DNA of 64,000 nucleotides, taken from contig PKUV01000180.1 of the NCBI GenBank assembly GCA_003131315.1, positions 1 to 64,000 on the forward strand, read 5' to 3'. The notes beneath the pieces are model-generated. The model saw nothing but the letters and a program-made list of their open reading frames with translations, did not search any database and was not told the origin of the DNA. This document shows positions 1-64,000 of the stretch, piece after piece. The stretch comes from Acidobacteriaceae bacterium (lineage in GTDB: Bacteria > Acidobacteriota > Terriglobia > Terriglobales > Acidobacteriaceae). The position numbers and the translations under genes were made by a program. The number at the start of each line of letters is the position of its first letter. Within the stretch, counting starts at the first letter, position 1.

Positions 1-30
1 TTGCGAATGTGTGGGTGTGTGCACCGCCCC

Positions 31-52
31 GTCCCTCCTGGGGGACTTTTTT
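31..52 (+). terminator. Probable intrinsic terminator
   Basis: GTCCC(31-35)/GGGAC(42-46) stem followed by TTTTTT. Confidence 0.55.
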
Positions 53-347
53 CATCACACTCAACCGGTGTCCGCCATCACAGACACCGATCTCGCCCCG
101 ATGCGACAATGTTCCCAATTTAGGGTAGACGGAAGTGTGCCCGTCTCCAGAGACGGCCCTCGAAGGGAGTTGACAACCCAAGCTGAGGCGCTAAGCGGGT
201 GCCAGCAGCCGCCAAAATCCTAAAAATCATAGGATTGAGAGCTAAGTCCTTATTCCGGAATACTTTGCAAATAAGTCCGTTGCGCTCTAGACGTTGGCGG
301 CATGATGCCGCCTAACCCCATGATTCTAAAGATCAGGGGGAGGGGGG
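46..347 (-). repeat. Dispersed intergenic element, copy 1 (diverged partner at 52357-52687)
   Basis: Reverse complement shares ordered blocks with 52357-52687: CCCCCCTCCCCC..GAATCATrGGGTTAGG, GACTTA..AAAGT..GACTTAGCTC, TTCGAGGGCCGTCT, GTCTGTGATGG, TGTGATGAAAAA. Confidence 0.75.
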
Positions 348-722
348 CAGTGGTAAACACGGGTTAATACCTTTCTAGTAAACAGCCAGGAAATGAGGAA
401 AAAGGTGCCACCGGAGCCCCGGACCAAACACGCTCTAGAAGCTGTCTGAGCTATTGATGGAAGTCAGATCGGATCCGCCGTAATGGCCAGCGTCGAAAAG
501 AGACAAGGCACCCCACGCAAACTCCCGCGATTCGAGCGTTCCAACACCATGCGAAGCGGAAGCACTTTAGTTACGGTCCTCCCTCCACATTAGGGACTAA
601 AATAAGCGGAGAACAACTAAAGTCTGCCCAAGTTCACCAACGTGTGCGTTGCGGCTCGCATCTAAACGGTGCAGACCCACTTTGAGAACATGTTTTGAGA
701 GCCAAGTCTTGATGCGGTCATT

Positions 723-1664
723 TTGAGGAATTCTATGAAGAATTTGTGTTTTGCGGTTTTGCTTCTGTGCGCAACGGCTGGGTACGCCATGCCGATCGCA
801 TCGTCAGCGCGTTCCATGGTGCCTTCTGAAATTCAGCAACTGATTGGCGTCGACTATCGGGCGCTCAAGGATTCGCCCACCGCGCAGGCGCTCAAACAGC
901 AAGTCCTGCCCGACAACCTGAAGGAACTCGAGACCGCCCTGAAGGGCATCGGCATTGACGCCGCCCGCGATCTCGACCAGCTCAACTTCGCCTCCTTCCG
1001 TACTGACAAGAAGGGCATTCAAACCATCGGCGTGGCGCAGGGATCGTTTTCCGCCAAGGCCGTCCTCAAGAAGATGAAACTCAAGAAGATCGCGGCCACC
1101 AAATACGGTACCGCCAGCATTTACCCGATGGATAATGGTTTAGTGATGACCTTCCTGGACGACAACACGCTGGCTTTCGGAACTCCGGCCTCGTTGCACA
1201 GCGCGCTCGATACCCGCGACGGCAAGCGCCCATCGCTGGATTCCAATTCGGTGATGACCGACCAAATGGCCGCCGTCGATGGTGCGCCCCTGTGGAGCAT
1301 CCTCGACCAGAAGGGAACCCAGGCTATGATGTTTTCGGTGATGGGCGATGCTGCGAAGGTCGCCGACTACGACAGCCTCAAGAAACGCATTCTGGCTTCT
1401 CGCTACACCATGAACTTCCAGAACGGAGTGAATTTCGATCTGAGTGTTCTCACGGCCGACTCGATGACGGCAGCTACGCTTTCCACGGTCGTCAAGGGCG
1501 TCATGCTTTACAAGAAGCTCAATGCCAGCCCGATCGAAAAGACTGCCATTGACGCCACTACCGTCGATTCCGACAGCTCGAACCTGCAACTCCACTTCAA
1601 GAGCGACGACCAGAAGTTTCAGTCCTTGATGCACGCGCCGCTGTTCGCCGCCGTCTCGCACTGA
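723..1664 (+). CDS. Secreted hypothetical protein
   Basis: 313 aa ORF with N-terminal signal-like hydrophobic segment; followed by a terminator. Confidence 0.7.
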   Translation: MRNSMKNLCFAVLLLCATAGYAMPIASSARSMVPSEIQQLIGVDYRALKDSPTAQALKQQVLPDNLKELETALKGIGIDAARDLDQLNFASFRTDKKGIQTIGVAQGSFSAKAVLKKMKLKKIAATKYGTASIYPMDNGLVMTFLDDNTLAFGTPASLHSALDTRDGKRPSLDSNSVMTDQMAAVDGAPLWSILDQKGTQAMMFSVMGDAAKVADYDSLKKRILASRYTMNFQNGVNFDLSVLTADSMTAATLSTVVKGVMLYKKLNASPIEKTAIDATTVDSDSSNLQLHFKSDDQKFQSLMHAPLFAAVSH

Positions 1665-1705
1665 CGTCTCGCGCTGGCGTTACGCACGAATCCGAAGCAG
1701 AAACG

Positions 1706-1739
1706 GAAAACGTCCCGGATGTTCCTCCGGGACGTTTTC
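1706..1739 (+). terminator. Intrinsic (possibly bidirectional) terminator
   Basis: Perfect 14-bp stem GAAAACGTCCCGGA/TCCGGGACGTTTTC with 6-nt loop. Confidence 0.85.
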
Positions 1740-1808
1740 ATTTATGCTGACCCGATTCGAGCGAGTGTCATCGCTGCCGGGAATCAGCCCGTCTGCGAGT
1801 GATTTAAG

Positions 1809-3647
1809 ATGCCAATCATGATCAACCTGTCATCTGATTTATCTCCTGTTACAAAAACCGTTCGTCTTGCTCGCAGACGTCTTCTGCTGGCTTGTCTTGT
1901 CGCACTGGCTCTTGGCTGCTTGCTGAGAGAACCGCTGTTTGCGGAAGACAAGACTCAGCCTCCGTCTGGTTCCCTCGAAGCGCTTGCGAATCACTTCTGG
2001 CAATGGCGGGCACGTTATCAGCCGTTTTCACGGGACGATATACCACGCATCGAACGTCCTATCGAAGATCCCGCTGGCCCACGGGATTGGTCCGCGGGTT
2101 CCATTGCGAAGCAAAAGGCGGCTCTGGAAGATTTCGAAAAGCAGTGGAAGCAAATCGACCCAAAGGGTTGGAGCGTGGCTCGACAAGTCGACTACCGGTT
2201 GGCGGGCTCTGCGCTTGCCCGCGTGCGCTGGGAACTGGACATCAATCCGCGGTGGCAGCGCGACCCTTCTTTCTATCTCGACCAGACGCTTACCGCTCTG
2301 CTGGAAGCGCTGGTGCAGCCTCCACCATTTGACGCTTTGCGCAGCCGCGAGATTGTGGACCGGATGCAAGAGATTCCCAAGATTATCGATGACGGGAAGG
2401 CGAACCTCCATGCTGTCCGCCCCTTTGCCGCATTAGCAATCGGAGATCTCCAGCAGATTCGACCCGAACTGGAGCGAGTTGAACGCGAGGTTGCGCCCAT
2501 GCTGCACGACGGCGAACAAAGGGACGGAGCAGCAGGGGACGGCGCATCGGGGAATGAGAACCTGGCTGCGAAATTTCACACGTCGACAGAAAAGGCCATT
2601 CTTGCGTTGGAATCGTATCGAACATGGCTGCAAGCACAGCTCGACAAGATGCCCGATGACGCGGCAGTCGGACGAGCGAACTATGAATTCTTTCTGCACA
2701 ATGTCGCTCTTCTTCCTTACAGCCCAGAACAACTCTTGCCTATCAGCCGCCAGGAATGGGACCGCTCGGTTGCGTTCGAGCAATACGAAAGACAGCGGAA
2801 CCAGGGATTGCCTGAGCTCAAGCTTGCCGCCAATCTGCCGGAGGAGATCGACAGGGCAAAGGAGGACGAACTTTCGATCCGCAAATTTCTTCAAGACAAA
2901 GGCATTCTCACCGTGCCCGCCGACGTTCGGCACTACACCCTCCGGCCGATGCCGGGTTATCTTGACGCACTTGCCGATTTTGGAGAATTGGATGACTTCA
3001 CTGGCCCGTCAAGGCTGAATGACGATGGCGTGCGCTGGGCCAGCCCTCCATCGCCCCAACTCGGATATTTCTGGCTGGCCACGGCCAAGGACCCGCGGCC
3101 GGATATGGTTCACGAAGGCGTGCCGGGACATTATTTTCAGATGTGCTTATCCTGGCGACATCCCGATCCGATTCGCCGCCACTATTACGATTCTGGAGCC
3201 AATGAAGGAATCGGTTTTTATGCCGAAGAACTAATGCTCCAGGCGGGACTCTTTGACGACAGCCCGCGCACTCGAGAAATCATCTACAACTTCATGCGAT
3301 TGCGTGCGTTACGCGTCGAAGTGGATGTAAAGCTTGCGCTGGGATCGTTCACGATTGGGCAGGCCGCCGACTACCTTGCCCAACATGTGCCCATGGACAA
3401 GAAATCGGCGGAGGCCGAAGCGGCGCTCTTTGCCACCACTCCCGGGCAGGCCATCAGCTATCAGATCGGGAAGAGTCAGATCCTGCATTTTCTCGCCAAT
3501 GCCAAGCTGGCTCAGGGCGACAAATTCAGCTTGCGGGCGTTTCACGACTTCCTGTGGAAGAACGGCAACCTGCCGATTGCGCTGCAACGTTGGGAATACC
3601 TTGGGGAAGACGACGACCTCCGCGTCATCGATAAGCGGAAACATTAG
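1809..3647 (+). CDS. DUF885-family protein (putative metallopeptidase-like)
   Basis: 612 aa; motifs HEGVPGHYFQ and ANEGIGFYAEELM typical of DUF885. Confidence 0.8.
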   Translation: MPIMINLSSDLSPVTKTVRLARRRLLLACLVALALGCLLREPLFAEDKTQPPSGSLEALANHFWQWRARYQPFSRDDIPRIERPIEDPAGPRDWSAGSIAKQKAALEDFEKQWKQIDPKGWSVARQVDYRLAGSALARVRWELDINPRWQRDPSFYLDQTLTALLEALVQPPPFDALRSREIVDRMQEIPKIIDDGKANLHAVRPFAALAIGDLQQIRPELERVEREVAPMLHDGEQRDGAAGDGASGNENLAAKFHTSTEKAILALESYRTWLQAQLDKMPDDAAVGRANYEFFLHNVALLPYSPEQLLPISRQEWDRSVAFEQYERQRNQGLPELKLAANLPEEIDRAKEDELSIRKFLQDKGILTVPADVRHYTLRPMPGYLDALADFGELDDFTGPSRLNDDGVRWASPPSPQLGYFWLATAKDPRPDMVHEGVPGHYFQMCLSWRHPDPIRRHYYDSGANEGIGFYAEELMLQAGLFDDSPRTREIIYNFMRLRALRVEVDVKLALGSFTIGQAADYLAQHVPMDKKSAEAEAALFATTPGQAISYQIGKSQILHFLANAKLAQGDKFSLRAFHDFLWKNGNLPIALQRWEYLGEDDDLRVIDKRKH

Positions 3648-4021
3648 GGCGGCTCCGTTTCATCGTGTCCCCTTTGATACGCTGTTTGCAGAGCTCATCC
3701 CAACGAATTCGTTGAATGTGTCATCAATCTACCGGCACGAGTTCACCTTCTTGACAACGTTTTGTACGCACTGTACAACACGAGTGCGTTCAAGGTTAAG
3801 CGGTTGCGTATGCGCGTAAATGGTCTTAGCCGGAAACCCTCATTTCCAAGGGCCCGGGCTTGAGCCCGCGAAGGGAATTTTGCGCCCAACGATGATCGGC
3901 GAAACCCGCAGGCTCCGTGCCGCGACCGGGGTATTGATCAAATTTGTTGCAGTGGCCCGGGCAACGCCCGGTCCATATCCAGACGCCTCTTTTTGCGGCG
4001 CCGAGGAGAGACGGTAGCTAC

Positions 4022-5827
<1,806 letters not shown>

Positions 5828-5894
5828 CCGGGATGATGAAGCCAGGGGACGTGATTCGCCGCAAGCACGGGCGGGAGAGCTTTGAGGAAGAAAC

Positions 5895-6140
5895 ATGGGA
5901 TTCGATATTAGATTGCCGATCGGCATGATGTTCAGTGTGTTTGGTGTGCTGGTGGGTGGATATGGAGCGGCGACGCGAGGCAGCGAGATGTACACACGTC
6001 ATTCGCTCGGTATCAATGTCAATCTATGGTGGGGAATTGTAATGCTGATGTTCGGTGCGGGAATGCTGCTGCTCGCGCGCCGTGGAGCATTGGCGGCACG
6101 CGCGGCGGACAAGACCCTCAAGGACCACGTCGTCAAATAG
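5895..6140 (+). CDS. Small membrane protein
   Basis: 81 aa ORF with two hydrophobic segments, between symporter and galK. Confidence 0.6.
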   Translation: MGFDIRLPIGMMFSVFGVLVGGYGAATRGSEMYTRHSLGINVNLWWGIVMLMFGAGMLLLARRGALAARAADKTLKDHVVK

Positions 6141-6175
6141 GACCGCAAATAGAACCTGGGCTTGCGTGAGTCTTC

Positions 6176-7384
6176 ATGCATAACACGAATCTGGCGGTCG
6201 AAAATTCCGCCCATACTCTGGGGCAAAGATTCGTCCAGCTATTTGGAGGGTCTCCCCGCGTTTACCAGGCTCCGGGACGAGTCAATTTGATCGGTGAACA
6301 CACCGATTACAACGATGGATTCGTCATGCCGGCAGCGATCGGTTTCTATACCCGAGTGTCCGTTGCGCCGCGCCATGACCGGAAGCTCGTGATTCATTCC
6401 GAAAATTACTCCGAGCAGGTCGAGTTCGATCTCGATCGTTTGCCAGCCACACGCGCCGGGCACTGGAGCGATTACGTTGTTGGTGTTGTGAAAATGCTGG
6501 TGCGGTCCGGTAAGCAGCTGGGTGGGGCGAACCTGTTGGTGGATGGGAACGTGCCCCAGGGTGCGGGATTGAGTTCGTCCGCTTCGATTGAAGTAGCCGT
6601 CGGCTACGCGCTGCTCGATCTAGCCGATCAGGCGAGCGATCGAACCGAGAGCGATCCGAATAAGATTGACCGAACCAAGCTCGCCTTGCTCTGCCAGCAG
6701 GCGGAAAACGAGTTTGTCGGCGCGCGCTGCGGAATCATGGATCAATTTGTTGCCAGCCACGGGGAACGCGCCCGGGCTCTGCTGCTCGATTGCCGCTCTC
6801 TGGAATACCGGCTGTTGCCGCTGCCTGACGATGTGGCTCTGGCGATCTGCAACACCATGGTCAAACACAGCATCGCCAAAGGTGAATACAACCAGCGCCG
6901 GGCGGAATGCGAATCGGGTGTGCGCGCTCTGTCGAAGTATCTGCCGAACGCACGGGCATTGCGGGACGTGACGCCGGAGGATCTGGAGACCTACGGGCAC
7001 GAACTGCCGGATGTCGTCAGGCGGCGCTGCCGTCACGTGATCGGTGAAAACGGACGTGTCCTCCAGGCAGCGGCGGCGCTTGAACGTGGAGACTTGCAGG
7101 CATTCGGCAAGCTGATGCTAGAGTCGCATCGCAGCCTGCGCGACGACTTTGAGGTGAGTTGTTCTGAACTCGATTTGATGGTGGAACTTGCTAAGCAAGC
7201 GGAAGGCGTTTACGGAACGCGGATGACGGGAGGCGGTTTTGGCGGTTGCACCATCGCGCTGGTCCATGCCGGTTGCGTCGAAGCGTTCCAGCGGACGGTT
7301 CACGAAGGATATGAACGCTCGACCGGCTGTAAACCGGAGATTTACGTCTGCTCCGCTGCCGATGGGGTTGGCCAGGTAGCGTGA
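6176..7384 (+). CDS. galK: Galactokinase
   Basis: APGRVNLIGEHTDYNDGFVMPAAI signature, GAGLSSSASIEVA, RMTGGGFGGCTIAL. Confidence 0.95.
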   Translation: MHNTNLAVENSAHTLGQRFVQLFGGSPRVYQAPGRVNLIGEHTDYNDGFVMPAAIGFYTRVSVAPRHDRKLVIHSENYSEQVEFDLDRLPATRAGHWSDYVVGVVKMLVRSGKQLGGANLLVDGNVPQGAGLSSSASIEVAVGYALLDLADQASDRTESDPNKIDRTKLALLCQQAENEFVGARCGIMDQFVASHGERARALLLDCRSLEYRLLPLPDDVALAICNTMVKHSIAKGEYNQRRAECESGVRALSKYLPNARALRDVTPEDLETYGHELPDVVRRRCRHVIGENGRVLQAAAALERGDLQAFGKLMLESHRSLRDDFEVSCSELDLMVELAKQAEGVYGTRMTGGGFGGCTIALVHAGCVEAFQRTVHEGYERSTGCKPEIYVCSAADGVGQVA

Positions 7385-7426
7385 GAGGTAGACTGAGAAG
7401 CAGCCTGAGATATAGGTACGAAACCA

Positions 7427-8413
7427 ATGAAGGTTCTAGTCACAGGGGGAGCGGGTTACATCGGCAGCGTGGTTGCCGAGGAGCTATTACAGGCCGGACA
7501 CCAGGCTGTCGTCTTCGATAACCTGAGTCGCGGCCATCGCCAGGCAGTTCCGAAAAACGCCGAACTGGTAGTGGGAGACTTAGCGAATCGCGATTGCCTT
7601 GACCAGTTGCTCCGGTCTCGCGCGATTGATGCCGTCATGCATTTTGCGGCGCTGATCGAAGCGGGCGAATCGATGAAGGCCCCGGAAGAATTTTTCCGCA
7701 ACAACACCGCGAATGCGCTGACCCTGCTCGAAGCGATGCTGGCCGCTCGGGTAAAGCGCTTCGTCTTCTCGTCGACGGCGGCGCTGTTCGGCGATCCCGA
7801 GCGCACTCCGATTGAGGAGGACGATCCCGTCCATCCGACGAATGCGTACGGCGAATCGAAGCTGCTGGTGGAGCGAATACTGGCGTGGTTCCACCAGATT
7901 CACGGCCTTCGCTATGCCAGCCTGCGATATTTCAATGCTGCCGGTGCGTCCCGTCCTGATAAGGGTGAAGCGCACCAACCGGAGACGCATCTGATCCCCC
8001 GGATTCTCGAAGTCGCCCTCGGCCGTGCGGAACACGTGAACATTTTCGGTACCGACTATCCCACACCCGACGGCACCTGCATCCGCGATTACATACACGT
8101 CAGCGATCTGGCTCGCGCGCACCTGCTGGCCCTCGAAGCGATCGAGAATTCCAGTCCGCTGATCTACAACCTGGGCAACGGGCAGGGCTTCAGTGTGCGC
8201 CAGGTGGTCGAGGTGGCGCGGAAAGTCACCGGGCACCCGATTCCGGTGATCGAATCGCCTCGCCGTGCGGGGGATCCAGCGGTGTTGATTGCCAGCTCGG
8301 AAAAAATTCGGCGCGACCTGGGTTGGCAGCCGAGATTCCCCGATTTGAAAACCATTGTTGAAAGCGCGTGGCAGTGGCATCGCACCCAGCCTGACGGATA
8401 CGGAAGGCATTGA
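7427..8413 (+). CDS. galE: UDP-glucose 4-epimerase
   Basis: VTGGAGYIGS Rossmann motif, YGESK catalytic motif, downstream of galK. Confidence 0.93.
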   Translation: MKVLVTGGAGYIGSVVAEELLQAGHQAVVFDNLSRGHRQAVPKNAELVVGDLANRDCLDQLLRSRAIDAVMHFAALIEAGESMKAPEEFFRNNTANALTLLEAMLAARVKRFVFSSTAALFGDPERTPIEEDDPVHPTNAYGESKLLVERILAWFHQIHGLRYASLRYFNAAGASRPDKGEAHQPETHLIPRILEVALGRAEHVNIFGTDYPTPDGTCIRDYIHVSDLARAHLLALEAIENSSPLIYNLGNGQGFSVRQVVEVARKVTGHPIPVIESPRRAGDPAVLIASSEKIRRDLGWQPRFPDLKTIVESAWQWHRTQPDGYGRH

Positions 8414-8485
8414 ATCATTGAATCATTGAGTCATTGAGTCATTGACTTAATGCCTCGATGATTCAATGATTCAATGACTCAATGA
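8411..8485 (+). promoter_or_regulatory. Long hairpin spanning galE stop and galT start
   Basis: 8415-8445 pairs with 8455-8485: about 31 bp with one mismatch and three G-U pairs, 9-nt loop; built from CATTGAAT/CATTGAGT units. Confidence 0.8.
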
Positions 8486-9549
8486 ACTTCTCCGATCTCA
8501 CATCGCATCCGCATCGCCGCTTCAATCCGATGACCCGAGAATGGGTACTGGTGTCACCGCATCGCACCGAGAGGCCCTGGCAGGGACAGGTTGAAAGCGT
8601 ACTACCGGAAGCGCCGGCAACTTTCGATCCCAACTGCTACCTTTGCCCCGGCAATGCCCGAGCAGGAGGAGTGAAAAACCCCGCCTACACGGCGACGTTT
8701 GTTTTTGACAATGATTTTGCGGCGCTGAAGCCAGATACGCCCGCGCGTGAAATTCAGGAAAAGGGACTTCTGGTCGCCCGCAGCGAAGCTGGGCGCTGCC
8801 GGGTGGTGTGCTTCTCGCCACGACACGATCTCACGATGGCCCGAATGAGCGTGTCCGAAGTACGGCATGTGGTCGATACCTGGGCGCGAGAGTTCTCTGC
8901 ACTCGGGAGTAACCCACACATCCGGTCCGTACAGATCTTCGAGAATCGCGGAGCGATGATGGGATGCAGCAATCCCCATCCCCACGGACAGATCTGGGCC
9001 AACGAAACTCTACCCAATGAATTGGCGAAGGAACTGGCCGCGTTTTCGGACTACCGGCAATTGCACGGCACGACTCTGCTGCACGATTACCTGGAGCTTG
9101 AGCTCGGGAAACAGGAACGGTTGGTGTGCGCCAACGACCATTTCGTATTGCTCGTGCCGTTCTGGGCAGTCTGGCCCTTTGAGACCCTGCTGGTCAGCCG
9201 GAGATGCGTGTCCGCTCTGGATGAACTGAATGACGAGGAGCGCACCGCCCTGGCCGAGATACTCCGGCAGGCCACCCTTCGTTACGACAATCTATTTCGC
9301 ACGTCGTTTCCTTACACGATGGGTTTTCATCAGCGGCCGACCGACGGCGGGGATTATACGGAATTTCACTTGCACGCGCATTTCTATCCGCCCCTACTGC
9401 GCTCGGCGGCCATAAGAAAATTCATGGTTGGTTACGAGATGCTGGGCATGCCGCAGCGGGACATCACCGCGGAAACCGCGGCGCTGTGGTTGCGTGATGT
9501 GCCGGCCCAGCATTATCTGGACCTCCAACCGCCCCCGCCCTTGGCCTGA
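8482..9549 (+). CDS. galT: Galactose-1-phosphate uridylyltransferase
   Basis: [10 protein letters not shown] active-site motif and [14 protein letters not shown]. Confidence 0.93.
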
Positions 9550-9618
9550 CGATCTTGGCTTAACGATCGGGGCCTGACTAGATCGGCCTAACCATGTCGG
9601 TCTAACGATGTCGGCCGA
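9549..9618. repeat. Degenerate tandem repeat, 5 x 14 bp
   Basis: ACGATCTTGGCTTA / ACGATCGGGGCCTG / ACTAGATCGGCCTA / ACCATGTCGGTCTA / ACGATGTCGGCCGA. Confidence 0.8.
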
Positions 9619-9689
9619 GAGCAGGGAATCGGGCGCACACGAAGAGCAAAGCAATTACTGGTCCAGTGATCGGCGCTGACAGAATGGAA

Positions 9690-11675
9690 TTAGTCGCCAG
9701 GACCGCCGCCCGCCGGTCCCAACCATGGGTCCACCTGCCAGGTTCGATAGGGCAATTCCGGCCTATCCACAAGCGCTGGGGCTGCTTGCGGCGCATCGGA
9801 CACGCTCGGGCTTAATGGCCCATTCTCCGCGCTCCCGGCCCGATCGCAACCCGCGTAGGTAAATTGCGGTACGATTTGTTTGAGTTGGGCCAGGATGGAG
9901 GCGCGCTTCCCGATCGACATGGCGACATAGAGTTCGTCAAGGCCACGCTTCAACGCCGGCCATGCGAGCCTTACACTTTCCGTACAGGCTATCTTTTCGC
10001 AGGCACTCGGAAAAACCCGCTCGTCGGGATAGAAGAGCTCCTCGAAGAGCTTTTCGCCCGGACGGAGGCCAATGAACTTGAATTCCTGGCGGGATTTGCC
10101 GGAGAGGCGAACCAGGGTTTTCGCCAGCTCCGCGACCCGAACCGGTTCCCCCATGTCGAGCACGAGGATGTCGCCGTGCCTGCCGATTGCGAAGGCCTGC
10201 AACACCAGGCTGACCGCCTCCGAAACGGTCATGAAAAAGCGAGTCATTTCGGGGTGAGTGATGGTGATGGGCTGATTTTGGCGTATCTGTTCCTGGAAGA
10301 GCGGAATCACGCTGCCGTTCGAGCCGAGGACATTGCCGAACCGGACCGACACGCAGCGCAGCCGCTCCCCGGGCCATGCTGCGAGAATCAATTCTCCCAC
10401 CCGCTTGGTGCAGCCCATGACGTTGCTTGGGTTCACCGCCTTGTCGGACGAAATCATCACGAAGGTCGCGCAATTCGAACTCTGCGCCACGTTCAGCAAC
10501 GCCAGCAAGCCGAAAACATTGTTGCCGACCGCCTCTTCCACATTGGCTTCCATTACGGGCACGTGCTTGTACGCGGCGGCATGGAAGACGATCTCGACAC
10601 CGTAGGTCAGGAATATTTTGCGCATGCGCTCCGGGTTGCAGAAGTCGGCGACACAAAATACCTTTCGCTCGTCGCCGTCGTTCTGGGCAAGCTGGTGCTG
10701 CAAGTGAAAGATCCCGGTTTCATTCTGGTCGAGGCACAACAGAAGTTTCGGTTTGTACGTCCTGATTTGCCGGCATAGTTCGGAGCCGATGGATCCCGCG
10801 GCACCGGTCACCATGACCACGCGGTCCCGAATATGCTCGCGCACCGATTCCAGATCGAGGTCGACAGGGATACGCCCCAGCAGATCCGTAAGTGAAACTT
10901 CTCGGACCTGCTGCAGAGTGACTCGGCCCGCGATCAATTCCGCCATTTCGGGGACGGTTCGGAAGGCAGCGCCCGCCTCTTTACAGGTTTTCACCAGGCG
11001 GCGCATTTGGGTCTGGGTAGCCGATGGAATCGCAATCAGGACTTCGTCGATTCGTTGCTGGCCGACTATGTTTGCTAGAGCCTCGACGGGGCCAAGCACG
11101 GGCACGCCCAGAACCCGCAGCCCCTTCTTGAGTGGATCGTCATCGACACAACCGATCACCCGATAGCCGGTCTCCACTTCCTGAGTTTCGCGAATGATCG
11201 TCTGGGCGGCATGTCCCGCACCCACCAGGAGCAAGCGTTTCGAGGTGGAGTCTGCCCGCACGGTTTCCGCAAGCATGCGGGAGAGTACGCGTACGCCGGT
11301 CAAGAGCGTAAAGGCGATCAACGCCTCCAAAACATAAATCGACAGCGGAAAGGTTTTCAGTCCCATCCCATAACGCACGATGACCACGAACGCGAACGAA
11401 CCGGTGAGGATGGCTTTCAAAACGTCCACCGCATCGCTGATCCCGGTATAGCGCCACCAGCCATGCGTAAGGTTGAAAAATGGCATGACCATGAGGCGAA
11501 CCACAATGAGTATGGGAGCCGCGGCCCACAGCAGGCTCGGGTCCGGCACCTGGAACTCGAATCGCAGGAGCCAGGCGCATACCAGAGAGCAAAGGATAAG
11601 ACCCATTTGCAATACCAGCACCAACAGCGACCGGCAACGTAACAGCGCCGGAGACTTCTTACTGATTTTTCTCAT
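9690..11675 (-). CDS. Membrane nucleotide-sugar epimerase/dehydratase (CapD/WbpM/FlaA1-like)
   Basis: N-terminal TM region, LLLVGAGHAA, VTGAAGSIGSELCRQI, polysaccharide operon context. Confidence 0.9.
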   Translation of the reverse strand: MRKISKKSPALLRCRSLLVLVLQMGLILCSLVCAWLLRFEFQVPDPSLLWAAAPILIVVRLMVMPFFNLTHGWWRYTGISDAVDVLKAILTGSFAFVVIVRYGMGLKTFPLSIYVLEALIAFTLLTGVRVLSRMLAETVRADSTSKRLLLVGAGHAAQTIIRETQEVETGYRVIGCVDDDPLKKGLRVLGVPVLGPVEALANIVGQQRIDEVLIAIPSATQTQMRRLVKTCKEAGAAFRTVPEMAELIAGRVTLQQVREVSLTDLLGRIPVDLDLESVREHIRDRVVMVTGAAGSIGSELCRQIRTYKPKLLLCLDQNETGIFHLQHQLAQNDGDERKVFCVADFCNPERMRKIFLTYGVEIVFHAAAYKHVPVMEANVEEAVGNNVFGLLALLNVAQSSNCATFVMISSDKAVNPSNVMGCTKRVGELILAAWPGERLRCVSVRFGNVLGSNGSVIPLFQEQIRQNQPITITHPEMTRFFMTVSEAVSLVLQAFAIGRHGDILVLDMGEPVRVAELAKTLVRLSGKSRQEFKFIGLRPGEKLFEELFYPDERVFPSACEKIACTESVRLAWPALKRGLDELYVAMSIGKRASILAQLKQIVPQFTYAGCDRAGSAENGPLSPSVSDAPQAAPALVDRPELPYRTWQVDPWLGPAGGGPGD

Positions 11676-11865
11676 AGCACGACTAGGTCACTTCCTTAGT
11701 TGTGGACTGTTACTGTGTTGATCGTCATTGGTTGGCAATTCCTTGAGGGGGACGGCACGATTTCATGGGCGGGGTAAAGCGCGCGGCGATTTCTGGCTGG
11801 GCGGCCCGGATTTCAAGTCAGCGTAGCCTCACCCCCGGAAATCAAATGGGAGACGAATGGAGGGC

Positions 11866-12492
11866 CTAATGTCGCACGCCTTCCGCATTGATCACTCTCC
11901 ACAGGGTGAGCGTCATGATCTTCAAGTCCAGGGGAAGCGACTGCGCTTCCATGTATTCGGCGTCGTAATGAACCTTGAGTGGAATCTCCAACTCATCGCG
12001 GCCATTGACTTGCGCCCAGCCGGTAATGCCGGGAACCAATCGATGGACGCCGTGACGGGTGCGCAGCGCGACCAGATCGTCCTGATTGAAGAGCGCTGGA
12101 CGAGGACCCACCAGGCTCAGATCGCCCCTCCAAACGCTGACCAGTTGCGGCAATTCGTCAAGGCTGGTCTTACGCAACAGGGCTCCGATCGGGGTTAGAT
12201 AGCGCTGCGGCTGCTGCAACAAATGCGTTGCTACCTGCGGCGTGTCGACGCGCATCGTCCTGAACTTGGGCATGCCAAAAAGACGATTGTCTTTTCCCAC
12301 GCGCCGCGACCAATGCAGGGCGGGGCCGCGAGACGTCAAGCGCACGGCGGCCCAGCAAAGCACAAACAGAGGACTGGACAGGACGAGGAGCGTTCCCCCG
12401 AGAACCAGATCCATGCCCCGCTTCCATGCCGGTAGCCGGTACGTCGAGAGACTGAGAGTGGTTGTGGCCATAGGAAAAAAGAGCCCCTCCAT
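11866..12492 (-). CDS. Undecaprenyl-phosphate sugar transferase (initiating)
   Basis: [52 protein letters not shown]. Confidence 0.92.
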
Positions 12493-12544
12493 CCGCCGGA
12501 AGGCTGTTTTGTTTTTCGAAGAAGTTGTGTTTGAGAATTGGAGG

Positions 12545-13471
12545 CTACGAAGCCGAAGCCCGCGCCCGCGGAGGCGCGCCCGGTCCCTTGATGACGCGCT
12601 TATCGGAACTCAGGCGGTATTCTGCGCGTTTGAAGCGATCGCGCGCCTTTACCGCGAGGCGAACCAGCAGCTTGCTGGCGCGGCTCTTGCCAAAGTAGTC
12701 GTAGGCCTCGTTGAATTCGATCAGCGCGTGGTGCAGTTCGCGAAGCGAGCTTTGCGGGGTCTGATTGACGCTTTGACTGCCGAAGTGGACGACCGCCGCG
12801 CACGGCGTGTAGTACACCGCATAGCCTTTTTGTTTCAGCATGAAGTTGTAGGCAAGATCCGAGACAAAGAGCTGGAAGCGTTCATCGAGCATGCCCGCAT
12901 TCTCCCAGGTAGAGCGCCGGACCACGTAGGCGGTCGTGCCGATGCTATCGACCGGCTGCGCTTTCGAGTAGTCGAAGCCGGTGGCATAGTAACGGTCCGT
13001 CAGCCGGCTCCGGGGAAACAGTTTGTGCCAGTTGAGAGCTTGCAGCACCATGGTGGCGGGTCCGGAAAAATGGCGGATGCAGTGCTGCACCGAGCCGTCG
13101 GGGTTCAGCAGCTTCGGACCGCAGGCGGCGACCTGGGGATTCTCGTCCATGTATTGAACGAGAGCCGCGAAAGCGTTGCCGACGAGCAGGGTGTCGCTGT
13201 TCAAGTGGCAGGCATAGCGCGCCCGCGACCTGCGCATCCCGAGATTGGTGTTCTTGACATAGCCCTGGTTGACATGGTTGCGGACAAGGATGACTTGGGG
13301 AAACTCCTCGGCCACCATGTCCGCGCTGCCGTCCTCGGAATTGTCGTCGATGCAGATAACTTCAAAGGCGATGCCGCGCGTGTGTTCGTAAATCGAGGAA
13401 ATACAGTCGCCGAGCAAGCGCCGGGTGTTGTAGCTCGGGATGATCACAGTTAGATCCAACATAGGCTCCAT
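12545..13471 (-). CDS. Glycosyltransferase family 2
   Basis: LTVIIPSYNTRRLL, ICIDDNSEDGSADM. Confidence 0.9.
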   Translation of the reverse strand: MEPMLDLTVIIPSYNTRRLLGDCISSIYEHTRGIAFEVICIDDNSEDGSADMVAEEFPQVILVRNHVNQGYVKNTNLGMRRSRARYACHLNSDTLLVGNAFAALVQYMDENPQVAACGPKLLNPDGSVQHCIRHFSGPATMVLQALNWHKLFPRSRLTDRYYATGFDYSKAQPVDSIGTTAYVVRRSTWENAGMLDERFQLFVSDLAYNFMLKQKGYAVYYTPCAAVVHFGSQSVNQTPQSSLRELHHALIEFNEAYDYFGKSRASKLLVRLAVKARDRFKRAEYRLSSDKRVIKGPGAPPRARASAS

Positions 13472-13487
13472 CTATTTCTCCTGTTCC

Positions 13488-14111
13488 TTATTGCAATGTC
13501 GCGATTTCGACGTCGGCATTTTGAGGCCGTTCTCTTGGCAGTTTGCGGGCGGGAATGCCAACCACGGTGCTGCCGGCTTCGACCGAATCCACCACCACCG
13601 AGTTCGCTCCTACGGTCACGTTGTCGCCGATGTGGATCCCGCCTAGAACCTTCGAGCCGGCGCCGAGCACCACGTTGTTTCCGACCTCGGGACGAAGCCG
13701 GAAATCGAAACCCAAATCCATTCTCTTGGCGCCGAGCGTAACGCCCTGGAGGATAGTTGCGTTGCTGCCGATCCGCCATGCTCCAATCACGGTTCCCGAC
13801 GGGTGCGGGAAGAAGATCCCCGGCCCAATCTCGCAGCGCGGCGTAACCTCCAGGCCGAAGAGCACAATATTGAGATAGGTCAGCAGTTCGGGCAGAACCG
13901 GAATCTTCCGGAGCCTGGCCGCCCGGCTTGCGCGGCAGAGCACAATGGGCAGAAACCGGGGGTGCAGCAGGCGGCGGAGCAACCCGCGAAAGCCGGGCCG
14001 CGCAACCGGCTTGCCATCGAGCTCAGCCTGACGTGCCAGATCGCTATACAGAAGCTGCTTTAGTCCGATGAATCCGGGACCGCCAGTAATCGGTACTTTG
14101 TTGTTTTCCAT
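13488..14111 (-). CDS. Serine acetyltransferase-like left-handed beta-helix acyltransferase
   Basis: Hexapeptide repeats (IGPGIFFPHPSGTVIGAWRIGSNATILQGVTLG); start set at MENNKVPITGGPG. Confidence 0.85.
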   Translation of the reverse strand: MENNKVPITGGPGFIGLKQLLYSDLARQAELDGKPVARPGFRGLLRRLLHPRFLPIVLCRASRAARLRKIPVLPELLTYLNIVLFGLEVTPRCEIGPGIFFPHPSGTVIGAWRIGSNATILQGVTLGAKRMDLGFDFRLRPEVGNNVVLGAGSKVLGGIHIGDNVTVGANSVVVDSVEAGSTVVGIPARKLPRERPQNADVEIATLQ

Positions 14112-14166
14112 GATTGTTTGCCCCGCGATTGTTTGCCCTGCCGGGAATTGCGCCTGTGGTGGAAAC

Positions 14167-15273
14167 CTACTGGCACTCGCGGTACAGCGCCAGCGTCTCG
14201 TCTCCGCACTTCTGCCAGCTGTATTGCGCCGCGACTTGGGTACCGCGTTCCTGCGCTCGCCGGCGTGCTGGTTCATCATTCGTCGCTTCGAGCAACATCG
14301 CCTCCAGCGAGCCTGGATCTTGGGGATTGAAATAGAACGGCGCATCCCGGCAGATCTCGGGGAGGCAAGAGGTGTTACTGACCAGCGCTGGGCACCCCGC
14401 CGCCATGGCTTCGAGCGGAGGAAACCCGAAACCTTCCCACCAAGATGGGTAAACGAGCAGCCGGGCTGCGGCGTAGGCTTCGGCCAGGAGTGTATCCGCG
14501 AGCTGCGGGAACACGACCAGGCTGGGGGCGACCTCCAGTTCCTCCGCCAGCGCCCGTTCCCCCGATGTCAGCGGACCACCGCCCACTACGAGCAACAGCA
14601 TGGATTTGTGCAATCCCGTTGCACGAAACGCTCGCAGCAGATTATTGAAGTTCTTGTAAGCTGCGCGGGAACCCACAAAAAGCAGGTACTCCGCCGGTAC
14701 ATGCGCACGCAACGCGGCCGCCGCCGTGGCCGAGCCCGGCAAGCGATGGAGACCGTGGTGAATCACCCGCGTTTTCGCCCGGTCCACGTCATAGAATTGC
14801 AGCAGATCTCGCCGGCTCGACTCCGACACACAGATAATCGCGTCCGCCTCGGCATACAGGCGGCGCTTGGCGCGGATGTTTTGTTTCGCGTTCGAAAACA
14901 GGTTGGGGAAGCGCTCGTGTGTGCAGTCGTGATGGGTGGCCACGACCCGCCGCGCCCTTACCAGCGGCATCTGGCGGTACAGGGTGGGGTGATATACGTC
15001 CAGCCTGCCGGCAAACGGCGCCCAAGCGTTGCCCAGTGCTTCGTTCGCGATATATCTCCACCTCCCGCGCTGGAGGAACCTTCCCCAACTCACAACATGC
15101 GTCTGCGCCCGGGACAACTGCCGGAAAGGGTAAACCGTGTCGTTGATTCCCAGCCACACTTCCGTGTGCACCTCGGAGGCGCCGGCTAACGACCGCATCA
15201 GTTCGTAGTAATAGCGCGAAGCTCCACCTGCGTTTTGCAAAGAGAAGACTTGATGGTCATACAGAATGCGCAT
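14167..15273 (-). CDS. Glycosyltransferase family 4 (GT-B)
   Basis: YLLFVGSRAAYKNFNNLLRAF, YPSWWEGFGFPPLEAMAAGCPALVSNTSCLPEI. Confidence 0.92.
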   Translation of the reverse strand: MRILYDHQVFSLQNAGGASRYYYELMRSLAGASEVHTEVWLGINDTVYPFRQLSRAQTHVVSWGRFLQRGRWRYIANEALGNAWAPFAGRLDVYHPTLYRQMPLVRARRVVATHHDCTHERFPNLFSNAKQNIRAKRRLYAEADAIICVSESSRRDLLQFYDVDRAKTRVIHHGLHRLPGSATAAAALRAHVPAEYLLFVGSRAAYKNFNNLLRAFRATGLHKSMLLLVVGGGPLTSGERALAEELEVAPSLVVFPQLADTLLAEAYAAARLLVYPSWWEGFGFPPLEAMAAGCPALVSNTSCLPEICRDAPFYFNPQDPGSLEAMLLEATNDEPARRRAQERGTQVAAQYSWQKCGDETLALYRECQ

Positions 15274-15334
15274 GGGTGAACTCCATCATTAGATGTAGAG
15301 ATTTGACGTTCCGGGCGCGGTCATCGGCAGCCGG

Positions 15335-16657
15335 TCACGGGCACACGACGGCGTCCATCTGGGGCTCGGTTCGCGAGGCTAGTTCTTTCGCCGTTCTTCC
15401 GACAAAGCACAGAGCGGTCAAAAATATTGCGTAAGAAAGGAGCGTATTAATCGCTGCTCCCCGAGCTCCGAGACTGGGAATGAAGGCGAGGTTCAAGACT
15501 ATGTTGCTGGCAGCGCCGATTCCAGTGCAAAGCAAGATCTTCTTCTCCATCCCCCAGGCGATAAAGGCGTTGCTCAAATAGGAGGTCATGAAATCGAGCG
15601 GTATGGACCAGGCCAGCAGGATCAGCAGTGGGCATGCCGCCACGAACTGATGTCCAAACACAATGGTCAGCACCATCCGGCGGGAAACCGAAATGACGGC
15701 CGCGATTAAAATCCCAGTCCCGAGCAGTGGCAGCAGGATGCGCGGCCTCAGCATGCGGGCGCGGTCTTCGATACCGTGGCGGGCAAACTGAGGATAGAGA
15801 ACCTGCGTCAGCAGGTAGTACGTGGCCAGCACTTGATTCAGGACGCGGTAGGCAGCGCCATAGAGACCAACCTGTTCCGGGTTCGACATGAGACCGAGCA
15901 TCAAAACATCGATGCTGTTGAACGCAAGGTTACAGAGCCAGGCCAGCCCCATAATGCTGGTGCGCCGCCAGGCCAGCGATTCGTGGATGGCACACAGTGT
16001 CCCGCCGTGTACTGATCGCGACGGTTGCCTTCTCCACCACGCCCAGAAGATCGCACCCTGCAGGAGAAACCCAAAAGCATTGCCGGCAACTGCGTACCAC
16101 AGGACGCGCTCCCCTTGCGGCCTGCCGATCGCAAGAAACGCCAGGATGCTGAGGGGAATGGTAGATTTCGCCAAGCCCACCAGATACAGTTTCTCCTGGC
16201 CCCATGCCGCCCAGTCCAGAGAAATGGCATACAGCGCGCCCACTGCCGAAAAGGCGAACAGAAAGATCTTCATCTCCACGGGCAGTTTCGCGCATGCGGA
16301 GTAAACCAGGATCAACGGCAGGACCACGCCTGCCATGAACAGGCGCCGCCGCTGCACGCGATCGACAATGTCGCGCGCGGCCTGAGGATACAAGGCCAAC
16401 AGCCGCGCTCCCACATGTCGCAAGCCGAAGTCGATCAGCGGCTGCAGGTACTGGGTCACACTCTGGGCCAGCGCATAAACGCCCAGGATCACTACCCCAT
16501 ACTGGTGGCCGAGCAATACCACGGTCGCGATGTTGCTCAGGCGGCCCACGAGTTCGCCCGACCCGAGGTGAAAGATGTTCTTGAACAGCCCGCGGAATGG
16601 AATCTTCATCGATGATTGGGGCGATGACACTTGGGGCGATGACCATTGCGAGCCCAA
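15335..16657 (-). CDS. Polysaccharide flippase (Wzx/MATE-like)
   Basis: Polytopic 440 aa protein in EPS operon; ends before the upstream GT2 gene. Confidence 0.85.
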   Translation of the reverse strand: MGSQWSSPQVSSPQSSMKIPFRGLFKNIFHLGSGELVGRLSNIATVVLLGHQYGVVILGVYALAQSVTQYLQPLIDFGLRHVGARLLALYPQAARDIVDRVQRRRLFMAGVVLPLILVYSACAKLPVEMKIFLFAFSAVGALYAISLDWAAWGQEKLYLVGLAKSTIPLSILAFLAIGRPQGERVLWYAVAGNAFGFLLQGAIFWAWWRRQPSRSVHGGTLCAIHESLAWRRTSIMGLAWLCNLAFNSIDVLMLGLMSNPEQVGLYGAAYRVLNQVLATYYLLTQVLYPQFARHGIEDRARMLRPRILLPLLGTGILIAAVISVSRRMVLTIVFGHQFVAACPLLILLAWSIPLDFMTSYLSNAFIAWGMEKKILLCTGIGAASNIVLNLAFIPSLGARGAAINTLLSYAIFLTALCFVGRTAKELASRTEPQMDAVVCP

Positions 16658-17524
16658 CTATTTGCCAGCGGGAATAGTGCCGCGACTTAGATCGCGCGGA
16701 CCAGAAATATAGCCAACCAGCTGGCCCGCTCCGCGCAGCACATAGACCCGCGCCCTGGCCAAGTCGCCCTGGCATAGGCTGATCGCGGCTCCGCCAAACG
16801 ATCGAAATAGATGACCGCCTATTTGGTGCAGCGGATAGTTATGAATGCGCAGAACACAACCCGCACCTAAGGCGTACGAGTAAGTGGTTTGTCTGAGCCG
16901 CTCGATCGAATCAAGGGGCGGGTGGTGCACCGTCAAAGAGGACTCGAACCACATTTGGAATCCATTTTCGAGTGCACGCAAGACGTAATCGGTCTCCTCG
17001 CCCGACTGATAGCGGGAGCGAGCGCCGACGCCGATGTCCTCATTGAAACCACCGACCGCGGTCGAGACGGACCGTTGCATGAACAGGGCTGTCGACACCG
17101 CGCATCTCCAGACATCGCTCTTTGTGCAGCGGCGCGAAGTCGTCGGCGATTTTATTCCGGAAGGCTTGTTCTCCGCAGTACGCACGGCCGTACTTAGCAA
17201 CCCGAACCCGGAGTGCGACTCGAACCATCCCGTGACGGATGCCAGCAGATGCCCGGGATACCAACAGTCATCGTCGGGAATGGCAATGATGTCACCCTGC
17301 GCGACGCGAAGACCGGCATTGCGAGCCCGGGAGAGCCCGCGTTCCGAATGCAGGTGTTGAATCACGAGGCGGTCATGACGGGTCAACAACGGGGCCAATC
17401 GATGGTCAGAGTTCTGGTCCACCACAATGACTTCAAAGTCGCGGTAGGTTTGATCTTCCAGACTACAAAGTAGCCGGTCAAGCTCGGCCACGCGGTTGAC
17501 GGTGGCGACGATGAGTGAAATCAT
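16658..17524 (-). CDS. Glycosyltransferase family 2
   Basis: MISLIVATVNRVAELDRLLCSLEDQTYRDFEVIVVDQ; start 17524 overlaps the upstream stop (ATGA). Confidence 0.88.
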   Translation of the reverse strand: MISLIVATVNRVAELDRLLCSLEDQTYRDFEVIVVDQNSDHRLAPLLTRHDRLVIQHLHSERGLSRARNAGLRVAQGDIIAIPDDDCWYPGHLLASVTGWFESHSGFGLLSTAVRTAENKPSGIKSPTTSRRCTKSDVWRCAVSTALFMQRSVSTAVGGFNEDIGVGARSRYQSGEETDYVLRALENGFQMWFESSLTVHHPPLDSIERLRQTTYSYALGAGCVLRIHNYPLHQIGGHLFRSFGGAAISLCQGDLARARVYVLRGAGQLVGYISGPRDLSRGTIPAGK

Positions 17525-19032
17525 GCGTTCCCCCCTGATAGCTCGTGCATTCCCAGTTCCCGCATTTCCTGGTTGAGCGCGTAGTTGCTTCGCCATAGAA
17601 CGCCTCCGATGCGGGCGATGGTTTGATAGAGGCACCATCCCATCAGCAGCAGGAGAACAGAGATTCCAACTCGTACCGATGCCGATACCCAGTCCAAAAG
17701 CCCGCCTCGAGCCATCCAAAGCACGTCAGGCAGGATCATGGCAACCAGGAAGAGTCCGAGAGGATTCCTGGCATACACATGCATTCCGTGGAGGAGAGCG
17801 CCCAGCAATCCGGAGATGAGTGCGACTCCCCAGAGGCCGCCCACCACATAAGCTTCCGCCAGATACGCCGAGCCGCTGCCGAACCCCAATTGATAGGCCG
17901 TCGGATTCAGGAACATCGCAACATCGTCCGAAAAACGCTTCCCGGCAACGTAGTTGGTTTGATCGCTCGCGACGAACGCCGACTGCAACTCGCCAGCAAG
18001 ATAGGAAACGATATGCGGAGCGAAACGTCGCCGATACGCAACCGCGGCCTCGGTGACATTAAGCGACGCGCCCTGTTCGGCAATGAACTGGGAAGGACCG
18101 GCGAGCGCGCGCGATTCGCCATTCCCGAGGCGAAACGAGCCAATCAAGGCGCCCACCAGGACGAGCCCGGCTCCGAGAAGCCCCAACGCATACAGGCGGG
18201 CGCGCTTACCGGACTTTACCTTGGCGAGATACCAAAGCGAAAGAATCAGACTGAAAATGGCGCCTCGGGAGCCGGTCAGAAGAACCGGCGCCGCAATCAG
18301 GAAGTACACGGCAGTCGCAGTGCGGAGGAACTTCTTCCGATCCTCCAGGACGAAGATGCCGACAAATGCGGGAAGGCTGATCAGCGAAATGGCGCGTACC
18401 ACCAGGGGGATGCTCGAAGCCATACCTCCATGGTCGAGAAAGAGAACCAGATATCCGCCATGGTCCTTGGCGTATTCGTAGTAGCGGTAATTCTTGAACA
18501 GTTGTACGGGCACGCTCAACCAGAGCAGAAGGTAGAGGTAGGGCAGGAAGCGGCCGAAAGATCCGCTACGGGGCGGAGAAAAAAAGCGGTAGTTCCATCG
18601 GCAAGGCGCATAAACGCAGATCGCGGAGAGTGCAATGGAGAGCAGCACCGAGCCTGCCACATTCCGGGACACGCCAAATTGATACGACGTCATCAATGTG
18701 ACCCGGAATATGTCCGTCACTCCTCCGGCACAGTACGCAATCAGCCGCCCGGCCTGGAACAGGGTCAACATGCACAGAAAAAAGAAACAAGGATGCCGTC
18801 CGCCGTCGAACCGCTTCCAGGCGAGGCCGATCAGCGAAACCAGCATCAGCAGCGTGAGAACCGCGGCTTGGTCGATGGTGAGCCAACCCATGACGAAGCA
18901 GAGTGTGGCGGCGGCGATCGATGCCAGATATCCGAGCAATTCAAGTGCGGCTCCGGACTTGGGAGTTGCGGAGGCGCAGGCTGGGTGTGTTGTCAGGGAA
19001 GAGTTCATCGCATCGGCCATGGCATTGGCCAA
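17521..19032 (-). CDS. O-antigen/EPS polymerase-like membrane protein (Wzy candidate)
   Basis: 503 aa polytopic protein between Wzz-like and glycosyltransferase genes. Confidence 0.7.
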   Translation of the reverse strand: MANAMADAMNSSLTTHPACASATPKSGAALELLGYLASIAAATLCFVMGWLTIDQAAVLTLLMLVSLIGLAWKRFDGGRHPCFFFLCMLTLFQAGRLIAYCAGGVTDIFRVTLMTSYQFGVSRNVAGSVLLSIALSAICVYAPCRWNYRFFSPPRSGSFGRFLPYLYLLLWLSVPVQLFKNYRYYEYAKDHGGYLVLFLDHGGMASSIPLVVRAISLISLPAFVGIFVLEDRKKFLRTATAVYFLIAAPVLLTGSRGAIFSLILSLWYLAKVKSGKRARLYALGLLGAGLVLVGALIGSFRLGNGESRALAGPSQFIAEQGASLNVTEAAVAYRRRFAPHIVSYLAGELQSAFVASDQTNYVAGKRFSDDVAMFLNPTAYQLGFGSGSAYLAEAYVVGGLWGVALISGLLGALLHGMHVYARNPLGLFLVAMILPDVLWMARGGLLDWVSASVRVGISVLLLLMGWCLYQTIARIGGVLWRSNYALNQEMRELGMHELSGGNA

Positions 19033-19045
19033 GAGTGTTGCCGAT

Positions 19046-20404
19046 TCAAGAGTGTGCCTCGGAATGCGGCTGAAACACAGACGTCTTCAGCGCGGTCCAA
19101 CGGGCATCGACATCGGGGTTCATCCGCAGCCGGCAGAGCGCCTCGGCCGACAAAATGTACCCCACCGAACCTAAGAACGCTAACAGGGTTACGATCACAA
19201 CGATCCAAATCCGCGGCGGTGAAGATTTCCGGTCTGGTTCGATTGCAGGATCGAGGACCTGGATCACGGCGGCGGTTTTTGCCTCATCGAGTCTTGCGGC
19301 TTCATACTGTTTCGCCAGCAGCTCGAACATGGTCTCGGCGTACTTCACATCGCGCAGTTTGCGGACATACTGCAGGCCGGCTTCCGGGACGCTGCCGGTC
19401 GGAACCTGGACATCGGCCGGGCCGCCGCTTTGCTTTTCGAGCAGAGCCAGTTGCGCGCGCAGGCCGGAGAGTTGCTGTTCGCGCAGCAGGACGTCCGGAT
19501 TCTGCTCGGTCGAAAACAGCCGCATCGCGTGCAATTCCACTTCCTTCGCGGCCATCAGCGCCCGCAGTTTGACCACCGACTCGATAATTGCCTTGGCCTG
19601 ACCATCTAATTGGATCAGGCCAGTCTTCTGCTCGGTCTCTTTCAACGCCTGTTCCGCTTCGGCCAGATTGTTCTTGGCAAGCTCCAACTGCTGCTCGAAA
19701 AATAAGCGCCGCTGTCCGGCTTCGGTTACGGCGAGGTCCTGCGTCAGCTTGCGCAACTGTTCCACGTAAGCGTTGGCGATTTGGGGCGCGCGGCTGCGGT
19801 CTTTGTCCTCGACCGAGATGGTGACGAAACCTTCCTTGCCGAGTACGATGCTGCTGGCGTTTTCCAAATCCTGGCGGGCATCCGACATGGTTTTGTCTCG
19901 ATAGACCCGGAGTAAATCGAAGCGGCGGATCAACGCATCTTCCGCCGTGCGGCTGCGCAACATCCCGACATAAAGGTCGTTCGGATTCTTCAGCCCAAGA
20001 TCTTTCTGGGCCATCGCCGCCATCGGCCCCAATGCGCCCAGTTGCCCGATCATCGACGCGGCCAGCGACTGACTTTGCTGCGGCGGCAGAATATTGGTGG
20101 TGGCGGTGTAGCGATTGGGCAACAACAGCGAAACGATAGCGGACAGAACGGCTGCGGCCAAAGTGGTCCGCAGGATGATCTGCTTGCGCCGGGATAGAAT
20201 GATCAGCAAATCGAGCACGTGGGATTCGTAGGGCTCGCCGCGCGCGGCACTCGTTGCCGGCCGCAAAGCGGCGGTTTCAAGGCCGCGGGCTTCAAGCTCA
20301 AGAGTGTCGTCGTGCATGGTCTCGGTGTTCCCGGCCTCCACGTCCCTGGTCTGAACGTCCGTGGAATTCTCGCGGCCCGCATCCGCCGTGCTCATCCTGC
20401 TCAT
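19046..20404 (-). CDS. Chain-length determinant (Wzz/GNVR) protein
   Basis: LLIILSRRKQIILRTTLAAAVLSAIVSLLLPNRYTATTNILPPQQ plus C-terminal TM; ATGA overlap with SLBB gene. Confidence 0.88.
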   Translation of the reverse strand: MSRMSTADAGRENSTDVQTRDVEAGNTETMHDDTLELEARGLETAALRPATSAARGEPYESHVLDLLIILSRRKQIILRTTLAAAVLSAIVSLLLPNRYTATTNILPPQQSQSLAASMIGQLGALGPMAAMAQKDLGLKNPNDLYVGMLRSRTAEDALIRRFDLLRVYRDKTMSDARQDLENASSIVLGKEGFVTISVEDKDRSRAPQIANAYVEQLRKLTQDLAVTEAGQRRLFFEQQLELAKNNLAEAEQALKETEQKTGLIQLDGQAKAIIESVVKLRALMAAKEVELHAMRLFSTEQNPDVLLREQQLSGLRAQLALLEKQSGGPADVQVPTGSVPEAGLQYVRKLRDVKYAETMFELLAKQYEAARLDEAKTAAVIQVLDPAIEPDRKSSPPRIWIVVIVTLLAFLGSVGYILSAEALCRLRMNPDVDARWTALKTSVFQPHSEAHS

Positions 20405-23043
20405 TGAATGACCCTTACGGCCGCCGCGCCCAGGGCAAATTGCGAGAAGACCTGACTCCAATCTCTCAACCCCCGGAGGAAGGAGCCATGGGACAGGCGC
20501 TCCGGCACTACGATGGCATCGCCCGGCATCAGGCGAAGCGAGGCGAAGCCGCCGTTCCATAATCCCTTGACCGACTGCCGGCTGACCACGGAGCCGTCGG
20601 CCCGAATGACAAACATGCGGCTCGTGTCCGCGTCCCGCGTGGGTCCGCCCGCCCGCTTCAGATAGTCGTCCAGCCGCTCTTCACGCCGGTACAGGAACGA
20701 GTTCTTGTTGTACACCGCGCCCAGCATCTCGACCGTCGACGGGCGATACGGGACCACGAAGCGGTCGCCATCTTCGAGCGCGATTTCCGGCAGGTCGCCC
20801 ACCGCCGTGGAGTCCGGTTTCAGATCGAGGACTACGCGTCCGGTCGCCTTTACTTCCCGGAGCTTCTCCACCAGTTGGCGCTGCGCTTCGAGTTTCGCGC
20901 GGTTGTCGGCAACTTCGTCGGGATTGACTCCAGAGGGCGCCAGCGCATTGCGGGAGATGTCTTCCTCGAGTTTCTCGATCAGCTGATCGAGGCCCTTCTG
21001 CTGGTCGATGCGCACCGATTCGCGCGTAAATTCCGCCCCATAGAGATAGGCGTTCGGAGTAAATCCGCCGACGCGTTCCACCAGATGGCGGACGGTCTCG
21101 CCGGCTTCGGCCTGGTAAACACCGGCGGTTCGAAACTCCCCCTCCAGGCGCACGAATTTGCTCTGTTTTGCAAGCGGAACCGCGAGATCGTTCTGCGAGA
21201 AAATGGTGATGACGTCGCCCGGTTCGAGCGCCAGGTTGTTTTGCTCGTCTCCCTGCAGCACGAGTTTCCCCAAATCGAAAGGGACCAGCCGCATCGTCAA
21301 GTCCTGCGGGTTCAGCCGCTGAATCACCGCGTAGTCCCAGTTGATCTCCGGAGCATTGCGCGCGATCTGGTTTCGCAGTTTCGCCGTCGTGGCCTCGGTA
21401 GCTGCTTTTGCCGAGGCCGGTTGCCTATCGAGCTGTTGGTTAACACTCTCGCCCCCGTTCGCAACCGGGTTGGTATCACGCCCGTAGTCGGGGGTGATCG
21501 CTTGGTCCCCTCTCTTGCCCGGGTTCGCGAGCGGGTTGGTGGCCTGCCAGTAGTCGCGGGTGTTCTGTTGGTCCCCTCGCTCGCCGGCGTTCGCAGCCCA
21601 GTTGGTGGCGCGCCAGTAGTCGCGGGTGACCAGAGCGTCCTGATTCGGGATCACATCCTTCAGACGCATGCCGCTATGCCATTCCGTGCGCCCGGGATGA
21701 GCGACGTTTCCCCGCAGCGTCACGGCGTTTTGAAAACGCGGAGAGAGCGAGAATATGCGGACCAGGTCGCCATCCTTCAATGCCCGCTCCAAACCTTCGC
21801 GATCAAGAGGAAATTCTTCGACCCGGCGGGTGTTGTGGTTTTCGATACGTTCCACCACCGCCTTTTGTCCATCCGCCGTCGTCGTGAGGCCCCCCGCCAT
21901 CTCGACCGCGCTGCCGAGACTCGTCCCCTCCCGCAACTCGTAAATCGCGGGTACATTCACGCTGCCCGCGATGGCAATGGACGGCCCGGTCGGCGGGATA
22001 TAGATGACGTCGCCGGGCAACAATCTCGCGTCTTTGGACTTGTCCCCTTTTAAAAGCAGGTCATAGAAATCGAATTCCGTGACTACCCGGTTGTCCCGCT
22101 TCAATTGGATGTGCCGCATGGAGCCCGTGCCCGATGGTCCGCCCGAGGCGAACAGCGCGTTGACCAGCGTGCAGAGTGAACTGACGGTGTAACTTCCGGG
22201 ACGCCGGGCCTGTCCGACGACAAACACTTGGATGGACCGCAGCTGTCCCAGGCTGACCGTCAAATCGAAATTACGGAACACTCTCCCAATCGCGGTCCTG
22301 AAATACTCCGGCAGTTGCTGATATTTCAATCCGGCCACGGAAAGCGCGCCCACCTTGGGCAGAAAGACCTCGCCTCCCCGGTCGACCACCAGTTTGCCGT
22401 CCAGATCAATCTGTCCCCAGGCCCGGATAAGGATCTCGTCTCCCGGTCCGATCAGGTAATCGTCGGTCACCGGAATCCGGTCGACCGGAGCGAAAGTTGT
22501 GGGGACTCGATCGAACAGGCTGTATCCATAAATGGGCAACCTGCGGCCGACGGAGTTGGCGACAAATTCCTGAAATTCGCTGGGTGGCGGCTCAGGAATT
22601 GCATCTGTCTTCAAAGGGAAGGGCCGCTTCGGATGCCGGACTGGTTCTCCATTCTGGCCGCGTTCTTCATCGTTATTGTCGTTATTGTCCGGCAACGCCT
22701 CAGCCGGATGCGGCGCCGTGCCCGCTTGATTCCCCGCGTTGCCGGGTGCCGGATTGGCGTTGCCCTCGGAGGTTCTGGGGGCGGCCGAGCAGTCCCTCTC
22801 CGCACATTGCGATTGCGGATCGTCAGCGGACGGGGTACGCAGCGTGGTTTGAGCCCATCCGAGACCGGGCAACGCGAGCAGGCCGAACAGCGCCGTTACC
22901 GTCCAGCGGAGCATCCGGCTGGCCGGCATGGCATCGCAGCAGTTTTTAGTCAGCTCGGACGACTCGGCTCGCGGCTTACATCTTTCGCAGATCGGTTTTT
23001 CGGAGGTCATTATTATTTCGGAGGTGATTATTTCTGAGGTCAT
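20401..23043 (-). CDS. SLBB-domain polysaccharide export protein (Wza-like)
   Basis: DDYLIGPGDEILIRAWGQIDLDGKLVVDRGGEVFLPKVG, multiple SLBB repeats. Confidence 0.9.
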   Translation of the reverse strand: MTSEIITSEIIMTSEKPICERCKPRAESSELTKNCCDAMPASRMLRWTVTALFGLLALPGLGWAQTTLRTPSADDPQSQCAERDCSAAPRTSEGNANPAPGNAGNQAGTAPHPAEALPDNNDNNDEERGQNGEPVRHPKRPFPLKTDAIPEPPPSEFQEFVANSVGRRLPIYGYSLFDRVPTTFAPVDRIPVTDDYLIGPGDEILIRAWGQIDLDGKLVVDRGGEVFLPKVGALSVAGLKYQQLPEYFRTAIGRVFRNFDLTVSLGQLRSIQVFVVGQARRPGSYTVSSLCTLVNALFASGGPSGTGSMRHIQLKRDNRVVTEFDFYDLLLKGDKSKDARLLPGDVIYIPPTGPSIAIAGSVNVPAIYELREGTSLGSAVEMAGGLTTTADGQKAVVERIENHNTRRVEEFPLDREGLERALKDGDLVRIFSLSPRFQNAVTLRGNVAHPGRTEWHSGMRLKDVIPNQDALVTRDYWRATNWAANAGERGDQQNTRDYWQATNPLANPGKRGDQAITPDYGRDTNPVANGGESVNQQLDRQPASAKAATEATTAKLRNQIARNAPEINWDYAVIQRLNPQDLTMRLVPFDLGKLVLQGDEQNNLALEPGDVITIFSQNDLAVPLAKQSKFVRLEGEFRTAGVYQAEAGETVRHLVERVGGFTPNAYLYGAEFTRESVRIDQQKGLDQLIEKLEEDISRNALAPSGVNPDEVADNRAKLEAQRQLVEKLREVKATGRVVLDLKPDSTAVGDLPEIALEDGDRFVVPYRPSTVEMLGAVYNKNSFLYRREERLDDYLKRAGGPTRDADTSRMFVIRADGSVVSRQSVKGLWNGGFASLRLMPGDAIVVPERLSHGSFLRGLRDWSQVFSQFALGAAAVRVIQ
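21436..21630 (-). repeat. In-frame ~66-bp tandem repeat (3 units) in SLBB protein
   Basis: TRDYWRATNWAANAGERGDQQN / TRDYWQATNPLANPGKRGDQAI / TPDYGRDTNPVANGGESVNQQL. Confidence 0.85.
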
Positions 23044-25580
23044 TGGAAGTTCAGCACCTTCCTCCACTTCGGATGGTAGGTGAACTCAACCGAGGCCACC
23101 GTGTTGGGTCCGGCGAGCGGCGATAGAACGGGGAAGTTCCAACGTTCGTACTGGAGAAATGTGGTAATTTCCATTTCTTGGCGGGGTTGAAAGGTCGCTC
23201 GGACAAAGAAATCTTGAATGTCACCGCCCGCCGGAATAAAATCTCGGTCGACATGGGCTTTCCGGTATCCCACTTGCATCGGGCTGCGGGGCGAAAGCCA
23301 ATAGGTACTCCAGAGTTGAAGACCGTGGCCCTCCCTGCCCACCCAGGAACCGACGAGGTGCCCGTCGTTGGTGTAGCAGTCGCGGTAGCCGGGGTCGTAG
23401 TAGAAGAATTTGCCGCCAAAGTGGGCGGTCGCCGGAGGGTCCGACCACGCCATCTCGGCGCGGAAATCGAGCTTTGGGATTTTGGGAATCTGCGGCAGGT
23501 AAATGCCCGGACTCATCAGCGAGCGCTGCGGGGCGTTGAGCGGCGAAGGGTCGTCGTCGGTCATGCCATTGTTGTACAGAACCAGCCAGTCCCGGAGGCC
23601 GGGAATGCGATAGCTGAAATCGAAACCGCCTTTCCGGTCACCCACGTAGGCTGCGGTGCCGGGTATCGAATTTTTGTTGTTCCCGACACTGATGAAGCCA
23701 CTCCAGAACTTGCCGAGCGTCACCGGACGGAACACGATGGTGCGCGAGAACCCGAATTCCAGGTTGGGCGTCGGCTTGAAACTTAGCTTCTGGCCGTCGA
23801 TCGCCGGAAGCGGAGGGTAGTGGTGCCCGGCCATTAATCCAAAGAAGGAGTCCCAGCGCAGGGGCCCCAGCCAATGGAAGAAACCGGGCAGTTTCCAGGG
23901 AGATGGATTGGTCAAACGCAACATGTCCATAGGTTGCGCGTTGTCGCTCAAGTTCGGCGGCCCGCCCTCGCCCGGTCCCCACCACAGACTTTGCCGGCCG
24001 GCCGAGATCTGAACGGTCTTGAAGTTAAACGCGGCGTACGCGTCCAGGAGACGAAATTGATCGATGACGGTCGTATGAATCGGAAGCTGCGGCGGCGTTA
24101 CGTCGATGGTGCCGATCATTTGCTGAACCGCCTGACTGTAGGCGGGAAGCGCCGCCGCGTGCTGATACTCGCCGCGCACATAGAACGCCACCGGCCCTGC
24201 CGATCCCGACGCCGAAGCCCCGCTCACCAGGTTCGAACCCGGGCCGTAGAGACGGCCGTAGTCATTGATGAGGGTCTGGCCAAAGTGATAACCGTCGTCG
24301 AGCGGCGTGCCGGCGATGCCGAGGTAACGCGTATAAATGCTGTCCAGCCGGATGTCGGAAGTCCCGGAGCCGTTGAAGCGCCCGAGGTCGGTCGAGAACT
24401 CGGCTGCGAGCGCCGCGTGCAGCCGGTACGCCTCCGATTGATGGTCGTCGTCGGCGCTCAGGTCTTCACCCGCGGCCGCGATGATCCGGGCACACTCCAT
24501 GCGCGTCCATGGCCGTAAATTGGCGTAAGCGCTCGGCGCATACCCGAGTGCGGCCAGACGGTCGAATGCCGCATAAACCCAGAAGTCCAGGGGAACGGAC
24601 GGCGATCCGAGTTCGGCCGGGGTACGCGCGTGCGGCGGTGCTTTTTCCCCGAAATCTTGCCCGAAATCGTTCGTGCTCGCGCCCGGTAACTCCGGGTCGT
24701 GATGCGCCCGGTACACATACCGGCCAACCAGATAGCCGAGGGCGCTCCCTACGACTACGTCGGAGGGGAAGTGTTGCCGGGCCGCGACGCGCGACAGACT
24801 AATTCCCGAGGCCGCGCCGTAGGCCAGGAGTTTGGTTAACGGTCCGGGATATTCGTGGGCGATGACGCTCGCGATCGACCATGCGGCCAGCGCATGCTCC
24901 GATGGAAACGAGGCGCCTCCCGCTCCGAAGCTGCCGGCGTTCGCCTCGTTCGGACGCGGTCTCTGGAAAGCCAGTTTCATGGTCTCAGCCACGATTACGC
25001 TGTTCACCGCTGCTTCACCCGCCAGAAAGCCGGTTTCGCGGCTGTGGTCGTCGTTGGTGGTTGCCCCGCGCAGGTACAAGCTGGCAGCGCTGCCGATGAT
25101 GGCCACCAGTCCGTAGTTGCTGAAACTGTTGCTGTGCGCAACCGGGAAGCCTCCAAAATGCCGCATGATGTTTTGGTCGGCCGCCACCAGGCCCAGGGTG
25201 CCGACTCCGAGGGGCACGAGCCAATTTTTATCCTCGGCATGCAGGGCATGCAGATGCAGCGGACTGCTCCAGATCGTTTTCTGATCCGACACAAGACTTT
25301 GCTCCAAGTGCGCCAGGCAGAGATCGGCCGCCACGCCTTTCTTTGCCGCTCGATTTGTTCCAACGGGATCCGCTCCGGGCGGCTCCGCCGAAGGGCTGTC
25401 TTCTCTTTCGCTCCGACTGTGGCTGGCACTGTGGCGGGCACTTTGTTTGGTGCTCTGGCTGGTGCATGGTTTCTGAGCTTCGGGATTGGATGCCCAGCCG
25501 GGGTTTCCCGCTGAACCGAAGAGCAAGGCCACTACCATGGCCCGGCAAGAATGCCACCGGAACTTGTCGAGGAAAAGCAT
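23040..25580 (-). CDS. PAP2 phosphatase domain fused to Wzi-like capsule assembly domain
   Basis: RPRPNEAN..SFPSEHALAAW..SRVAARQHFPSDVVVGSALG (PAP2), then Wzi-like domain with GRQSLWWGPGEGG. Confidence 0.85.
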   Translation of the reverse strand: MLFLDKFRWHSCRAMVVALLFGSAGNPGWASNPEAQKPCTSQSTKQSARHSASHSRSEREDSPSAEPPGADPVGTNRAAKKGVAADLCLAHLEQSLVSDQKTIWSSPLHLHALHAEDKNWLVPLGVGTLGLVAADQNIMRHFGGFPVAHSNSFSNYGLVAIIGSAASLYLRGATTNDDHSRETGFLAGEAAVNSVIVAETMKLAFQRPRPNEANAGSFGAGGASFPSEHALAAWSIASVIAHEYPGPLTKLLAYGAASGISLSRVAARQHFPSDVVVGSALGYLVGRYVYRAHHDPELPGASTNDFGQDFGEKAPPHARTPAELGSPSVPLDFWVYAAFDRLAALGYAPSAYANLRPWTRMECARIIAAAGEDLSADDDHQSEAYRLHAALAAEFSTDLGRFNGSGTSDIRLDSIYTRYLGIAGTPLDDGYHFGQTLINDYGRLYGPGSNLVSGASASGSAGPVAFYVRGEYQHAAALPAYSQAVQQMIGTIDVTPPQLPIHTTVIDQFRLLDAYAAFNFKTVQISAGRQSLWWGPGEGGPPNLSDNAQPMDMLRLTNPSPWKLPGFFHWLGPLRWDSFFGLMAGHHYPPLPAIDGQKLSFKPTPNLEFGFSRTIVFRPVTLGKFWSGFISVGNNKNSIPGTAAYVGDRKGGFDFSYRIPGLRDWLVLYNNGMTDDDPSPLNAPQRSLMSPGIYLPQIPKIPKLDFRAEMAWSDPPATAHFGGKFFYYDPGYRDCYTNDGHLVGSWVGREGHGLQLWSTYWLSPRSPMQVGYRKAHVDRDFIPAGGDIQDFFVRATFQPRQEMEITTFLQYERWNFPVLSPLAGPNTVASVEFTYHPKWRKVLNFQ

Positions 25581-25583
25581 GCT

Positions 25584-26231
25584 CTAGAGTGGCCTGCTCG
25601 ACTGGGTTTGCTGGTTGGGCCGGTCTGCGAAGTCGGACGACACGACCAGGCGGCCCGAGTACTTCGCCTCCGGTTCCAAATCGTCCGCATCGACTTCGAC
25701 TGCCACACTCTGCATGATCGCGTCCAGCGCGAGCACAACCCGAAAGTTGTTTTTCTTGCGGACCAGCACGCCTTCCATCCCCGTCATCGGTCCGCACTTG
25801 ATGCGGACCCGCTCACCGATGACGAGGTAGGGATGGGGCTCAATCTTCCGCTGTCCGAGACCGGAGCGGAGCGCCTCGATTTCAAAATCGGGGAGCGGCG
25901 CGAGGGTTCGTCCAAAACCAACCAGCGACACGACACCCGGCACTTCGAGCACGAGCACGCGCTCCCGCGGATCGATGCGCACAAACACGTAATTGGGAAA
26001 AAGTGGCAGCTCGAGGTTCATCTCGCAACGGTTCTTCCAGCGGTGGCGCGTTGCATACAGGGGCAAGAACGTTTCAATTTGGCGCTCGGCAAAGTGCGAG
26101 GCCACGCGTTTTTCGTGATGCGAGTTCGTGTAGGCCGCAAACCAGTTAGCAGAAAAGTCCTGAGCCGCGGTCAACCCATCCATCTTTTGTTGTCTTGCTG
26201 CCAAACCCGTCTGCATGATTTGCGTTTCCAT
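25584..26231 (-). CDS. NusG/RfaH/UpxY-like transcription antiterminator
   Basis: WFAAYTNSHHEKRVASHFAERQIETFLPLYATRHRWKNRCEMNLELPLFPNYVFVRID; first gene of EPS operon. Confidence 0.9.
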   Translation of the reverse strand: METQIMQTGLAARQQKMDGLTAAQDFSANWFAAYTNSHHEKRVASHFAERQIETFLPLYATRHRWKNRCEMNLELPLFPNYVFVRIDPRERVLVLEVPGVVSLVGFGRTLAPLPDFEIEALRSGLGQRKIEPHPYLVIGERVRIKCGPMTGMEGVLVRKKNNFRVVLALDAIMQSVAVEVDADDLEPEAKYSGRLVVSSDFADRPNQQTQSSRPL

Positions 26232-26711
26232 TCGCGTGAAGCTTCGCTAGCCCCGCTTAGCGAGGTTGGTTAGAACGTTCATATTTTGGGGTGACTGCCC
26301 ACGTCTTCCATTGCACTTCCCCTGCCACCGCGGTTGCGCTTCCTGGATTTGTGCTTGTCTTTCTGCTGGTTGGGGTTACGAGTTCGTTGGGAGACATTTC
26401 TCTTTTAATTCCCGGTGCGGGAATCTGAATCGGGTTTTCCGTTCTAAATCAGCACTCGTCGCCTGGAGGTACACACGTTCGAGACACACACGTTCACTGA
26501 TCGACCTCGCGGCGCTCCGGGATCGGACCGCGAGAGCGGCGGTCCCATTGCCAGGTTGCCGTGAAAGGACTGGGACTGAAAGATCTCGGACTGCACGTCA
26601 TCCGCCGGCGACAGCATGGGCAGCAACCATGAACTGGATGGTGAACTGGATGGTGCGAGAATTCCGATTCGTCGGATGAAAAATATTGATCCGAGTAAGT
26701 ACCGAAGTTTG

Positions 26712-26740
26712 TTGACCGCAGGAGTCGTTCAATCTAGAAT
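26712..26740 (+). promoter_or_regulatory. Sigma70-type promoter of the sulfur operon leader
   Basis: TTGACC (26712-26717), 17-bp spacer, TAGAAT (26735-26740); predicted TSS about 26746-26748. Confidence 0.75.
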
Positions 26741-26750
26741 CCGAATCACC

Positions 26751-26840
26751 ATGTTAAGGCAGAATCTTTGCGCGATGTGCATGTGCACTTGTTGTTGTTG
26801 TGCATTTGTGTGTTCTGGCGCGGGGAGGCTGCCGACCTAA
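26751..26840 (+). CDS. Poly-cysteine leader peptide MLRQNLCAMCMCTCCCCAFVCSGAGRLPT
   Basis: 29 codons with 8 Cys (4 consecutive TGT at 26790-26801); starts 3-5 nt after predicted TSS; terminator downstream. Confidence 0.8.
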   Translation: MLRQNLCAMCMCTCCCCAFVCSGAGRLPT

Positions 26841-26868
26841 AGGATTCGTTCTTATACCGGCACTTATA

Positions 26869-26908
26869 ACCCACCGCCAGATGAACCTGGCGGTGGGTTT
26901 TTTGTTTT
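26869..26908 (+). terminator. Intrinsic terminator / attenuator before the sulfite reductase operon
   Basis: Perfect 12-bp stem ACCCACCGCCAG(26869-26880)/CTGGCGGTGGGT(26887-26898), 6-nt loop, then TTTTTGTTTT. Confidence 0.92.
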
Positions 26909-26938
26909 CCGGGACAAACAGTCTGGGGCAATGAGTCT

Positions 26939-28663
26939 ATGACAATCACAACGAAAGAAACCAAGACACAAAGAGTCGAGCGCCTCAAACGCTCCAAGAA
27001 TTCCTGGGAAGGTCTGGAAGAAATTCGACGCTTCGCGCGCGAGGGGTTCGAGTCCATTCCGCCGGAGTGGCTTGGGACCTATTTTCGCTGGTGGGGCGTG
27101 TACACGCAGGGTGATGGGGCGGGCGTAACCGGCGGTCAGGGCGGAGAAGGCCGGGCACTGCAATGCTTCATGGTCAGAATCCGGATTCCCAACGGTCTGC
27201 TGCGTTCCGAACAACTGCGAACCGTTGCCGAACTCACGCGCCGCTACGCTCACGGAATTGCCGACATCACCGTGCGACAAAACATTCAGTTGCACTGGGT
27301 CACGATCGAGGCGCTTCCAGACCTGCTCGAAGCGCTCGAGCGAGTGGGATTGAACACGACGGGTGCCTGCGGCGATGTCACGCGAAATGTCACCGGCTGC
27401 CCGGTCGCGGGAGTGGACGCGGACGAGATTTGCGATGCTTCGCCTTTAGCGCTCGAAGCGTCGCGAATGCTGGCGGGAAATAGCGACTTCTACAACCTCC
27501 CGCGCAAATTCAAGATCTCGATCACCGGATGCCGCGTGTGGTGCCCATATCCGGAGATCAACGATGTTGGGTTGACCGCGACTACTCGCGTGGTGCGCGG
27601 GACGCCTGAGGTTGGTTTCTCCCTGCGGGTTGCGGGAGGACTTTCAACCGAACCCTACCTGGGGGCGCGATTGAACGCGTTTGTCCGATGGCATCAGGCG
27701 CTGCCCGCCATTAAGGGAATTGCCGAACTGTTTCGCGACTCGGATGTGTTACGGGAACATCGCGAGCGGGCGCGGCTGAAATTTCTCTTCCTGCGGCATG
27801 GATGGACGGCGGAGATTTTTCTGGAGGAACTGCAGCGGCGGATTGGATTTCAATTTGATCCCGCGGTCGAAGAGCAGCCGCCTGCGGATGTGTATCGCGA
27901 CCACGTGGGAATTCATCCGCAAAAGCAACCGGGCTACTGCTACGTGGGAGCCGCGGTTCTCCGGGGGCGAATTACCGCGGAGCAGATGCACGCTGCCGCC
28001 GATCTGGCCGATCGCTTCGCGGTCGGCGAACTGCGCGCGACCAACATGCAGAACCTGCTCATTGTGAACGTTCCCCGGCTTCATGCTGAGGACCTGGCCA
28101 AGGAATTGGACGCGATTGGATTGCGGGTGGGCGGCTCGCCCTTCTTTCGCGGCACCGTCGCTTGCAGCGGAACGGAATTCTGCAAGCTGGCGATCACGGA
28201 GACGAAGAGCTTTTCCCGCTGGCTGGTGGAAGAACTGGAAGAACGTCTGCCGGGCTTCGATCAGCACATGAAGCTGCACGTCACGGGCTGCCCGAACAGT
28301 TGCGGACAGCACTGGATTGCCGACATTGGCATTGACGGCAAAAAGATGAAAGTCGAGGGACGTCTCGTCGATGCCTATTCCTTCTGCGTTGGCGGCGCAC
28401 TCGGTCTGCATCAGGCGACGGCGCGGCCCGTGGGATATCGCTGCCCTGCGACTGAGGTCCCGGATGCGATTGAGAGATTGCTCCGGCAATATCTAACCGC
28501 GCGTCAGCCGGGCGAGAACCTGCGTCAGTTCTTTTCCCGGCACACGGACACGGAGTTGCGGGAATTTCTGGCTGGCTCGCCGGTGGACGCGGTCGCCCGC
28601 GATGTGCCGGCGGTGAGTGCCAGAGGAGCTGTAGCGGAAGCCGCCGGAGGAGACGGTGACTAG
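26939..28663 (+). CDS. Siroheme-dependent sulfite/nitrite reductase (ferredoxin type)
   Basis: TGACGDVTRNVTGCPVAG and CSGTEFCKLA..TGCPNSCGQHWIADIG siroheme/4Fe-4S motifs. Confidence 0.92.
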   Translation: MTITTKETKTQRVERLKRSKNSWEGLEEIRRFAREGFESIPPEWLGTYFRWWGVYTQGDGAGVTGGQGGEGRALQCFMVRIRIPNGLLRSEQLRTVAELTRRYAHGIADITVRQNIQLHWVTIEALPDLLEALERVGLNTTGACGDVTRNVTGCPVAGVDADEICDASPLALEASRMLAGNSDFYNLPRKFKISITGCRVWCPYPEINDVGLTATTRVVRGTPEVGFSLRVAGGLSTEPYLGARLNAFVRWHQALPAIKGIAELFRDSDVLREHRERARLKFLFLRHGWTAEIFLEELQRRIGFQFDPAVEEQPPADVYRDHVGIHPQKQPGYCYVGAAVLRGRITAEQMHAAADLADRFAVGELRATNMQNLLIVNVPRLHAEDLAKELDAIGLRVGGSPFFRGTVACSGTEFCKLAITETKSFSRWLVEELEERLPGFDQHMKLHVTGCPNSCGQHWIADIGIDGKKMKVEGRLVDAYSFCVGGALGLHQATARPVGYRCPATEVPDAIERLLRQYLTARQPGENLRQFFSRHTDTELREFLAGSPVDAVARDVPAVSARGAVAEAAGGDGD

Positions 28664-29288
28664 TCTCTTCCCAATGTTTATGAAGCTGGCAGGGAAGCAG
28701 TGCCTGGTCGTCGGCGCGGGGAAAGTCGGCGAGCCCAAGATCGGCGGGCTCATCGACACGGGCGCGAGCATCCACGTGGTTGCGATTGAGGCAAGCGGCC
28801 AAGTTCGCGAGTGGGCGCACGCAGGGAAGATCGAACTGGAACTGCGCGCTTTTTCGGCGGGCGATCTCGACGGCAAATTTCTGGCGGTGGTCGCAACGGC
28901 TTCACGCAGCCTGAACGAACTCATCTATCGCGAGGCGCAGCAGTGCGGAGTGCTGTGCAACGTGGTGGATGTTCCGGAGTATTGCGATTTCTTTTATCCC
29001 GCGGTGGTGCGGCGCGGCGACTTGCAGATCGCAATTTCAACCGCCGGGCAGAGTCCATCGCTGGCGCAGAAACTTCGGCAGCAACTGGAAGGGCAGTTCG
29101 GGGCCGGATACGCGGCGTGGGTTGAGCAGCTCGGCGAGACAAGACGGCTCATTCTGGCCAGCGATCTCGATCAAGAGCGCAAGTGGGAGTTACTGCACTC
29201 ACTGGCGAGCAGGGAATCGTTCGAAGCGGCGCTGGCCAAAGTCCCGGTGCTGAGCACGGTGTTGAGCGCGAAAAGAGAGGGAGCATGA
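28656..29288 (+). CDS. Precorrin-2 dehydrogenase/siroheme synthase, N-terminal CysG-like
   Basis: FMKLAGKQCLVVGAGKVGEPKIGGLIDTGA; overlaps the upstream gene. Confidence 0.88.
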   Translation: MTSLFPMFMKLAGKQCLVVGAGKVGEPKIGGLIDTGASIHVVAIEASGQVREWAHAGKIELELRAFSAGDLDGKFLAVVATASRSLNELIYREAQQCGVLCNVVDVPEYCDFFYPAVVRRGDLQIAISTAGQSPSLAQKLRQQLEGQFGAGYAAWVEQLGETRRLILASDLDQERKWELLHSLASRESFEAALAKVPVLSTVLSAKREGA

Positions 29289-30127
29289 AGGGAAAGGTTT
29301 ATCTGGTGGGCGCAGGTCCGGGCGATCCGGAGTTGCTGACCGTGAAGGCTCTTCGCCTGCTGCGAACCGCCGAAGCGGTTTTGCACGACGACCTGGTCGC
29401 GCCCGAGATACTGAAGCTGATTCCGTCCACCGCCCAGATTCACAACGTGGGCAAGCGCTGCGGAAAAAAGAAAATCCTGCAAGGGGAAATCAATTGCCTG
29501 ATGGTCGCGTTGGCGGCCTCGGGACTGCGCGTGGTCCGGCTGAAGGGCGGAGATCCGCTGATTTTTGGACGCGTCGGGGAAGAGATCGAATCCCTGCGCG
29601 CAAACAACATTCCGTTCGAGATTGTTCCTGGCGTGACCTCGGCTCTGGGTGCGGCTGCGGCGGCCCGGATTCCGCTGACGCATCGCCGAGCGTCTGCGGC
29701 GCTGGTGCTCATTACTGCACATCGGGCTTCCGACAAAGATGCTTCGGATTGGAGCAAGTTTGTCGCGAGCGGAGCGACGCTTGTGATTTATATGCCGGGA
29801 CAAAACTACTCGGATATCGCGAAGCGGCTGACGTCGGCAGGACTGGCCGGCGAGACACCGTGCGCCGTCATCTCGCGCGCTACCACGAAGTATCAGCGGA
29901 CGCATCGCACGACGGTGCTCGGTCTGCATCGCGCGCCGCAACTCGCCGCTCCAACGCTGCTGGTTGTCGGCGAAGTCGTGCGCTTGGCCGACCCCGCTGC
30001 CATGGTCGACGAATTCGTGGCGCCAGCGCTGTCGCAGGATAGGGACAGTTTGTTTCCGGTTGCACTTTTCAAAACATTCCACTCCCATGCGCCGCGCCTG
30101 GGAGCGGACGAGGAGCCGATAGCGTGA
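29285..30127 (+). CDS. cobA: Uroporphyrinogen-III C-methyltransferase
   Basis: [43 protein letters not shown]. Confidence 0.92.
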   Translation: [280 protein letters not shown]

Positions 30128-30840
30128 AAGACAAGATCGCAGACGTGCAGTTAAACGCAGAAGGTTGGAGTCCGCAGCGGGTGCTGTCCTGGGCGTTTGA
30201 GACATTTGGCAATGAAGTGGCCATCTCGACGGCCTTTGGTGCCGAGGGGATGGCGACGATCGATATTGCTTCGAGGGTACGCAAGGATTTTCGCGTCTTC
30301 ACGATTGATACCGAATTCCTCTTTCCCGAAACGTACAGCCTGATCGACAGAATCGAACAAAAGTATGAAATTAAAATCGAGAGAGTCTTTCCTCTGCTCT
30401 CGCCGGAGAAGCAGGAGCGCGCCCACGGCCCGGAGCTTTGGACCCGCGATCCCGACCAATGCTGCAATCTGCGGAAGGTCGAGCCGCTCCGCCGCAAACT
30501 GACGGAACTGGGTGCGTGGATCGCGAGCATCCGCCGCGACCAGACCTTGTTCCGTAAGGGCGCTGGCAAAGTGGAGTGGGACGTGAAATTCGGGTTAGTG
30601 AAGGTAAATCCGATCGCCGACTGGAATTCGAAACAAGTTTGGCGCTACCTCCGCGAACACGGCGTGCCTTACAACGCACTCCATGATCTGAACTATCCCA
30701 GCATCGGTTGCACGCATTGCACGCGAGCCGTCCGTCCGGGGGAAGATCCCAGGGCGGGGCGCTGGCCGGGCTCGGGCAAAACTGAGTGCGGTTTGCACAT
30801 CATCGAGCCGTTGAGGCGATTGCCTGAAGCGGACGCATAG
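30124..30840 (+). CDS. cysH: Adenylyl-/phosphoadenylyl-sulfate reductase (Fe-S type, probably APS reductase)
   Basis: DQCCNLRKVEPL and SIGCTHCTRAV Cys pairs typical of 4Fe-4S CysH; KTECGLHI catalytic motif. Confidence 0.92.
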   Translation: MKDKIADVQLNAEGWSPQRVLSWAFETFGNEVAISTAFGAEGMATIDIASRVRKDFRVFTIDTEFLFPETYSLIDRIEQKYEIKIERVFPLLSPEKQERAHGPELWTRDPDQCCNLRKVEPLRRKLTELGAWIASIRRDQTLFRKGAGKVEWDVKFGLVKVNPIADWNSKQVWRYLREHGVPYNALHDLNYPSIGCTHCTRAVRPGEDPRAGRWPGSGKTECGLHIIEPLRRLPEADA

Positions 30841-30995
30841 GAGCCGTCCTCCGCTCTAATCGCTTCCTTATATCTTTCCGATGATTCGCATTCATCTCTG
30901 ATAAGATTCACCTCTTCATCGCAAGCGCTGGTCATTCGGCTGCGTGTGTATCTCCGCTGATCCGGTGACTTTTGCGGGAGATTGATCGGACGACA

Positions 30996-31994
30996 ATGAT
31001 TCTGGCCGGGGACATTGGAGGCACAAAATGCAATCTGGGGTTGTTCGTGCAAGAAGGGCTTACCCTTCGTTCCGTCTTCCAGCGCCGTCTCGCGACGCGG
31101 GACTATGTAGGATTTGAAGATCTGGTCGAAGATTTTCTCAAACAAGCGACAGCAGGAGATGAGAACGCGAATGGGCCTGCAATCGATGCCGCTGGGTTTG
31201 GGGTGGCAGGAGTGGTTGCAGATGGGCGGCATTACTCGGAAAACCTGCCTTGGGTTGTAGATGTCTCGGCGCTTACGCGGAAGCTGAACCTGAAAAACAT
31301 ACAATTGCTGAACGACCTCATAGCCACGGCCTTGAGTCTGGAGAGGCTATCTGTGAACGACTTGGTACCGCTGAATCCTGGAATCCCCGTGCCTAATGCG
31401 ACGAAAGCCGTGATTGCGGCCGGAACTGGCTTGGGAGAGGCTGTCCTTTTCTGGGATGGGGAAAAATATCAAGTGGCGCCGGCCGAAGGAGGACAAGCAG
31501 ATTTTGCGCCGCGCACTGAGCGTGAGATTCAACTACTCAGTCATTTAAGAGTGCAACTGCCTCACGTATCGTGCGAGGAGATTGTCTCCGGACGCGGTTT
31601 CCGCAGGATTCACGAATTCCTGAACCCTTCGGTGCGCCACGTATCGTTCGAATCTCCGGAGGGCAATGCGCCTGGTGAAATCACACAGCGGGGGTTGGCG
31701 CAATCTTGCACCGTTTGCGTGGAGACACTGGGCTTCTGGACTGAAATATTTGGTGCGGTGACGGGGAATTTTGCGTTGCAGACTCTGGCTCTTGGAGGCA
31801 TCTACATTGCGGGCGGCATCGCGGTAAAAATCTTGCCCAAGCTTCAGGATGGTACCTTCTTCAAGTCCTTTTGTGGCACGAGCAAACTTGCGCCGGTGCT
31901 GGCGCGCATTCCGATATCGGTCGTCGTGAATGAGGACGCGCCGGTTTGGGGGGCTGCCTATCAAGCCCTCATGAGCCACCAGTTGCAGTCCTGA
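30996..31994 (+). CDS. glk: Glucokinase
   Basis: MILAGDIGGTKCNLGLF, FGVAGVV, QLLNDLIATALS, AAGTGLGEAVL. Confidence 0.88.
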   Translation: MILAGDIGGTKCNLGLFVQEGLTLRSVFQRRLATRDYVGFEDLVEDFLKQATAGDENANGPAIDAAGFGVAGVVADGRHYSENLPWVVDVSALTRKLNLKNIQLLNDLIATALSLERLSVNDLVPLNPGIPVPNATKAVIAAGTGLGEAVLFWDGEKYQVAPAEGGQADFAPRTEREIQLLSHLRVQLPHVSCEEIVSGRGFRRIHEFLNPSVRHVSFESPEGNAPGEITQRGLAQSCTVCVETLGFWTEIFGAVTGNFALQTLALGGIYIAGGIAVKILPKLQDGTFFKSFCGTSKLAPVLARIPISVVVNEDAPVWGAAYQALMSHQLQS

Positions 31995-32077
31995 CTCCGG
32001 CGCCAGGCGGATTGTAATAGGGTATCGAGAGAAATGAATTTCTGGCCTCTGCTACGAAAGGCGAAAGGGATGCCACT

Positions 32078-33853
32078 GTGGTGAGCAACGAAAAGGCCGG
32101 CTACAACCGCTTCCTCCTGCTGGTCGCAGGACTTGGCGGATTGCTGTACGGCGTGGATGTCGGCATCATTGCGGGGGCTTTGCCTTATCTGGAGGCCACC
32201 TCCGGGTTGAACGCGGGCCAGCTTTCCATCGTCGTCGCTGCCGTGCTTCTCGGCAGCGTGATCTCAACCCTGTTTGCGGGCGCGTTGGCAGACTGGATCG
32301 GGCGCAAGCCTCTGATGATGCTTAGCGGAGTGCTGTTTGTCTTCAGTATTCCCATCATTGCGCTCTCGCATGGGTACGAGTCGTTGGTCCTTGGCCGCCT
32401 CTTACAAGGCATCAGCGCCGGTCTGATCGGTGTCGTTGTCCCGCTGTATCTGGCGGAGTGTCTGGCGGCATCGAACCGCGGCAAGGGGACGGGCATCTTC
32501 CAATGGCTGCTGACACTCGGTATCGTGACCGCGGCCGTCGTTGGCATGTTCTTCAGTATTCGCGTCGAAGAGGTGGCTAGGCTCGGCGATCCCGCGAGAC
32601 TCTTCGCCTTCAAAGACACGGCTTGGCGCAGCATTTTCTGGGTGTCGCTGCCACCCGGCATCTTGTTTGTGATCGGCAGCCTCATGGTGTCGGAATCCCC
32701 ACGCTGGCTGTTTCGCCGCGGGGAAAGGGATGCCGCCTACGCCGCACTCCTCCGCTCTCGCATCAACCAGCAAGCGGACGTCGAGCTTGCGGAAATGGAA
32801 CAAGCTACCGCCGCCGAGAAAGCGAAAACCTCAACCGGGGCGAATGTTCAGGGATCGCTTTTGCGCCGCAGGTACGTGATTCCGTTTGTCCTGGCATGTG
32901 TCATTCTCGCTTGCAACCAGGCCACCGGAGTCAACTCCATCATTGGCTTTAACACCAACATTCTTTTGCAGAGCGGTCTTTCCGATCTCCAGGCTCACTG
33001 GGGCTACGTTATTTTCACGATCGTAAATTTCCTGATGACAATTGGCGGCGTGCTGCTGGTGGACCGCAAGGGACGCAAGTTTCTGCTGTCGGTGGGCAGC
33101 GCCGGCATCATTGTGTCGCTCCTCTGCACCGGCGTGCTATTCCGCCGGACGGAAAGGCTGCGGGTGGATTCGCGGGACGCGGTTCAGTCCATGGTCGACC
33201 GGGACCAGAAGGTCACGTTGCTTTACGACGAAAAGGCTGCGGATGCGCTCCTCGCTGCAAACGGAGACGCGGGCAAGGCGATCGGCAACCGCCCCACGTC
33301 TCTTGTCGTCATCTATTCGTACGGAGATTTCCGCGCCGCGACTAAGGTTGCGCGTTCCGACGACAAGTCAGCCAAGCCCTTTGAGATCACGCGCGAAAGC
33401 TGCGTGCCCGCCAATAAAGTAGTAGCGTTTTTCTCGAACCCGTTCAGCAATCTCGATGCCTCGCGCAAGGCTTCGCTAAAAATTGACAACGCGTTGATTA
33501 CTCCGGTGCCGACCACTCACAATGGTTGGCTGGTGGCGATCAGCCTTTTCGTCTTCATGGCGTTTTTCGCTATCGGTCCCGGAGTGTGCGTATGGTTGGC
33601 GCTGTCGGAGTTGATGCCGACGCGGATTCGCTCCAACGGCATGAGCATTGCCCTATTGATTAACCAGGCAGTTTCGACGACCATCGCCGCCATGTTCCTG
33701 CCGACTGTTGGCAAGCATGGTTACTCGACCATGTTTTTTGGCTTTGCCGGCTGCACCGTGATCTACTTCATCACTGCTGCGGTTTTTCTGCCGGAAACGA
33801 AAGGGAAGACTCTGGAAGAAATCGAAGCGCATTTTGAGGGTGCACGCCCTTGA
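32078..33853 (+). CDS. MFS sugar porter
   Basis: GGLLYGVDVGIIAGALPYL, ADWIGRKPLMM, PETKGKTLEEIE. Confidence 0.9.
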   Translation: MVSNEKAGYNRFLLLVAGLGGLLYGVDVGIIAGALPYLEATSGLNAGQLSIVVAAVLLGSVISTLFAGALADWIGRKPLMMLSGVLFVFSIPIIALSHGYESLVLGRLLQGISAGLIGVVVPLYLAECLAASNRGKGTGIFQWLLTLGIVTAAVVGMFFSIRVEEVARLGDPARLFAFKDTAWRSIFWVSLPPGILFVIGSLMVSESPRWLFRRGERDAAYAALLRSRINQQADVELAEMEQATAAEKAKTSTGANVQGSLLRRRYVIPFVLACVILACNQATGVNSIIGFNTNILLQSGLSDLQAHWGYVIFTIVNFLMTIGGVLLVDRKGRKFLLSVGSAGIIVSLLCTGVLFRRTERLRVDSRDAVQSMVDRDQKVTLLYDEKAADALLAANGDAGKAIGNRPTSLVVIYSYGDFRAATKVARSDDKSAKPFEITRESCVPANKVVAFFSNPFSNLDASRKASLKIDNALITPVPTTHNGWLVAISLFVFMAFFAIGPGVCVWLALSELMPTRIRSNGMSIALLINQAVSTTIAAMFLPTVGKHGYSTMFFGFAGCTVIYFITAAVFLPETKGKTLEEIEAHFEGARP

Positions 33854-33996
33854 CGGCTCGCGTGTATTGGGCGCGCTCGAAGGCTGCCGAAACGGGCGCT
33901 GGCTTTGACCCTGTTTCTGGCGCATACCTTCCTGCCGACCAGGTCAACTGGGTTTTGACACCCCAATCGAACGAGAACGTTCGCCGTTTGCGAAAG

Positions 33997-34012
33997 TGTG
34001 ATCGTGATCACG
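33997..34012. promoter_or_regulatory. CRP/FNR-type operator TGTGA-tcgtga-TCACG
   Basis: Matches TGTGA-N6-TCACA consensus, 114 bp upstream of the porin-cytochrome gene. Confidence 0.65.
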
Positions 34013-34125
34013 CGTTCTTGTGACGTATGCCGCTGCAATCTTCAACAGCTGCCCTGATAATACGGCAAATCGGGTCATAATTGGAGCCAATAAACCACAA
34101 CCTCGACCGCCAAGGAGGCGATCAC

Positions 34126-35652
34126 ATGGATACGCGTCGTCGGGTGCCACTGCTTTTTGCTTTCATCCTCACAGTCATACTGCTGACTGGAAGCAGTTAT
34201 GCCATCCCGCCTTTCTCACGCCAGTATGGCACTTCGTGCACCACCTGCCATGTTGACTTTCCCAAGCTCAACGATTTTGGCAAGGCTTTTAAGGATGCCG
34301 GATTCAAGTTTCCGAAGGGCGATGAAGACTTTATCAAGGTTCCACCGATAATGCTCGGGGCGCCGGCGCAGAAAGAATTGTGGCCGCATACGGTTTTTCC
34401 GGGAACGATTCCAGGGCTGCCGCCGATCGGGCTGCGCTTTAATCAGTTCTTCCAAGTGACCAGCGGCAACGCCAACAACTACAACCTGGCATCGCAGAGT
34501 ACTGGGCCTTATGTTCCGCGCACAGATTTTGAGCCGGGCCTCTTCAGCATCTTCATGGCGGGAAATTTTGGCAGCGATATCGCCTTCTGGGTGGATGACG
34601 ATCTGAGTGTCTCTGGCTCCAACGCTGGTGGCGGTCTCGGCGACGCCTATCTGCGCTTCGTCAACGTTGGACACTACTTCAAGCTGCCCACCGACGCGCT
34701 CACCGTGAAGGTGGGGCAGTTCGAGCTTGACTTGCCCTTTACCCAGGCCCGGTCGATCAATATCAGCCCCTACGACATCTACACCGAGATGAACATCGGC
34801 ACGAGCAATCAGAACGTAAACAACCAGTTTGCTATGCAGGATGCCGCCCAGGGGATCGAATTCAGCGGAGGCCATCAGTATGGCGGCTATCACTATTCGC
34901 TGGCCGTTGTGAACCAGAACACCAGCGGAGGAGCAGCGGCGACTCCGAACAATGTCTCCTCGCCCGCGGGCTTTTTCTCCGACTCTAACTACAAAGACAT
35001 CTACGGTCGGTTCTCGTACCGCTTCAATCTGGAGAAGGACCCGGCGAGCCGCCACGAAGTTCAGGCGGCTGGCGCCAGCGGACCGCGCGACCACACGTAC
35101 CTGAGCTTGGGCACATTTTTTTTCAAGGGTCGCTCGGTGCAGCGCTTCAGCGAGACAAGTGGAGACACAACTAACCTGCTGACGGCGCGCGAGCCTTTCT
35201 ACCGCGTCGGCGGGGACTTCAGCTTCAACTACCGTACGTTCAATCTGTTCGGTCTATACATGTATGGCCACGATAACGGTCTGCTGTTGAACGAGGGCGC
35301 GACTGGGTTTGGCACCGGCCCCCCCGCCAAATTCAACGGGGGCTTCCTCGAGGCAGACTATCTCGCGCTGCCTTGGCTGATGGCGATTATGCGCTACGAC
35401 CACGTCCAGTCCTCGGGGGATTTCCTGAACCAGAATTTCCTGAACCCGACTGGAGGGAATTATTACTCGCCGGTGGGGAGCACGCGCGACCGGTTTACAC
35501 CCGGTGTGCAGTTCCTGATTCACGCCAACATCAAAGCGTCATTTGAATACCAGCTTCGTCCGAAACAAGCTCTCACGTATGACGAAAATGGGAAGGCGGT
35601 GAACCCGTTCCGTACGAACACTGCCACCGGCGCCTTGGAGTTCGTATACTAG
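34126..35652 (+). CDS. Monoheme cytochrome-porin fusion (Cyc2-like) outer membrane protein
   Basis: Signal peptide, then FSRQYGTSCTTCHVDFPKLNDFGKAFKDAGF, then about 430 aa beta-barrel-like region. Confidence 0.7.
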   Translation: MDTRRRVPLLFAFILTVILLTGSSYAIPPFSRQYGTSCTTCHVDFPKLNDFGKAFKDAGFKFPKGDEDFIKVPPIMLGAPAQKELWPHTVFPGTIPGLPPIGLRFNQFFQVTSGNANNYNLASQSTGPYVPRTDFEPGLFSIFMAGNFGSDIAFWVDDDLSVSGSNAGGGLGDAYLRFVNVGHYFKLPTDALTVKVGQFELDLPFTQARSINISPYDIYTEMNIGTSNQNVNNQFAMQDAAQGIEFSGGHQYGGYHYSLAVVNQNTSGGAAATPNNVSSPAGFFSDSNYKDIYGRFSYRFNLEKDPASRHEVQAAGASGPRDHTYLSLGTFFFKGRSVQRFSETSGDTTNLLTAREPFYRVGGDFSFNYRTFNLFGLYMYGHDNGLLLNEGATGFGTGPPAKFNGGFLEADYLALPWLMAIMRYDHVQSSGDFLNQNFLNPTGGNYYSPVGSTRDRFTPGVQFLIHANIKASFEYQLRPKQALTYDENGKAVNPFRTNTATGALEFVY

Positions 35653-35704
35653 GGAGCGGGACTTCTTACAACGAGTGATTTGAAAAAGAACTGAGGAGAG
35701 AAAA

Positions 35705-36286
35705 ATGAAGAGCACTTTCATGATGGTGTTGGCAGTCGTAGCGATGATGAGCCTGGCCGCCAGCGCGGGCACGATTAGTGGAAAAGTCTCCGGCGTGAAC
35801 GGCGAATCGGTGGTCTACGTCGAAGCCGTTGCCGGCAAGACTTTCCCGGCACCGACAGCGAAGCCGGTCATCGACCAAAAGGGCCTGATGTTCCAGCCGC
35901 ACCTGGTCGTGGTGCAGCAAGGCACGACAGTCGAGTTCCTTAACAGCGACACCGTGGCCCACAACGTGTTTTGGCCTTCCGTCGGCGGCAACAAGAAACT
36001 CACCCACAACATGGGTACTTGGCCGAAGGGCGAAAAGCGTGCGTTCAAGTTTGACAATCCTGGCGCAGTGGCGCTGCTGTGCAATGTCCATCCGGAGATG
36101 ACCGGCTATGTCGTGGTGTCGCCCACTCCGTACTTCGCTACAACCGATAAGTCGGGCGAATACAAGATCGAGAACGTCCCCGACGGCAGCTACACCGTAA
36201 CCGCGTGGCATGAAGGGGCCAAGAACCAATCCAAGCCGGTCGCTGTGGCGGGCGACAGCAAAGCGGACTTCACGCTGAGCAAATAG
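35705..36286 (+). CDS. Cupredoxin-domain protein (plastocyanin-like)
   Basis: VEFLNSDTVAHNVFWP and ALLCNVHPEMTGYVVV copper-site motifs plus C-terminal regulatory-like domain. Confidence 0.85.
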   Translation: MKSTFMMVLAVVAMMSLAASAGTISGKVSGVNGESVVYVEAVAGKTFPAPTAKPVIDQKGLMFQPHLVVVQQGTTVEFLNSDTVAHNVFWPSVGGNKKLTHNMGTWPKGEKRAFKFDNPGAVALLCNVHPEMTGYVVVSPTPYFATTDKSGEYKIENVPDGSYTVTAWHEGAKNQSKPVAVAGDSKADFTLSK

Positions 36287-36382
36287 GGAAATAGGGAAAT
36301 AAGGAGCGGGCGGCCACGTCCGCTCCTCACCTTCTTCGAGTAGAATGCTTTCCATTAAACGAACGCACTGGGGATCGCCGTC

Positions 36383-38368
36383 TTGCTGAAACGCTTCAAA
36401 GACAAAAAAGTGGATAGGGATTGGTTGAATACCAATTTCCCCTGCATGATGGCTTGTCCAGCCCACACCAACGCGGGGCGCTACGTGGCGCTCATTGCGG
36501 AAGGGCGATTTGAGGAAGCGTACAAGTATGCCCGCGCTCCCAACCCGCTGGCGAGCATTTGCGGCCGGGTTTGCGCGCATCCCTGCGAAACGGCCTGTCG
36601 TCGTGGCGACATCGATCGGCCTATCTCGATACGGGCTCTCAAGCGCTTTCTGACGGAGCGGCACGGTCCTGAATCCAAGCATCCTGTCGACATCAATGCG
36701 GGACGGGGTCAGAACAAGCTGCCCTTCAAAGTCGCCGTGGTCGGCGGCGGCCCGGTGGGACTATCGGCGGCACATGACCTGGCTCTCATGGGCTATTCGG
36801 TCACGATTTTTGAGGCCGCTCCCGTGGCTGGCGGGATGCTTTACCTCGGGATTCCCGAATACCGCTTGCCGCGTGACGTGGTGGAAGCGCAAGTACGAGA
36901 AATTCTTGCGACCGGCGACATTACTCTAAAACTCAATCAGGCGGCCGGACGCGACTTCATGGTTTCCGACTTGCGCCACCAGGGCTTCGATGCGGTGCTG
37001 ATCGCCGTGGGCGCGCATCGCAGCCGCGATCTCACCATTCCGGGGGTTGACCTGGATGGCGTTTACAAGGGCATCGATTTCCTGCTCAACGTGAATCTTG
37101 GCTACAAGTTCACCATCGGAAAAAAGGTGATTGTGATCGGCGGCGGCAACGTGGCCATGGACGTGGCGCGTTCGGCGGCTCGCGAAGTGGTCCGGCAGCA
37201 TGTCGCCGGCGTCGAGGATCTCGAGCCTTCGCTGGAGAGTGTAAGTGCCGTGGCCACGAAAGAGATGGTGGACGTGTCGCTCTCTGCCCTTCGTTTGGGC
37301 GCGCAGGAAGTGCATCTCGTCTGCCTGGAAAAACGTGACGAAATGCCGGCGGCGCTGGAAGAGATTGAAGAGGCCGAAACGGAAGGCATCGTCATGCATC
37401 CCGGCCTGGGCCCGAAGCGCATGATCGGCAAAGATGGCAAAGTGGTGGCGTTGGAGACTCTGAAGACGAAATGGGTCTTCGATCGGAACAAGCGCTTCAA
37501 TCCTGCGTTCTACGAGGGCAGTGAAACGGAATTGGAGTGCGATACCATCATCATGGCCGTCGGCCAGGCGCCGAATCTGGACTTTCTCAAACCCGAAGAC
37601 GGCGTGGAGCTGTCTCCCCGTAGGCTGATCGCCGTGAACCCGCAAACGCTGATGACCTCGGCGAACGGAATCTTTGCCGGTGGCGACTGCGTTTTCGGCC
37701 CGCGTCTGATCATCGATAGCGTGGCGGACGGCAAGCGCGCCGCGGTCGGCATTGATGAGTTCCTGCGCGGCCAGAAACACCCCGAGCCCATTGTCGAAGT
37801 CGAGATCTTTAAGCGCCACAGCATGCCGCTGGAGTTGTTGGACCTGGTCCGGCAGCCTGTACCGATGCTGCCGCTGGAGCGCCGTACCGGAGTGACCGAA
37901 GTCGAGGTCGGCTACGACGCCGAGGCCGCGATGGAAGAAGCCCAGCGTTGCTTGCACTGCTGGGTGAACACGATCTTCGAGGGCAGCCCGGAAGATGGGA
38001 GCATGTGCATCCTGTGCGGCGGTTGCGTGGATGTGTGCCCGGAAAACTGCCTTGAGCTCGTATCGCTGGGTCGCATACAGTTCGAGCCCGACACCGTGCA
38101 GCAGATCCGGGAGCACCAGGAATTGTTTGGCGTGGAGCTCGACGAAGTTGCGGCCGACGAACTCGGCATCGTGACCGGGTCCGCCATGCTGAAAGACGAG
38201 ACTCGCTGTATTCGCTGCGGGCTCTGCGCCGCGCGTTGTCCGGTCGGCACGATCACCATGGAGTCATACAACCTGGCTTCCGCCGAGCGAACCGGATTGA
38301 TTTCGATTGAAGCCATTGATGGACCACTCAGACCAAAATTGCCAGTCACGGCAGGAGGCCCGAAGTAA
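36383..38368 (+). CDS. FAD/NAD(P) oxidoreductase with [4Fe-4S] domains (GltB small-subunit-like)
   Basis: VAVVGGGPVGLSAAHDLALMGYSVTIFEA; VIGGGNVAMDVARSA; two C-terminal CxxCxxC..C clusters. Confidence 0.9.
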   Translation: MLKRFKDKKVDRDWLNTNFPCMMACPAHTNAGRYVALIAEGRFEEAYKYARAPNPLASICGRVCAHPCETACRRGDIDRPISIRALKRFLTERHGPESKHPVDINAGRGQNKLPFKVAVVGGGPVGLSAAHDLALMGYSVTIFEAAPVAGGMLYLGIPEYRLPRDVVEAQVREILATGDITLKLNQAAGRDFMVSDLRHQGFDAVLIAVGAHRSRDLTIPGVDLDGVYKGIDFLLNVNLGYKFTIGKKVIVIGGGNVAMDVARSAAREVVRQHVAGVEDLEPSLESVSAVATKEMVDVSLSALRLGAQEVHLVCLEKRDEMPAALEEIEEAETEGIVMHPGLGPKRMIGKDGKVVALETLKTKWVFDRNKRFNPAFYEGSETELECDTIIMAVGQAPNLDFLKPEDGVELSPRRLIAVNPQTLMTSANGIFAGGDCVFGPRLIIDSVADGKRAAVGIDEFLRGQKHPEPIVEVEIFKRHSMPLELLDLVRQPVPMLPLERRTGVTEVEVGYDAEAAMEEAQRCLHCWVNTIFEGSPEDGSMCILCGGCVDVCPENCLELVSLGRIQFEPDTVQQIREHQELFGVELDEVAADELGIVTGSAMLKDETRCIRCGLCAARCPVGTITMESYNLASAERTGLISIEAIDGPLRPKLPVTAGGPK

Positions 38369-38371
38369 CCA

Positions 38372-38893
38372 ATGTCCGAAGAAAAAAAAGTTACGCCAGC
38401 GGAACGTGGCGCGGAAACCAGCAAGGAGTTCGACCGCCGCGCTTTTTTCGTGAAGCTGGGATTGGGATCGCTGAGTATCGCGGCTGCCGGCACGGCGGCA
38501 TTTTCATACCAGTTTCTTTCGCCGAATGTTTTGTACGAGCCCTCTCCCATTGTCAACGCCGGCAAGCCGGAAAACTATGCGGTGAATTCGGTGACGCTGG
38601 ACGTGAACTCGGGAATTTATCTCATTCGTGCCCAGGAAGGTTTTTTTGCGCTCAGTGCCGTCTGTACCCACCTCGGCTGCCTGACCGCATGGAAGCCTGA
38701 GTTGGGGATCATCGCTTGCCCTTGCCACGGGAGCAAATTTTATGTTTTGGACCCAAAGAAAACCCCCGGAGAAAAAATTGAAGGGCCGGCGCCCAGGCCG
38801 CTGCCCTGGCTGCAAACCTGGGTCAGCGACGAGGGGGATCTGATGGTGGACCGTTCCATAACCATTCGTCCCATGCAGTATGTGAGGGTGTGA
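38372..38893 (+). CDS. Rieske [2Fe-2S] protein
   Basis: [18 protein letters not shown] Rieske motif, N-terminal TM. Confidence 0.95.
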
Positions 38894-39690
38894 GCTTGGC
38901 GAAAACAATCACGGACTACTTCGAGGAGTTGCGCGGCACGCGGGTCTGGCGGTCGGTTTTCCGCAGCGGGACCGGATCCAGTACTCTGCATCGAGCGCTC
39001 GCGGTGCAGCAGAACGTATTCCTGCACCTTTTCTCCACCAAGGTGCGGACCCGAATGCTCAGCTTCAGCACAACCTGGTATCTGGGCACTCTGACCTTCG
39101 GAACGTTGCTCATATTAGTAGGCACTGGCATTCCCCTGATGTTCTATTACCATCCCTCGGTGCCGCAGGCATATGCCGATACCAAGGATCTGCAGTTTGT
39201 AGTTTCCTCGGGCTTGTTTCTGCGCAACCTGCACCGCTGGTCGGCGCATGCCATGGTCTTCCTGGTGTTCGCGCACATGTTCAAGGTGTTTTACCGGGGC
39301 GCCTACCGTCCGCCACGCGAGTTCAATTGGGTCATTGGAGTCATCCTGCTGCTGATTACGCTGCTGCTCAGTTACACGGGCTATCTGCTGCCTTGGGATC
39401 AGTTGGCCTTTTGGGCGATCACGGTAGGTTCTAATATCGCTTCCGCTGTGCCGGTGATGGGCAACAAGGTTCACTTCCTGATGCTGGGCGGCAATGTGGT
39501 GAACGCCAACGCTCTGCTGCGCTTTTACGTGCTGCACTGCATGATTCTGCCCCTGGTGGCGATACTTTTTGTCGCAATACACTTCTGGCGCATTCGCAAA
39601 GATGGCGGCCTCTACGCCCACCAAAGCGAGCCAACGACGGTCGCGGCTGAATCGGTTCCCGCCGCCGCGAAGGGGGGCCAATTCCAATGA
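38890..39690 (+). CDS. Cytochrome b (N-terminal, b6-type)
   Basis: [30 protein letters not shown] and [14 protein letters not shown]. Confidence 0.93.
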
Positions 39691-40424
39691 CCGATCCTAC
39701 GAGCAATCCAACGACCGATCCGAAAGATTTCATCGCCGGCATGGACTCGAATGCCCGTAAGTCACCGACGCGCGTTGTCTTCGTCACCAGGCGAACCTCG
39801 GCGCAGGTCAAGGTTGCGGACGAAGATCAGGTGCAGACGTATCCTGAGGTCCTCTTCCGCGCCCTCGTCGCCATCGAGGTGCTTACGATCGCGTTGGTGG
39901 GCGTGGCTCTTCTGTTCAACGCACCGCTTGAAGGTATTGCCAATCCCTTGGTTACGCCCAACCCCGCCAAGGCGCCCTGGTACTTCCTCGGTTTGCAGGA
40001 AATGCTGCACTACTTTCCGCCGGTGGTCGCGGGGGTGCTGGCTCCGGGGCTGGTCGTGATGGCGCTGATTGTGATTCCGTATTTCAACATCAACATCGAG
40101 GCCGAGGGCTTGTTCCTGAAGGACCGGAAGCGGCGTTTGCTTATTTTTTACTTGGTCGCGGCTGGGCTCTCTTTGTTTCTATTGGTAATACCCGAGCAGC
40201 CTATGTACGTGGCGCTGGTGCCAACCCTGATCGTCGCCGGGTTCATGGCGCTGGCGGCGCAAAATTCTCCGCAGTCGCCTTCGGCTTTCCGGCGTTATCT
40301 GGCCGCCAAACCACTTTCCTTCTGGATCATGACCTGGTTCCTGTTCGAACTCACGGTGCTCACGGCGGTTGGCACTTTCTTTCGCGGCCCGGGTTGGTCC
40401 TGGGTGTTGCCCTGGAGGAGCTAG
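39687..40424 (+). CDS. Cytochrome b C-terminal / subunit IV-like
   Basis: [30 protein letters not shown]. Confidence 0.88.
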
Positions 40425-40425
40425 C

Positions 40426-42495
40426 TTGCAGTCATTGAAAAATACGTTTTCTTCCCTGTGGCAGACGTTGTTCGGCCATCCGGTTCGCGCTTTTGGCGCG
40501 GTCAGCCTCCTGTTTCTGATTTCGCTGGCCATTGCGCCGGCCAAGAATTACTTCAGTGAATGGCGTCATTACCAGAACCGGTATCTGGCGCTGGTTCGGG
40601 GTCGCGGAGATGCGGTCACACTGCAGCGCCACTTCCACGAGCACGACGGGATTCAGCAGATCTGGCTTCCGACCCTCGGAGTCGTCGATCGCTGCACCAC
40701 CTGCCACGCCGGACTGAAAGAAGCCAGTCTTGCCGACGTCGGCACACAGCCGTTTCGCCAGCATCCGGTAATCCCTCACACGCTTGACCAGTTCGGCTGC
40801 GTGATGTGTCACCGTGGGCAAGGCCCCGCGACCACCGTCGAGGAGGCGCATCGCAGCACGGCGGCGTGGGAGCAGCCGATCTTGCCGGCGCGGTATGTTC
40901 AGTCCTCCTGCGGGCAATGCCATCGCGCTCCTTTAACCGGGACACCACAGCTAAACCTGGGACGCAATCTGCTGGGGCGATATGGCTGCGTGCATTGTCA
41001 CACCATCAAACTGCCCGACGGCAGCGCGATCAAGCCGACTGATGTTCCTCCTTCGCTTTCTCACGTCGCCGACAAGAGCACACGGGAATGGGTCTATGCG
41101 TGGTTGAAGGACCCTCAGGCCTACGCCGTTACCGCAACCATGCCGAATTTCAAGTTGAGCGATCCGGACGCGCGCGATATTTCCGCTTTCCTGATCGCCA
41201 ACAGTACACCCATCGCTGGAGACACGGCGCCCGTCGCGCCAGGCGCCAAAAACCAGAAGCCGCCCGATCCGACCGCCGGAGCCAGCTTGTACGGAGAGTC
41301 ATTCTGCGCCTCCTGCCATGCCGTGCAGAACGCCGCCGGGAATGTGGTTGGCGGTGATGTCGGTCCGGAACTAACCCGGGTCGGCAGCAAGGTAAAGCCG
41401 GAATGGTTGCGGGCATGGTTGCGCAACCCGCGGGTCTACGATTCGCAAACACTCATGCCGCACTACCGTCTCACCGATCCGCAAGTTTCCCTGCTGACTG
41501 CTTTCCTCGGAAACAAGACGGATTCCGACCTGCTGGCCAATGTTCATCTCGACGCCGCCACGCCGGAGCAGGTTGCGCACGGCAAGCTTCTGGTGACCGA
41601 GTACGGCTGTGCTTCATGTCACGAAATCAGCGGCATCAAGAAGCCGGATAACTTTGCTCCGGAATTAACCCGAATCGGGAGCAAGCCGCTGACGCAGATT
41701 ATTTTCCTGCCCGGGATGACGCACGCTATACCGGATTACATTGCGGCCAAGATCCGGGAACCGCGTTCGTTTGGATCGGCACTGAAGATGCCGCAGTTCA
41801 GCCTCGCACCCGCGCAAGTTGATGCTTTGACGACTGCGCTGCTCTCGCTCACGGACCGGGCGCACGACTTGCCATTGGCATTGACCGTGCCGTCGAAACC
41901 GCCTTCGAATTACCAGCCCGCGGGCAAGGCTGGACAGCTCATGGCGGACCTGACTTGCTTCAGTTGCCACGCGATAAACGGTCGCGGCAGCGACATGGCT
42001 CCCGACCTGACCTGGGAAGGCAGTTCGGTGCAGCGGCCATGGCTACAGGCATTCTTGAAGAACCCTGGCACACTGCGCCCGGCGCTGATCCGGCGTATGC
42101 CGAGGTTCAATCTTTCCGATGACGACGCGAAAGAACTGACCGACTACATCATGGCCGTTTATCAGACTCCGGCATTCGATCGGGACTCGATGCCGTCCAG
42201 CGGCTATCCGCCTGCCCAGGTGGAGCAGGGAAAACAGCTTTTCTATTCCAAATACGCCTGCCAGTCCTGCCACATCGTTGATACCAAGGTCGACAAAGGC
42301 TACGTCGGACCAACGCTCACGCAAGTGGGCTCGCGCCTGACTGCCGCTTGGATTTACCACTGGCTCAAGGACCCGCAGGCCATGCGGCCCGGCGCCATCG
42401 AACCGAACCGCAACATGAACGACGAAGACGCCCGCGCTCTGACCGCATTCCTGATGACGCAAAAGGGCTCCAACAAGCAGGAGGCGAAGAAATAA
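40426..42495 (+). CDS. Octaheme c-type cytochrome
   Basis: Eight CxxCH motifs counted by eye; TTG start overlapping upstream stop region. Confidence 0.88.
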   Translation: MQSLKNTFSSLWQTLFGHPVRAFGAVSLLFLISLAIAPAKNYFSEWRHYQNRYLALVRGRGDAVTLQRHFHEHDGIQQIWLPTLGVVDRCTTCHAGLKEASLADVGTQPFRQHPVIPHTLDQFGCVMCHRGQGPATTVEEAHRSTAAWEQPILPARYVQSSCGQCHRAPLTGTPQLNLGRNLLGRYGCVHCHTIKLPDGSAIKPTDVPPSLSHVADKSTREWVYAWLKDPQAYAVTATMPNFKLSDPDARDISAFLIANSTPIAGDTAPVAPGAKNQKPPDPTAGASLYGESFCASCHAVQNAAGNVVGGDVGPELTRVGSKVKPEWLRAWLRNPRVYDSQTLMPHYRLTDPQVSLLTAFLGNKTDSDLLANVHLDAATPEQVAHGKLLVTEYGCASCHEISGIKKPDNFAPELTRIGSKPLTQIIFLPGMTHAIPDYIAAKIREPRSFGSALKMPQFSLAPAQVDALTTALLSLTDRAHDLPLALTVPSKPPSNYQPAGKAGQLMADLTCFSCHAINGRGSDMAPDLTWEGSSVQRPWLQAFLKNPGTLRPALIRRMPRFNLSDDDAKELTDYIMAVYQTPAFDRDSMPSSGYPPAQVEQGKQLFYSKYACQSCHIVDTKVDKGYVGPTLTQVGSRLTAAWIYHWLKDPQAMRPGAIEPNRNMNDEDARALTAFLMTQKGSNKQEAKK

Positions 42496-42497
42496 CA

Positions 42498-43232
42498 ATG
42501 AAGAGACTCTGGCGGACACTCTTCGCAGTCTCCCTCACTCTCGTAAGTGCAGGGTGCACACGCAAACCGGGACCAGCCTCTGCTCGAAAACCCACAGGGT
42601 TTGGCGCCGCGCTGGTAGAGTCGAGTGGGGGCAAGCAGATCGGCGCAACCGGCATGGTCCTTGCTCAGCCCCTGGTTGTCCAGGTCAACGATGAACAAGG
42701 GACGGCCGTCAGCGGAGCACTGGTCGAGTTCAGTGGGCCTGCGGGCGCCAGCTTTGACCCTCCGAGCGGCCTGACCGATTCCAGTGGGCAGCTCAGCACG
42801 AACGTCGCTCTGGGCGGCATGGCAGGCCGATATCAACTTATCGCGCGCACATCTGCGAAAACTCAGAAAACAGTCGAACTGAAGATTGAAGAAATTGCGT
42901 TGGGATATCAGCAGCAGCTCGGATACCAACTCGACAACAAGTATTGCGCTCGCTGCCACAATCCGGAGTCCTCGCCGGAGCGGGTTTCGAATTACGACAA
43001 TCTTGAGGTCAAGCCGCACCCGTTCACCGAGGGCGACACACTCAACAAAATGAGCGACGCCGAACTGACATCCATTATCAGCCACGGCGGACCCGCACTC
43101 AATAAGTCTGCATTGATGCCCCCGTACGGCTATACTCTGAGCAAGACAGAGATCGAGGCGCTGATTGCATACATCCGCCTGATCTCCGATCCTCCCTATC
43201 ATGCTTCCGGAATGGTGTATGCACAAAAGTAG
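42498..43232 (+). CDS. Lipoprotein monoheme cytochrome with Ig-like domain
   Basis: Lipobox VSAGC, Big-like segment, YCARCHNPES. Confidence 0.8.
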   Translation: MKRLWRTLFAVSLTLVSAGCTRKPGPASARKPTGFGAALVESSGGKQIGATGMVLAQPLVVQVNDEQGTAVSGALVEFSGPAGASFDPPSGLTDSSGQLSTNVALGGMAGRYQLIARTSAKTQKTVELKIEEIALGYQQQLGYQLDNKYCARCHNPESSPERVSNYDNLEVKPHPFTEGDTLNKMSDAELTSIISHGGPALNKSALMPPYGYTLSKTEIEALIAYIRLISDPPYHASGMVYAQK

Positions 43233-44532
43233 GGCCGGTTGGCTCGGCCTGGTTCTGAGCTTGGTCCTGTTCGGTGCGAGTGCCTCGCTTGCTCAAGTTG
43301 TATCGCCGGTGGAAATCAAAGACCCTGCATTGCGTGCCCTGCAGCAGCAATACATGGACGACCTGAGCCGGGCCGGCGAGGACATTCTGTCAACCCATTT
43401 CGATTATCCGTTCTACCTCAGCCGCAAACTCGACCTCGACCAGGCACGACAACAACTCGCGGATCAGTCATCCATCCGCTTCGACAGCTATGACGGCAAG
43501 ACTGTGCTCGCGATCACGGGCAACTACTATGCCGCTTACTCCGCGCAAAAGATCAGCCCCGGACAGCGGGCGCGTAGCACTTTTCTCAACGTGGTGATGC
43601 CGATCCTGAAAGCCGCAGTTCCCCGCTTTCAGAACAACCAGCACGTGCAAGGGTACGCGATTGAGATCTCGCATCACATTATGGGAAAAGTGATGGGAGT
43701 CTCCATGGAGCGCCCGGAAAACTTGATGGTGTTTCTGCCGCGGAGCGGCGCTCTCAAGCTGCTTGCGGCCAAGGATGAGACCTCACAGCAGGCGGCGCTG
43801 CTGCAGGGAGACGTGTTTCTCAATGCGCAACCCATCTCCATTTGGCTTAACGATGCGGTGCTCCCGCCGGCTGCTAATGATCACCCGGATGACAGTTCCG
43901 CCAAAGCTCAATCGGATCCAGCGCAAACGGGAGCTGAAATCGTTCCGGCGGGGAACGGCAGCGGGCCGCAGCCAGGCGCCACCCCTACTCCTCTGAGCCC
44001 ATTGAAACCGAAAGAACCACCAGCGCCTCCGCCCCGCGACACTTCGACGCAGGCGCTGTCGGCCACGCAACTTTCCAATCAGCCGATCGTCGATCAGATC
44101 GTGAAGGAAATGGAACCCCAGGCCCATTTCGTTTCGTACGCGCCGCCGAAATTTGTGGCTTTCCGGCAAGGAATCTATCTGGAGTTTTCCGTGAATTCCA
44201 CTTTGCCGGTGTCAGCCGCGGGATCGCGCTACAAACTGGCAGCCACGGCTTTCGATGACCACGTCGCCCACCTCGTCCGCCCGCTGCTGGCTTATTTCAA
44301 GGATACGCACGAATTTGACGGGATCGGCTTCAGCACGAACATCCACCTTGCCGGCAAGGGAGCGCTCACCTCATCGGAAGCGGTGGAATTTTTCTTTCCG
44401 CTTTCCTCTCTGCGCTGCTACGAAAAGTACGATTGCACCGGCCAGCAACTCCTGGACGCTGGAACGGTACTCATTAATGGCGAACGTGTGGCCCTCGATC
44501 TGCAAATCGCCGAGGGAAGCTCCAGCCATTGA
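43219..44532 (+). CDS. Secreted hypothetical protein, proline-rich central linker
   Basis: Signal peptide; Pro-rich linker PTPLSPLKPKEPPAPPP. Confidence 0.7.
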   Translation: MHKSRAGWLGLVLSLVLFGASASLAQVVSPVEIKDPALRALQQQYMDDLSRAGEDILSTHFDYPFYLSRKLDLDQARQQLADQSSIRFDSYDGKTVLAITGNYYAAYSAQKISPGQRARSTFLNVVMPILKAAVPRFQNNQHVQGYAIEISHHIMGKVMGVSMERPENLMVFLPRSGALKLLAAKDETSQQAALLQGDVFLNAQPISIWLNDAVLPPAANDHPDDSSAKAQSDPAQTGAEIVPAGNGSGPQPGATPTPLSPLKPKEPPAPPPRDTSTQALSATQLSNQPIVDQIVKEMEPQAHFVSYAPPKFVAFRQGIYLEFSVNSTLPVSAAGSRYKLAATAFDDHVAHLVRPLLAYFKDTHEFDGIGFSTNIHLAGKGALTSSEAVEFFFPLSSLRCYEKYDCTGQQLLDAGTVLINGERVALDLQIAEGSSSH

Positions 44533-44716
44533 CATGCTTTACCTTGGCGCTTGTCATAACTTCCGGAACAGATGTACATACTGAACCACGTTGATTTCCT
44601 CCATATTCCCTGGGGCGGAGCCTGACTTGTCACACCCTACGTGCGGCGAATGTCAGAGGGGCTAATCTCGCTGCCCCTGAGGCGAATCGGCAGCTGCGGC
44701 ACCGATTACAAGCACG

Positions 44717-44732
44717 TGTGACCGGGGTCACA
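44717..44732. promoter_or_regulatory. CRP/FNR-type operator TGTGA-ccgggg-TCACA (perfect half-sites)
   Basis: Exact inverted TGTGA half-sites upstream of cytochrome c. Confidence 0.8.
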
Positions 44733-44838
44733 GAACCTCCGCCCTCAAAGGCTTCAATATTGCAGTTTGTAGATGCAGTTTTGTCGCTGTATCCTCTTTC
44801 AAATGTTGGGCCAACAAAAACTCGAATGGAGCTTGCAG

Positions 44839-45162
44839 ATGAAGAAAGTTAACGTCCCAGTGGTTACTCTGGCAGCAGCATTGGCCGTTGTTCTCACCCT
44901 TTCCCTTTCGGCGAATGCGCAGAGCGCACCCGATCTCTTCAAATCAAAATGTGCCATGTGCCACGGCGCCGACGGAACCGGGTCGGCGATGGGGAAGAAA
45001 ATGGGCGCCCACGATTTCACGACTGCCGAAGTGCAGAAACTGTCGGACGCGGAGCTCACGGAGGTCATCACGAACGGCAAGAACAAGATGCCCGCGTCAA
45101 AGTCTCTGAAGCCGGAAGACATTAAGGGACTGGTGGCTTACATCCGCACCCTGAAGAAATAG
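44839..45162 (+). CDS. Small monoheme cytochrome c
   Basis: Signal peptide, SKCAMCHGADGTG. Confidence 0.9.
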   Translation: MKKVNVPVVTLAAALAVVLTLSLSANAQSAPDLFKSKCAMCHGADGTGSAMGKKMGAHDFTTAEVQKLSDAELTEVITNGKNKMPASKSLKPEDIKGLVAYIRTLKK

Positions 45163-45283
45163 TCTGGCCGGTTACTGCCAATAAAATTAGAAAGATTGTC
45201 CAGCGCGGCGGATGATCCGGCGGCAATGCGTGGAGTGTGTCTACGCAGCGACGCGTAGAGGAAAAGGGGAGTATCGTTTTCAA

Positions 45284-46732
45284 ATGAATCTGCGAGAACG
45301 CATCCGCGACCGGTTGCAGCCGATCTATTTTCTGGGGCAGAATCCCATCACACTTACGGGCGCCGTGGTCACGACGAGCACGGCGCTTACCACAATCGCC
45401 TTCTGGTTCTACGACATCTTCTTGCCGGGTCCGCCGCATCCTTATATTGGCCTTCTGGTCTTTCTTATCCTCCCGGGCATTTTTGTACTCGGCTTGCTGC
45501 TGATTCCACTTGGCATCTGGCTCAGGCGACGAAGTCTAAGCGGGAGCGGGGAACTGCCGGCGGTTTTCCCCGCTGTCGACCTGGGGCTGCCAGTGGTGCG
45601 GCGTACTTTGGAGTACGTGGCAGCGGCGACCGTGCTCAATCTTCTCATTGTTGGGACCGCATCGTACCGCGGCGTGCAGTACATGGATTCGACGAGTTTC
45701 TGCGGGACGACTTGTCACCGCGTGATGGATCCCGAGTATACGGCCTATCAGAATTCTCCACACTCGCGTGTGGACTGTGTCGAGTGTCACATCGGGCCTG
45801 GAGCGGGTTGGTTTGTGCGATCGAAGCTTTCCGGTCTGCGGCAGGTTTTCGCGGTAACATTCCACACTTATTCGCGCCCCATTCCTTCGCCGGTAAGATA
45901 CCTCCGCCCAGCGCGCGAGACCTGTGAGCAGTGTCACTGGCCACAGCGCTTCACGGGCGACAAGTTCCTGGTGAACACAAGCTACAAGGACGACGAAAAA
46001 AACACGCCCCAGACGGACGTGTTGCTGCTGAAAGTGGGCGGGCGCACGTGGCAGGGTTCGGTCGGCATCCACGGGCACCACCTCTCCGACAACGCGCGCA
46101 TCCGCTACATTTCGACCGACGCCGAGCGGCAGACGATTCCGGCCGTGTACTACACCGACGATCAGGGAAAGACTACCGAATTCATTTCCACTGATGCGAA
46201 GCCCGCTCAACAACAATTGGACAAAGGGGAGCATCGCGTGATGGATTGCGTGGATTGCCACAATCGGCCCACGCATGCCTTCGACTTGCCCGAAAACGCA
46301 GTGGACAAGCAAATGTCGCTCGGGCGCATTAGCCCGGATCTTCCCTACATCAGGAAGAAGGCGGTCGAGGTTCTCAAGGTGAACTATTCCACTCGCGATG
46401 TGGCACAGCAGCGCATCACTGGCGAAATCAATAGTTTCTATCAGACGAATTACCCGAAGATCTACGAGGCGCGGCGCACGGTGGTGGAGCAAGCTGGCGC
46501 GGAGGTGGCGAGGATCTACCTGCGCAACATTTTCCCGGACATGCGCGTGACCTGGGGCACTCACCCGAATAATATTGGGCACAATGATTCGCCGGGCTGC
46601 TTCCGCTGCCATGACGGCAGTCATACCAGCGCCGATGGCCAGACCATCACCAACGACTGTTCCGCGTGCCATCAGGTTCTAGCGGCGGGTGAAGAAAATC
46701 CTAAGGTTCTGACCGACCTGGGAATGAAATAA
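45284..46732 (+). CDS. NapC/NirT-like multiheme cytochrome c
   Basis: N-terminal TM region, five CxxCH plus one CGTTCH (CX3CH). Confidence 0.88.
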   Translation: MNLRERIRDRLQPIYFLGQNPITLTGAVVTTSTALTTIAFWFYDIFLPGPPHPYIGLLVFLILPGIFVLGLLLIPLGIWLRRRSLSGSGELPAVFPAVDLGLPVVRRTLEYVAAATVLNLLIVGTASYRGVQYMDSTSFCGTTCHRVMDPEYTAYQNSPHSRVDCVECHIGPGAGWFVRSKLSGLRQVFAVTFHTYSRPIPSPVRYLRPARETCEQCHWPQRFTGDKFLVNTSYKDDEKNTPQTDVLLLKVGGRTWQGSVGIHGHHLSDNARIRYISTDAERQTIPAVYYTDDQGKTTEFISTDAKPAQQQLDKGEHRVMDCVDCHNRPTHAFDLPENAVDKQMSLGRISPDLPYIRKKAVEVLKVNYSTRDVAQQRITGEINSFYQTNYPKIYEARRTVVEQAGAEVARIYLRNIFPDMRVTWGTHPNNIGHNDSPGCFRCHDGSHTSADGQTITNDCSACHQVLAAGEENPKVLTDLGMK

Positions 46733-46770
46733 GCATTGCCGAAAGCTGGTTTCATAAATCGGTTTTGGGT

Positions 46771-46919
46771 AGGGCATGGCTTTACAGCTTGCGGAAAAAC
46801 TCTGGTTTCGTATCAGGGTATCGCTTTAGCGATACCGTAAGTTCTTCAAAATCAGACGCCCCTTCAGGGGCTGGGCATCGAATATCGACTTTTTCCGCAG
46901 CCTGTTGAGCCGTGCCGTT
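46771..46919 (+). repeat. Nested inverted-repeat intergenic element (R1)
   Basis: Outer arms 46771-46802/46887-46919; inner hairpins GGTATCGC-ttta-GCGATACC and GCCCC-ttca-GGGGC. Confidence 0.8.
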
Positions 46920-46983
46920 CAGGGCCCAGAAGAATGCGGGCTTTAGCCCCTGAGGGACGTGCCTTCCGAGCGGGAAGGCCTTT

Positions 46984-49062
46984 ATGAATCCAGCTCGAGA
47001 ATTTGACATGGCTGAGACAAAAGTTGTGCGAAGGAAGAGGCGTGCTGGTCTGAGAATTATCGTCGCGACGCTCCTCGCCACGGTTTTCTCCCTTCTGTTT
47101 TCGGAAAGCCCCGGACGCGCCGCGCGGCGCGAAACCGACCAGCCTGGGGCGGAATGTCTCGCGTGCCACGGCGAGAAGAGCATGAACACGACGCGAGCCG
47201 GCAAAACGGTTTCGCTGTACGTGGACGGCAAGAAATTTGCGACTTCCGTACATGGCAGCTTCGGGTGCACGGGCTGCCATGCCGACCTGGAAGGAAAAGA
47301 GTTGCCGCACGAAACGCCGGCGCGTGTAAAGTGTGGCACGTGCCACGCCACCGAGCAGGAGCAACATGCCCGGTCCCTCCACGGGAAGGCGATTGCGCGC
47401 GGCGATCCGCTGGCGCCCCGCTGTGTGAATTGTCACGGGAACCACGACATCTATCCGGTGAAGGACCCGCGGTCCGCGGTGACGCCGCTGAAAGTGCCCT
47501 TCGTTTGCGGCCAGTGCCATCGCGAAGGAACTCCTGTGTCGCGCAATCGCCCCATTCCCCAGGACAATATTTTGGAGAACTACTCCGAGAGCATCCACGG
47601 AGAGGCGTTGCTGAAGAAGGGACTGTCGGTGGCCCCGACCTGCGCCACTTGCCACACCGCGCACTTGATATTGCCCCATACCGACCCCGCTTCCTCGATC
47701 GCTCGCCGGAACATTGCCGCCACCTGCACGAAATGCCACTCGCAAATCGAAGCGGTCCACCGGAAGATCATTCGTGGAGCGCTGTGGGAAAAGGAAGCCA
47801 ACGTCCTGCCGGCCTGCGTGGACTGCCATCAGCCGCATAAGATCAGGAATGTCTTCTATTCGCAGGGTATGGCCGATGCGGACTGCATGCATTGCCACGT
47901 CGACGAGAAGCTGCGTCGTGCGCGCGACGGGCAATCCATGTACGTCAGCGTAGGCGAGGTGAGCCATTCGCGCCACAACAAAGTTGCCTGCAGCCAGTGC
48001 CACTCGGAAGTAAACGCCTCCCGCGTTCGGCCTTGCGAGACGATCACCCACGAAGCGGACTGCACCTCGTGCCACGATGAAATTGGCAAGCAGTACATGT
48101 CCAGCATTCACGGACAACTCGTCGGCAAGAATAATCCGAATGCCCCGAGCTGCAAGGAATGCCATGGCACGCATGGAGTGCTTGGCAAACAGGACCCACA
48201 GTCGCTGACTTTTGCGACCAATGTTCCCTTGCTTTGCGGGCGGTGTCACCGGGAGGGCCAGAAGGCCGCGGTGCGCTACACCGGGAGGCAGCACGAAATC
48301 ATCGCGAACTACACGGAAAGCATTCACGGAAAATTACTGAAGAACGGCCTGACGGTGACGGCGACCTGCACCAGTTGCCACACCGCTCACCGTATCCTTC
48401 CCCGAACCGATCCGGAATCGAGTGTCAGCGCAGCCAACGTGCCGGCCACGTGCGGCCGGTGCCACCACGGCATCGAGGAGCAGTTCGAGAACAGCATCCA
48501 CGCCCAGCGGGTGAGCGGGTCCGCCAAGGAACTTCCCATTTGCAGCGATTGCCACACCGCCCACGCCATCCGCCGCACGGATCAGGACAATTTCCGGCTG
48601 GACGTGATGACAACGTGCGGACGCTGCCACGCGGAGATCGCCAAGACCTATTTTGATACCTATCACGGGAAGGTCTCGCGGCTGGGATACACGAAAGCGG
48701 CAAAGTGCTACGACTGCCATGGATCTCACGACGTGCTTAGGGTGACCGATCCACGCTCGCACCTCAGCCGGGCAAACGTGGCGGCCACTTGCCAGAAGTG
48801 CCATGCGGGCGCGACCCGCCGCTTCGCCGGATACCTGACGCACGCCACCCACCACGACCCGCGAAAGTACCCGTTCCTGTTCTACACCTTCTGGGGCATG
48901 ACCACGCTGCTCCTGGTGACATTCGTGGTCGGTGGCATGCATACGCTGCTCTGGCTGCCCCGAGCTTTCCAGATGCGCCAGGAGTTGCGCGCCGCGGAAG
49001 CGAAACGCTCGGCAACGCCTGAAACTCCCGCGAGCAAGGACAAGGAGAGCACCGATGCCTAA
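46984..49062 (+). CDS. Multiheme cytochrome c (19 CxxCH)
   Basis: 19 CxxCH motifs by eye, C-terminal TM. Confidence 0.92.
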   Translation: MNPAREFDMAETKVVRRKRRAGLRIIVATLLATVFSLLFSESPGRAARRETDQPGAECLACHGEKSMNTTRAGKTVSLYVDGKKFATSVHGSFGCTGCHADLEGKELPHETPARVKCGTCHATEQEQHARSLHGKAIARGDPLAPRCVNCHGNHDIYPVKDPRSAVTPLKVPFVCGQCHREGTPVSRNRPIPQDNILENYSESIHGEALLKKGLSVAPTCATCHTAHLILPHTDPASSIARRNIAATCTKCHSQIEAVHRKIIRGALWEKEANVLPACVDCHQPHKIRNVFYSQGMADADCMHCHVDEKLRRARDGQSMYVSVGEVSHSRHNKVACSQCHSEVNASRVRPCETITHEADCTSCHDEIGKQYMSSIHGQLVGKNNPNAPSCKECHGTHGVLGKQDPQSLTFATNVPLLCGRCHREGQKAAVRYTGRQHEIIANYTESIHGKLLKNGLTVTATCTSCHTAHRILPRTDPESSVSAANVPATCGRCHHGIEEQFENSIHAQRVSGSAKELPICSDCHTAHAIRRTDQDNFRLDVMTTCGRCHAEIAKTYFDTYHGKVSRLGYTKAAKCYDCHGSHDVLRVTDPRSHLSRANVAATCQKCHAGATRRFAGYLTHATHHDPRKYPFLFYTFWGMTTLLLVTFVVGGMHTLLWLPRAFQMRQELRAAEAKRSATPETPASKDKESTDA

Positions 49063-49900
49063 GGGCGAAGTTGCAGAACGCCAGTTCATCCGGTTCTCCC
49101 GGCTGCAGCGGATCCTGCACATCTGCATGATCGTGAGCTTCATGTGTCTGGCGCTGACGGGGTTAACCCTGAAGTTCTCCTACACGAAATGGGCGGCGGT
49201 GCTTTCTCATCTGCTCGGGGGATTCGAGAACGCGGGCTACATTCACCGGAGTGCCGCCGTCGTGATGTTCGGAGTTTTCATTACCCATCTGGTGGACCTG
49301 TACAAGTTGAAGAAAAGGGAGCACGCTTCGTGGCGCGTGCTGCTGCTGGGACCGGGCAGCATGATCCCCAACCGAAGGGACTTAGCTGAGTTTGTGGGCA
49401 CGCTGAAGTGGTTTGTGGGCCGGGGCGAGCGGCCTGCCTATGGCCGCTGGACGTACTGGGAAAAATTCGACTATTTCGCGGTGTTTTGGGGGATCGCGGT
49501 GATCGGTTCTACCGGCCTCACGCTGTGGTTCCCGGTGCTCTTCACGCGGTTTTTGCCGGGGTCGTTCCTCAACGTCGCAACCATCATTCACAGCGACGAG
49601 GGGCTGCTCGCCACGGGCTTCATCTTTACCGTGCATTTCTTCAATACCCACTTGCGGCCCGAAAAGTTTCCCATGGACATCACGGTATTCACCGGGCGCA
49701 TGGAGCTGGAAGAATTAAAAAGGGACAAGCCGAGAGAGTATGAAGCGCTGGTCGCCAGCGGGGAGCTGGAGGAAAAAATGGAGGAGGCTTATCCAGCGAT
49801 CGTCACTCGTACGATTCGAGCCTTCGCCTGGGGAGCGCTGGCGGTGGGATTCAGCATTGTGCTGTGGATCATCTATGCGATGTTGTTCGCATACCGCTAG
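49055..49900 (+). CDS. Di-heme cytochrome b membrane subunit (formate dehydrogenase gamma/b561-like)
   Basis: [26 protein letters not shown]; overlaps 19-heme gene stop. Confidence 0.88.
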
Positions 49901-49921
49901 CAGCCCATGGTGCAAGTAAGG

Positions 49922-49991
49922 TTCGTATCAGGGCACGCCTTCAGGCGTGCCGTGAGTCCCGCGTTATGAAAGCGCCTTCAGGCGCTGAGGT
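49922..49991 (+). repeat. Two-hairpin intergenic repeat (R2)
   Basis: TTCGTATCAGGGCACGCCTTCAGGCGTGCCGTGAGT...GCGCCTTCAGGCGCTGAGG. Confidence 0.75.
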
Positions 49992-50045
49992 CGTAGATTC
50001 GAGTTTCACCACAGGCCGCTAGAGCGGACTTGCGGTTGAATTGCT

Positions 50046-52184
50046 GTGAAGGGCGTTGAAATGCTCGCGACTCGGGTTGCTTTGGTTTACCTGGCTTTGA
50101 TTTGGACTTCGGCTTCGGCCTTGCCGGCTGGAGACCAGGAATGTCTGGCGTGCCATGGCGAGGCGGGAATGAAGTCCGGCGCCGGGAAGAGCATTTCGAT
50201 CGACCCGGCCAGGCACGCAGCCAGCGCCCACGGGGTTCTCGGCTGCAAGGACTGCCACACCGCCATCAAAGATTTCCCGCATCCCGTCAAAATCGCCAAA
50301 GTGCGATGCGCCACATGCCATGCGGACGAGGCCAAGTCCTTCCCCGCCAGCGCCCACTCCATCCTCGGCGAATCCGCGTGCGCTTCGTGTCATGGCAGCG
50401 TGCACGATCTCAGGACGGCGGAAAATCTGATTCCCGGAAAGTGCGCGGAGTGCCATGCGCAGGAAGTGAAGGACCTCGAATCCAGCATCCACGGGCAGGC
50501 CGCGAAGAGCGGCGACCCCGACGCGCCCCAATGCGCGTCCTGCCACGGCCTCATCCACGCTGTGAAAGCCTCCAGCGAAGCGGACTCGACCATTGCTCGT
50601 AAGAATTTGGCGGATACTTGCGCAAAATGCCACAGCGATGCGGGATTTTTGTCGCGGCACAAAATTCCGGTGGCGCATCCGGTGAATTCCTATAAGCAGA
50701 GCGTTCACGGGCGCGCGGTCGCGCTCGGTAAGGATGCGGCGGTGTGTTCCAGTTGCCATGGCAGTCATGACATCTATCCCGCCACCGATTCGCGATCCAA
50801 GGTCAATCGCTGGAAAGTGCCGGAGACATGCGCGCAATGCCACAAGGAAATCGCCCGTCAGTTCAACGAGAGTGTCCACGGGGAGGCGGTCAAGGCCGGG
50901 GTGCGGGATGCGCCCGTTTGCATCGACTGCCACGGTGAGCACCTGATCATGGACCCGAAGAGCTCGGCCTCGCCCTTAAATGCCGAGAATATCTCCGCGG
51001 AGACCTGCGGGCGTTGCCATGGCGATCCCCGCCTGGCACTGCGCTATGATTTGCCAGCGGATCGCCTGCCTTCCTACGCCGGCAGCTATCACGGGCTGGC
51101 CCTCAAAGGCGGGAAAGTGACCGCGGCGAATTGCGCTTCGTGCCATGGGGTGCATGCCATTCTCCGTTCGAGCGACCCGCGCTCCACCGTCAATGCCGCA
51201 AACCTCCCGAAAACGTGCGGGCAATGTCACAAGGGCGTGGTCGAAGACAAATTCACCATCGGTCCCGTACATGTGCAGACCAACGTGGGCCCCAATCACC
51301 CAGTTGTGCAGTGGATTCGCTGGACGTACTGGGTGCTGATCCCGGCGACGCTGGGCTTCATGCTGCTGCACAATTTGCTGGACCTGCTGAGCAAGCTGAT
51401 CCGGCGCCGCCCACGGAGGGAATCCGGCGAGATGGTGCGGCGGATGAACTTGTGGTTCCGCGTCGCGCACTGGGGCATCATGGTGAGTTTCCCGACGCTG
51501 GTGTTCACGGGATTTGCGTTGAAGTATCCGGAGAGTTGGTGGTCCAAGCCGCTGCTGCTCTGGGAGTCCGGCACCGGCGTGCGCGGCGGGCTGCACCGCA
51601 CCGCGGCGGTTGTGCTAATCGCGGCCACGGTCTTCCACGTGATTCACCTCGCCGTAAACCGGCGGGACCGCTTGTTCCTGAAGGCGATGCTGCCGGAATT
51701 GAAAGACGCGACTGATCTGGTGCAGGTCTTCTCCTACAATCTGGGACTCACGAAAATCGAGCCGCGCTTCGCAAAATTCAATTATGCGGAGAAGATGGAA
51801 TACTGGGCCTTTATGTGGGGCACCGTCGTCATGGGCCTCTCCGGCTTCCTGCTGTGGTTCAACAATTTTACGCTGCGCCATTTTCCGAAATGGGTGACGG
51901 ACGCGGCCACGGCAGTGCATTGGTATGAGGCGCTCCTGGCCACCTTCTCCATCCTCATCTGGCACTTCTACATGGTGATCTTCGACCCGCTGGTCTACCC
52001 GATGGATACCGCTTGGCTCAACGGCAAAGTCCCAGCCGATCATTACCGCCATTCCCGCCCGCAGTATTTGCGCGCCCTGGAACGGGCCCACCTGGTCGAG
52101 CTGCCCGGTGAGTCTGCCGATTACGAGGATGAGCAGGGAACTGGCGACGATCCAGGCGACAAGCCACACGGGAAGAACGTATAG
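50046..52184 (+). CDS. 13-heme cytochrome c fused to cytochrome b membrane domain
   Basis: 13 CxxCH by eye, then FRVAHWGIMVSFPTLVFTGFALKY and further TM segments. Confidence 0.9.
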   Translation: MKGVEMLATRVALVYLALIWTSASALPAGDQECLACHGEAGMKSGAGKSISIDPARHAASAHGVLGCKDCHTAIKDFPHPVKIAKVRCATCHADEAKSFPASAHSILGESACASCHGSVHDLRTAENLIPGKCAECHAQEVKDLESSIHGQAAKSGDPDAPQCASCHGLIHAVKASSEADSTIARKNLADTCAKCHSDAGFLSRHKIPVAHPVNSYKQSVHGRAVALGKDAAVCSSCHGSHDIYPATDSRSKVNRWKVPETCAQCHKEIARQFNESVHGEAVKAGVRDAPVCIDCHGEHLIMDPKSSASPLNAENISAETCGRCHGDPRLALRYDLPADRLPSYAGSYHGLALKGGKVTAANCASCHGVHAILRSSDPRSTVNAANLPKTCGQCHKGVVEDKFTIGPVHVQTNVGPNHPVVQWIRWTYWVLIPATLGFMLLHNLLDLLSKLIRRRPRRESGEMVRRMNLWFRVAHWGIMVSFPTLVFTGFALKYPESWWSKPLLLWESGTGVRGGLHRTAAVVLIAATVFHVIHLAVNRRDRLFLKAMLPELKDATDLVQVFSYNLGLTKIEPRFAKFNYAEKMEYWAFMWGTVVMGLSGFLLWFNNFTLRHFPKWVTDAATAVHWYEALLATFSILIWHFYMVIFDPLVYPMDTAWLNGKVPADHYRHSRPQYLRALERAHLVELPGESADYEDEQGTGDDPGDKPHGKNV

Positions 52185-52356
52185 AAAGCAGCCGAGGGTT
52201 GTGTAGGGCGGACACTCCTGTCCGCTGCCTTTGACTTTTTCTATTTACCCCGATGTTACTAACCGGATAGTATGCGGTACCCCCTTTCTGTGGACCGATA
52301 ATCACAACTTGCACGGTTGGCAAAGATTGCCAAAGATTGCCAATGTATATGGGGTA

Positions 52357-52687
52357 CCCCCCTCCCCCCTGTCTATTGGAATCATAGGGTTAGGAGGAAA
52401 TTCCCGCTAGATCTTTGAGTTTAAATGACTTAGAGGTAAAGTCTTTATTCGTCAATGACTTAGCTCGCTTTTTCGCTTCTCTCGGGCTTCGGCGGCGGGC
52501 TGACGCCCGCTCATTTTCCCAAATTGGTGTTTTCAAAGAGCGCCGACTAGTGGGGCTGGGGCAGCTTCGAGGGCCGTCTTCGGTGACGGACACACCTCTG
52601 TTCTGCCACAGGTCGATCTCTATTGTCGCCGACGGGCGGTTGGAAGTCTGTGATGGTGCTCACTGGGCGTTTGTGATGAAAAAGAGA
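52357..52687 (+). repeat. Dispersed intergenic element, copy 2 (partner 46-347)
   Basis: Same ordered motif blocks as copy 1. Confidence 0.75.
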
Positions 52688-52730
52688 TGAGGTATTTTCG
52701 GGGTACTTCGAGAGATTGCAGCATCAACGG

Positions 52731-52764
52731 GCCCGCCCAAGCGGAGCTTGGACGGGGCACCCTC
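52731..52764 (+). repeat. REP-like hairpin, copy A
   Basis: GCCCGCCCAAGCGGAGCTTGGACGGGGCACCCTC. Confidence 0.85.
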
Positions 52765-52847
52765 CGGATTTTCAAATGACGATGATAAGGTGGGTCACCC
52801 GCCATTCTAGTGTTGCCCCCGGGATTGTTCTAGTGAAACCTCTTAGG

Positions 52848-53609
52848 CTAGGGCTTCTTCAGCGGTGGCTTCTTCGCGTCGGCGAGCTTGGCGTTCAGCG
52901 CGTCTCGCTTCTTCTCGGCTTCCGCTGGGCCGACGAAATAGTGATCGAAAAGCTGCACGAGGGTATCGAGGGTCCAATCCGCTTCGCCGTCTTCGACCTC
53001 AACAATCTCCCCTGAGTTGGTGCTCTTGATCGGATGCGCAGCAAAGTTTCCGATGTGGCGAATTGCGTCGATGTCGTTCGCGATGTAAGTGGGCAGCTGC
53101 TTTGAGGCGAGGACTTCGTCGATTTCGTTGCTGAGGTCTTGCGGCTTCACCTTTGCGTGTTCGCGGAGAATGATCTGCAGGCAGCGGCGGCCGAGAGCAG
53201 CGCTAGACTTGGGGCTGTCAGCGAGCACAGCGCAGGCCTCATTATAGTCCTCGGCGAGGCCTTTAGCAACTTCTGGCGGAGCTGGCTTGCGCGAGGCACC
53301 TTCTTTGGGATGGAACGGGCGGGTCTTCTGGACGTAGGACATGTACCCTTGTCTGCTCGGGTTCTCCGGGCCACTGACGAGTCGCATGTTGATTCTTCCG
53401 CAGCGTGGGCATTTCTCCGACTCGATTACCCAGACGCCGCCTGGGTCGATCCCAACATGCTGCACCTTTGTGTCGGGATGGTAGTCAGCAGAACAGTGGC
53501 CGCATTGCACGTTTGACCTCCGCTTTTTGCTCCCTTGATTGTAGCGGTGTCCTCGGGTTTGTTCGCGGTGCTTTTTGACGGAGAGATGTATACGATTCGT
53601 TTGGCCCAA
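52848..53609 (-). CDS. DUF4145-like protein
   Basis: N-terminal Cys pairs CGHC..CPRC and DUF4145-like DIDAIRHIGNFAAHPIK region. Confidence 0.65.
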   Translation of the reverse strand: MGQTNRIHLSVKKHREQTRGHRYNQGSKKRRSNVQCGHCSADYHPDTKVQHVGIDPGGVWVIESEKCPRCGRINMRLVSGPENPSRQGYMSYVQKTRPFHPKEGASRKPAPPEVAKGLAEDYNEACAVLADSPKSSAALGRRCLQIILREHAKVKPQDLSNEIDEVLASKQLPTYIANDIDAIRHIGNFAAHPIKSTNSGEIVEVEDGEADWTLDTLVQLFDHYFVGPAEAEKKRDALNAKLADAKKPPLKKP

Positions 53610-53644
53610 AGAGGGCCCGGACTAGCGCAGTCGTTTGAACTCGC

Positions 53645-53678
53645 GAGGGTGCCCCGTCCAAGCTTTGCTTGGGCGGGC
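53645..53678 (-). repeat. REP-like hairpin, copy B (inverted)
   Basis: GAGGGTGCCCCGTCCAAGCTTTGCTTGGGCGGGC, abutting the RAYT 3' end. Confidence 0.85.
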
Positions 53679-54215
53679 CTACGGGGCTGGATGCTTCCTT
53701 ACGGTTAGAAAAATACCCGACGGCTCTCGCTTTCGCGCGGTCCACTGCGACTCGATTTCTACTTGGCCCGCTTCGCCGCCGGCATAATGACAGAAGCTAC
53801 TCCAGACCCAGTCTTCGGGACGCGCGACTAACCCGCGTGTCACCGGATTCCGGTGAATGTAACGAAGCTTCTCGATAAACTTATGCTCGCTCCACACGTT
53901 GAAATCGTAGTACCGGGCCTGCCAGAAGGGGTCTGCGGCTCGTAAGGCCAACGTCCGCGCTACCGACTGCTTCAGCGACTGCATTACCTGCGACAGTGAT
54001 CCCTGCTCCGGTTCGTTTACCAACATGTGGACGTGCTCGGGCATTACGACATAGCCGTACACGCATAGCCCGTAATGTTGTCGTACCCGCTCCAGGGAGG
54101 CTTCGAATGTGGTCCGGGACGGTGCGTTCGCGAAGTTTGGGCGCCTTTTGTAACAACTGAAGGTGAGGAAGTGTAGCTGGCCGGTTTGCTGATATCGCTT
54201 CAGTCCCCAAGGCAT
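53679..54215 (-). CDS. REP-associated tyrosine transposase (RAYT, Y1_Tnp)
   Basis: HFLTFSCYKRRPNF, VVMPEHVHMLVNEP (HUH), KFIEKLRYIHRNPVTRGLV. Confidence 0.92.
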   Translation of the reverse strand: MPWGLKRYQQTGQLHFLTFSCYKRRPNFANAPSRTTFEASLERVRQHYGLCVYGYVVMPEHVHMLVNEPEQGSLSQVMQSLKQSVARTLALRAADPFWQARYYDFNVWSEHKFIEKLRYIHRNPVTRGLVARPEDWVWSSFCHYAGGEAGQVEIESQWTARKREPSGIFLTVRKHPAP

Positions 54216-54286
54216 TTCGAGAACGTACCCCGAAACTGATTGCTTCGTCTGTGATGGAAAAATGGTGAGTCTGTGATGAAAAACTG

Positions 54287-54320
54287 GCCCGCCCAAGCGG
54301 AGCTTGGACGGGGCACCCTC
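54287..54320 (+). repeat. REP-like hairpin, copy C
   Basis: Identical to copy A: GCCCGCCCAAGCGGAGCTTGGACGGGGCACCCTC. Confidence 0.85.
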
Positions 54321-54399
54321 GTACCCGCTCTCGAAAGGAAACGGGGCCGGTGGAGGATGACCGGCCCCGACGAGCGGCTTATCTTACTTCGCAATACTT

Positions 54400-55101
54400 C
54401 TAGGCTGTGATCAGGGATTCCAGTGCAACGCGGTCGGGGATCACAAGAGTAGAGCCGCTCTGCTGGATGAGACGCTGCTTCTTGAAGCCCGCGAAAAGCC
54501 GGCTGACGGTCTCGCGCGAAGAGCCGATCATCTGCCCGATCTCTTCATGAGTCAAAGCCAGCTTCACTTGGCTGGGGTTTTTGGATGTGGTGTTCTGGTC
54601 GAGCCATCCCACTAGCAGCCGAGCCAGCTTCTCGCTGGCCGAGTCGGAAAGTATCAGGTCGCGGATTTCGCGGCAAGTAGAGGCGTAATCCCGGCTGATG
54701 TGCTGGGTTACCCACAGGGCAAACTCGCCGTGAAGGCGCATGAGGCGCAGCAAATCGCTCTGTCGTAGGAAGGTGATCTCGGACGGCTCCTGGGTCTCGG
54801 CCGTCGCTTCATACGGGCGCCCGGAAACTACAGCGGCAACTCCCAATGGGCAACCGGAGTCGACAATGCGCAGAATCAGCGTTCTGCCGTCGCTGCCGCA
54901 GATGGAGAGCTTCACCCGGCCTCGACGCACGATAAACACTCCGCGCGGAGCCTGCGCTTCCGCGAACAAAACCGCTCCCGTGGGGTAGGTGGTGGTGAGT
55001 GCCGCTTGCTCCAAGGCATCGGCTATGGCTGGAGGAAGATCGCAAAAGGTCTCGTCTACTGGCGCGAGTTTCTGGGCATTGCTTACGGCGTATGTGGCCA
55101 T
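54400..55101 (-). CDS. Crp/Fnr family transcriptional regulator
   Basis: cNMP-binding-like domain; HTH HEEIGQMIGSSRETVSRLFAGF with CRP-like RETVxR. Confidence 0.93.
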   Translation of the reverse strand: MATYAVSNAQKLAPVDETFCDLPPAIADALEQAALTTTYPTGAVLFAEAQAPRGVFIVRRGRVKLSICGSDGRTLILRIVDSGCPLGVAAVVSGRPYEATAETQEPSEITFLRQSDLLRLMRLHGEFALWVTQHISRDYASTCREIRDLILSDSASEKLARLLVGWLDQNTTSKNPSQVKLALTHEEIGQMIGSSRETVSRLFAGFKKQRLIQQSGSTLVIPDRVALESLITA

Positions 55102-55284
55102 TGATTGCCTCCGCTCACAGGTAGCTTGGCAAATCCATCGCCACTCTTCTTGGGAGGGGTAAGACTCCAGTGAAAGTCGTCTAAGTGAAACAAAACAAGT
55201 GGTTTGATTTGATATTGTGAAATTGCTGGGACGCCCGCTGCCACCCGGGTTGTGCCTCGGAGTGAGTGGTTTCACACACCGATG

Positions 55285-55300
55285 TGTGATCTCCATCACC
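55285..55300. promoter_or_regulatory. CRP/FNR-type operator TGTGA-tctcca-TCACC
   Basis: About 184 bp upstream of the crp-like gene start. Confidence 0.65.
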
Positions 55301-55763
55301 GACCGGTTGGTTACATGAGCAAGGAGCACGATTAACGTTCGCCTGGTCGTAGCTTCGGATCGGCTCGCGCTTCTTCGTCGGGTTTACCGAATGCTCAGGA
55401 AATGGAGTTCCGGGCCGCAGCTCGTGGTGCGCCGGCTAGGCTGGACAGAACTTGCCCATGCGCTGGTCTTCGGTATACTTCTCACCGCAGGGTTTAGCTT
55501 CATACGGTAGATCGAGGAGTTGAGACTCTTCCTGAAGGTGCTTAAGGTTGCTGGACTCTGTGACGTAGTGCACAGCGTTGACGGTCACCCGTCACAGCCT
55601 GGGTAAAACCGATCATTGTAAGTGTAAGTGTCGGCTCGGCCTGAGCTTCCGGCGTTCGGAAAAGACTGAAGCCTCTTTTGACTGAGGGCCCCAGCTCGGA
55701 ACCCGTTGTTATCGAACGAATGTTATCGAACAACGTTATCTCGCAACGAGAAGGAGCACCATC

Positions 55764-56090
55764 ATGTTTGCCCGTATTCTTGATTTCGAAGTGAAACTGG
55801 AAAAGAAAGAAGAGTTCGTGAAGGCCGTAAATGACCAAGTCCTGCCCATCCTCAAGAAGCAGATCGGCTTTTTGGAGATTCTGCCCTTTTTCCCCGAGAA
55901 GATGCGAAAGGGGAAGGTGCTCACCATCAGCCTGTGGACAACCAGGCTGGATGCCGAGCGCTATGAGAGAGAGTTCTATCCCAAGGTTCTTGACATCCTG
56001 AAGCCATTCCTGACCACGCCGGTGGACGTGAACTACTACAACCTCGAGACCGCACTCTGTGATCGCTTCGTGGATGCGTTGGCCGTTTGA
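55764..56090 (+). CDS. Small dimeric alpha/beta-barrel-like protein (ABM-like)
   Basis: MFARILDFEVKLEKKEEFVKAVNDQVLPILKKQIGFLEI. Confidence 0.6.
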   Translation: MFARILDFEVKLEKKEEFVKAVNDQVLPILKKQIGFLEILPFFPEKMRKGKVLTISLWTTRLDAERYEREFYPKVLDILKPFLTTPVDVNYYNLETALCDRFVDALAV

Positions 56091-56153
56091 GGCGACGAAC
56101 GACGATCCGAAGCCCCGGGGCAAATGCTCTGGGGTTCCGTTCGCTCCCGCTCA

Positions 56154-56169
56154 TGTGATCGCCATCACA
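56154..56169. promoter_or_regulatory. CRP/FNR-type operator TGTGA-tcgcca-TCACA
   Basis: Perfect half-sites, 170 bp upstream of TPR gene. Confidence 0.75.
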
Positions 56170-56338
56170 TTTCCCAGTGACGGAGAATGCTGCCTGTCTT
56201 CTTCCCCGCCTTTAAGGTGAATTAGCACAGTCAGACTGCGGTAAAGCCCGCTCATTCTGCGGGGAACACGCTCCTTCAGTCTTGATGCCGAGCGAAAGCC
56301 GAGCTTCAAGCGCAATACAGACTACGGGGGAATAGGGC

Positions 56339-57007
56339 ATGGCGAACAAACCCACGACGCAACCAACTGCGGGATCAGCCTGGCAGGCTAAGCAGGTCTA
56401 CGCGATGGCGATAATCTGCCTCGTGGTTGGGCTAGCGATCGGATACCTGTTCCGCGGATCGCAATCGCCTGCGGTGCCGCCACAACCCGCGGCCAACGCT
56501 CAGTCCAACGCTCAGCCGTCCGCCCCCGCAGGCAGTATGGGCGGCCACATGCCTAGCCTTGAAGAAATGAAACAGATGGCCGACAAGAAAGCAGCACCGC
56601 TGCTCGAAAAGCTGAAGGGCGATCCGAACAACAGCGATCTGCTCATCCAGGTCGGAAACATCTACAAATCTACCCACCAGTTCAAGGAAGCGGCTGTCTA
56701 CTACGACAAAGCATTACAGGTAGATCCAAAGAACGTTGCCATTCGCACCGAGATGGCTTCGTGCCTCTACTACAACGGCGATGTGGACGGGGCGATCAAC
56801 CAGCTTCAGCAGGCTCTGCACTATGATCCCAAGGATGCCAACTCGCTGTTCAACCTCGGCATGATCAAGTGGCAGGGAAAACAGGACAGCAAGGGAGCGG
56901 TGGCGGCTTGGCAGCAGTTGCTGAAGTCGAATCCGCAATTGAGCGCAGAGCGCAAAGCCACGGTGCAGAAACTGATGGCCGACGTCCAGATGCAGGGCAA
57001 GAGCTAG
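56339..57007 (+). CDS. Membrane-anchored TPR protein
   Basis: N-terminal TM, TPR repeats (AAVYYDKALQVDPKNVAIRTEMA). Confidence 0.85.
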   Translation: MANKPTTQPTAGSAWQAKQVYAMAIICLVVGLAIGYLFRGSQSPAVPPQPAANAQSNAQPSAPAGSMGGHMPSLEEMKQMADKKAAPLLEKLKGDPNNSDLLIQVGNIYKSTHQFKEAAVYYDKALQVDPKNVAIRTEMASCLYYNGDVDGAINQLQQALHYDPKDANSLFNLGMIKWQGKQDSKGAVAAWQQLLKSNPQLSAERKATVQKLMADVQMQGKS

Positions 57008-57094
57008 CGCCCTGGCTAGCGCGATAGCTGGAGAAACGCAGTTCGCGGCGGCTTCCGCCGGCAAACGAAACGAGATCTGAAGGAGCACTGAGCA

Positions 57095-57772
57095 ATGACG
57101 GATACAAATCGAGCAACTTCTATCGAGCAATGGACAAGCGTGCAGGCTTACACGTTGGCGGTCATCTGCCTGCTGGTGGGAATCGCGAGCGGCTGGTTCA
57201 TCCACGGATCTCAGAGTCCAGCGGCCATCGCGACTGAGACGCCGAGCGCATCCGCACCGGCTGTCGGGAGTGCAAACGCCGGCGCCCAAACTCCAACTCC
57301 GGCGCAGATGCAAAAAATGGCCGACACGCAAGCCGGACCGTTGATCGAGAAGCTCAAGGCAGACCCGACTAACGCCGGTCTTCTGCAAAACATCGGGAAC
57401 ATCTATTACGACGCCCAGCAGTTCCCCACAGCGATTGAATACTACCAGCGTGCGCTGAAGGTGCAGCCAGAGAACACGGGCGTTCGTACCGACATGGCGA
57501 CCGCCTATTGGTACACGGGCAACGCCGATGCCGCCATCGCGGAATTCCAGAAATCGCTTTCTTACGAACCGAACAAGGCCAACACGTTGTTCAATCTGGG
57601 CATCGTCGAGTGGCAGGGCAAGATGGATATCGACAAAGCTGTCGCCACGTGGCAGAAGTTGTTGGACATGAATCCGAACTATGAAGGCAAAGACAAGGTT
57701 CTGGAACTAATGGCACAGGCGAAAAAACACTCGGGCGTCAAACCGGGCACGCCGGCAAAGCCGTTGCAGTAG
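57095..57772 (+). CDS. Membrane-anchored TPR protein (paralog)
   Basis: Similar N-terminal TM and TPR repeats to 56339-57007. Confidence 0.85.
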   Translation: MTDTNRATSIEQWTSVQAYTLAVICLLVGIASGWFIHGSQSPAAIATETPSASAPAVGSANAGAQTPTPAQMQKMADTQAGPLIEKLKADPTNAGLLQNIGNIYYDAQQFPTAIEYYQRALKVQPENTGVRTDMATAYWYTGNADAAIAEFQKSLSYEPNKANTLFNLGIVEWQGKMDIDKAVATWQKLLDMNPNYEGKDKVLELMAQAKKHSGVKPGTPAKPLQ

Positions 57773-57838
57773 ATTCGTATCAGGGCATCGCTTTAGCGAT
57801 GCCGGATGCTTTGCGATCAGACGCCCCTTTAGGGGCTG
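57773..57838 (+). repeat. Two-hairpin intergenic repeat (R3)
   Basis: TTCGTATCAGGGCATCGCTTTAGCGATGCC...ATCAGACGCCCCTTTAGGGGCTG. Confidence 0.8.
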
Positions 57839-57862
57839 TATCCCCTTGCGCACCTCCGGAAG

Positions 57863-58114
57863 CTACTTCCGCGGTTTCCCCACGCGCTGCGCGGTCGCGA
57901 ACATCATGGCAACCGTCTCCAAATCTTTCGGTTGCACTTTCCCCGGCGGGATGCGCATGTGGGTGAGTTCTTCGAGCTTCAGCAACAGATCCACAAGTGC
58001 CATCGAGTCAACCAGGCCAGAGGAAACCAGTGGAGTGTTCTCGTCGATTGTCAGGCCCGGTTTGCGGATCAGTTCGACAATGTGTTCAATCATTTGCTGT
58101 GCTTCTGCAGTCAT
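57863..58114 (-). CDS. Acyl carrier protein
   Basis: LVSSGLVDSMALVDLLLKLEE phosphopantetheine site; ATGA overlap with FAAL gene. Confidence 0.85.
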   Translation of the reverse strand: MTAEAQQMIEHIVELIRKPGLTIDENTPLVSSGLVDSMALVDLLLKLEELTHMRIPPGKVQPKDLETVAMMFATAQRVGKPRK

Positions 58115-59838
58115 GCGAATTCGCTCTCCCCTGACTCGACGTTGAGTTCCGGATGTTCTTTCAACAACTTTTCGCGTGTGGTGGAACGCGCGGCTTTGCC
58201 GGCAGTGCTCTTCACGATCCATTTTGGTGGTTTTAAGAAAATCATCCGGACCGCCACTCCAATCCCGGCGACCACCAGGTTGCGGATCTCTCGTTCGATC
58301 TCCACGGCATTTGCGAGAAGTTCTTTGCGTTCCACTTCCGCAACCACGACGATGTCCTCGGTCCCGAGATCGGGATTGTACACACCTATCGCAATCACAC
58401 GCCCATCGTGAATGGCCCAGTGGCTGGCGACGATCTCCTCGATGTCTTGCGGATAAAGATTTTCGCCGCCGACGATGAGAAGGTCTTTCTTACGGCCGAC
58501 CACATAGAGTTCACCTTCCAGATAAAAACCAAGATCGCCGCTGTGGTACCAGCCATCGACGATCGCCTTCGCAGTCAGATCGGGACGGTTGTAGTAGCTC
58601 GTGAACAGGCTATCGCTCTTGACGAGAATCTCGCCGACGTGGCCGGTTGAAAGCAGCGCGCCGGAATCGGACGCGATCCTGACTTCATTGCCGGGCAGCA
58701 ACCGACCCGACGAGGTGAAAGAAACCGCCCCTGCAGTGCCTTCCGCAACCGGATCGATAAGATGTGCGCTACGAAATCTTTGACCATCCGCCCAAATGCG
58801 AGTGGGACCCGATGGCTGATTGATGTCCGATTGGGTTACGGCAAAAACGTTCTCGGCCATTGCGTAAGAAGATTGCAGGGCCCCGCTCTTTAATCCAATG
58901 GTGGAGAAAGCATTCTGGAACTCCTGCATGCTGCTCGACCGGACCGGTTCCGAACAATTGATCAATGCGCGAGCCGACGAGAGATCGTACTGCGCCCATC
59001 GGCTCGGCGGCGTGCGCCGGGGAACGAACTGAAAGGCAAAGTTCGGCATCCATGCCAAAGTACACTTGTGCTCGCTGATGATCTGCAACATGGTTTCCGG
59101 ATGCATCACCCAGTCGAGCGGCGACTGCATCACGACGGGCAGATGACAAACCATGGGCAGCATGAAGCAGGCGATCAGTCCCATGTCGTGGTATAGAGGC
59201 AGCCAGCTGTAAACGCAGTCCGTCGCTCCGTCGATATTCACCGCGTGCGCCAGGTGTTCGATCTGGCTCAGCACGGCGGCGTGGGTCAAGGCCACGCCCT
59301 TTTGCAGTCCGGTGGTACCCGCCGAATGCTGGATGAACGCCAAGCTCCCGGCATGATTCTCCAAGTCAGGCAGTTCGTCATCTCCATCCGAACCCCTGCA
59401 GTCGCTGGCACGAAGCAGCCGCGTTCCCGCACCGAGAGATACATGGCCGAGCATGTCGTCGGGGAATTCTTCGTCGATGACCACGACCTTGGCCCTGAGG
59501 TTTGCCATTACTCCAGCCAGTCCGGAGCGGTACTTGGAAGACTCAACCTTGAAATTGGGATAGGCAAGAAAGGCAGGCACCGCGCCTAGCATCATCGCCC
59601 CGACGAAGGTTGTCATCGCCGGAATGCTCTGCGGCATGATGACGATCACCCGATCGCCGACGGTCACACTATGGTCGCGGAGTACTTTGGCCTGCAACCG
59701 GGCGCGGCGCCGAAACTCAGCAAAAGTCACGGTGTCGCGCTCGTCTTCGTCGATCCAGGCAGTAACAAATGGGCGATCGCCGGGAGCTGCGGCGAGGGCG
59801 TCGATGAGATTGCGAAATCTGGTCACGCTGCCGGTCAT
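58111..59838 (-). CDS. Fatty-acyl-AMP ligase (FAAL-like AMP-binding enzyme)
   Basis: FIQHSAGTTGLQKGVALTHAAVLSQ, YSWLPLYHDMGLIA, WYHSGDLGFYLEGELYVVGRKKDLLIVGGENLYPQDIE. Confidence 0.9.
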   Translation of the reverse strand: MTGSVTRFRNLIDALAAAPGDRPFVTAWIDEDERDTVTFAEFRRRARLQAKVLRDHSVTVGDRVIVIMPQSIPAMTTFVGAMMLGAVPAFLAYPNFKVESSKYRSGLAGVMANLRAKVVVIDEEFPDDMLGHVSLGAGTRLLRASDCRGSDGDDELPDLENHAGSLAFIQHSAGTTGLQKGVALTHAAVLSQIEHLAHAVNIDGATDCVYSWLPLYHDMGLIACFMLPMVCHLPVVMQSPLDWVMHPETMLQIISEHKCTLAWMPNFAFQFVPRRTPPSRWAQYDLSSARALINCSEPVRSSSMQEFQNAFSTIGLKSGALQSSYAMAENVFAVTQSDINQPSGPTRIWADGQRFRSAHLIDPVAEGTAGAVSFTSSGRLLPGNEVRIASDSGALLSTGHVGEILVKSDSLFTSYYNRPDLTAKAIVDGWYHSGDLGFYLEGELYVVGRKKDLLIVGGENLYPQDIEEIVASHWAIHDGRVIAIGVYNPDLGTEDIVVVAEVERKELLANAVEIEREIRNLVVAGIGVAVRMIFLKPPKWIVKSTAGKAARSTTREKLLKEHPELNVESGESEFA

Positions 59839-59983
59839 TGTAGCTGGGGAGAGAGACGGAAATCCGCGACGTAGATCACACCCCCGAAGTTTTTGGTGGT
59901 ATGCGGGAGGGCATATGCGAGAGGACCACGGATACGCAATAATGCCTTGCAATCTGAAACGGTTTCGATAACGCAGGTGAGGA

Positions 59984-61456
59984 ATGTTGTTTCGGGCAAT
60001 CCTGTACGGTCTGGTATTTCTGCTTTGCGTAGTGGTGTTTGCTAAAGTCCGCTCGCGAGCGATAAGACAGCCTGTTCTTGTGATCGGATGCTACGCGCTC
60101 TATCTCACATGGGGAGCCTGGTTCGCGGCTGTTCTGCTCACTTCCACGGTGATGAACTTCCTGCTGGGGAAATGGCTTCAGCGAAAACCTTCCGGGCTCG
60201 TTCTGTCGGCCGGCATTCTGCTGAACCTGGCGCTGCTCGGCAGCTTCAAGTACCTCCCGGAAATCGCAGTCAATATTCCTCTATCCTCGTTGCAAAGGTT
60301 CTCGCATCTTGCCCTGCCCTTAGGGATCTCATTCTGGACCTTCCAGGCGATGAGTTACCTGTTTGACCTTTACCGTGTCGAGGAACTCGACCCATCGTTC
60401 TTCGAGTTTGCGCTGTACATGGTTTTCTTTCCGGTCGCGATCTCGGGACCGATCTGCCGCATGCCCGAAATGCTTCCGCAATTTCGCTCCGAGCAAACCA
60501 CACCTGCGCACGACATCGCACACGGGTTCGGCCGTATCGCAACGGGCTTGCTCATGATGCAGTTGGCGCAATTGCTGGGGCAGGGAATTCTGGCGGGCGA
60601 CGGAATCAACAGTGGCTTCGATCACGTCACTCACTGGAGTGGCACGGACGTCTGGTGTTTGGCGTTTGGATACGGGTTGCAGCTTTTCCTGGATTTCGCC
60701 GGGTACTCGCACATCGCAATCGGCGCCGCCAGAGCGCTGGGCTTCACGTTGCCCGAAAACTTCGCTCGTCCATTTCAATCCACCAGCCCGTCGATCTTCT
60801 GGACGCGCTGGCACATGTCGCTATCGTTCTGGATTCGCGACTACGTTTTTCTCCCGCTGGCAGTAATGCGCCGCGAGGTGTGGTGGCGAAATCTCGCGTT
60901 AGTGATTTCGATGGTCCTGTTCGGATTGTGGCATAAGGCAAGCGTGCTCTTCGTGCTCTGGGGGTGCTATCACGGAGTGCTCCTCGTCTTGCATCGTCAG
61001 CTACAGCAATTGCAGCGGCAGTTCGAGGAGCAGTTCGACTGGACGCTCCCGGCAACCCTCTGGACGCCGGTCTCGTGGGTTGCAACGATAAGTCTCGTCA
61101 GTCTGGGATGGATATTCTTCCGTGCCAATTCTCTGCTCGAGGCGCGGCAGATGCTGTCGGCAGCCCTAACGCCTGCGGGCTATTTTTCTCACTTTCTCAG
61201 CGGAAGTCTTTATGCCCTGGTGATGGCTCTGGCGCTCGGATATGCGGTTGTGCTGTTGGCGATCGAGGCGCTCGATCGCTACTTGGTTGAGCCGGAAGCC
61301 TCCGCCGCCCGCTCCCGTTCAGAAATCATCGCCCTCATTGCTCGTAATCGCTGGTTTTGGATCCCACCTCTATACGTATTGGCATTACTTCTCGTCCTGA
61401 TCGTGACGCACACTCGCGGCGCTGACGCGGCTCAGTTCATGTATCGGAAGTTTTGA
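59984..61456 (+). CDS. MBOAT family O-acyltransferase
   Basis: LPLGISFWTFQAMSYLFDLYR, FARPFQSTSPSIFWTRWHMSLSFWIRDYVFLPL, GLWHKASVLFVLWGCYHG. Confidence 0.92.
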   Translation: MLFRAILYGLVFLLCVVVFAKVRSRAIRQPVLVIGCYALYLTWGAWFAAVLLTSTVMNFLLGKWLQRKPSGLVLSAGILLNLALLGSFKYLPEIAVNIPLSSLQRFSHLALPLGISFWTFQAMSYLFDLYRVEELDPSFFEFALYMVFFPVAISGPICRMPEMLPQFRSEQTTPAHDIAHGFGRIATGLLMMQLAQLLGQGILAGDGINSGFDHVTHWSGTDVWCLAFGYGLQLFLDFAGYSHIAIGAARALGFTLPENFARPFQSTSPSIFWTRWHMSLSFWIRDYVFLPLAVMRREVWWRNLALVISMVLFGLWHKASVLFVLWGCYHGVLLVLHRQLQQLQRQFEEQFDWTLPATLWTPVSWVATISLVSLGWIFFRANSLLEARQMLSAALTPAGYFSHFLSGSLYALVMALALGYAVVLLAIEALDRYLVEPEASAARSRSEIIALIARNRWFWIPPLYVLALLLVLIVTHTRGADAAQFMYRKF

Positions 61457-61498
61457 AGGGTGGCGAATCGAGGAGTCTGAACTTTCTATTCGATCGGC

Positions 61499-63190
61499 CT
61501 ATTTGATCGGCGTGCCGTCGGGAGCGAAAACGGGGAAGCCATCCCACGGCCGAGCCATGCGCAACTGCTCCGCCGCCGCGGCACGGTCGTAGTCGAAGAG
61601 GAAGATCCCATAGTTGTAATGCAGGATCCGGTCGTCCGGCTTTTTCCTGATTGCCCATTGATACTCAGCGACTGTCTCGTTGGGGCTTTCGTCTGGAGCG
61701 CCCGCCTTAATCGTCAACCTCAAGACCTGATCGGAGTGGTTCAGTTGATTTGTGAATGGAGGCTTTTGCAATCGCTGCAGCATCTCCCTGGCAATCCGGA
61801 GGCGATCATGACTGGTGAACGCCAGCAGTTGCTCGCATTCAACTTGAGAAGGAACATCAGAACGGACATCGCCACCCTGTAGAGAAGGGGCTTGCCCCGT
61901 CTCCTTCGCCAGCTTGCTAGCGATCTGGACGAACATGGCACGCGCCAGAAGGTAGTTGCCCTCAGGAGTCAGGTGTACATGCTCATACACGAGATCGCTG
62001 CCGACGATTCCGTTCGGGCTCTCCTTGGCGAAAATCTCATCGGCGTCCACGAGTTCTGCGCCTGAGGAGGAAGAGGCTACCGAACGATTGATGTCATTGA
62101 TCTTGCTGTCGGCGCGAAACCGAAGGGTGTCGAGATCGCGGGCGCGAAGAAAATGTTCCCTGGCCGCGCGGTAATCTCCCAGCATCCACAGGCAGCGAGC
62201 AATCCGGAATTCGAGCTCGGCGTACTGGCCGTCGATCTCCGCCGCGGAGAGATATGTTTTCAACGCTTCCGCGTACGACCTGCCGTTTTCTAAGTCGGAT
62301 CCTTGTTGGACCAGCGCCGACCAGGAACGCAAAGCATCTTGCCCTAAATCCTCGCGGTGCAAGGATGCGAACGGGGCACAGTCTTTCAGGTTCGTAGCAA
62401 CCGTGGCGACGATTACGCGGGCACCGGAGCTGCGAGCGATGGCGACGGTGTCCCGCAGATTGCTTTCGAAGTTCTCATACGCATGCTGCATGAGCGGCGA
62501 ACGGGCTGGGACTTGCTTGTCAAGAAACATTTCCATCCCGCCCCATTCCCGCTTTTGCGTTCCCACCTTGGTGAGAAACTGGCCGATGCGGGTTGAACGA
62601 ATGAAGATGCTGGTGCGGATGACGGGGAGGCTCATGCCGGAGGACGTAAGTGCAGTGCCGGGACCATAAGGTCCGACGACTTCATTGTTACCCGAGTAGA
62701 TGATGAACAAATCCGGGCGTTCGTTCGCCAATCCCTTGGCAATCGGCAACAGGACGTGGGAGTTGACGGCGACGCTGCCGGTATTGACCACCTCGAACTT
62801 CATAGAAGGGAATCGTTCCCTGAGCATCACCTCCAGGTAGCGGCTGAATCCATAGGCGGGATCGGGATCGCCCATGGCCGCGGATTCTCCGAGTACAAAG
62901 ATTCTGAAGGTTCCCTGAGGTTTTTCGGCCGGAATCGCATACGCCTGCGGTGTCTTGATCATTCCCGGAGGAAAAAAGGGAGCAGGGAAGAACAGGTTGT
63001 AGCAAGAGGCGGGCCGGCCCTGCACCGTGCACGGGACGGTAAGGTCGGTCGGAAATCCGACGCCAAACAGGCGTAGCGCCCCTTCCGCTATGCCGAGTAA
63101 CAGCACGGGAACGAAGACCGACGTGGCAATGCGTGGCACCCAGAAGCGCCACCCGCGAACGGGCTTTTCTATTTCAGCTGATGTCGTCAT
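61499..63190 (-). CDS. SGNH/GDSL-like hydrolase with TPR region
   Basis: IFVLGESAAMGDP, PDLFIIYSGNNEVVGPYG, TPR-like segment, N-terminal TM. Confidence 0.85.
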   Translation of the reverse strand: MTTSAEIEKPVRGWRFWVPRIATSVFVPVLLLGIAEGALRLFGVGFPTDLTVPCTVQGRPASCYNLFFPAPFFPPGMIKTPQAYAIPAEKPQGTFRIFVLGESAAMGDPDPAYGFSRYLEVMLRERFPSMKFEVVNTGSVAVNSHVLLPIAKGLANERPDLFIIYSGNNEVVGPYGPGTALTSSGMSLPVIRTSIFIRSTRIGQFLTKVGTQKREWGGMEMFLDKQVPARSPLMQHAYENFESNLRDTVAIARSSGARVIVATVATNLKDCAPFASLHREDLGQDALRSWSALVQQGSDLENGRSYAEALKTYLSAAEIDGQYAELEFRIARCLWMLGDYRAAREHFLRARDLDTLRFRADSKINDINRSVASSSSGAELVDADEIFAKESPNGIVGSDLVYEHVHLTPEGNYLLARAMFVQIASKLAKETGQAPSLQGGDVRSDVPSQVECEQLLAFTSHDRLRIAREMLQRLQKPPFTNQLNHSDQVLRLTIKAGAPDESPNETVAEYQWAIRKKPDDRILHYNYGIFLFDYDRAAAAEQLRMARPWDGFPVFAPDGTPIK

Positions 63191-63449
63191 TCTTTCCGAA
63201 TCTAATGCCAGGTCTCCCCAAAATCTGCGGCTGTCCGCGACGCCGGCCCGTGACCGCCATCGGCTGACGAGACAGGGCTGGATCGGATCTGATTCCGTGG
63301 GCCTAACCGCGTCCTCAAACCCATCGTGATCCAGCCCTGCAAGGTCCCCAAGGCAAAACGTTAAGCACCTTGCGGTGGATAACGTCACGCCGGGGAAAGT
63401 GAAGGCTCCTCTTCTTGCATCGAAACTTGAACGGCGCTGATGTGCGGCT

Positions 63450-64000
63450 CTACTTTTTTATGGGCAATTTGGGCTTTCCCGTCTTGGCAGCACCGACGGA
63501 GCCATCCGCATTGTGGGCGACCGCGTGGCACATCAGCGTGCACGTGTTGGTACTGCGGTTGTAAGCAATCGGAGCGCCGTTGTTTTCTCCAACGACGTTG
63601 GCGTCAAAATTCACGAGGCGCTCCCCAGTGATGCTCGGGGACGTTGCGCCCATACCATGGGCTGTGTGGCATACCGAGCAACTGAAGCCGTACTGGGATA
63701 TGTGCAGGCTGTGTTGAGTGAAGCTGGTATTGCCGACGATCTGGGTCAGGTCGTGACACTTCGCGCACATAGCATACGGCCCGGTGAAGGTCAGGTCGGG
63801 ATTGGGGAAAAGGTTCGTGACCACCCCGCCCGGAACTGCGGCCTGGCTGAATTGATAGTTGCGCTCGAGGATGTGCGAGTTGTTCGATCCGTGGGGGCCG
63901 TTCGGGCCGGCGCCGCCGAACTCGCGATTGTCGTCGCTGTTATGACAATCGGTGCAGAAGATGCGCGTTCCCATCGCGCGCGCAGACGCCGTTCCATTCT
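63450..64000 (-). CDS. Multiheme cytochrome c (partial; N-terminus beyond the window)
   Basis: CTDCH, CAKCH, CSVCH plus CTLMCH (CX3CH); frame open to window edge. Confidence 0.85.
   Translation of the reverse strand, partial: NGTASARAMGTRIFCTDCHNSDDNREFGGAGPNGPHGSNNSHILERNYQFSQAAVPGGVVTNLFPNPDLTFTGPYAMCAKCHDLTQIVGNTSFTQHSLHISQYGFSCSVCHTAHGMGATSPSITGERLVNFDANVVGENNGAPIAYNRSTNTCTLMCHAVAHNADGSVGAAKTGKPKLPIKK

Follow-up and report, generated by a model that had tools for sequence, protein, structure and literature searches.

We analyzed a 64,000-nucleotide stretch of an Acidobacteriaceae genome (hereafter, the window), in which the genes of a sulfite reductase operon are preceded by a short element that very probably represents a cysteine-responsive, ribosome-mediated transcription attenuator, turning the operon on when cysteine is short. 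Such an attenuator had been proposed in the first-pass annotation of this stretch, and at the level of comparative anatomy the proposal is supported by conserved anatomy, folding and spacing. As in classical attenuators, a leader ORF ahead of a presumably sulfide-producing operon contains a run of codons for the end product, an intrinsic terminator lies between this ORF and the first gene, and an antiterminator sharing the 5' arm of the terminator is located just past the predicted stall site (Table 1).

Table 1. Positions of the leader elements and of the downstream genes in the window
Feature	Positions	Strand	Observation
Sigma-70-like promoter, TTGACC-17-TAGAAT	26712..26740	+	Geometry recurs in 23/26 leaders
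Leader ORF MLRQNLCAMCMCTCCCCAFVCSGAGRLPT, predicted to be near-leaderless, 8 Cys	26751..26840	+	Cys-run leader at 30/30 orthologous loci
Run of four TGT (Cys) codons, where the ribosome is proposed to stall	26790..26801	+	Sequence
Antiterminator 5' arm UCUGGCGcGGGG	26814..26825	+	Pairs with 26870-26881; conserved in relatives
Inner antiterminator helix, UGCCG 26830-26834 / CGGCA 26858-26862, enclosing the stop codon of the leader	26829..26862	+	Variable pair is C-G, U-G or U-A
Intrinsic terminator with 13-bp stem; U-rich tract continues to 26908	26868..26899	+	Compensatory changes in relatives
Sulfite/nitrite reductase hemoprotein, NirA/CysI superfamily	26939..28663	+	First regulated gene; NIR_SIR, NIR_SIR_ferr
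Siroheme synthase N-terminal domain protein, precorrin-2 dehydrogenase type	28656..29288	+	NCBIfam/Pfam
Uroporphyrinogen-III C-methyltransferase	29288..30127	+	Start within ORF 29183-30127 uncertain; NCBIfam/Pfam
Phosphoadenylyl-sulfate reductase CysH	30124..30840	+	Above NCBIfam cut-off

The Cys-run leader and its operon

Family searches agree with the earlier assignment of the downstream genes to a sulfite reductase operon, giving a member of the sulfite/nitrite-reductase family, siroheme synthesis and cysH. The reductase obtained its best scores with NirA-type models of NCBIfam and Pfam, yet below the cut-offs of those models; the siroheme synthase N-terminal protein, the uroporphyrinogen-III methyltransferase and CysH each exceeded the cut-off of at least one model in these collections. 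Because the siroheme genes and cysH adjoin the reductase, assimilatory sulfite reduction is the natural reading of the operon's role, the exact substrate of the reductase being deduced from this gene context. A gene for an UpxY/RfaH-like transcription antiterminator (25584-26231, minus strand) is located divergently from the cysteine leader, beside polysaccharide-export-type genes.

Both the promoter and the leader ATG at 26751 are present in the sequence as originally described, and TTGACC-17-TAGAAT is the only promoter-like site within 600 nt (0.3 expected). Of 26 scored leaders, 23 have a sigma-70-like promoter (9 or more matches of 12) with the end of its -10 box 5-13 nt upstream of the leader ATG, compared with 0.2 expected by shuffling; the same geometry is seen in L002 if the next in-frame ATG, read by eye, is taken as the start. 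These distances predict 5' leaders of approximately 0-8 nt in nearly all relatives, and their recurrence suggests that the near-leaderless layout is conserved. Shine-Dalgarno-like motifs were absent upstream of the scored leaders, except where the -10 box itself was matched. In three acidobacterial genomes, approximately 10-19% of genes have been predicted to be leaderless (PMC3160421), and leaderless initiation is therefore plausible there.

The leader ORF had been recognized initially from its 8 Cys in 29 codons and is present with this composition; it ends at a TAA stop codon (26838-26840) and is the sole ORF of 12-45 codons with four consecutive Cys on either strand of the window. Within the Cys runs of the leaders, TGT and TGC occur 89 and 14 times, respectively (86% UGU), compared with 6 and 51 times in 12 genes of the window, where UGC prevails by approximately 8 to 1. 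The UGU bias in the runs is compatible with selection favouring either slow decoding or little structure. The codon of Cys21 (26811-26813), which specifies Ser in many relatives, is too near the antiterminator arm for useful stalling. Elsewhere in the same genome, runs of four TGY codons are as frequent as in the reversed control, and among 52 such sites listed, none of the 20 inspected was shown to be a comparable leader; one four-TGY site (L147) has a 29-codon ORF, MSRAFNLTCTSGLDCCCCWCCCWSWRIGW.

Competing RNA structures and their conservation

The region from 26812 through the terminator 5' arm folds with -28.4 kcal/mol, lower than all 200 shuffles, into an antiterminator composed of UCUGGCG/CGCCAGA, GGG/CCC and the inner helix UGCCG/CGGCA. 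The outer pairing proposed previously was recovered independently as an inverted repeat (26814-26825/26870-26881, 83% complementary), and the inner helix is an addition of the present analysis. The terminator, at first described as a perfect 12-bp hairpin, is present, but its stem contains 13 perfect pairs (26868-26880/26887-26899). For the complete ribosome-free leader of the window, the minimum-energy fold consists of a 5' protector and the terminator. In nascent untranslated RNA, the terminator 5' arm is calculated to be paired upstream with a probability of approximately 0.7, and the protector helix is not robust in this ensemble. With respect to the untranslated state, energy calculations are ambiguous between the protector plus terminator and upstream pairing of the terminator 5' arm.

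A design of terminator and antiterminator is common to riboswitches, and the element might be a riboswitch or T-box, binding a metabolite or tRNA, in which the Cys-rich ORF is coincidental. This appears extremely unlikely: a search across the window matched no Rfam family at the gathering threshold, and no match below it was meaningful when the leader was searched permissively, T-box and known-riboswitch models included. Moreover, only the coding run and the competing helices are conserved, nothing resembling an aptamer core is seen, and at related loci the codon of the run changes with the regulated pathway.

Reductase matches were detected in 37 of 61 relatives, and 30 orthologous loci were fetched; at every one of the 30, the sulfite/nitrite-reductase-type gene is preceded by a leader ORF that contains two or more Cys codons in a row. 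The Cys run and the antiterminator, whose loss in close relatives had been named beforehand as counting against a cysteine attenuator, were looked for there, and both are kept. In the genus, the family and part of a second family of the order, relatives maintain the distance from promoter to ATG, the Cys run and its distance to the arm, and both the antiterminator and the terminator. Of 27 leaders, 26 have an antiterminator whose stability exceeds the mean of its shuffles, including those of the second family (L026-L030), in which it has been rebuilt from unrelated arm sequences and only 3-4 Cys are left in most members. An exception to this pattern of maintenance is L014, with a degraded antiterminator and a truncated leader peptide.

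Of the antiterminator cells in 21 close relatives, 90% are paired; sliding the partner lowers this to 27-47%. Within the family of the window, the outer antiterminator helix hardly varies, so that covariation there is weak and not above shuffles; a change from U-A to C-G at one pair appears only with distant members included. RNAalifold on a tight alignment displayed only the terminator and the inner helix, because the outer antiterminator competes with the terminator. The terminator itself shows covariation, with compensatory changes in relatives. In L008, L014-L016, L019, L026 and L027, the hairpin was mislocated or overlooked by the automatic terminator scan; alignment by eye and folding show it there.

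These observations bear on two other explanations. First, the same stalling leader could exert control mainly at translation or through Rho, by unmasking a ribosome site or blocking Rho, with the terminator hairpin playing a minor part, as mycobacterial poly-Cys leaders without conserved terminators have been described as translational attenuators or possibly Rho-linked (PMC1262725; PMC13236596). We consider this improbable here, since the strong U-tailed intrinsic terminator is conserved and covarying, the partner of the antiterminator is the terminator 5' arm rather than the start region of the gene, and the terminator ends approximately 18-80 nt before the gene in most relatives. Second, the leader peptide itself could be the product (such as a metal- or thiol-binding Cys-rich micropeptide), the terminator merely lowering downstream expression. 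Such a role would explain why a Cys-rich peptide is conserved at many loci, but it is very unlikely given how the peptide varies. Its ends differ among relatives, with truncation in L014; in L005, a one-base insertion after CCCC shifts the peptide frame toward a new stop soon after and leaves the antiterminator arm unchanged, which argues that the RNA, not the C-terminal peptide, is under selection. In addition, the second family has mostly 3-4 Cys and keeps the RNA arm and spacing instead, and the rare codon UGU in the runs suits a codon-level sensor.

A named collection of 80 loci gave a similar picture for the cysteine attenuator, with a Cys leader at 35 of the 40 loci labelled as acidobacterial (our own count); the acidobacterial loci without a leader are L069, L070, L080, L093 and L116. 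The best named reductase matches belong to Terriglobia and Candidatus Sulfotelmatobacter, which probably places the window in this part of Acidobacteriota. Leader carriers include the cultivated relatives Terracidiphilus gabretensis, Silvibacterium bohemicum and Granulicella rosea, so direct testing is possible. No convincing leader was detected at the non-acidobacterial homologues of this collection (Rokubacteria, Streptomyces, Armatimonadota and others). A 56-codon ORF with CC in L109 was rejected, having the appearance of a chance occurrence. One locus labelled Opitutia (L078) contains an acidobacterial-type reductase and a Cys leader, and is probably a misassigned contig.

Ribosome positions and the proposed mechanism

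The antiterminator arm starts about 10-17 nt downstream of the last codon of the Cys run, 10 nt being a lower bound set by the calculation. Judged from standard bacterial ribosome footprints, a ribosome paused for want of Cys-tRNA at any codon of 26790-26801 would leave the arm free, and a ribosome at codon 21 or beyond would cover part of it. On the stop codon, a ribosome would cover roughly 26822-26852, that is, GGG and the inner helix. The first-pass annotation had a ribosome at this stop (26838) covering the antiterminator arm, which holds for GGG and needs amendment for CUGGCG, where a standard footprint would reach only the edge. As the stop codon lies inside the loop closed by the inner helix, a ribosome at that position would disrupt this helix and GGG, not the whole arm.

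In the proposed mechanism, RNA polymerase would start a few bases upstream of the leader ATG, and a ribosome would load on the almost leaderless mRNA without a Shine-Dalgarno site. When Cys-tRNA is scarce, the ribosome would stall in the UGU run with its leading edge just short of 26814, so that 26814-26825, together with the inner helix, would be available for pairing with the terminator 5' arm as the latter emerges. The antiterminator thus formed would block the terminator, and the sulfite-reductase/siroheme/cysH operon would be transcribed. When cysteine is plentiful, the ribosome would advance over the antiterminator, allowing the 13-bp terminator to form and transcription to stop before the operon. 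If this reading is true, a cysteine attenuator acts via an intrinsic terminator, and leaderless translation feeds into a termination decision.

Related leaders in Acidobacteriota and comparison with known systems

A covariance model was constructed that covers only the antiterminator and terminator region and leaves out the Cys codons of the run. In the genome of the window, it gave one strong sense match; a second match was rejected, since the terminator was read on the other strand. Over the phylum, matches were found in 20 of 396 genomes. Cys leaders with the same antiterminator and terminator precede a rhodanese-like gene together with a family 2A encapsulin shell gene (L038-L040, L046 and L048), and Cys leaders were also found before cysteine synthase (L042, L045 and L051) and cysH (L052). 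A search for encapsulin 2A in the genome of the window gave no match, but the control was without signal either. Sulfur metabolism and cysteine desulfurase cargo have been associated with family 2A-type encapsulins (PMC8049743), and the leaders reported here predict cysteine control of the family 2A encapsulin operon in related acidobacteria. It seems fairly likely that a cysteine regulon of near-leaderless poly-Cys transcription attenuators extends across Acidobacteriota (sulfite reductase, PAPS reductase, cysteine synthase, and the rhodanese plus family 2A encapsulin operon), with sister attenuators built on the same RNA plan serving the methionine, branched-chain, aromatic and threonine pathways.

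Several leaders rich in other amino acids were also observed. In the genome of the window, a likely branched-chain attenuator (C191:15823-15908; L034 1436-1600, C191 about 15758-15922) lies upstream of acetolactate synthase and comprises a leader with a GTG start, MTNGQRLLRIIIKIPEVRVRLGAGERVS, and a terminator after it, and a Leu/Ile/Val-rich leader is located before dihydroxy-acid dehydratase in L049. The same RNA model gave a Trp/Tyr-rich leader before DAHP synthase (L044) and a Thr-rich leader before homoserine dehydrogenase (L054). In L047 and L053, a Met-rich leader (MYMCCMAMPMRGPSALGGMLM and MAMAMRGPTGGGGALM, respectively) and a terminator precede O-acetylhomoserine sulfhydrylase, possibly representing a methionine attenuator, which is an uncommon kind. 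Family search backs the names encapsulin, rhodanese-like, cysteine synthase (L042), sulfhydrylase (L053), DAHP synthase and acetolactate synthase, and the gene names at L045, L047, L049, L051, L052 and L054 were assigned by reading the sequences.

Poly-Cys leaderless short ORFs upstream of mycobacterial and actinobacterial cys genes are reportedly described in Canestrari 2020 (doi 10.1111/mmi.14498). In mycobacteria and a few other actinobacteria, poly-Cys leaders have been documented, with no conserved terminator detected (PMC1262725), and control in mycobacteria has been described as translational (PMC13236596). The leaderless poly-Cys ORFs of these organisms (Seliverstov 2005, PMC1262725; Shell 2015, PMC4633059) resemble the acidobacterial element in that a short poly-Cys ORF heads sulfur-assimilation operons; cysteine is the proposed or shown signal there and is proposed to be so here. 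For the mycobacterial leaders, no conserved terminator hairpin was found and control has been described as translational or possibly Rho-linked, whereas in the acidobacterial element an antiterminator competes with an intrinsic terminator that is conserved and covaries; this element does not belong to a type characterized by control of downstream translation and no conserved intrinsic terminator. The phyla differ as well, and the likeness was drawn without a comparison of peptide sequences.

As of 2010, almost no predicted attenuators in Acidobacteriota had an assigned function (PMC2965389), and the present reading, if true, would assign one in this phylum. The kind of mechanism is known; in a literature search whose coverage of relevant papers was incomplete, we found no earlier description of an acidobacterial cysteine attenuator or of a variant that is near-leaderless and has an intrinsic terminator. 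Similar to the classical trp/his/ilv attenuators of proteobacteria and some actinobacteria, the element has a leader peptide rich in the end product and an antiterminator and terminator sharing one arm, and stalling, which leads to readthrough in those systems, is proposed to do so here. It differs from them in its proposed cysteine signal, in an ORF predicted to be near-leaderless and without a Shine-Dalgarno site, and in an extra inner helix within the antiterminator.

Follow-up and report, generated by a model that had tools for sequence, protein, structure and literature searches.

What might bring together, in the genome of a soil acidobacterium, a free-standing carrier protein, an enzyme able to charge it, an MBOAT acyltransferase and a membrane-anchored SGNH-type protein? 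The window analysed here (the whole stretch of 64,000 nucleotides) is part of contig C141, from a genome of 6.0 Mb; among named organisms, its nearest relatives are Candidatus Sulfotelmatobacter and further metagenome assemblies of Acidobacteriota. The reading that we consider probable is that the four genes constitute a carrier-protein-fed MBOAT–SGNH envelope acylation system, with a mechanism resembling those of Dlt and PatAB but without being a Dlt operon.

Organization of the Module

The ACP (83 aa, PF00550, phosphopantetheine site Ser37) is encoded on the minus strand at 57863..58114, and the fatty acyl-AMP ligase (FAAL, 575 aa, PF00501) on the same strand at 58111..59838. The plus-strand gene at 59984..61456 codes for a DltB-like MBOAT acyltransferase (490 aa, PF03062), whose C-terminal acyl-shuttle motif FMYRKF (FxYxxF; 61436..61453, plus strand) includes the proposed acyl acceptor Tyr487, while a membrane-anchored SGNH/TPR protein (563 aa; TPR and a weak GDSL match; Ser103, His406) is encoded on the minus strand at 61499..63190. 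All four reading frames are open, and the Pfam and fold matches agree with the families assigned to them in a preliminary description; the start of the SGNH/TPR gene at 63190 is backed by orthologues, although the frame could be extended to 63388. The same description had the ACP and FAAL genes coupled through an ATGA. The 4-base overlap, with the TGA stop within the ATGA, does exist; however, it is the FAAL gene that lies upstream and the ACP gene downstream.

In the window, the MBOAT gene is divergent from the FAAL gene and convergent with the SGNH/TPR gene. The four genes represent three transcription units and not a single operon, which counts against reading them as a module, and a search retrieved neither a promoter-like site nor an informative terminator. 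Next to one another at 56339-57772 are the genes of two TPR proteins, related to each other and each with a membrane helix at the N-terminus; many relatives keep them close to the module. Genes for several multihaem cytochromes c, one with a cytochrome b561 domain, are located at 40369-52184 and 63450-63974, and many relatives conserve the cytochrome series that extends past the SGNH gene.

The Activating Enzyme and the Carrier Protein

The best NCBIfam matches of the ligase are long-chain ligase and FAAL subfamilies, all below their cut-offs. The protein aligns end to end, in a single stretch, with the FAAL structures 7r7g, 3pbk and 3kxw, and the spacing between its YAMAE and GRLLPG motifs is 48 residues; the two acyl-CoA ligases encoded in this genome for which the spacing was measurable have 18. 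An insertion of about 30 residues is found at the site of the FAAL-specific insertion described previously (PMC8460268). As far as the sequence tells, the insertion and the full-length matches to FAAL structures argue for a FAAL-like adenylating enzyme, in agreement with the preliminary description. A D-Ala function of this activator was also considered and was rejected, given the matches to FAAL and long-chain ligase models and the presence of the FAAL-type insertion; DltA is absent from the best NCBIfam matches listed for the enzyme.

Judged by curated cut-offs applied to the sequences, the module is not a Dlt operon. Indeed, the ACP gives a weak DltC-like match (27 bits, with a cut-off of 68) and is not a DltC equivalog, and the MBOAT scores 167.8 bits with LTA_dltB, whose curated cut-off is 375, so that it is a homologue and not an equivalog.

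The MBOAT and Its SGNH Partner

The genome encodes one MBOAT only, and its PF03062 score exceeds the cut-off. Among solved structures DltB is its best sequence match, and the best fold match of the model is again DltB (6bug/8jem, TM 0.73 by target length). In the alignment of homologues His277 and His317 are invariant; the protein ends with FMYRKF, of which the Tyr and the last Phe occupy the very end in 49 out of 49 homologues, the first position of the motif being Phe, Leu, Met or Val. The MBOAT fold with the catalytic His317 and the C-terminal FxYxxF motif place this protein with the MBOATs of MBOAT–SGNH pairs. Acetylation of PatA has been shown to occur on the Tyr of the FxYxxF motif, and in Dlt the same motif is supplied by DltX (PMC12148441).

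As for the SGNH/TPR protein, it has a Pfam TPR match, a GDSL lipase/SGNH match below cut-off and a predicted N-terminal membrane helix (14-41), and it gave no match to the DltD family in Pfam or NCBIfam at E 0.001. GES (101-103) and EHVH (403-406) are invariant across 20 aligned orthologues. The model (mean pLDDT 76.7) matches both SGNH enzymes and TPR proteins, with PAF-acetylhydrolase 1wab and Axe2 4oap giving TM values of 0.6 to 0.66 by target length. The protein thus combines an SGNH-like fold with the invariant Ser and His of an SGNH partner; the acid residue, however, is Glu403 and not the Asp that is usual in this class of enzymes, and this, like the GDSL score below cut-off, counts against the proposed reading.

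Co-inheritance and Rearrangement among Relatives

Conservation of the neighbourhood across genomes, which had been suggested as a check, was surveyed in 101 related genomes, a close FAAL being one with at least 57% identity. Such a FAAL is present in 12 of them, and the same 12 harbor a close ACP and the MBOAT at one locus. The SGNH/TPR protein accompanies them in 10 cases; in the remaining two (G091 and G098) an AlgX-type SGNH protein adjoins the MBOAT instead. In genome G016 the MBOAT and SGNH/TPR genes are found and the contig end falls inside the former, and in G019, which is 75% complete, only the SGNH/TPR gene was detected, in pieces. Since the host genomes are akin, the twelve co-occurrences do not represent twelve independent events.

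The arrangement is far from uniform. The FAAL-ACP pair is inverted in four loci (L056, L057, L059, L064), and the SGNH/TPR gene lies on the other strand in five (L046, L050, L052, L053, L054). Order and orientation vary whereas the content is kept, which argues against mere synteny; moreover, the recurrence of the set in all the relatives with a close FAAL, despite the reshuffled order, indicates that the grouping is not due to chance. Two loci are exceptions and count against the module: L072, where an MBOAT is present and no FAAL, ACP or SGNH was found nearby, and L053, which has no FAAL locally. A distant MBOAT (30% identity) also occurs in L073, a metagenome assembly whose record is titled Klebsiella pneumoniae, a species label that looks doubtful; this locus, with a long branch and no FAAL or ACP seen, was left out.

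Loaders and SGNH Proteins in Related Loci

In five loci (L056, L057, L059, L060, L064) the ACP and MBOAT genes flank one for a different type of protein, of 443 aa, which has no Pfam match and carries the SGNH-like motifs GDS and DTHYN. In one of these, L060, a lipoyl E2 and a PDH-like E1 with fused alpha and beta parts stand in the position of the FAAL (L060:5070-8640), and the end of the E2 reading frame shares 4 bases with the start of the ACP gene; a carrier protein fed by a 2-oxoacid dehydrogenase is a possible interpretation. The 101 genomes yielded no relative of this E2, so the E1/E2 replacement rests on one metagenome assembly. The sister of L060 in the MBOAT tree is L064 (100/99), which bears a FAAL.

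A different activator is found in L068, L075, L076, L078 and L088 (46% identity), where an ACP and a DltA/NRPS-like amino-acid A-domain accompany the MBOAT, joined in most of these loci by a further SGNH-like protein. This cassette is a candidate for Dlt-like aminoacylation in a Gram-negative-type phylum. The A-domain group and the FAAL group fall in one well-supported clade (100/100) of 30 rows. Two further branches, both long, hold the FAAL-linked L129 and L130 in one case and L123 and L125 in the other. Residues Asp36-Ser37 of the ACP are invariant in 13 aligned homologues, three A-domain-type ACPs among them, and a C-terminal block is common to the window-type ACP and the ACPs of three A-domain loci. 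The sharing of this block with A-domain-type relatives fits a shared ACP–MBOAT interface.

Compact clusters with FAAL, ACP, MBOAT and SGNH-like genes were also found in other genera and in distant families of the phylum (L119, L123, L125, L129, L130), the SGNH assignment coming from a Pfam match in L123, from a weak one in L125, and from motifs only in L119, L129 and L130. The plasmid searches yielded no ACP relative, and no module was seen around their best FAAL match, in Leptolinea HRD-7.

Taken together, this distribution suggests that a FAAL, an amino-acid A-domain and a 2-oxoacid dehydrogenase E1/E2 might be interchangeable loaders. We can speculate, as a tentative proposal for which the odds are somewhat less than even, that Acidobacteriota have a family of envelope acylation machines with a conserved ACP–MBOAT core and interchangeable loaders and SGNH proteins, of which the one in the window would pass fatty acyl groups via the DltB-like enzyme onto a surface glycan.

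Proposed Mechanism and Alternative Explanations

From the observed gene content, motifs, folds and co-inheritance we infer the following catalytic steps. The FAAL would adenylate a carboxylic acid and load it onto the phosphopantetheine of the ACP; the acyl-ACP might then dock at the cytoplasmic face of the DltB-like MBOAT, which would shift the acyl moiety onto Tyr487 in its C-terminal FMYRKF tail, the tail playing the role of DltX in Dlt. Finally, Ser103 of the periplasmic, membrane-anchored SGNH/TPR protein could accept the acyl group and attach it to a hydroxyl of some envelope molecule, for which a glycan or a glycolipid is the likeliest candidate, the TPR part possibly aiding the binding of a partner or of the substrate. 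That acyl transfer across the membrane depends on the ACP appears to us highly probable. The Dlt-like logic of activator, carrier, MBOAT and SGNH protein, already proposed for this locus, is well supported by the co-occurrence, the acyl-shuttle motif and the folds.

Different explanations might account for the same genes. The FAAL and the ACP might prime a separate lipid or polyketide pathway, leaving the MBOAT–SGNH pair to work alone with acyl-CoA. This would be in agreement with the usual role of FAALs, which commonly feed PKS/NRPS lines (PMC11837247), and with the use of acyl-CoA by the characterised MBOAT–SGNH pairs other than Dlt (PMC12148441). It appears unlikely, however, in view of the joint inheritance of FAAL, ACP and MBOAT in 12 of 12 genomes, where they rearrange together; of the genes examined at these loci, none was recognised as a PKS or an NRPS, and the second-best FAAL-like protein of the genome is just 27% identical to that of the window. 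Similarly unlikely, in our opinion, is the idea that the SGNH/TPR gene is part of the multihaem cytochrome operon next to it and that only regional synteny places it close to the MBOAT. Although the conserved cytochrome series is its same-strand neighbour in many loci, in L046, L050, L052 and L054 the SGNH/TPR gene follows the MBOAT gene on one strand, downstream of it and away from the cytochromes; its presence tracks that of the MBOAT across genomes, and the loci without it have a different SGNH-like protein.

A more serious alternative retains the same machine and changes its cargo: the acyl group might be short or functionalised (acetyl, branched or a hydroxy acid, for instance), the ligase being FAAL-like by fold only and the result closer to an O-acetylation than to a lipidation. 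The E1/E2 pair of L060, whose MBOAT is sister to one linked to a FAAL, and the pairing of sister-clade MBOATs with DltA/NRPS-type amino-acid A-domains speak for it; the full-length matches of the window ligase to fatty-acid-loading FAALs and the single occurrence of the E1/E2 arrangement speak against it. We regard this possibility as real but the less favored one. The preliminary description had proposed a fatty acid as the moved group, which is plausible for the window, while the E1/E2 genes suggest a short acyl in L060; on balance, within the carrier-protein-fed acylation system that we prefer, we lean towards a chain of the fatty type (C6 or longer) and not a short one.

Comparison with Known Systems

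The module resembles Dlt (DltA-DltC-DltB-DltX-DltD), which is responsible for the D-alanylation of teichoic acids, in having an adenylating enzyme, a free-standing carrier, a DltB-like MBOAT and an anchored SGNH-type protein. Unlike Dlt, it has a FAAL in place of a D-Ala adenylation domain and an SGNH/TPR protein in place of DltD, and the shuttle motif that the DltX microprotein supplies there is fused here to the C-terminus of the MBOAT. A further difference is that the host phylum, to our knowledge, is of the Gram-negative type and devoid of teichoic acids. With PatA/PatB, AlgI/AlgJ/AlgX and related pairs it shares an MBOAT with a C-terminal FxYxxF tail and a separate SGNH protein, an AlgX-like SGNH protein being used by some of its relatives; those pairs, however, use acyl-CoA and no carrier protein, and among characterised MBOAT–SGNH systems carrier-protein donors are known for DltB (PMC12148441). 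Here a loader is encoded together with an ACP whose gene is adjacent to that of the MBOAT and co-inherited with it. Lastly, the FAAL adjoins its cognate ACP as in the FAAL–ACP starter modules of lipopeptide, polyketide and olefin pathways, but the acyl-ACP genes stand beside an MBOAT–SGNH pair and not beside a PKS or an NRPS.

A literature search revealed no paper pairing a FAAL with an MBOAT or DltB, or an MBOAT with an SGNH protein and an ACP; a broader one returned Dlt, PatAB and unrelated work only, and a 2025 review of FAALs does not mention MBOATs (PMC11837247). What is new is the FAAL as the presumed loader of an MBOAT–SGNH system, together with the swapping of loaders. If the FAAL-fed version is true, the range of groups that can be attached to bacterial surface polymers would be wider, possibly including whole fatty acids, and FAALs would have a role beyond polyketide and lipopeptide synthesis. 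Natural loader swapping would also offer a direct test of whether the choice of donor depends on the ACP–MBOAT contact or on the acyl group.

The Acceptor

No acceptor gene is constantly linked to the module, and this counts against the proposed reading. Some loci of relatives lie in a glycan context: a glycosyltransferase gene adjoins the L119 cluster, genes for a bacterial sugar transferase and an AT3 acyltransferase adjoin that of L125, and in L061 a GT2 gene comes after the ACP gene. These contexts favor a glycan or a glycolipid, which we consider the somewhat likelier kind of acceptor. Support for the polysaccharide as the target, suggested in the preliminary description, is indirect: relatives adjoin glycan genes, but the large polysaccharide cluster of the window (9690-25580) is more than 30 kb away from the module. 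Within this cluster, a single reading frame (23040-25580) combines a PAP2 phosphatase domain with a Wzi capsule-assembly domain.
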